Shown here piece by piece: positions 1-25,732 of a stretch of 25,732 nucleotides of DNA. Position numbers and translations under genes: made by a program. Under the pieces are notes generated by a model. That model made no database searches. It was not told the DNA's origin and saw only the letters and a list, made by a program, of their open reading frames with translations. Numbering within the stretch: the stretch's first letter is position 1; each line of letters begins with the position of its first letter. Origin of the DNA: a virus; the IMG/VR virus record IMGVR_UViG_3300044949_002002, positions 1 through 25,732 of that record; one strand, written 5' to 3'.

Positions 1-1
1 C

Positions 2-382
2 ACCACCCACACCGGCATCACCGTCCGCTACCTGTCCAACCTCCGCGCGCACCGCCGCACCCAGGTCCGCCGCGAGACCGCCGCAGTCGTGCGCCGTGTC
101 TACGACCAGCTGTGGGACCAGCCCGGCCCCAGCCCGCACATGCGCGCCCGCGCCCGCCACTTCGGCTGGGCGCCGCCCCTCGCCTGGGACGACCACGCCA
201 TCGACGACCCCACCGCCACACCCCAACACGGCACAGCCGGCCGAACCGGACCCCGCGGCCGCATCGACCTCGACGACGTCACCCACCTCGAAGCGTTCGG
301 CTACAGCCGCCGGCAGATCGCCGAACGCCTCCACGTCGACCCCGAATCGATCACCACCGCCCTGCGCAGGAAGGCCAGCTGA
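2..382 (+). CDS. Partial helix-turn-helix protein (5' end outside window)
   Basis: The reading frame is open from base 2 to a TGA at 380-382, giving 126 visible codons, so the true start lies upstream. A GTG at 89 is in frame but probably internal, because the preceding residues (a basic stretch with LRAHRRTQVRRE) also read as protein. The middle contains RARARHFGWAPPLAWDD, a segment I associate with actinobacterial and actinophage DNA-binding proteins. The last 35 residues (YSRRQIAERLHVDPESITTA) look like a helix-turn-helix. I infer a DNA-binding regulatory or replication-accessory role. It precedes an unknown gene and the P-loop ATPase on the same strand, probably in one transcript. The exact family is not certain. 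Confidence 0.7.
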   Translation, partial: TTHTGITVRYLSNLRAHRRTQVRRETAAVVRRVYDQLWDQPGPSPHMRARARHFGWAPPLAWDDHAIDDPTATPQHGTAGRTGPRGRIDLDDVTHLEAFGYSRRQIAERLHVDPESITTALRRKAS

Positions 383-388
383 TACCCC

Positions 389-808
389 ATGCCCTCCCAG
401 CGCGACCCCGACACGCGCGCCCAAGCACGCCTGGACCGCGACCCCGGCGCCCCCCACGCCGCGCTCGCACCCCACCACCAGCCGCGCTACCTCACCGTCG
501 ACACCGACCCAACCGGCGTCGACCCCGCCGCGCTCGCCACCATGCTCGCCACCGTCGCCGACGACGACCCCCGCTACATCGCCGCCCGCCTGGCCATCGA
601 GATCCGGCAAGCCAAGACCGCGCTGCGGGAAGTCAGCCACGCCATCCACGCCGGCTTCGTCGAACACGCACCCCGCTGGTGGGAACAGCCCAGCCACGAC
701 GAGCTCGAACACCACCGCTCCACGTTCAACGGTCGCCTCGACCGCCGGCACCTCGCGCTGCGCGCCGACCCCGACCACGGCCGCGCCCGCCGCCGGAGAG
801 CGTCATGA
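389..808 (+). CDS. Hypothetical protein, 139 aa
   Basis: This ORF starts with ATG six bases after the previous stop, and its TGA overlaps the next ATG (ATGA at 805-808), which indicates translational coupling to the P-loop ATPase. The protein has a basic, Pro/Ala-rich N-terminus. A mostly helical middle follows (PAALATMLATVADDDPRYIAA, about residues 48-67), then a Trp-Trp segment near residues 97-98 and an Arg-rich C-terminus. Codon third positions are almost all C or G, matching the neighbours. I do not recognise the family and see no catalytic motif or membrane segment. The operon position suggests an accessory DNA-metabolism role, but that is inference only. Confidence 0.6.
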   Translation: MPSQRDPDTRAQARLDRDPGAPHAALAPHHQPRYLTVDTDPTGVDPAALATMLATVADDDPRYIAARLAIEIRQAKTALREVSHAIHAGFVEHAPRWWEQPSHDELEHHRSTFNGRLDRRHLALRADPDHGRARRRRAS

Positions 809-2286
809 CCGCCCCCGACCGGTGGGCCGACATCGTCGACCTACCCATCACCACCGACCCCGCCGACGACGAGGCCTACCTCGCCGCCGTCATGGCCGAA
901 CACGAACACACCGCCACCCAGACCCGCACCCCCGACAGCGACCACGCCGCCACACCCGACCTCCCCAACCTCCCCGACGACTTCTGGGCCGCCCGCCCCG
1001 AGCTCAAACACATCCAGACCGCCGCCCACTCCCGCCTCTGCTCCGCCGACGCCGTCCTCCACGGCGTCCTCGCCCGCCTCTCCGGCATGGTCGACCCCAA
1101 CCTCCGCTTCGACGTCGGCCTCGGCCCCGGCAGCCTCAACCTGTTCGTCGCCGCCGTCGGCACCTCCGGCATCGGGAAAACCACCGGCGCCAAACTCGCC
1201 CGCGAACTCGTCCACACCCCCGCCCACCTCAACCGCACCACCGAAGACGGCCGCCCCACCTTCTGGGACGGCCTACCCCTCGGCTCCGGCGAAGGCATGG
1301 CCGAAGCGTTCATGGGCGTCGTCGTCCAAGACACCGACGACACCGACCGCAAGGGCAAGACCAAGACCATCCGCGTCCGCCAACAGGTCCGCCACCACGC
1401 GTTCTTCTCCGTCGACGAAGGCGAACAACTCACCCGCACCGCCGAACGGTCCGGCGCCACCATCGGCCCCACCATCCGCTCCGCCTGGGTCGGGGAAGTC
1501 CTCGGCCAAGCCAACGCCTCCGAAGACCGCATGCGCGTCATCGCCGCCGGCACCTACAGCCTCGGCATGCTCGTCGGCTACCAACCCGACACCGCCGCAC
1601 CCCTGCTCGCCGACTCCGGGCCCGGCACCCCCCAACGGTTCCTGTGGTGCTCCGCCCACGACCCCTCGGTCCCCGACCAGCGCATCGAGCACCCCGGACC
1701 CCTCTACATCCCGCTCACCACTGAAGGTGGCTGGCCGATCACCGGCGTCATGCCCGCCGCCGACGAGATCCGCGACGAACTCTGGCAGCGGAAGATCGCC
1801 CTCGCCCGCGGCGAAACCACCGTCGCACCTCTCGACGCCCACGAACCCCTCCTCCGGTCCAAGGTCGCCGCGCTCCTCGCGCTCCTCGACGGCCGCACCG
1901 ACATCACCGTCGACGACTGGGCGCTGTCCCAGATCGTGTGGGACACCTCCTGCGCCGTCCGCGACGGGCTCCTCGAGATCGGCGCCACCGCCCGGAAGAA
2001 GGAAAGGGAGCGGGCCACCCGCGACAAGGTCGACCAGCAGCTCCGCATCGAAGCCGCCGTCACCGGGCTGGAGTCCACCGTGAAGCGCATCGCCGACCGG
2101 CTCGCCCGTCGCGCCGACGAGGAAGGTGGACTCACCAACGGTGCCGCATGGCGGGCCGTGGCCTACCGCGACCGTCAGCAGGGCGGCCGTGAGGTGTTCG
2201 AGGCCGCCCTGGACTACGGGTCAGCGCACGGCATGTTCGTGCGCGGTGAGCACGGGATCACCTCGATCGCCGAGGCTAGCCGGTGA
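805..2286 (+). CDS. P-loop ATPase of DUF3987-like type with C-terminal winged-helix-like domain
   Basis: The 493-aa protein starts at the ATG inside the ATGA overlap; the frame is open further upstream, but that part is antisense-like Arg/Pro sequence. It carries a Walker A motif GTSGIGKTT at residues 119-127 after a helical segment beginning FWAARPELKHI. A Walker B-like stretch FFSVDEGE lies at about 200-207, with conserved Arg/Thr sequence around 240-255 (DRMRVIAAGTYSLGMLVGY). This layout matches DUF3987-type proteins found in actinobacterial phages and plasmids, which are usually considered primase- or helicase-associated ATPases. The last 65 or so residues form a separate basic domain (NGAAWRAVAYRDRQQGGREVF) that is also present in the convergent minus-strand gene. 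The 3' ends of the two genes overlap by 11 bp. I infer a role in phage DNA replication; helicase activity is not shown by the sequence. Confidence 0.75.
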   Translation: MTAPDRWADIVDLPITTDPADDEAYLAAVMAEHEHTATQTRTPDSDHAATPDLPNLPDDFWAARPELKHIQTAAHSRLCSADAVLHGVLARLSGMVDPNLRFDVGLGPGSLNLFVAAVGTSGIGKTTGAKLARELVHTPAHLNRTTEDGRPTFWDGLPLGSGEGMAEAFMGVVVQDTDDTDRKGKTKTIRVRQQVRHHAFFSVDEGEQLTRTAERSGATIGPTIRSAWVGEVLGQANASEDRMRVIAAGTYSLGMLVGYQPDTAAPLLADSGPGTPQRFLWCSAHDPSVPDQRIEHPGPLYIPLTTEGGWPITGVMPAADEIRDELWQRKIALARGETTVAPLDAHEPLLRSKVAALLALLDGRTDITVDDWALSQIVWDTSCAVRDGLLEIGATARKKERERATRDKVDQQLRIEAAVTGLESTVKRIADRLARRADEEGGLTNGAAWRAVAYRDRQQGGREVFEAALDYGSAHGMFVRGEHGITSIAEASR

Positions 2287-2659
2287 CCGGGGCCAGACCG
2301 TCCGGTCCGGCCGTGATCATGCCGCGCTCGACGGCTCGTTCGACGGCCTGGTCGAACACGTCGCGGCCGCGTTGCCGGTCGCGGTGTGACAGCGACCGCC
2401 ATGCGGCGCCCACGGTGATCGGGCCGTCGCGCTGCACCAGGCGAGCCAGCAGCTCCCCGATGCGGTCCAACGGGTCGGCGGGGGTAGCGCCGGCTCGCCC
2501 CGGTGTGCGCGCCGGGAGCTGCTGGGTGACGACGAACGTCTCGGCCAGCAGCTCCAGCAGCCCGGACGGGGTGAGCCCTCTGGCTCGGGCTGCGGCGGCG
2601 AAGACGGCGTACTGGTGCTGGTGCATCTCGACGGTGATCGGCAGCGCCCGCTTCGACAT
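2276..2659 (-). CDS. Ribbon-helix-helix-like DNA-binding protein sharing the ATPase C-terminal domain
   Basis: The 127-aa protein starts at an ATG (complement of 2657-2659) and ends at a TAG inside the last codons of the convergent ATPase gene. The frame extends upstream but without a plausible start, through the AT-rich control region. Residues 5-45 follow a ribbon-helix-helix pattern: a strand LPITVEM, then helix HQHQYAVFAAAARARG, a turn LTPSG and helix LLELLAETFV. A Pro-rich linker leads to the C-terminal half, where GAAWRSLSHRDRQRGRDVF aligns with the ATPase tail. No Shine-Dalgarno is visible before the ATG. GTGTAC-type repeats begin 44 bases upstream, so the protein may bind them to autoregulate or to mark a replication site. 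That role is inference. Confidence 0.7.
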   Translation of the reverse strand: MSKRALPITVEMHQHQYAVFAAAARARGLTPSGLLELLAETFVVTQQLPARTPGRAGATPADPLDRIGELLARLVQRDGPITVGAAWRSLSHRDRQRGRDVFDQAVERAVERGMITAGPDGLAPVTG

Positions 2660-2702
2660 GATGTGGACGCTATCACGTGGACAGTCCAGGCATCTTGGAG
2701 TG

Positions 2703-2726
2703 CGTGTACATCGTGTAAGTCGTGTA
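2703..2726. repeat. Left array: three CGTGTA units with exact 9-bp period
   Basis: CGTGTA occurs at 2703-2708, 2712-2717 and 2721-2726. The first and third are followed by C, giving GTGTAC, and the middle one by A. One face of the helix is nearly maintained at this spacing, as seen for some tandem RHH half-sites. The complement reads GTACAC-type sites, the same orientation as those in the right cluster. Confidence 0.75.
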
Positions 2727-2829
2727 CGTGGTCGCTCGACGTCGGCGACAGAAATCTCTACGCAGTGTCGCGAACTGATTACTAAGAGTAAGAAATACGA
2801 GAGAAATCGGACTCCGCGTGTGAGAGACC

Positions 2830-2896
2830 CGATGTACACAAGAGCGCACGTACACGGTGTACGCGATGTACACGGTTCACGAAGGCGCACGTACAC
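2830..2896. repeat. Right cluster of GTACAC/GTGTAC sites including a perfect 7-bp-arm palindrome
   Basis: CGATGTACAC occurs at 2830-2839 and again at 2864-2873. CGTACACGGTGTACG at 2849-2863 is a perfect inverted repeat with 7-bp arms and one central base. GCGCACGTACAC is directly repeated at 2844-2855 and 2885-2896, 41 bp apart. The last copy ends 31 bp before the RuvC-like start codon, so occupancy could affect its transcription. Confidence 0.75.
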
Positions 2897-2927
2897 CCCC
2901 CAACACGTCCACACCACGGAGCCCACC

Positions 2928-3503
2928 ATGACCTACGTCCTCGGCCTCGACCTCTCCCTCACCTCCACCGGCTGGGCCGTCATCGCCCACACCCCCGAAC
3001 TCACCTCCGCCCACTGCGGCACCCACACCAGCAAGCCCACCGACAACACCTGGGAAGCCCGCCGACACCGACTCGAAACCCTCGCCGACCGCATCACCGC
3101 CGGCACCGAACCACCCACACTCGCCCTCCTCGAAGGCCCCTCCTACGGCTCCGGACGCCAAGCCGGAGTCCACGACCGCGCCGGCCTCTGGTGGGCCGTC
3201 TACGAACGCCTCCACGCCCACCACATCCCCACCGCCGTCGTCCCACCCGCCACCCGAGCCAAGTTCGCCACCACCCGCGGCAACGCCGGCAAGACCGAAG
3301 TCGGCGTCGCCATCGCCCGCCTCTGGCCCGACATCGACGCCCGCACCGACGACGAATGGGACGCCCTCGCCCTCGCCACCATCGGCGCCCAACACCTCGG
3401 CTGGAACGTCCCCACCCGAGCCCACCACGCCGCAGCGCTCGCAGCCGTCGCCTGGCCCACCCGAGACGACGCCACCGCACAGCAGATCGCGCAGGCAGGC
3501 TGA
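2928..3503 (+). CDS. RuvC-like Holliday junction resolvase
   Basis: The 191-aa protein starts at an ATG with GGAG six bases upstream (2918-2921). It has the RNase H-like fold signature of RuvC-family nucleases: GLDLSLTSTGWA at residues 6-17 with Asp8, ALLEGPSYG at 66-74 with Glu69, and DDEWDALALA at 141-150 supplying Asp142 and Asp145. Together these form the expected set of acidic metal ligands. The basic motif PATRAKFATTRGNAGK (107-122) fits the DNA-binding region before the last acidic cluster. Phage RuvC-like resolvases trim branched DNA before packaging, which agrees with its place just upstream of the terminase genes. It is transcribed away from the GTGTAC-repeat region, probably with the packaging operon. 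Confidence 0.88.
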   Translation: MTYVLGLDLSLTSTGWAVIAHTPELTSAHCGTHTSKPTDNTWEARRHRLETLADRITAGTEPPTLALLEGPSYGSGRQAGVHDRAGLWWAVYERLHAHHIPTAVVPPATRAKFATTRGNAGKTEVGVAIARLWPDIDARTDDEWDALALATIGAQHLGWNVPTRAHHAAALAAVAWPTRDDATAQQIAQAG

Positions 3504-3507
3504 GCCC

Positions 3508-4098
3508 ATGGCAGACGAGGGTGGCGCTTCGTGGCTCACGTCGGCGGAGCAGTGCACGGCGACGGCGAAGTCGACGGGGGCGCGGTGCACGCGGCCTGTG
3601 GTGCCGGGTGCGGTGGTCTGCCGGTTCCACGGTGGGGCGTCGCCGCATGTGCGGGCTCGGGCTGCTGAGCGGGTCGCGGAGGTGCATGCCCGGCAGGCGT
3701 TCGGCCGGCTGGCTGAGCATGCGCAGCCGGTGGACAACCCGTTCGATGCGTTGGCTCGGGCGGTGGGTGAGGTGGTGGCGTGGAAGGACTACTGCGCGGG
3801 TCGGATCGCGGAGTACGAGGATCTGCGCAGCCTGGATGACAAGGGTGCGGAGCAGATCAACGCGATGGTCGCGCTGTTCGAGCGCAGCATGGATCGGGCT
3901 GTGAGTGCTCTGGCGACGATGTCGAAGCTGGGGATCGAGGCCCGCCTGGCGCGGGTGACGGAGCAGCAGGCGGACGCCGTCGTCCGGGCCGTCGAGGCCG
4001 GGCTCGCTGAGGCCGGTGTGACTGGTGCGCGGGTTGGTGCGGCGAAGCGGGTGGTGGCGCGGGAGCTGCGCGCACTGCCCGGGCGGGAGGCGTCGTGA
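3508..4098 (+). CDS. Probable terminase small subunit with N-terminal zinc motif
   Basis: The 196-aa protein begins four bases after the RuvC-like stop and ends in a GTGA overlap with the next gene. Its N-terminus has Cys16, Cys27, Cys38 and His41 in a C-X10-C-X10-C-X2-H pattern within KSTGARCTRP and VCRFHGGASP. This Cys/His plus HGG motif is common in actinophage proteins encoded just before the large terminase. The rest is predicted helical, with a long Ala/Arg/Glu-rich C-terminal half suited to oligomerisation. I infer recognition of phage DNA for packaging. Codon third positions shift here to G and T (for example GTGCGGTGG-type runs), unlike the C-ending codons upstream, which hints at a different recombination history. 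The role rests on synteny and motif, not on a full family match. Confidence 0.7.
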   Translation: MADEGGASWLTSAEQCTATAKSTGARCTRPVVPGAVVCRFHGGASPHVRARAAERVAEVHARQAFGRLAEHAQPVDNPFDALARAVGEVVAWKDYCAGRIAEYEDLRSLDDKGAEQINAMVALFERSMDRAVSALATMSKLGIEARLARVTEQQADAVVRAVEAGLAEAGVTGARVGAAKRVVARELRALPGREAS

Positions 4099-4511
4099 GC
4101 GCCCGGATCCTCGTCACCGGCTCCCGGGACTGGACCGACCCGGTCCCGGTCCGCGACGCGTTGGAACGCGCCGTCACGGAGTTCTCCACGCTCGGGCAGC
4201 CGGTGCTCGTCCACGGCGCTGCTCGCGGCCTGGACCGGCTCGCCGAGCGACTGTGGCGGGAGCTGGCCGCCAACCTGCGCCACCTGTACGACGGCGTCGA
4301 CGTCCTCGCCGAGCCGGAGTCGCACCCGGCGCTGTGGGCCCGCTACGGCCGCCGCGCCGGGCCGTACCGCAACCAGCGGATGGTCGACGCCGGCGCCGTC
4401 GTGTGCCTTGGGTTCCCCATCGGGCGGTCGCCCGGGACGCGGGACTGCATGGCGCGTGCTCAGCTCGCCGGGATCCCGGTGCGCGTCGTCGAGGGCGAGG
4501 CCCGGCCGTGA
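4095..4511 (+). CDS. SLOG-superfamily protein, YspA/DUF2493-like
   Basis: The 138-aa protein starts at GTG in a GTGA overlap with the small terminase and ends in another GTGA overlap with the large terminase, so the three genes are translationally coupled. It has the Rossmann-like SLOG signatures: ILVTGSRDW at residues 5-13, VLVHGAARGLD at 37-47, AGPYRNQRMVD at 88-98 and GTRDCMARAQLAGIPV at 114-129. Members of this superfamily bind nucleotides or nucleotide derivatives, and some are linked to conflict or signalling systems. A packaging role is not established. The position suggests either a nucleotide-sensing accessory or a passenger gene captured between the terminase subunits. Family assignment is good; the function is unknown. 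Confidence 0.8.
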   Translation: MSARILVTGSRDWTDPVPVRDALERAVTEFSTLGQPVLVHGAARGLDRLAERLWRELAANLRHLYDGVDVLAEPESHPALWARYGRRAGPYRNQRMVDAGAVVCLGFPIGRSPGTRDCMARAQLAGIPVRVVEGEARP

Positions 4512-6238
4512 CCGCTCCCGCCCTCGACCGCGGTCTCGCCATGGCCGCCGACCGCCTCGACGGAGCCGACGGCGCCGACGACACCCGCGCCCGCTCCCTC
4601 CGAGACCTCGCCGGCCCCCTCGACCTCGCCTGCGAACTCAACCCGGCGACGGTCCGCACCCCCGCCCTCGAGCTCATCTCCGCCGCCCTCGAAGACGCCA
4701 TCACCACCCCCGGCAAGCGGGTGATCATCAGCGTGCCCCCGCAGGAAGGCAAGACCACCCAGGTCCAGAACGCCATCGTCCGCAAGCTCCAACGCGACCC
4801 CCACCGACGCTGCGCCATCGCCTCCTACGGCGCCGACCTCGCCACCGACTCCGGCCGCAAGATCCGCCAACTCATCGACGGCAACGGCTCCCGCGCCACC
4901 GACCCCATCACCAGCCAACGCCTCCCCGACGCCCTCGGCATCGCCGTCGCCCACGACCACGCCGCCGCAGGCAACTGGTCCCTCGCCGGGCACGAAGGCG
5001 GCCTCTACTGCATCGGCGTCGGCGGCGGCCTCACCGGACGACCCGTCGACGGCCTGTTCGTCGTCGACGACCCCATCAAGGACATGCGCTCCGCCGACTC
5101 CGAAGCGACCCGGACCGCGGTGTGGTCGTGGTGGACATCGGTCGGTGAAGCCCGCCTCGGCCCGTCCACCAGCGTGGTGGTCATCCAGACCCGCTGGCAC
5201 GAGGAGGACCTCGCCGGCCGGCTCATCGCCGCCGACGCCGAACTCCCCGAAGGCGAACGGGAGTGGCAGGTCATCAACATCCCCGCCCTCGCCGACGGCC
5301 AGACCGACGACAGCCTGGGCCGGCCGGCGGGGGAGTGGCTCACCTCCGCCCGCCGCCGCACCACCGGGCAGTGGCAGGCCATCCGGCGGCGCGTCGGCGA
5401 ACGCGTCTTCGCCGCCCTCTACCAAGGCCGCCCCACCCCCCTCGAGGGCGGCATCTTCCGGCAGGAGTGGATCGACGCCCACCGCGCCGACGCCCTCCCC
5501 GACGGGCTCGTGGCGACCACCGTCGCCATCGACCCCGCCGACACCGGGCAGGGTGACGCCGCCGGCATCCTCGTCGGCTCCCGCACCGGGGACGGGCAGA
5601 TCTGGGTGCGGGCCGACCTGTCCGGGCAGCTGTCCCAAGGCGAGTGGGCCCGCCGGGCCTGCCTGGCCGCCGTCCGGTTCGACGCTGACACGATCCTGCA
5701 GGAGTCCAACCTCGGCATGGGCCGGGCGTTGCGCGACGGCTGGTCGGTGATCCGCCGGCAGGCCGCCGCGCTCGCCGAGGCGGGGACGTCGGCCGGGGCG
5801 GCGGCGCTGCTCGCCGCCCGGGGTGACACGGCGGCCGCGGACACTGCGGAGCTCGGCGAGCTGGGGGCGCTGCTCGACGACGTCCTCGCCCGGCCGTCGA
5901 CCGGCCCGTGTCGGATCGTGGCGGTGACGCCGCGGCAGTCGAAGTTCGTGCGCGCCCACGCCGTCACCGGCTTGTACGAGACCGGTCGGACGCGGCACGT
6001 GGGCCGGTTGCCGCTGTTGGAGCACGAGATGGTGACGTGGCAGCCGGGGCAGCCGTCGCCGAACCGCCTCGACACGCTCGCGCACCTGTTGACGCATCTG
6101 GATGGGGCGCGGCTGGGTGGGTCGGCGTCGGTGGCGCGGGCTCGTCCGGGTCGTGGGGTGCCGACGTCGACGGGGCGGGATCCGCGGCGTGGTGTGATGT
6201 CGCGCGGGCTGGTGCGGACCATCGGCGGCGTCGGGTAG
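4508..6238 (+). CDS. Terminase large subunit (ATPase-nuclease)
   Basis: The 576-aa protein starts at GTG in the GTGA overlap. The N-terminal ATPase has Walker A VPPQEGKTT at residues 76-84, Walker B LFVVDDP at 183-189 and a coupling segment IQTRWHEEDLAGRL around 226-239. The C-terminal RNase H-like nuclease has VAIDPADTGQGDAAG around 339-353 with Asp342, ILQESNLG around 396-403 with Glu399, and an acidic-His segment RLDTLAHLLTHL near residue 530. This is the motor that cuts concatemers and drives DNA through the portal. An insertion rich in Ala, Gly and Asp lies around residues 420-460. Codons are C-ending in the first 300 or so residues and G- or T-ending in the last 60, an abrupt change inside one gene. 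Confidence 0.92.
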   Translation: MTAPALDRGLAMAADRLDGADGADDTRARSLRDLAGPLDLACELNPATVRTPALELISAALEDAITTPGKRVIISVPPQEGKTTQVQNAIVRKLQRDPHRRCAIASYGADLATDSGRKIRQLIDGNGSRATDPITSQRLPDALGIAVAHDHAAAGNWSLAGHEGGLYCIGVGGGLTGRPVDGLFVVDDPIKDMRSADSEATRTAVWSWWTSVGEARLGPSTSVVVIQTRWHEEDLAGRLIAADAELPEGEREWQVINIPALADGQTDDSLGRPAGEWLTSARRRTTGQWQAIRRRVGERVFAALYQGRPTPLEGGIFRQEWIDAHRADALPDGLVATTVAIDPADTGQGDAAGILVGSRTGDGQIWVRADLSGQLSQGEWARRACLAAVRFDADTILQESNLGMGRALRDGWSVIRRQAAALAEAGTSAGAAALLAARGDTAAADTAELGELGALLDDVLARPSTGPCRIVAVTPRQSKFVRAHAVTGLYETGRTRHVGRLPLLEHEMVTWQPGQPSPNRLDTLAHLLTHLDGARLGGSASVARARPGRGVPTSTGRDPRRGVMSRGLVRTIGGVG

Positions 6239-6349
6239 GCAACCTGACAGTTCCCGGCGCGTCTCTACGGCAGAACCCGCCACTCGCACCCGGTGATCCG
6301 CTATCGTGCACGGCACCCGCTGCGACGCCACCGCCCGGAGGTCCACGCC

Positions 6350-6856
6350 GTGCCACCCGCCCAGGCGCTCCCCACCGCCCGGCACATGCAACTCCACCTC
6401 CACACCCTCGACACCGGCGAGATCCGCGTGTCCACCCCGCAGGCCCGCGGCTGGGCCCGCTGCGCCCGCGGCCCCCACCAGCTGTGGCACGCCGTCAACG
6501 AGGCCTACCGGCAAGCCTCTTTGGCGGGGCAGGCGCGGTGGCGGGGTGAGATCTCCGAGCTGGACGCGCTCACCGAGGTCGACGACCCGACCGAACCCGC
6601 CCGGCTGTCGCTGCCGGACGCGGACGAGCTCGCCTCGCGGCGTCTGGTGTCGTACGGGAAGGGGCGGGTGGTGCGGCCGGATCAGGCGTCGCCTGCGACG
6701 TGGACGCCGAATCCGGACGGGTCGTGGTCGTCGCCGAATGGGCGCCGGTTCACGGCGGATTCGGTGATCCGGCCGCTGTTGTTCAAGCGGGCGCAGATGG
6801 GGTTGTCGATCAGCTACGAGCAGTGGGTCGCGGCGCAGACCGAGGTGGCCGGGTGA
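6350..6856 (+). CDS. Hypothetical phage protein, 168 aa
   Basis: I chose the GTG at 6350 because GGAGG lies at 6337-6341, eight bases upstream. A GTG at 6293 in the same frame would add 19 Arg-rich residues and has no ribosome site. The first 65 residues read as a small alpha/beta domain (MQLHLHTLDTGEIRVS, then GPHQLWHAVNEAYRQ). The C-terminal part has TWTPNPDGSWSSPNGRRF and a helical tail ending EQWVAAQTEVAG. I know similar N-terminal sequences only as uncharacterised actinophage proteins. The gene overlaps the next one by GTGA. Codon usage changes from C-ending to G/T-ending near 6530, as in the terminase. No function can be assigned. Confidence 0.6.
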   Translation: MPPAQALPTARHMQLHLHTLDTGEIRVSTPQARGWARCARGPHQLWHAVNEAYRQASLAGQARWRGEISELDALTEVDDPTEPARLSLPDADELASRRLVSYGKGRVVRPDQASPATWTPNPDGSWSSPNGRRFTADSVIRPLLFKRAQMGLSISYEQWVAAQTEVAG

Positions 6857-7236
6857 ACGTCATGCCGGAACCGGACCCGGGCCTGTCGCTCCAGGTCGAC
6901 TCGCGCGGGCTGTCGCTGTACTTGATCAACGGAGCGCCGGGGAACCGGACGAACGTGTACCGCCTCGACGACCTCGACGACTTTCCCCGCCTGTCCGAGC
7001 GGGACCGGGCGATGGTGATGGGGCTGCTCGAGGGAGATCACGTCGAAGCTGGCTGTGCAGCAGTCGGGGGCGTCGGAGTGACCGCGTCCGAGCTGTTGTG
7101 GGAGGCGTGGTGGGCGCTGGTCGCCGCCGTCGCCGTCACCCTCACCGACATCGCCTGGGGCCGGTGGGCAGCCCCCGACCGCGGCGTCACCCAGCGCGAC
7201 TACGCGCTCGCCGGACCGCCCGGAGCCACTCCGTGA
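6853..7236 (+). CDS. Hypothetical protein with possible membrane segment, 127 aa
   Basis: The gene starts at GTG in a GTGA overlap and ends in another GTGA overlap, placing it in a tightly coupled run of small genes. An ATG three codons later is an alternative start. Residues 1-65 are mixed polar, with SLYLINGAPGNRTNVYRLDDL followed by an acidic-aromatic stretch. Residues 78-100 (LLWEAWWALVAAVAVTLTDIAW) form one hydrophobic segment that could cross a membrane. A separate internal GTG at 7078 could in principle start a shorter product, but the frame is continuous. The family is unrecognised. The location between terminase and portal is typical of variable accessory genes. Confidence 0.5.
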   Translation: MNVMPEPDPGLSLQVDSRGLSLYLINGAPGNRTNVYRLDDLDDFPRLSERDRAMVMGLLEGDHVEAGCAAVGGVGVTASELLWEAWWALVAAVAVTLTDIAWGRWAAPDRGVTQRDYALAGPPGATP

Positions 7237-7583
7237 CCGCGGCGCCGCATCTCCTCGACGCCCCACCCGTCGCCCACGACCGGTTCCCCGTCACCATCAC
7301 CACCCACGGACACCCCGCCGGCCTCCAGCAGGTGCCCGAATGCCGCCTCCTCGTCCTCGGCGGCATCGAGCCGCGCGTCCTCGTCTGGCGCGTCCCCGGC
7401 GAGCCGGTGGTCGACCAGCCGCTCGACCCGGCCGCATCCATGATCGGGAACCCGGTCACCGAATGGATCCTCGCCGACGGTGAGGGCCGCTCCGTGGTCG
7501 TGGCCCGCGGCCGCGGCTGCGCCTGCGGCAACCCGCTCAAGGGGTGGCTGCCCGTCTCCCCGTACACGATGTCGACCTTGTAG
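7233..7583 (+). CDS. Hypothetical protein with CxC motif, 116 aa
   Basis: The start is the GTG in the GTGA overlap at 7233-7236; the longer upstream frame is Arg-rich antisense-type sequence. The protein appears largely beta: FPVTITTHG, CRLLVLGG, RVLVWRVPGEPVVDQ and VTEWILADGEGRSVVVARG. It ends with GRGCACGNPLKGWLP, whose Cys-X-Cys together with an earlier Cys (in PECRLLVLG) might bind metal. No family is recognised. It is followed by a 12-base gap with a good ribosome site for the next small gene. Confidence 0.5.
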   Translation: MTAAPHLLDAPPVAHDRFPVTITTHGHPAGLQQVPECRLLVLGGIEPRVLVWRVPGEPVVDQPLDPAASMIGNPVTEWILADGEGRSVVVARGRGCACGNPLKGWLPVSPYTMSTL

Positions 7584-7595
7584 GGAGCCCCTCGC

Positions 7596-7784
7596 ATGAC
7601 CCTCGAACAGCGCGCCCGCACCATCGCCGACGGCCTGGCGGCGGGGTGCACGCGCACGGAGATCCTCGCCGACGTCGAGCGGCTCCGGTCCGACCTGGAG
7701 CGTCTCGGTCTCGGTGGGTGGTCGATCGGGGAGACGGTCGCGTGCATTCCGGACTGGGCGCAGATCCCGATGGCGAGTGGCTGA
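7596..7784 (+). CDS. Small hypothetical protein, 62 aa
   Basis: The ATG at 7596 has GGGAG at 7583-7587 with eight-base spacing, which supports translation. The peptide is helical in its first 40 residues (EQRARTIADGLAAG, then RTEILADVERLRSDLERL) and ends with a Trp-containing hydrophobic tail. It resembles the short helical proteins often found between phage packaging and portal genes, but has no recognisable domain. The 185 bases after it look noncoding. Confidence 0.5.
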   Translation: MTLEQRARTIADGLAAGCTRTEILADVERLRSDLERLGLGGWSIGETVACIPDWAQIPMASG

Positions 7785-7969
7785 TGGCCCGCGCTGGTTC
7801 ACTCTCCGTGCATGGCCAGGTGAGGGCTGCAGCTTCACAACACGCGAGTGCACACCCGTCGCTGCGGTCTCAAGCGCGCGATGAGCGTCAGCGAGCACGA
7901 GAACACAAGACGTGCCTGACCCGAGGAACCGCCCGGCACACACCGTGACGGTCCCTACCGTCCCCCAAC
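7785..7969. other. Intergenic gap before the DUF1360-like gene
   Basis: No convincing gene is present. A 54-codon frame from 7784 to 7948 has third positions near random, unlike every neighbour. Close to the next start, GACGGT (7947-7952) and ACCGTC (7957-7962) form a short inverted repeat with a four-base loop, possibly an operator or hairpin. This is a plausible place for a promoter of the head operon, but no clear -35/-10 pair is visible. Confidence 0.4.
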
Positions 7970-8284
7970 GTGCCCCACTGGACCCGTGACCCGGCCACCC
8001 TCACCGTGCTCGCCGCCGCGTCCTACCGGGTCACGAGGCTGATCACCACCGACCGATTCCCCCCGGCCATCGCCGCCCGGTCGTGGCTCGAACAGCGCGT
8101 CCCCCCGGCCTACGCCCACGGCGTCACCTGCCCCCACTGCATCGGCTTCTGGGTCGCACTCGCCGCCGTCGCCATCACCGAGACCGCCACGCGCCGCGGC
8201 CACCTCCACCGTGTCCGGCTCGCCGCCGCACCCTGGGCCATCGCCACCGCCATCGGCATCCTCGCCGACCACGAGGTCCACTGA
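7970..8284 (+). CDS. DUF1360-like integral membrane protein
   Basis: The 104-aa protein starts with GTG at 7970; no strong Shine-Dalgarno is visible, and no other start fits the frame better. It shows the DUF1360-type pattern: LAAASYRVTRLITTDRFPP at residues 14-32, then TCPHCIGFWVALAAVA at 53-68. Cys54 and Cys57 sit just before a membrane segment, and a second hydrophobic stretch lies near 84-99. Proteins of this type occur in Gram-positive phages and genomes; their function is not known to me. It ends one base before the portal start, so the two are probably co-translated. Membrane location is inferred from the hydrophobic segments. Confidence 0.7.
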   Translation: MPHWTRDPATLTVLAAASYRVTRLITTDRFPPAIAARSWLEQRVPPAYAHGVTCPHCIGFWVALAAVAITETATRRGHLHRVRLAAAPWAIATAIGILADHEVH

Positions 8285-8285
8285 C

Positions 8286-10883
8286 GTGGGAATCCTCGAC
8301 CGCATCGCCAACCAGATCATCGGCCCCGACCCCACCACCGGGCCCACCTACACCCCCCAGCGGCCGTTGACGGCGTCGGGCGCCCGCGTGAACCTCCGCA
8401 GCCCGTCGCTGGTCCATACGAAGCACCCGGATTGGCAGCAGGCCGCCTGGAACTACCGCGACAGCGTCGACGAACTCCGCTACGCCGCCACCTTCGTCGC
8501 CAGCTCGCTGGGTCGCCTCCGCGTGTTCGCCGCCCAGAACCGGCCCCGCGGCGAAGACCCCTCCCCCCTCGACCCCACCGGCACCATCCCCCAAGCCGTC
8601 GCCGCCGCCGACGGCATCGAGGACGCCACCCGCGCCGCCGCCCTCGCACTCGTCGAACGCCTCAACATCAACGCCCACGGCAACACCCTCCTCGGCCGCA
8701 TGGCCGAAAACTTGGAGATCGCCGGCGAGTGCTACCTCCTCGGCGAACTCGACGACGAAGGCCTCGAACAGTGGTCCATTCGCTCCGTCCGTGAACTCGT
8801 CATCACCCAGGGCGGCGCCCGCCTCGTCGACCCCGCCGGTGGCATGGTCACCCGCGAACTCGACCCCGACCGCGTCGACGTGCTCCGCCTGTGGACCCCG
8901 CACCCCGCGTACGCCGAGTGGCCCGACGCCCCCACCGCTACCCAGCTCGGCACCCTCGAAGGCATGGTGCTGCTGGCCCGCCGAGGCCGCGCCCACGACC
9001 GCTCCCGCATCTCGTCGGGGAAGGCGCTGTTCCTGCCCGAGGAGCTGTCGCTGACCCGGCCGGGTGGCGCACCCGTCGACCCCGCCGAGCCGGGCGTGTT
9101 CGACGACGACGCCGACGACCCGTTCATGGCCAGCCTGATCGAGGCGATGGTCACGCCCATCCAGAACGAGGACGACCCCTCCGCCGTCGTCCCCCTGCTG
9201 ATCCGCGGCCCGTCCATGGCCGGGGACAAGCCGATGAAGGACGTCATCGGCGTCATCAACCTCCACGGCGAAGACCCCAAGGACCTCGACTCCCGCTACG
9301 AAGCCCTCGTCCAACGCCTCGCGCGCGGCCTCGACCTCGCCCCCGAGCGGGTGCAGGGCATGGGGTCGACGAACCACTGGTCGGCGAACACCATCGCCGC
9401 CGACGAGGTGAAGGTCCACATCGAGCCGCGCGCCGAGCGCATGTGCGACGCCCTCACCGCCGCTTACCTGCGGCCGGCGCTCAAGGCCATGGGCATCCCC
9501 GCCGAGCAGCGGAACAAGGTGTGCCTCTGGTACGACCCCGCCGAGCTGGTGCAGAACCCCAACCCGGAGGAGCGCGCCGCCCGCGCCCACGACGCGGGGA
9601 TCATCTCCGACGAGGCCTATCGACGGGAACTCGGGTACGACGCGAAGGACGCTCCGGAGAAGGTGGAGCGGCTCCTGCGGTCGCTGGTGCAGGGCCGCGC
9701 CTACGAGGCCAGCATCCCGTTCATCGTTGGGCTGTCTGGCTTGGACTTCAACGACCCGCAGATCAGAGATGCGATCACGTTCGTGAAGCAGTTCGGGTCG
9801 GCGGCCGGCGGCGGTTCGGCGCCGCGGCAGATCGTGGACGCCACCCCCACCACCGCGCGGCCGGCGGGAGCGCCACCACCCGCGGGAGACCGGCAGGCAC
9901 CACCGGCCCCGGCCGGGGTCACCGCCGCCGCGTCGACGCAGTGGCGGGTCGAGCGGAAGGCCGGCCGGCAGCTCGCCCGCATCGACCGCGACCTCACCAC
10001 CGCGCTGCACGCCCACCTCGAAGCCGCCCTCGACCGCGCCGTGGAGAAGGCCGCGAACCGGCTCCGCGGGCAGCACGCCCGCAAGAGCTCCCCGCTCGTC
10101 GCGAGCTTCCCCGCCGGCGCCGACCCGCGGCCGATCGTCGCCGAAGCCGGACGAGTCATGGCCGGCCCGCTGTCGGACAGCGACCTGTTCGACGACGCCT
10201 TCGGCATGCTCGAACGCGCCTGGCTCCGCGACGCCGACGCTGCGGCCGAGCAGGTCGCCGACATCCTCGACCAGCTGCTGCCCGCCCCGCAGGCGCTCGC
10301 CGCGTCCGCCCGAGCCGACCGGGTCCGCGACGAGCTCCGCACCAACGCCCGCAAGGCGGCGGGGTGGATGCTCACATGGGCGAAGCGGCGCGCCGCCGAG
10401 CTGCTGTACGGCGAGACCGGTGACCAGCAGCCCGTCCCCGTCAGCGTGCCCCGCCGGGTCGTCACCGAGACCGGCGGGGTGCCCGCCCAGCACCCGGGGT
10501 TCGACGACCAGACCGGGCAGCTCGCCCTCGACCCCGCCGGGATCCGACCTGCCGCGTCCGGGCCGGGCACCGGCCAGGTTGCGCTGTCCGAGCTCAAGGT
10601 CGCGGGCGGTGTCGTCATGGGCCACGAGTGGGACTACGGCGTCGCACCCCGCAACACGTTCGAACCGCACCGGCGGCTCGACGAGACGGTGTTCGAGTCC
10701 TGGACAGACCCGCAGCTGAAGGTCGGCGCCGAGGACCGGTGGCTCGGCGCCGAGTACTTCTCGCCCGGCGACCACCAGGGCTGCCGCTGCACCACGGCCC
10801 CCATCGCGATCATCCCGATGGTTGCCGACCCCGACCCCGGCGGCGCCCAGGCGCTGCGTTCGACGATCTTCGGAGGCCAGTGA
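8286..10883 (+). CDS. Portal protein fused to MuF-like minor head domain
   Basis: The 865-aa protein begins with GTG at 8286, preceded by GAGG at 8273-8276. Residues 1 to about 530 match actinophage portal proteins. They include an early NYRDSVDELRYAATFVASSLG helix, WSIRSVRELVI, SALFLP-like ISSGKALFLPEEL, and a stem/crown region with GMGSTNHWSANTIAADEVKVHIEPR. After a Pro/Ala linker (about 525-555) comes a helical MuF-like domain. It ends with GDHQGCRCTTAPIAI near residues 829-843, the His/Cys-X-Cys signature typical of MuF-type proteins. The portal forms the dodecameric DNA channel, and MuF domains act at the portal interior or as injected proteins. Fusion of the two is uncommon relative to separate genes but known. 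The sequence does not reveal whether the product is cleaved. Confidence 0.85.
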   Translation: MGILDRIANQIIGPDPTTGPTYTPQRPLTASGARVNLRSPSLVHTKHPDWQQAAWNYRDSVDELRYAATFVASSLGRLRVFAAQNRPRGEDPSPLDPTGTIPQAVAAADGIEDATRAAALALVERLNINAHGNTLLGRMAENLEIAGECYLLGELDDEGLEQWSIRSVRELVITQGGARLVDPAGGMVTRELDPDRVDVLRLWTPHPAYAEWPDAPTATQLGTLEGMVLLARRGRAHDRSRISSGKALFLPEELSLTRPGGAPVDPAEPGVFDDDADDPFMASLIEAMVTPIQNEDDPSAVVPLLIRGPSMAGDKPMKDVIGVINLHGEDPKDLDSRYEALVQRLARGLDLAPERVQGMGSTNHWSANTIAADEVKVHIEPRAERMCDALTAAYLRPALKAMGIPAEQRNKVCLWYDPAELVQNPNPEERAARAHDAGIISDEAYRRELGYDAKDAPEKVERLLRSLVQGRAYEASIPFIVGLSGLDFNDPQIRDAITFVKQFGSAAGGGSAPRQIVDATPTTARPAGAPPPAGDRQAPPAPAGVTAAASTQWRVERKAGRQLARIDRDLTTALHAHLEAALDRAVEKAANRLRGQHARKSSPLVASFPAGADPRPIVAEAGRVMAGPLSDSDLFDDAFGMLERAWLRDADAAAEQVADILDQLLPAPQALAASARADRVRDELRTNARKAAGWMLTWAKRRAAELLYGETGDQQPVPVSVPRRVVTETGGVPAQHPGFDDQTGQLALDPAGIRPAASGPGTGQVALSELKVAGGVVMGHEWDYGVAPRNTFEPHRRLDETVFESWTDPQLKVGAEDRWLGAEYFSPGDHQGCRCTTAPIAIIPMVADPDPGGAQALRSTIFGGQ

Positions 10884-10888
10884 TGGCG

Positions 10889-11476
10889 TCAATAGCCGTC
10901 GGGAAGACCGTGGTCACGTCGAAACTGTGCGACTGCGGATGCAGCGTCGGTCTCCGTCGGGAAGTAGCCGAGCGCCTTGCGCTTACCACTGAGCGAGGAG
11001 TACGCGACCCAGCTCTTTCGGTCTCGGTTCCAGCTGACACCTCGGAACGCCGAGGTGCCCTTGCCGTTGCGGATCGCTTGGTGGGCGATGTTGCGCTGGT
11101 GTTCGACGATGCGCAGGTTCTCCCGCCGGTCGTCGAGTACCCGGCCGTTGATGTGGTCGCCTTCGCGCGGGTCGCCGTGGCTCAGGCCGAGGACCAGGCG
11201 GTGCAGCAGGATCGTGCGCGAGTCCTGGCGGCCGCCGATGCGCGAGGCAACGTAGCCGGTGCTCGCCATGACGTACCAGTGGAAACCGCGGAGCAGCGGC
11301 TCGTCCTCCGGGGAGTACTGCGCGACGAACCTCTGATCCGTCTTCCAGTGGGTGATGACGAGCAGTCCGGCGTCGTACCGATTTGGGATAGCGTGGGACA
11401 CGTCGACTCCAACCAGTCGGCCACGCCCCCGGGCCGGGTACCAGCCGGTCGCGGGGGTCTCTTGTGCCTCGATCAT
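10889..11476 (-). CDS. HNH homing endonuclease with AP2 DNA-binding domain
   Basis: This 195-aa minus-strand gene sits between portal and protease genes read the other way, with its stop five bases past the portal stop. Residues 91-127 carry the HNH core: His92 in LLHRLVLGL, Asp107-His108 in GDHINGR, and Asn120 in RRENLR. Residues 139-187 (KGTSAFRGVSWNRDRKSW, then ALGYFPTETDAASAVAQF) match the AP2-type DNA-binding domain common in HNH_3 proteins. Free-standing homing endonucleases of this kind cut an allele lacking them and spread by repair. Third codon positions are more mixed than in neighbouring structural genes, which fits recent acquisition. No good ribosome site precedes the ATG, so expression may be weak. 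Confidence 0.9.
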   Translation of the reverse strand: MIEAQETPATGWYPARGRGRLVGVDVSHAIPNRYDAGLLVITHWKTDQRFVAQYSPEDEPLLRGFHWYVMASTGYVASRIGGRQDSRTILLHRLVLGLSHGDPREGDHINGRVLDDRRENLRIVEHQRNIAHQAIRNGKGTSAFRGVSWNRDRKSWVAYSSLSGKRKALGYFPTETDAASAVAQFRRDHGLPDGY

Positions 11477-11494
11477 ACCGAAAGAACGCAGGTC

Positions 11495-11500
11495 AGGAGG
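11495..11500 (+). promoter_or_regulatory. Ribosome binding site AGGAGG for the capsid protease
   Basis: AGGAGG ends five bases before the ATG at 11506. It decides against the in-frame GTG at 11464, which would place 14 extra residues across the start of the minus-strand endonuclease gene. Confidence 0.8.
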
Positions 11501-11505
11501 CTTGC

Positions 11506-12489
11506 ATGACTGAGATGAGCGCCGTTCAGAACGCGGACGGAGGCTGGGAGTTCGCCCAGGCCGTCGTCGCGGCCGGGATCCCGGTCAAGCCCCCGCGAGC
11601 CTGGTTCGACGACCCGCAGCTCGACGGCCCGACTGCTCTCACCGTGACCGCGGATGGGCGGGTCTACGGCCACGCCTGCGCGTGGAACGTCCGCCACATC
11701 GGGCTCCCTGGGAACCGCACCGCGCCCCGGTCCCGGACGAACTACCGGCACTACCTCACCGGGGAGGTCGAGACCGACGACGGCAGCATGGTCGCGACCG
11801 GCCGGATCACCATGGGGGCTGGGCACGCCAGCCTCGACGGTGACATCGTCGCGGCCACCGAGCACTACGACAACGTCTGTTCGGCGATCGCTGATGTGAC
11901 CTGCGGCGAGGACGCACACGGTCTGTGGTTCGCCGGCGCCCTGCGACCCACGGCGACCCCGACCGATGTCCGCGTGCTGCGCGCCTCGTCGGTCTCGGGG
12001 GACTGGCGCGGTATCGGGCAGGGGCTGGAGCTGTGCGGGATCCTCGCAGTCAATATCCCCGGGTTCAGCACCCCGAGGGCGAACATCGCCGCCTCGGGTC
12101 GAGAGGTCACCTCGCTCGTCGCAGCAGGAGTCATCGCACGTTCCGTCAACCCTGAGGAGGAGCCCGTCGTGGCCGCACCCACCCCGCCCCCCGCCCCGCC
12201 CGCCGACGATGTGGCCCCGGCACCGTCGGGGGCGCCGCAGCCCGGGGACATGGTGTCGATCGGTGACACCGGCCTGTCCGGTGAGGTGATCGAGGCCGAC
12301 GAGGACGGCGTGCACGTCGAGGTGGTGTGCTCCCCGGACGACCTGCTGCCGGCGACCCCGGAGGACGCGCTCGCGGCGTCGGCGTGGGGCCGGAAGCTGT
12401 CGGCGACGGTCGCGGCGCAGGGCGCGGAGCTGCGCGGCATGCGGGCGGAGCGGCTGCTGGCCGACCTGCCGATGGGGGAGGGGTCGTGA
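11506..12489 (+). CDS. Capsid maturation protease
   Basis: The 327-aa protein has the actinophage head-protease layout: RAWFDDPQLDGPTALTVT at residues 31-48, GRVYGHACAWNVRHIG at 51-66, then VATGRITMGAGHAS (96-109) with His107. TEHYDN at 118-123 supplies His120, and SSVSGDW at 161-167 supplies candidate serines. From family knowledge these fit a His/Ser-type assemblin-like protease that clips scaffold or capsid precursors; the exact nucleophile cannot be proved here. After residue 225 a Pro/Ala linker leads to a tail with SIGDTGLSGEVIEADEDGVHVEV, a small beta domain, and a helical end. This tail may bind the shell or scaffold. The gene ends in a GTGA overlap with the SGNH gene. Confidence 0.75.
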   Translation: MTEMSAVQNADGGWEFAQAVVAAGIPVKPPRAWFDDPQLDGPTALTVTADGRVYGHACAWNVRHIGLPGNRTAPRSRTNYRHYLTGEVETDDGSMVATGRITMGAGHASLDGDIVAATEHYDNVCSAIADVTCGEDAHGLWFAGALRPTATPTDVRVLRASSVSGDWRGIGQGLELCGILAVNIPGFSTPRANIAASGREVTSLVAAGVIARSVNPEEEPVVAAPTPPPAPPADDVAPAPSGAPQPGDMVSIGDTGLSGEVIEADEDGVHVEVVCSPDDLLPATPEDALAASAWGRKLSATVAAQGAELRGMRAERLLADLPMGEGS

Positions 12490-14585
12490 CCAGTCCGTAT
12501 GGGGTGTTCCCGTCGGGTCCGTTCGATCCGCGGTATGGGCAGTACCGGAACGAGGGTGGGGTGTTCTATCCGCCGGTTCCGACTCGGGTGGAGTCGGCGG
12601 AGGAGGTGCGGGACATCATCGGTGCGGCGCTGCGCGCAGGCACCAACGTCAGCATCGTGGTGGATGACTCCGGGGACACCATCACCATCTCCGCGACCGG
12701 CGGCGGTGGGGGCTCCTACACCGACGAGCAGGTGCGGGACGCGGTAGCGGCTGCGCTGCGCGCCGGGACCGGGGTGACGATCACCAACGACGACGCGGGC
12801 GACACGATCACGATCGCCGCGACTGGCGTCGTGACCGGGCTGGCTGAGCAGCGCGCCGTCACCCTTGCCCGGGCGAAGGGCTCGGCCATGGTCCGGCAGA
12901 TGACCGCTGCCCCGCCGTACGCGCCACTGCTCATGGACTCCCCGCCGGTCGTCACCCACGGCACCTCGGTCACCTCTGGGCTGACTGCTACCTATGGCGC
13001 CGAGCGGGTTCGCTGGACCGGGCCACTGTCCGCGACACCCGCGCTGGCCGGGGCGATGCAGCCGCGCGGTACCACCTCGGGCACTACCGGTGATGCGAAC
13101 TGGAACGCCCGTGCCGCCGAGATGTGGTTCGACTTCGACGGCCGCTACCTCGACCTGAACATGCGCTGCAACGCGTCGGTGCGCTACCGCGTGTGGATCG
13201 ACGGGGAAGCCGCCACCCCCGACTTCGTCCCGCTTCCATCGGGCACCAACGCCAACGGGTTCGTCAAGTTCGACTTCGGCGCCGCCCGCAGGGAGCGGCC
13301 CCGCCGGATCCTGATCGAGTGGGAGGACCAGTCCGCCGCGATCCAGATCCTCGCCATCCGCGCGAACCCCACCGATTACCTCGCCCCGTCCCCCGGTGGG
13401 CAGCGCTGGATCTGGGTCGGCGACTCCCAGGCCCGCGGCACCGGACCCACCCGCGAGTCGTTCGCCTACGCCCGCACCGTCGGCCGGATGCTCGGCATCA
13501 CCGACTTCTGGCACATCGTGTCGTCGGCGCCCGGGACCGGGCTCGTACACGCCAACGACGCCAGCATCGGCAACTACGGCAGCCGAGCCCAGTACGACGT
13601 CATCCCGTACCTGCGGGCCGGGGACATGCTGGTGGTACAGGGCTCGGTCAACGACTACCAGCAGGCCGGCAACGTCGGACCCGCCCTGGCCGCCTACGTG
13701 GAGCAGGTCCGCGCCGCCGTCCCCGACGTCGGCATCATCGTCACCGGCCTGGCCTACATCGGCACCCCGGACGCCGACCGGACCACGATCAACACCGAAC
13801 TGAAGAACAAGGCTGCGGAGTTGGGTCTCCCGTTCGTCGACCCTCTCGATCCACTCGTGTTCGGCGGCACCGGCCGTTCCACTGGCCCCACCGGCGACGG
13901 ACCCGCCGACTGGGGGCGCGCTGCCGACTACACCCACTTCACCGACGCTGGGGCGTGGGTGTTCGGACGACGCCTCGCCGCTCTGATCGGCCGGGCCGTC
14001 GGCATCCCGACCGGCGACCTCAAGCTCAACCGTCAGAGCGTCGGCACGCTCACCCCGGCCCTTCCCTCCGCCACCTACTTCTACCCCGTCTCTGCAGGTG
14101 CCCGCGGCACCTCGGCCATGCTCGGGAACAGCAACATGCGGGCGGCGCCCTGGCAGACCGAGAGGTCCGTGTCGCTGGCCCGGATCGGCGTCGACATCTC
14201 CGGCGCCGGACAGTCCGGTGCAGTCGTGCGGCTCGGGGTCTACGCCGACAACGGCCAGGGCTACCCCGGTGCACTCCTCGTTGACGCCGGGACCGTGGCT
14301 GCCGACACCACTGGCGTGAAGGAAGCGACGATCGCGCTGGCACTCCCGCCCGGGTTGTACTGGCTCGTCGCCTGCGTGCAGGACGCCCCGACCACCCAGC
14401 CCACCGTGCGGACGGTCGCCAACTGGACCCCAGACGTCCCGATCGGGCTGGGCACCGGTACCCCGGTAGCCGACGCCGTCATCGTCGGGTACGCCGCGGG
14501 AGCCCCTGCGGCATTCCCCGCGTCGTTCCCGACCGGCAACGCAGGGTCGGGTTCCGCGGCACGCGTCTTCCTGCGGACCGCCTGA
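12486..14585 (+). CDS. SGNH/GDSL esterase with N-terminal fibre-like repeats, candidate virion-associated deacetylase
   Basis: The 699-aa protein starts at GTG in a GTGA overlap. Residues 39-72 and 81-114 are two copies of a unit containing VRD, AALRAGT and GDTITI. This unit type is familiar from trimeric phage fibre and minor tail proteins. Residues 120-300 are beta-rich. The hydrolase domain follows: block I WVGDSQARG at 310-318 with Ser314, block III QGSVND at 385-390, and block V DYTHF at 481-485 with Asp481 and His484. A second beta-rich domain (510-699) may bind glycan. SGNH enzymes of this type remove acetyl or other esters from polysaccharides. The catalytic set is complete, so activity is plausible. 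The odd point is location: inside the head operon, between protease and capsid. Confidence 0.85.
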   Translation: MTSPYGVFPSGPFDPRYGQYRNEGGVFYPPVPTRVESAEEVRDIIGAALRAGTNVSIVVDDSGDTITISATGGGGGSYTDEQVRDAVAAALRAGTGVTITNDDAGDTITIAATGVVTGLAEQRAVTLARAKGSAMVRQMTAAPPYAPLLMDSPPVVTHGTSVTSGLTATYGAERVRWTGPLSATPALAGAMQPRGTTSGTTGDANWNARAAEMWFDFDGRYLDLNMRCNASVRYRVWIDGEAATPDFVPLPSGTNANGFVKFDFGAARRERPRRILIEWEDQSAAIQILAIRANPTDYLAPSPGGQRWIWVGDSQARGTGPTRESFAYARTVGRMLGITDFWHIVSSAPGTGLVHANDASIGNYGSRAQYDVIPYLRAGDMLVVQGSVNDYQQAGNVGPALAAYVEQVRAAVPDVGIIVTGLAYIGTPDADRTTINTELKNKAAELGLPFVDPLDPLVFGGTGRSTGPTGDGPADWGRAADYTHFTDAGAWVFGRRLAALIGRAVGIPTGDLKLNRQSVGTLTPALPSATYFYPVSAGARGTSAMLGNSNMRAAPWQTERSVSLARIGVDISGAGQSGAVVRLGVYADNGQGYPGALLVDAGTVAADTTGVKEATIALALPPGLYWLVACVQDAPTTQPTVRTVANWTPDVPIGLGTGTPVADAVIVGYAAGAPAAFPASFPTGNAGSGSAARVFLRTA
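12600..12701 (+). repeat. Fibre-like protein repeat, unit 1
   Basis: This codes for residues 39-72 of the SGNH protein. Unit 2 starts 126 bases later. Both share VRD, AALRAGT, a V-I/T core and DxGDTITI. Confidence 0.75.
12726..12827 (+). repeat. Fibre-like protein repeat, unit 2
   Basis: This codes for residues 81-114 of the SGNH protein and matches unit 1 at most hydrophobic and Gly/Asp positions. A Gly-rich hinge (GGGGG) separates the two. Confidence 0.75.
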
Positions 14586-14588
14586 CCC

Positions 14589-14612
14589 CCGGCGCAACTC
14601 ATCTTGCGCCGG
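14589..14612 (+). terminator. Hairpin after the SGNH gene
   Basis: CCGGCGCAA (14589-14597) and TTGCGCCGG (14604-14612) form a perfect 9-bp stem with a six-base loop, four bases after the SGNH stop codon. There is no T-run after it, so it may be an imperfect intrinsic terminator or an RNA-stabilising end. Its position at a convergent junction supports a transcript boundary. Confidence 0.65.
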
Positions 14613-14665
14613 AAACCGCAGCTCACTGCCCCACCGCAACCACACGGTGAGCAGCACTCCCCGCT

Positions 14666-14692
14666 GGCCCGACCCCACCCCGGGGTCGGGCC
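14666..14692 (-). terminator. Hairpin after the minus-strand coiled-coil gene
   Basis: GGCCCGACCCC (14666-14676) and GGGGTCGGGCC (14682-14692) form a perfect 11-bp stem with a five-base loop. It lies eight bases past the stop of the minus-strand gene, as expected for that gene's terminator. No T-run follows on the minus strand. The stem is symmetric, so it could act on both strands. Confidence 0.65.
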
Positions 14693-14699
14693 GGCGCGG

Positions 14700-15209
14700 T
14701 CAGCGACGAGGCCAGCGCTTCACCATCGCGTCGAGCTCCGCCGCCCGCCGCTGCCGGGCCGCGGTCTTGGCCGCCAGCGCTGCGTCCTCCGCCGCCCGCC
14801 CATCCAGCTTCGCGGCGACGCCCGGCCACTGCTCCCGCAGCTCGGCCGCCATCCGCTCGTACTGGGCCGCCGACCCGGGCATCCCCGCCTCACGCTGCCG
14901 GACAGCCCACTCGCCGTACTGGCGGATCTGCCGCTCCGCCAACGCCGCATCCGCCGCGGTCCGACCCGCGGCCTTGTCCTGCCGCCACTGCGCCTGCTCG
15001 GCCGCGGCCGCCTCGTAGTCGGCCGCCCGTTCCCGGGCCGCCGCGATGTCGCCGCTGTAGTCCACCGGCCGCGCCGGCGCCGCGGGCTGCGTCGCGGCCT
15101 GGCCCAGCTTCCGCCCGGCCCGCTTCAACGATCGCGTCGTCCGCCCGGAGAAAACCCGCCCCGACGCCCGGAACGGGCCCGGCAACGGAATCGACCAACG
15201 CAGCCCCAT
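14700..15209 (-). CDS. Hypothetical coiled-coil protein, antisense within the head operon, 169 aa
   Basis: The ATG is the complement of 15207-15209; a TTG three codons earlier is an alternative. Third codon positions in this frame are nearly all G or C, and the residue mix (Glu, Gln, Asp, Tyr, Lys) is protein-like, while the opposing plus frame is Arg/Pro nonsense. The N-terminus WSIPLPGPF is followed by a basic segment (RTTRSLKRAGRKLG). Residues 50-165 are a long Ala/Glu/Arg/Gln-rich helix likely to form a coiled coil. No signal peptide, membrane segment or catalytic motif is seen. It is divergent from the capsid gene and convergent with the SGNH gene. Its own orientation and hairpin suggest independent expression, as for moron genes. 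I do not recognise the family. Confidence 0.65.
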   Translation of the reverse strand: MGLRWSIPLPGPFRASGRVFSGRTTRSLKRAGRKLGQAATQPAAPARPVDYSGDIAAARERAADYEAAAAEQAQWRQDKAAGRTAADAALAERQIRQYGEWAVRQREAGMPGSAAQYERMAAELREQWPGVAAKLDGRAAEDAALAAKTAARQRRAAELDAMVKRWPRR

Positions 15210-15408
15210 ACCCGCCAATCGCCGCAGATCAGCAGGTCGTTACCGGCGACCCGAGGAATCACCCGGCCACCACCCACCCATCCGGCACCGTCCCCACCAG
15301 AACGACCCCCGCCGGCCCGCCCAGCAGGCCACCCCCCGGGGTCGCGCCCGACGAGCGCCCAGCGCCACGGCACACACCCTCCCCACCCCCACGGAAGGCC
15401 CCGAAGCC
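15210..15408. other. Divergent intergenic region upstream of the capsid gene
   Basis: This 199-bp, C-rich interval lies between the start codons of the minus-strand coiled-coil gene and the capsid gene. It should therefore hold promoters for both, yet I see no convincing -35/-10 pair. GGAAGG at 15393-15398 is the likely capsid ribosome site, 10 bases before the ATG. Confidence 0.45.
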
Positions 15409-17181
15409 ATGGCATGGGACGACGTCCTCCAGGACCTCACCAACGTCGACGACGACCGCCTGCACTCCGCCCGCGACGAGATGGTCGCCCGCATCAACGA
15501 GCTCCGCCCCAAGGCCGCCGACCGCAGCCTCACCGACGAGGAGCTCACCGAGCTGCAGGAGCTGTCGCAGACCTACCAGCAGGTCAACGGGCAGGCCACC
15601 GAGCGGCAGACGCGCCGCGACGAGCAGTACGCCGCCGCCGACCAGGTCCTGGCCGACATCCCGGAGCCCGGCACCGAGCAGCCCCCCGCCGAGGACCCGG
15701 AGCAGTCCGAGGAGCCCAGCGAGAACGACGACACCCCGGCCGAGGCGCCCGCCGAGGACGACACCACCAGCGACACCGAGGCCGACATGAACGCAGCCCA
15801 GCCGGTCGCCGCCGGCGCGAAGGTCCCCGCGCTCGGGAAGACGTCGAAGGCCGCCCCCGCCAAGAAGGCCGCCGGCGCGCAGGCGTCCATCGCGATCGTC
15901 GCCGCCGCCGACCTGCAGGACCGCGGCGCGGGCACCCCGCTGCAGTTCGACGAGATCGGCCGCGCCATGGCGAACCGGCTGCAGGCGCTGCGCGCGTCCT
16001 CCGCCGGCGGTGACGGCGAGCAGGTGTCCGTTGTCAAGATGGTCGCCTCCGGTGTCCCGGAGGAGCGGCACGTCCGCGAGTCCGACCACTGGGGCCGCAA
16101 CACCGCCAAGTTCGACGCCGTCGCCTCCCCGGGCGCGATCGTCGCCGCCGGCGGACTGTGCGCCCCGCTGGCCATCGACTACTCCTACCAGGCCATCGGT
16201 GTCCAGGGCCGCCCGATCCGCGACAGCCTGCCCGCGTTCCAGGCCGAGCGCGGCGGCATCCAGTTCCGGCCGGACATCTCCCCGGTCACGAACACCTCCA
16301 ACACCGGCCCGCGGTCGGCCACCGGGATCTGGACCAACCAGAACGACGTCGACGCCTACGCCGCGTCCAACCCGCCCCGCAAGGCCGTGTGGATCGTCGA
16401 CTGCCCCGACACCGCGACCGCGCAGGTCGAGGCCATCACCCTGCAGCTGGAGTTCTCCAACGTCACCTCCCGGTTCGACCCGGAGACCGTGCAGGCCAAC
16501 CAGCACGCCGCCCTCGTGTGGCACGACCGGTTCGCCGAGAACAACCTGCTGGCGAAGCTGCAGTCCGCGTCGAAGGTGATGACCTCCGAGCAGGTCCTCG
16601 GCGCGACCCGCGACGTGCTCGTCACCCTCGACCGCGCCCAGTCCTACTACCGGTCGGTGCACCGCCTCGGCGACAACGTGTCCCTGCGTGCGATCCTGCC
16701 GTTCTGGGTGCGGCACATGCTGCGCGCCGACCTCACCCGCGCGATGTCGATGACCCCCACCGAGGGGCTCGCGATCACCGACGAGCAGATCGACAGCTTC
16801 CTGCGGTCCCGCGGCCTGAACCCGGTGTGGCACCTCGACGGGAAGGACTCCGAGACCGCTGCGGTCACCGGCCCGCCGGCGATCCCGGCGATCCCGGCGC
16901 AGCAGTACACGCTCGCCGCGGTGGGCGCGTCGGTGCCGAAGCACCCGACGACGATCGACATGCTGCTCCACGCCGAGGGGCACTTCACGTTCCTCGACGG
17001 CGGCACCCTCGACCTCGGCATCGTCCGCGACTCCAGCCTGATCGACCGGAACCGGTACCGGCAGTTCACCGAGACCTGGGAGGGCGTCGCCGCCCGCGGC
17101 GTCGAGGCGCTCCGCCTGCTGGCGAAGGTCGCCCCGACCGGTGAGTCCGCCGGCACCGTCGACGTCACGGCCGCGCAGTAA
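15409..17181 (+). CDS. Major capsid protein with N-terminal scaffold-like region
   Basis: The 590-aa protein starts at an ATG with GGAAGG at 15393-15398. Residues 1-75 are helical and charged (RDEMVARINELRP, then DEELTELQELSQTYQQVN), like the delta/scaffold domain of HK97-type capsids. Residues 85-130 are an acidic linker rich in Glu, Asp and Pro, and 135-160 are Lys/Ala-rich. The shell domain follows from about 165: GDGEQVSVVKMVASG, a Gly/Ala segment SPGAIVAAGGLCAP, and a long helix region QANQHAALVWHDRFAENNLLAKL. The C-terminus has HAEGHFTFLDGGTLDLGIVRDSSLIDRN, typical of actinophage capsid proteins. The acidic linker is a plausible protease target, fitting the protease gene upstream. Position and length support the main shell subunit. 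Confidence 0.82.
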   Translation: MAWDDVLQDLTNVDDDRLHSARDEMVARINELRPKAADRSLTDEELTELQELSQTYQQVNGQATERQTRRDEQYAAADQVLADIPEPGTEQPPAEDPEQSEEPSENDDTPAEAPAEDDTTSDTEADMNAAQPVAAGAKVPALGKTSKAAPAKKAAGAQASIAIVAAADLQDRGAGTPLQFDEIGRAMANRLQALRASSAGGDGEQVSVVKMVASGVPEERHVRESDHWGRNTAKFDAVASPGAIVAAGGLCAPLAIDYSYQAIGVQGRPIRDSLPAFQAERGGIQFRPDISPVTNTSNTGPRSATGIWTNQNDVDAYAASNPPRKAVWIVDCPDTATAQVEAITLQLEFSNVTSRFDPETVQANQHAALVWHDRFAENNLLAKLQSASKVMTSEQVLGATRDVLVTLDRAQSYYRSVHRLGDNVSLRAILPFWVRHMLRADLTRAMSMTPTEGLAITDEQIDSFLRSRGLNPVWHLDGKDSETAAVTGPPAIPAIPAQQYTLAAVGASVPKHPTTIDMLLHAEGHFTFLDGGTLDLGIVRDSSLIDRNRYRQFTETWEGVAARGVEALRLLAKVAPTGESAGTVDVTAAQ

Positions 17182-17187
17182 CCGGTC

Positions 17188-18060
17188 ATGGCGATCCAGA
17201 TGCTGGCCCAGGCGCCAGCCGTGGCAGCAGCGCCCCGCGCACTCGGGGCGCTGCTGACCGCCGCCATCCCCGGCGACCCGGACACCGACTGGGGCAAGGG
17301 CGTCATCACCTGGCCCGAGGCCGCCGCCGGGTGGCGGACGGTCGCCGACTGCGCACCGGCCACGGTCGCCTACGACTACGGCATCGCCGCCGACCCCGTC
17401 GGCGCGATCCCGTTCGTCATCCAGACCGTCACCAAGTGTCCCCGCATCGGCCTCGACCTCCTCGTCCAGCGCGCGACCCGGCAGCTCGAAGCCGTCACCT
17501 CCCAGGCGATGGCCCGCGAGCTGTGGACCGGGGACCTCACCCGGGCCGAGCCGTTCACGCTCCCCGACGGGGTGCCGTTCACGCTGGCGAACCCCCGCCC
17601 CGGGGCGGGCACCGATGTGGCTGGGCCGTGGCTCAACCCGCACCTGGCCGCGGCGGAGATGCTCGACCCCGTCTCGCATCCCGCCGAAGCCGTCGGCGCC
17701 GTCGAAGCCGCGTCGGCGGACAAGGTCGCGGGCGGGCCCCTCTACATCCACATCCCGGTCGACTACCTCATGCCGCTGTCGCAGTTCGGGCTCCGCTACG
17801 ACGGCAACGTCATGCGCACCCCGCTCGGCTCGATCGTGGTGTGCGACGCCGGCTACACCGGCACCAACGGCCAGGCCGGGCCGCCCGCCGTGTACGCGAC
17901 CGGCCCCGTCGTCGCCTGGGCCGGTGAGCCGCTCGTGCACTCCGACCCCGCCTCGATCGTCGAGCTCGGCACCAACGCCGTCGGCGTCCACGCCGAGCGC
18001 GCTGGCCTCGTCTTGTTCGACCCGCAGACCGCGACCGGCTGCGAACTCACCCCCGCCTGA
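17188..18060 (+). CDS. Second head structural protein (possible minor or pentamer capsid protein)
   Basis: The 290-aa ORF starts with ATG seven bases after the capsid stop; its ribosome site is weak, suggesting coupling to capsid translation. The pattern YDYGIAADPVGAIPFVIQT, RATRQLEAVTSQAMARELWTG (about 92-112), PLYIHIPVDY (about 184-193) and MRTPLGSIVVCDAGY (about 210-224) resembles small HK97-fold or encapsulin-like shell proteins. In that reading, the TPLG segment belongs to the P-domain/A-domain core. In some actinophages a second capsid-fold protein forms pentamers or a minor shell component; this could be one. A decoration or neck protein is the alternative. A structural role is quite likely from synteny; the fold assignment is tentative. 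Confidence 0.55.
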   Translation: MAIQMLAQAPAVAAAPRALGALLTAAIPGDPDTDWGKGVITWPEAAAGWRTVADCAPATVAYDYGIAADPVGAIPFVIQTVTKCPRIGLDLLVQRATRQLEAVTSQAMARELWTGDLTRAEPFTLPDGVPFTLANPRPGAGTDVAGPWLNPHLAAAEMLDPVSHPAEAVGAVEAASADKVAGGPLYIHIPVDYLMPLSQFGLRYDGNVMRTPLGSIVVCDAGYTGTNGQAGPPAVYATGPVVAWAGEPLVHSDPASIVELGTNAVGVHAERAGLVLFDPQTATGCELTPA

Positions 18061-18083
18061 CCCGGAAGGAACGGAACCCTCCC

Positions 18084-18746
18084 ATGGCCTACAACAAGTC
18101 CGGGATGCTCCAGGCGGTCCTCGCCCGGTTCACCCGCATCGACATCACCGGCAAGCCCATCGTCGGCCCGAAGAACTGCTTCTGGACCGACTCCCTGATC
18201 TCGATGCAGCACACGATGGCCTACGTCAAGCAGGACGACATCACCATCACCAACGGCTCCGGGAAGGTCTGCATGACCTACTCGCCGCCGCAGACCGCGC
18301 TGCGCCTCGACATCGCGAACATCAACTTCTGCTACCCGGACCCCGAGGCCATCGAGTTCCTCGCCGGCGGCGCCATCTTCAACGGTGCCGGCGCGGCCGC
18401 CGACCAGGCTCTCGGGTACGCGTTCCCCGCGATCGGGACGGACCCGAAGCCGTTCGGTGTCGCGATGGAGCTGTGGTCGAGCCAGGTGCAGAACGGCGCG
18501 ATCGTCGGCTACTTCCACTGGCTCCTGCCGCGGGTGTTCCTGCAGTTCACCAAGAACCAGGACCTGGACGGGAAGAACGCCTACGACACCGGTCTCGACG
18601 GGATCGCGGTGGAGAACCCGATGTTCGGGACCGGCCCGAAGGACGACATCGACTGGCCGCTCACCAGCCGGATCGGGCAGTGGATGCAGGAGCCGGGGCT
18701 GCCGAACTACACCTACGGCTACGACGCCGTGGTCGCCCAGTCCTGA
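18084..18746 (+). CDS. Probable major tail (tube) protein
   Basis: The 220-aa protein has GGAAGG-type sequence about 15 bases before its ATG. It is beta-rich with few charged helices: ITGKPIVGPKNCFWTDSL, then DDITITNGSGKVCMTY (about 52-67), IEFLAGGAIFNGAG (91-104), GVAMELWSSQVQ and FHWLLPRVFLQF. The succession of a strand-rich core, an FLAGG-like turn and WxLPRVxL resembles tail-tube proteins of actinophages. No other tube candidate lies between the connector genes and the tail chaperones, where this gene usually sits, so it appears displaced to just after the capsid. The strong hairpin at 18758-18792 directly after it suggests it shares the highly expressed capsid transcript. A decoration protein is the main alternative. 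Confidence 0.55.
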   Translation: MAYNKSGMLQAVLARFTRIDITGKPIVGPKNCFWTDSLISMQHTMAYVKQDDITITNGSGKVCMTYSPPQTALRLDIANINFCYPDPEAIEFLAGGAIFNGAGAAADQALGYAFPAIGTDPKPFGVAMELWSSQVQNGAIVGYFHWLLPRVFLQFTKNQDLDGKNAYDTGLDGIAVENPMFGTGPKDDIDWPLTSRIGQWMQEPGLPNYTYGYDAVVAQS

Positions 18747-18757
18747 CCCGACACCCG

Positions 18758-18792
18758 GGGGTCCGCGCCGAGCTCCCCGCGGCGCGGACCCC
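18758..18792 (+). terminator. Perfect 12-bp hairpin after the probable tail-tube gene
   Basis: GGGGTCCGCGCC (18758-18769) and GGCGCGGACCCC (18781-18792) are perfect complements with an 11-base loop. It begins 12 bases after the stop codon and ends 26 bases before the next start. There is no T-run. It may reduce read-through so that capsid and tube transcripts exceed connector transcripts. Confidence 0.7.
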
Positions 18793-18817
18793 GCTCGTCC
18801 TGTGATCGGAGGTGGGG

Positions 18818-19558
18818 ATGGTGGAGCCGCTGCGGCTGATCTGTGCGCCGTGGGCGACGGTCGACGACCTCCCCACCGGCGGTGACCGCCCGGTCGAGCT
18901 GGACGATGCTGCGTGGACCGACCTGCTGTGGCAGTCCTCCGAGATCCTCTACAGCTTCTCGGGTCGCCAGTTCTCCGGCGGCTGCGCCTCGACGGTCATC
19001 CTGGACAGGCTCCCCGGCGGGACGGGCTACTGCGCAGCCTGGACGCCGATGGGAGTCGACGCCGCCACCGCCGTTGGCGGTGCGCGGCCGGTGCGGTGGG
19101 CCCGGGATCAGATCGTGGCGGTCCTCCCGGGCTCACCGGTCACCTCCGTCCAGTCGGTCACCATCGCCGGTACCCCGGTGGACTTCGAGGTGCGGCCGGC
19201 GTCGGGGCAGATCTGGCGGGCCGACCGTCGGCCGTGGCCGCTCGACGGGACCGCGGCGATCACCTACCGGCACGGGCTGGCCCCGGACGCCGGTGGCCGG
19301 CGTGCCGCGGTGCTGCTGGCGCTCGAGCTGGGGAAGGCCGGCGCCGGCCTGGACTCGGACCTGCCGCGCCGGATCTCCAGCATCACCCGGGAAGGGGTGT
19401 CGATCGGGATGCTCGACACCTTCGACCACCTGGACAAGGCCCAGACCGGCATCTTGGAGATCGACATGTGGTTGGCGGCGGTCAACCCGGCCAGGTTGCG
19501 TCGTCGGCCGTCGGTCGTGTCGGTCGACATGCCCCGCACCTACAGGAGGATCTCGTGA
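18818..19558 (+). CDS. Head-tail connector (adaptor) protein
   Basis: I chose the ATG at 18818 because GGAGG lies at 18808-18812; the GTG at 18812 overlaps that site. The 246-aa protein begins RLICAPWATVDDLP. It then has DDAAWTDLLWQSSEILYSFSGRQFSGG (about residues 29-55), a helix-plus-Cys pattern I associate with head-to-tail adaptors of actinophages. The middle is beta-rich (VTSVQSVTIAGTPVDFEV), and the end has REGVSIGMLDTFDHLDKAQTGILEIDMWLAAVNP followed by an Arg-rich tail. Adaptors of this class bind under the portal. The gene overlaps the next one by GTGA and leads the connector operon. Confidence 0.75.
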   Translation: MVEPLRLICAPWATVDDLPTGGDRPVELDDAAWTDLLWQSSEILYSFSGRQFSGGCASTVILDRLPGGTGYCAAWTPMGVDAATAVGGARPVRWARDQIVAVLPGSPVTSVQSVTIAGTPVDFEVRPASGQIWRADRRPWPLDGTAAITYRHGLAPDAGGRRAAVLLALELGKAGAGLDSDLPRRISSITREGVSIGMLDTFDHLDKAQTGILEIDMWLAAVNPARLRRRPSVVSVDMPRTYRRIS

Positions 19559-19857
19559 CCGACCCGTTCAGGGCTCGCCCCCGCACCCCGGAGCCGGTGC
19601 AGCCGGATGCTGCTGTCGACGGTCAGGCCGAGACGACCACGGCCGGTCAGGGCGCGACCCAGGTGGCTCAGCCGGACCGGGCCACGGACGCCGGCCGTCC
19701 GGACACCGACCACCAGGAGCGGCAGGACGACCCCCGGTCGCGGGCCGCGCTGGAGGGCATGACCCGCGCGCAGCTGCAGTCCCTGGCCCGTAAGCGCGGT
19801 GTGAGCGACGGCGGGAACAAGGCGGCGCTGGTCGACCGGCTCGTCGACGAGTCCTGA
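19555..19857 (+). CDS. Small protein with C-terminal SAP/HeH-like domain
   Basis: The 100-aa protein starts at GTG in a GTGA overlap, with AGGAGG at 19544-19549, so it should be translated well. Residues 1-60 are Asp, Gln, Thr and Pro-rich and likely disordered. Residues 68-99 (MTRAQLQSLARKRG, then GGNKAALVDRLVD) match the helix-extended loop-helix pattern of SAP, HeH or Rho-N domains, which commonly bind nucleic acid. Such small proteins occur near connector genes in actinophages. A role in holding DNA at the neck or in recruiting RNA is possible; neither is shown by the sequence. Confidence 0.7.
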   Translation: MTDPFRARPRTPEPVQPDAAVDGQAETTTAGQGATQVAQPDRATDAGRPDTDHQERQDDPRSRAALEGMTRAQLQSLARKRGVSDGGNKAALVDRLVDES

Positions 19858-19865
19858 CCGCCGCT

Positions 19866-20351
19866 GTGATCGACGTCGTCGCCCCCTGCCAGCGGCTCCT
19901 CGACCACATCGTCGCCTGCGAGACCGACGAGTGGAAGCTGCCCGCGGCCCGGTACGTCGCCGCGGGTGACGGTCCGGCGTGGGACGGGCGGGAGCACCTG
20001 CTGGTCGGGCTCACGCAGATCGCGCCCGGCAGCTCGGACGGGTCGGACTCGCCGATCGGGCCGGGCCGCGGTCTGGGGCAGATGACGATGCCGCGGGCGT
20101 CGCTGATGGTGCGGCTGCTCCGCAAGGTCACCACGATCGACGCGAACACCCGCATCCCGGCCGCGAGCATGCTGCACGCCGATGGCCGTCGCGTCCTGGC
20201 CGACGCCGGCCCCCTGCTGAACGCGATCATCACCTGGCTGGCCGTCGAGCAGGTCACGAAGGAAGCGACGTGGGGGCAGCTCGAAGCGATCGGCCCCGAA
20301 GGCGGCTACGCCGGGCACCTGGCCGTCGTCACGATCTCCCCCATCCAGTAG
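19866..20351 (+). CDS. Probable neck or tail-terminator protein
   Basis: The 161-aa protein starts with GTG eight bases after the previous stop. It opens with a helix (VAPCQRLLDHIVACETDEW), followed by mixed segments with RASLMVRLLRKVTTID and PLLNAIITWLAVEQVTKEA. It ends in a likely strand (GHLAVVTISPIQ). Head-closure and tail-terminator proteins of siphoviruses have comparable size and occupy this place, between adaptor and gp10-like genes. The assignment rests on synteny, and I see no diagnostic motif. Confidence 0.5.
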   Translation: MIDVVAPCQRLLDHIVACETDEWKLPAARYVAAGDGPAWDGREHLLVGLTQIAPGSSDGSDSPIGPGRGLGQMTMPRASLMVRLLRKVTTIDANTRIPAASMLHADGRRVLADAGPLLNAIITWLAVEQVTKEATWGQLEAIGPEGGYAGHLAVVTISPIQ

Positions 20352-20366
20352 CAGAAGGGACCTGCG

Positions 20367-20777
20367 GTGGCGTCGGCGAAGATCTCGGTCAGCCTCACCC
20401 CGGCGACGGTGCGGCAGCAGGGCGGCCGCATCAACGCCAAGGACCTCCCCGGTGTCCGCCGCTCCATGACCCGCCGCACGAAGCGAGTCGCGGCCCTCGC
20501 CCGCGCCACCGCCCCCATCCGGACGGGCCGCTTGAAGCGGTCGATCAAGTCGAACATGAAGGGCTCGACCGGTGAGGTGTCGGTCGGCGGCCCCGGGGTG
20601 CCCTACGCCTCCCCGGTGATCTTCGGGGCGCGGCCGCACATCATCCGCCCGAAGAAGAAGGGCGGCATGCTGCGCTTCGAGGCGGGCGGCACGGTCGTGT
20701 TCGCCCGGCAGGTCGCGCATCCTGGCAACCGCCCGAACCCGTTCCTGGTGCGAGCTCTACGCGCTGCGAAGGAGTGA
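20367..20777 (+). CDS. HK97 gp10-like tail completion protein
   Basis: The 136-aa protein starts with GTG at 20367, with AGAAGGGA shortly upstream. It shows the HK97-gp10 pattern: ALARATAPIRTGRLKRSIKS (about 43-62), VSVGGPGVPYASPVIFGARPH (about 71-91) and a C-terminal FARQVAHPGNRPNPFLVRAL. In known phages this family works at tail completion or the head-tail junction. A very basic composition before residue 60 fits this family. It closes the connector operon, and three inverted repeats follow in the 84 bases before the chaperone gene. Confidence 0.8.
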   Translation: MASAKISVSLTPATVRQQGGRINAKDLPGVRRSMTRRTKRVAALARATAPIRTGRLKRSIKSNMKGSTGEVSVGGPGVPYASPVIFGARPHIIRPKKKGGMLRFEAGGTVVFARQVAHPGNRPNPFLVRALRAAKE

Positions 20778-20783
20778 GCCCCC

Positions 20784-20860
20784 GGGGCGAACGCATTCGT
20801 GCCCCAGTCCTCGTGGGCTGTTCGACGACCCGAGGACTACGCGGCGACACACAGTCGCCG
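20784..20860 (+). promoter_or_regulatory. Leader with three inverted repeats before the tail chaperone start
   Basis: GGGGC-GAA (20784-20791) pairs with TTC-GT-GCCCC (20796-20805) with a bulge. GTCCTCG (20807-20813) pairs with CGAGGAC (20831-20837). CGGCGAC (20842-20848) pairs with GTCGCCG (20854-20860), directly before the ATG at 20862. The last stem occupies the place where a Shine-Dalgarno would be. The first may end the upstream transcript; the last could limit initiation of the chaperone. Confidence 0.5.
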
Positions 20861-20861
20861 T

Positions 20862-21455
20862 ATGACCGCCACCCCCACCACCGAGGCCGACGAACCCGTC
20901 ATCCTCGGCCGCCGCACCCAGGCGCCGCCCCGAGTCCGCTTCCAGCTCGCCTGGTACGACTCCTCCGACCGCGAGCACCTCGAGACGTTCACCGCCCGCG
21001 CCAACCTCGACAGCGGGTCGGTGTTCGCGTTCGGCTCCTCCCGGGCCGGGAACGTCGACGCCCTCACCGGCATCCAGAACCTCCTCATGCGCGCCCTCGT
21101 CGACGACGACGGCGTCACCCGCGACGCCCAGCCGGAAGCGAAGAAGCCCGGCAGCGGCAAGGGCGAGCTCGTCCCCGTCGACGACACCGACACCCGCCCC
21201 TCCGAACTCGCCGACGTCGTCTGGCAGCTCCCCGGCCTCGACGCCACCTTCCCGTCGGAGAACCTCGCCCACCAGTACGCCCGCGAGAACGGATCGTCCC
21301 TGCGCCGGTTCGCCGCTCTCGTCGACGACCCCTGGGCCTCGGTCGAGCAGGAAGCCCTCACGGGCATCGTCGACCTCATCGTCTCCGCGGCCGCGGACCG
21401 CCCTACCAAGCGGTCCGGCGGCTCGTCGCGCTCGCGACGGACACCGGGCCGCTAG
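20862..21455 (+). CDS. Tail assembly chaperone, G-type
   Basis: The 197-aa product starts with ATG at 20862; an in-frame GTG at 20799 would extend it through the hairpin leader and has no better ribosome site. It has TQAPPRVRFQLAWYDSSDREHLETF near residues 19-43, an RALVDDDG region, and GLDATFPSENLAHQYAREN in the C-terminal half, followed by a helical end. Size, location just upstream of the tape measure gene, and an overlapping downstream frame in the -1 register match the gpG chaperones of long-tailed phages, which hold tape measure subunits during tail assembly. The last 15 residues (Thr-Lys-Arg-Ser-rich) would be replaced in a frameshifted G-T product. Confidence 0.75.
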   Translation: MTATPTTEADEPVILGRRTQAPPRVRFQLAWYDSSDREHLETFTARANLDSGSVFAFGSSRAGNVDALTGIQNLLMRALVDDDGVTRDAQPEAKKPGSGKGELVPVDDTDTRPSELADVVWQLPGLDATFPSENLAHQYARENGSSLRRFAALVDDPWASVEQEALTGIVDLIVSAAADRPTKRSGGSSRSRRTPGR

Positions 21456-21463
21456 GCACCTGG

Positions 21464-21760
21464 ATGGCCGGACAGCTCGCGATCCGCGCACCACACCTCG
21501 ACGGCACCGAGCCGATCAAGGTGTGGTTCGCCGCCGCATGGGCTGTCTACGTCGACTTCATGCTCGCCGCCCGCGACGGGCACATGGACGCCATCGACGA
21601 CGCCATGAACACCCTCACCGAACCCGACCCCGACCAGCAGAGCGACGGCGGGCCGACCATGGACACCTGGGGCGCCGACCCCGAGGCGCAGGCCGCGCAG
21701 GCCCAGTGGATGGCGTCCATGTCCGGCATGGGCGGCGGCCCCGCAGGCGGCGTCCTGTGA
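21464..21760 (+). CDS. Tail assembly chaperone, T-type segment (likely made by -1 frameshift from the G gene)
   Basis: The frame reads as real protein from about 21404 (YQAVRRLVALATDTGPLGTWMAGQ), before the only internal ATG at 21464. It continues with LDGTEPIKVWFAAAWAVYVDFMLAARDG to a TGA at 21758-21760. The coding signal starts about 50 bases before the G stop, in the -1 register, so I infer a G-T fusion as in lambda and many actinophages. The coordinates given are for the minimal ORF; the fusion would span 20862-21760. The C-terminus is Gln, Met and Gly-rich (QAQWMASMSGMGGG). It overlaps the tape measure start by GTGA. Independent initiation at 21464 remains possible. Confidence 0.65.
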   Translation: MAGQLAIRAPHLDGTEPIKVWFAAAWAVYVDFMLAARDGHMDAIDDAMNTLTEPDPDQQSDGGPTMDTWGADPEAQAAQAQWMASMSGMGGGPAGGVL

Positions 21761-24700
21761 AGATCGTCGACCGGGCCGGGGTGCAGATCGTCCCCGAGGA
21801 CAAGGGCTTCGCCGCGAAGCTCCGCGCCGAACTCGCCGCCGACCTCAAGAAGGCCACCGCCGGCCTCCGCGAGGACGTCGAGGTCCGCGTCAAGACCAAC
21901 GTCGACCAGTCCCAGGCCCGGCTCCTCGACACCATGCGCGGACTCGAACAGGCCGCCCGGAACCTCGAGGCCGCCGAGGGGGACCTGGAGAAGGCCGACC
22001 GGGCGCTGGTCACCTCCAACAACGCGCTGGAGTCCGCCGAGCGCCGCCACATGGCCGTCGTCGAGCAGCACGAGCAGTCGTTGCGGGAGCTCGCCCGCGC
22101 CGAGGACGACGTCACCCAGGGCCGCGCCGAGTACGCGACGCAGGCGGTGAAGGTGCAGGAGATCGAGGACGGGCTGCGCCGCTACCGCGAGCAGGGCGGG
22201 GACTCCGCGTTCGTCATCGAACGAGCAGAGCAGCAGCTCGCCGACGAGCGGGAGAAGGGCCTCGACGTCGCCGACCGGCTGGAAGCGGCCGAGGACCGGC
22301 TGTCGCGGGCGAAGGTGCGGGCGTTGAAGGCGACCGACGCGGCGACCTTGTCGGAGCAGCGCGGCTACGAGATCCGGGACAAGGCCGAGGACGCGGCCCG
22401 CACCTACAGCGAGACGCTGCGCCGCGTCGAGGACGCGACCCGTGACCTCACGACCGCGCGGGCGGCCTACAACCGCGCCGAGATCATCAACACCGCGGAG
22501 ATCCAGAGGGGCAACCGGGAGCGGGAGAAGTACCGGGGCCTGCTCAACCGGATCACGACCTCCACCCGGGCCGCGGTCACAGGGTCGCGCGCGTTCACGG
22601 TCACCCAGCGGGCGCTGCGGGAGGCGACGACGGGCGTGCGGGTCGCCCTCGACGACGGGGAGAAGGCCGCCGGGCGTTACGAGCGGACGCTGCGCCGCAC
22701 CGTCGGCTCGGTCCGGTCGGTCGGTCAGGGGTTCGCCGCGGTCCGCAACGCCGTCCGCACCTTCGGTGACGACGTCGACCTCGCCGGTGGCCGGTTCGAG
22801 CGCACGTTCGCCCGGGTCCGCCGCGTCGGCCGCGGCGTGTCCACCGACCTGCGCAACGGGTTCTCCGTGCTCGGGCGAGTCACAGACGGCCTGGGGCGAG
22901 GGCTGTCGTTCGTCGGAGATTCGATCTCCGGGACGTCGTCGATCGCGAAGGCCGCGTCGGGGATTTTCTCCGGGCTCGGGTCGATCTTCTCCGGGGTGTC
23001 GGGGAAGGGCGGTGGCCTGTCCGAGGTCCTCGGCGGGCTCAAGGGCGCCGGTGGCGCCGCCGCGGGCGCGGCGCTGCAGCTGTCAGGGGCGCTCCTGACC
23101 GCGGGCATCCAGGCGGGGATCTTCGCTGCGATCGCAGGCGCGATCACGTTCGCGGTCGGCGCGATCGCCGCCGCGTTCACCTCGCTACCGGCCATCGTGC
23201 TCGCGGGCGCGGCGACCTTCGGTGTGTTCGCCGCGGGCATGGACGGCATCAAGAGGGCCTACGAGAACGGGCTCAAGCCTGCCCTGGACAAGCTGTCCGC
23301 GCAGGTCTCCGACGTCTTCGAGGCCCGGCTGACCCCGGCCTTCAAGCGGCTGGGTGATCAGCTGATCCCGCAGATCACCGATCAGATGAAGAACCTCGCC
23401 AACGCCTTCTCCGACGGCGCGGAAGCGCTGATCGACATGGTTAACAAGAGCGAGAACATCACGAAGATCAATTCGGCGATCATGACGCTCTCCGACCAGA
23501 TCCGGGGTCAGCTCAACCCCGCACTGGGCAATCTCGCCCAGGCTTTCATCAACGTCGGGTCGAACTCGCGGATCATCGAGTCGCTGATCGGGATCTTCTC
23601 CGACCTGACCAACAAGACCGCGGACTGGCTGAACAAGGTCAACGAGTCCGGGCGGGCCGCGCAGGGCATGGAGAACCTCCGCACGGTCCTCGGCAAGATC
23701 GAGGACCTGTTCTTCCGCGTCGCCGACGCAGCGCTCCGGTTCTTCAACGACGCCACCCCCGGGGTCAGCAACTTCATCGAGTCCCTGAACCCCGTGGTCG
23801 ACACCATCGGCAAGCTTGGCCCCGCGTTCGGGAAGGCCGCCGACGCCGCCGGGAACTTCATCAAGTCGATTCCGCAATCCACCTGGGACGGCCTCGTCGA
23901 CGCCGTGAACCGGCTGGTCGACAAGTTCGCCGAGCTGGCGAACAACCCCGACGTGCAGCGCTTCGCGCAGCTCGTCCTCGACATGGCCCCGCTCGTCGTC
24001 GATGCTCTCGGCCTGATCGTCGACGCCATCGGGAAGGTCGCCACCGCGTTCACCCCCGTGCGAGGCGTCATCGACGCGGTCAGCGGGGCGTGGGACCTGT
24101 TCGGTGGCAGCGCCGAGACCAGCGGCGCGCAGGCCGAGGACGCGGCGAAGGGAGCCGGGGACGCCGCGAAGGGGCTCGGCGACGACACCAAGGCCGGTGT
24201 CGATGCGGCGAAGGGCGCGCTGGGTGAGCTCCCGCCGGCGGCGGACGAGGCCGGTAAGGGTGTTCTGGACGGGGTCAAGCCCCCGGTGGGGGAGATCCCC
24301 GGCGTGGTCACGGACGCGACCGGGCAGGTGTCGTTCCAGCCTGTCCTGGACGCCGCGAACCAGGTGTTCGGGCAGCTTCCGACGAGCGTCGCGGATGGCG
24401 TGAACGCATCCGTCGACACGATGACCCAGGGCACCGAGAAGATCCGCACCTCGGCCGAGCAGGGGTTCAAGGCCGCCTCCGACGCGGCGACTACCGGCAT
24501 GTCGAGCATGGCCGACGTTGTCGAGGCGTCGATGCAGCGGGCCGGGGCGTCGGCGGAGGTCGGCGGCACCCGCATCGGCGACGGGGTCCGCACCGGCGTC
24601 GACGCGGCGACCACCGCGGCGACCGACGGCATGAGCCGGATCGCCGACGCCGTCCAGTCGGGCATGGACCGGGCCGGGCAGGCCGCCCAGTCCGGGGCCG

Positions 24701-25732
24701 ACAAGGTGCGCACCGCCGTGCAGTCCGGGCTCGACTCCGCCGCCACCGCCGCACAGTCGGCGGCCGACCGGATCGGCACGGCCGTGCAGCAGGGCATGGA
24801 CCGGGCGGCGTCGGCCGCGACGTCAGGCGCGAACCGGATCCGGTCGGCGCTGACCAGCGGGTTCGACGGAGCGACCGCTGCGGTGTCCGCGGCGATGAAC
24901 CGCACCACCCAGGCAGTCACCCAGGGGATGCAGCGGTGCGTGCAGGTCGCCACCCAGGGCGGCCAGCAGATCCAGCAGGTCTACACCACCAGCTTCAACC
25001 AGGTCGTGCAGATCGTCACGGCGGCCTGGCAGCGGATCGTGGCCGCGTTCACCGCGGGCGGCGCCCAGGCCGTCGCGTCGGCCCGCAACACCGGCCAGCA
25101 GGTCGTCGCCGCGTTCCAGGCGCAGGCCGGCCCCATGTACTCGGCCGGCTACACGCTGATCCAGCGCCTCACCGCCGGGATGATCGCCGCCGGCGCCGCG
25201 GCCACCGCCGCGGCGGCCCGGATCGCCGCCAGCATCAAGGCGCAGTTCCCGTCCTCCCCGGCGAAGGAGGGCCCGCTGTCGGGGCAGGGTGACCCGCTCA
25301 TCTCCGGCGGGAAGATCGCGACCCGCCTCGCGACCGGTATCGGTGACCAGGCCGGGCAGGTCACCGCCGCCGCGACCGCGATGGCCGCCCGCGTGCGGGG
25401 CGCACTGTCGGCGGTCGACCCGGCCGCGACGCTGTCGGCGTCGACCGTGGCAGCCCTGTCCGGGACTCGGATCATCTCCAGCGCGGCCGCCGCGACCGCC
25501 CCACGAACCTCGGTGTCGCCTGTGGCGGACCTGACCGCCGCAGCCACCACGACCAGCCGGGGCGGCGACGCGGCCACCCTCGTCGCCGAGCTGCGCGCGC
25601 AGACCGCCGCGCTCCACGGGATGCGCGGCGACCTGCTGTCGTCCGGCTACGGCCCCGACATGCTCGACCGCCTCGACAAGCTCCTCGAAGCGTTCACCGC
25701 CGACGGCGCGGGCGAGAAGACCCAGCGCCTCC
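21757..25732 (+). CDS. Tape measure protein (3' end outside window)
   Basis: The frame opens with GTG at 21757 and has no stop to the window end, giving at least 1325 residues. Residues 1-260 are a long charged coiled coil (for example RLLDTMRGLEQAARNLEAAE). Residues about 430-490 are strongly hydrophobic (LLTAGIQAGIFAAIAGAITF, then IVLAGAATFGVFAAG), as in tape measure proteins that insert in the host membrane at infection. Residues 500-790 are helical with DLTNKTADWLNKVNE-type sequence. A 22-residue repeat array fills 894-1157. FPSSPAKEGPLSGQGDP near 1164-1180 is a motif common late in actinophage tape measures. The protein sets tail length; at about 0.15 nm per residue it implies a tail of at least 200 nm. 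No peptidase or lysozyme domain is visible in the part present. Confidence 0.9.
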   Translation, partial: MKIVDRAGVQIVPEDKGFAAKLRAELAADLKKATAGLREDVEVRVKTNVDQSQARLLDTMRGLEQAARNLEAAEGDLEKADRALVTSNNALESAERRHMAVVEQHEQSLRELARAEDDVTQGRAEYATQAVKVQEIEDGLRRYREQGGDSAFVIERAEQQLADEREKGLDVADRLEAAEDRLSRAKVRALKATDAATLSEQRGYEIRDKAEDAARTYSETLRRVEDATRDLTTARAAYNRAEIINTAEIQRGNREREKYRGLLNRITTSTRAAVTGSRAFTVTQRALREATTGVRVALDDGEKAAGRYERTLRRTVGSVRSVGQGFAAVRNAVRTFGDDVDLAGGRFERTFARVRRVGRGVSTDLRNGFSVLGRVTDGLGRGLSFVGDSISGTSSIAKAASGIFSGLGSIFSGVSGKGGGLSEVLGGLKGAGGAAAGAALQLSGALLTAGIQAGIFAAIAGAITFAVGAIAAAFTSLPAIVLAGAATFGVFAAGMDGIKRAYENGLKPALDKLSAQVSDVFEARLTPAFKRLGDQLIPQITDQMKNLANAFSDGAEALIDMVNKSENITKINSAIMTLSDQIRGQLNPALGNLAQAFINVGSNSRIIESLIGIFSDLTNKTADWLNKVNESGRAAQGMENLRTVLGKIEDLFFRVADAALRFFNDATPGVSNFIESLNPVVDTIGKLGPAFGKAADAAGNFIKSIPQSTWDGLVDAVNRLVDKFAELANNPDVQRFAQLVLDMAPLVVDALGLIVDAIGKVATAFTPVRGVIDAVSGAWDLFGGSAETSGAQAEDAAKGAGDAAKGLGDDTKAGVDAAKGALGELPPAADEAGKGVLDGVKPPVGEIPGVVTDATGQVSFQPVLDAANQVFGQLPTSVADGVNASVDTMTQGTEKIRTSAEQGFKAASDAATTGMSSMADVVEASMQRAGASAEVGGTRIGDGVRTGVDAATTAATDGMSRIADAVQSGMDRAGQAAQSGADKVRTAVQSGLDSAATAAQSAADRIGTAVQQGMDRAASAATSGANRIRSALTSGFDGATAAVSAAMNRTTQAVTQGMQRCVQVATQGGQQIQQVYTTSFNQVVQIVTAAWQRIVAAFTAGGAQAVASARNTGQQVVAAFQAQAGPMYSAGYTLIQRLTAGMIAAGAAATAAAARIAASIKAQFPSSPAKEGPLSGQGDPLISGGKIATRLATGIGDQAGQVTAAATAMAARVRGALSAVDPAATLSASTVAALSGTRIISSAAAATAPRTSVSPVADLTAAATTTSRGGDAATLVAELRAQTAALHGMRGDLLSSGYGPDMLDRLDKLLEAFTADGAGEKTQRL
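24436..25227 (+). repeat. Twelve in-phase 22-residue (66-bp) repeats inside the tape measure gene
   Basis: Unit starts at 24436, 24502, 24568, 24634, 24700, 24766, 24832, 24898, 24964, 25030, 25096 and 25162 fall on an exact 66-base period. The clearest units read like DRIGTAVQQGMDRAASAA and DKVRTAVQSGLDSAATAA. A basic-hydrophobic start, a Gly at about position 10 and a hydrophobic residue at 11 recur. Units 1 and 9-12 are diverged. The half period of 11 suits a hendecad coiled coil. Confidence 0.75.

Follow-up and report, generated by a model that had tools for sequence, protein, structure and literature searches.

Carbohydrate esterases of family CE2 (2wao, 2waa, 2w9x and 4xvh) combine a beta-sandwich with an SGNH domain over about 280-296 residues; they are bacterial or fungal enzymes and lack virion modules. 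Glycan-modifying domains are also known from virus particles. The capsid turrets of HFTV1 bear galactose-binding-like and deacetylase-like domains (PMC12494034), and gp17 of phage Rosebush, a capsid decoration protein, is proposed to aid host recognition (PMC7150772). In Gordonia phages of the DV cluster, a variable esterase/lipase/hydrolase region has been reported within the structural genes (PMC11955846). A limited search of the open-access literature found no description of a wider slot pattern beyond the DV phages.

The DNA analysed here, called the window, is a stretch of 25,732 nt (IMGVR_UViG_3300044949_002002, positions 1 to 25,732). Its head gene block includes a gene for a protein with a CE2-like core, flanked by modules of the kind found on viral spikes (Table 1). 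We consider it likely that this protein is carried on the virion, is encoded in an interchangeable slot and acts as a glycan esterase, which would deacylate surface polysaccharide in adsorption.

Table 1. Positions in the window of the esterase gene, its predicted domains and residues, and neighbouring genes
Feature	Position	Strand	Basis or remark
Capsid maturation protease	11506..12489	+	overlaps esterase start
Predicted CE2-like SGNH carbohydrate esterase gene with spike-type modules	12486..14585	+	699 aa
N-terminal stretch, residues 1-38, possible virion anchor	12486..12599	+	anchor role proposed
Repeat 1, residues 39-72	12600..12701	+	self-alignment
Repeat 2, residues 81-114	12726..12827	+	self-alignment
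Beta-sandwich domain of CE2-like core, about residues 162-300	12969..13385	+	profile and predicted fold
SGNH hydrolase domain, about residues 305-510	13398..14015	+	Pfam, alignment, predicted fold
Ser314, predicted catalytic (GDS)	13425..13427	+	invariant in relatives
Asn389 (GSVND)	13650..13652	+	invariant in relatives
Asp481-His484 (DYTH)	13926..13937	+	invariant in relatives
C-terminal beta domain, residues 526-699	14061..14582	+	PHROG 25864/21562, fold of 9jwb_Z
Opposite-strand ORF between esterase and capsid gene	14700..15218	-	172 aa; no homologue found
Major capsid (hexamer) protein	15409..17181	+	hexamer type
Probable capsid pentamer protein	17188..18060	+	PHROG 779; same position as Donny pentamer gene

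The esterase gene and its domains

The esterase ORF begins with GTG, overlaps the stop of the protease gene and is backed in its frame by codon-position G+C. An earlier note on this DNA had placed it between the protease and major capsid genes; this position holds, but the esterase and capsid genes are not adjacent: between them lie 0.82 kb holding an opposite-strand ORF with no homologue detectable in our searches. A scan for terminators and promoters was empty, which at 72% GC carries no weight either way. The order of the hexamer gene and the probable pentamer gene is that of Mycobacterium phage Donny, in which the pentamer gene comes after the hexamer gene.

The protein matches Pfam Lipase_GDSL_2 over residues 311-490 with 45.7 bits (cut-off 32.9; E=1.3e-11). 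It contains the motifs GDS (312-314), GSVND (386-390) and DYTH (481-484), and D313, S314, G352, N389, D390, D481 and H484 are all invariant in an alignment with four relatives. The full GDS, SVND and DxxH set described in the earlier note (S314, N389, D481, H484) is therefore present, and both the profile match above the curated cut-off and the conserved Ser, Gly, Asn and His (with Asp) place the protein among the SGNH/GDSL enzymes; ester hydrolase activity is predicted from its sequence. Relatives were obtained through domain alignments. Direct searches for related loci with the window protein, and likewise with a second query (A1), found none, and a single-sequence phmmer search of the PDB gave no match.

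A profile built from five relatives matched the CE2 esterase 2wao (E=2.5e-5) across both the beta-sandwich and the SGNH domain. The full-length model of the protein is weak (mean pLDDT 53, with residues 1-165 lacking a usable model), and a model of the core by itself has a mean pLDDT of 65 and a pTM of 0.66. This core model matched CE2 structures with Z 19.6-23.6 over 279-296 residues. With profile and predicted fold in agreement across two domains, the core (about residues 162-510) is CE2-like in architecture and on this basis a CE2-like carbohydrate esterase, which sharpens the SGNH esterase reading of the earlier note. Identity to the CE2 enzymes is low (14-19%), so only the label 'CE2-like' is used. 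The best structural match of the core model is the acyltransferase SsfX3 (Z 24.5), which has the same architecture; thus hydrolysis by the core is a prediction.

The two fibre-type repeats noticed earlier align without gaps at 24/34 identical positions, a score reached in 0/2000 shuffles. Similar repeats occur in a 'tail protein' of Erythrobacter phage XM05, and repeats of this type were otherwise found only in tail or unannotated proteins. No homologues of residues 1-38 were found, the matches starting from residue 35.

The C-terminal domain is likewise predicted to be beta, as had been claimed (pLDDT about 80-89 across most of residues 560-640), and matches PHROG 21562 (7e-16) and PHROG 25864 (3e-7). 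ORF25 of Anabaena phage A-4L matches PHROG 25864 as well (E=1e-5), and its sequence is that of chain Z in the capsid asymmetric unit of cyanophage A4 (9jwb_Z), which aligned with the full-length window model with Z 17.9 over 175 residues. ORF25 thus shares both the profile match and the fold. Aligned directly by hhalign, the C-terminal profile and ORF25 matched weakly (probability 5.9), so that the link depends on the common PHROG and the fold. In contrast to the window protein, ORF25 is a stand-alone protein of 202 aa without an enzyme, from a cyanophage. The fold is not restricted to capsids, as it also matches the Bxb1 tail tip (Z 12.2). The same domain is carried by an SGNH protein in DumpTruck, by lyase-like proteins with a beta-helix in GTE5 and Outis and by a Zucker protein annotated as glycoside hydrolase; the homologues in Zucker and in two further loci (L021 and L022) are encoded within or after the tail module. 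In another locus (L020, 5912-10528), ORFs resembling, by eye, glycosyltransferases, oxygenases and methyltransferases lie in the head block between the major head protein and adaptor genes, ahead of a fibre with the window-type C-terminal domain.

The capsid gene neighbourhood was compared across 71 loci that encode a relative of the capsid protein and in which the protease and capsid genes are both complete. The protease-capsid gap is mostly 60-210 bases, with small inserts in a few, and an SGNH gene was found in this gap in 0/71, which makes the esterase gene an insertion within its capsid lineage. In many of these relatives (L032-L104) the protease ORF spans 1400-2000 aa, against 341 aa in the window.

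Related cores in other actinophages

Related SGNH cores, on differing N-terminal anchors, are encoded in the portal-to-adaptor block in eight other actinophage contexts: the loci L110 (IMGVR_UViG_3300037119_004183), L113 and L114, the phages ScarletRaider, JKSyngboy, Hollow and phiScoe10, and the DV-cluster (Lambovirus) phages of Gordonia. The L110 protein, encoded between the major head protein and adaptor genes, is 48% identical to the window protein over residues 90-509, but it lacks the C-terminal domain and has another N-terminus and another capsid family beside it. The DV gp4 'esterase', for example that of GOATification, is encoded between the portal and major capsid genes and has the same beta-sandwich and SGNH core, being 34% identical to the window protein over residues 132-508, with a different N-terminus and in a different capsid gene set. 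GOATification gp4 lacks the window-type C-terminal domain, whereas DumpTruck gp4, which is built differently, carries it. The earlier note had held that no host-range protein is expected at such a position. With related cores in head-block slots of several unrelated actinophages, and with the DV region already described (PMC11955846), this premise is too strong and is rejected; the window esterase is instead part of a recurrent pattern of similar enzymes in comparable slots of unrelated actinobacterial viruses.

Related core genes also lie elsewhere, namely between the major tail protein and tape measure genes in LibertyBell, ahead of the terminase gene in L112 and after the tape measure gene in OneUp. 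Head-block location in 9/15 contexts corresponds to a binomial P between 8e-5 and 0.015 when the block is assumed to make up a share of 0.15-0.30, a value that is only indicative because members were collected for their similarity to a head-block protein and the lineages are not strictly independent; the members located elsewhere were counted by hand, several without a context check.

The N-terminus of the L113 protein matches phiC31 gp49, a tail-module gene product, and that of L114 matches tail-fibre PHROGs; an hhalign comparison of the Hollow-type and phiC31-type N-terminal domains did not support common ancestry (probability 1.1). The cores of JKSyngboy and Hollow are 74% identical and sit on unrelated N-termini. 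Both N-termini, that of Hollow with about 150 aa and that of JKSyngboy with about 45 aa, recur at comparable positions in many Gordonia phages, with 111 and 97 matching records, respectively, in all, some of them not through the N-terminus. Other C-terminal parts on these anchors are annotated as glucosaminyl deacetylase, LipC-like lipase, hydrolase, esterase or minor tail protein. In these two Gordonia slots the anchor is found again in many phages and the remainder is variable. No match was found between the Kroosvirus-slot anchors and the candidate decoration genes of the cluster B phage Donny.

As part of the best explanation, the slot is probably an interchangeable enzyme position that recurs in actinophage head blocks. 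A broader proposal is decidedly more tentative: actinophages in general may have a capsid-mounted slot for swappable glycan enzymes, held by lineage-specific anchors from head-block genes, which would trim the host envelope before the tail engages. The CE2-like esterase, the glucosaminyl deacetylase and the lipase would, on the same tentative footing, be the enzymes exchanged in such a slot. If it is capsid-mounted, the recurring slot would be a more interesting finding than the single protein. Automated annotation of slot genes is inconsistent, the names ranging over esterase, hydrolase, minor tail, hypothetical and head decoration. In the Gordonia phages ScarletRaider (L018, 5857-6954) and Sixama (L011, 4053-7910), genes annotated as ADP-ribosyltransferase lie in the portal-to-protease interval.

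Proposed role and site of attachment

From these comparisons we infer incorporation into the virion, an oligomeric state, a substrate and a role. The esterase would be a virion-borne adsorption enzyme, probably oligomeric, in which the N-terminal region with its two tandem repeats may serve as anchor and shaft. The CE2-like core would act on a surface polysaccharide of its actinobacterial host and strip it of O-acyl groups, most likely O-acetyl, and the C-terminal A-4L-type domain may bind the particle or the glycan. A Dit gene and a gene for a 1491-aa tail fibre-like protein come after the tape measure gene of this phage; the fibre reading was made by eye, and the protein matches no PHROG or Pfam family. 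With a separate tail fibre-like gene present, the esterase is not the sole candidate adsorption protein, and it would act ahead of the fibre, binding and trimming the outer glycan before the latter commits the phage to infection.

The earlier note had left a choice between a capsid-attached enzyme and a host-range gene situated in the head block. Attachment to the head surface is slightly favoured, with confidence that stops short of even, over attachment to the tail or neck. As a head decoration, the protein would stand on the capsid exterior in the manner of an HFTV1 turret, docked by its A-4L-type domain or its N-terminus, with the CE2-like enzyme perhaps facing the host glycan. The head-block position in nine actinophage contexts is consistent with this, although the position of a gene is no proof of the position of its product. 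The A-4L protein homologous to the C-terminal domain was solved as part of a capsid asymmetric unit, yet its gene is located between tail fibre genes. PHROG 9703, which covers related SGNH cores, is named 'head decoration', but as an annotation of unknown origin this name carries little weight. Capsids also vary among the slot phages, so that a single docking mode cannot fit all, and the anchor of the window protein is without a homologue. Precedents are available in Rosebush gp17 (PMC7150772) and in the HFTV1 turret head protein gp31, which joins a sugar-binding-like domain to a glycan-modifying enzyme on the capsid (PMC12494034). Unlike the window protein, whose enzyme domain is SGNH and not a zinc polysaccharide deacetylase, gp31 is of the zinc deacetylase type and belongs to an archaeal virus, and the likeness is a functional analogy only.

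It is quite possible instead that the protein is an ordinary host-range enzyme on a tail or neck spike, whose gene happens to be in the head block. This is suggested by the tail-fibre-type N-termini of L113 and L114, by repeats in the window protein that resemble those of tail proteins and by the occurrence of its modules on products of genes grouped with tail genes, and also by the tail spike gp63.1 of G7C, which has the SGNH fold in common with the core model (Z 16.1). A tail or neck spike leaves unexplained, however, why the placement between portal and adaptor is repeated in unrelated phages, and the capsid homologue of the C-terminal domain in A-4L also argues against it. That the product is not a virion component at all, being a moron-like or secreted late lipase/esterase or a recent insertion without a role in adsorption, is improbable. 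The insertion is unique within its capsid lineage, adjoins the homologue-less opposite-strand ORF and has an HNH/AP2 endonuclease-like gene nearby, and related cores weakly match a moron-class 'lipase' PHROG. The protein nevertheless has repeats and a virion-type C-terminal domain, no signal peptide is apparent in it by eye, and the enzymes related to it are joined to anchors found repeatedly in the Gordonia slots.

If the slot product is on the head, many actinophages, including Gordonia phages grown in the laboratory, would carry capsid glycan enzymes; in the literature covered, such an enzyme has so far been shown structurally for the turret of an archaeal virus. Even with attachment to the tail or neck, a slot of recurring anchors and variable enzymes shows where host-range determinants outside the tail module could be sought. 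Culturable phages that bear the slot make the question of location directly testable.

The phage

A second contig, IMGVR_UViG_3300045999_011051 (51,515 bases), overlaps window positions 15488-25732 and 1-7026 with 99.98% identity, and the two combined join up consistently into a circle of 59,973 bases. Window positions 7027-15487, with the portal, HNH/AP2-like, protease and esterase genes, are absent from the second contig. A nucleotide search found no close phage. This phage encodes an integrase together with weakly FtsK-like, DUF5753/HTH and DUF6879 proteins; the set maps to L013 at 2332-4162 (-), 29-1222 (+) and 6006-8189 (+). The gene set suggests a temperate phage, with an actinomycete as its presumed host. 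The combination of integrase, FtsK-like, DUF5753 and DUF6879 proteins recalls actinomycete integrative elements.

The HNH endonuclease-like gene occupies 10889-11476 (-) in the portal-protease interval and also encodes an AP2 domain; both domain matches are below the Pfam cut-offs. Elsewhere in the window, positions 2132-2418 match their own reverse complement at 67%; a primase-like gene (ending at 2286) and an opposite-strand ORF (2276-2929) converge here, with apparently similar C-terminal sequences.
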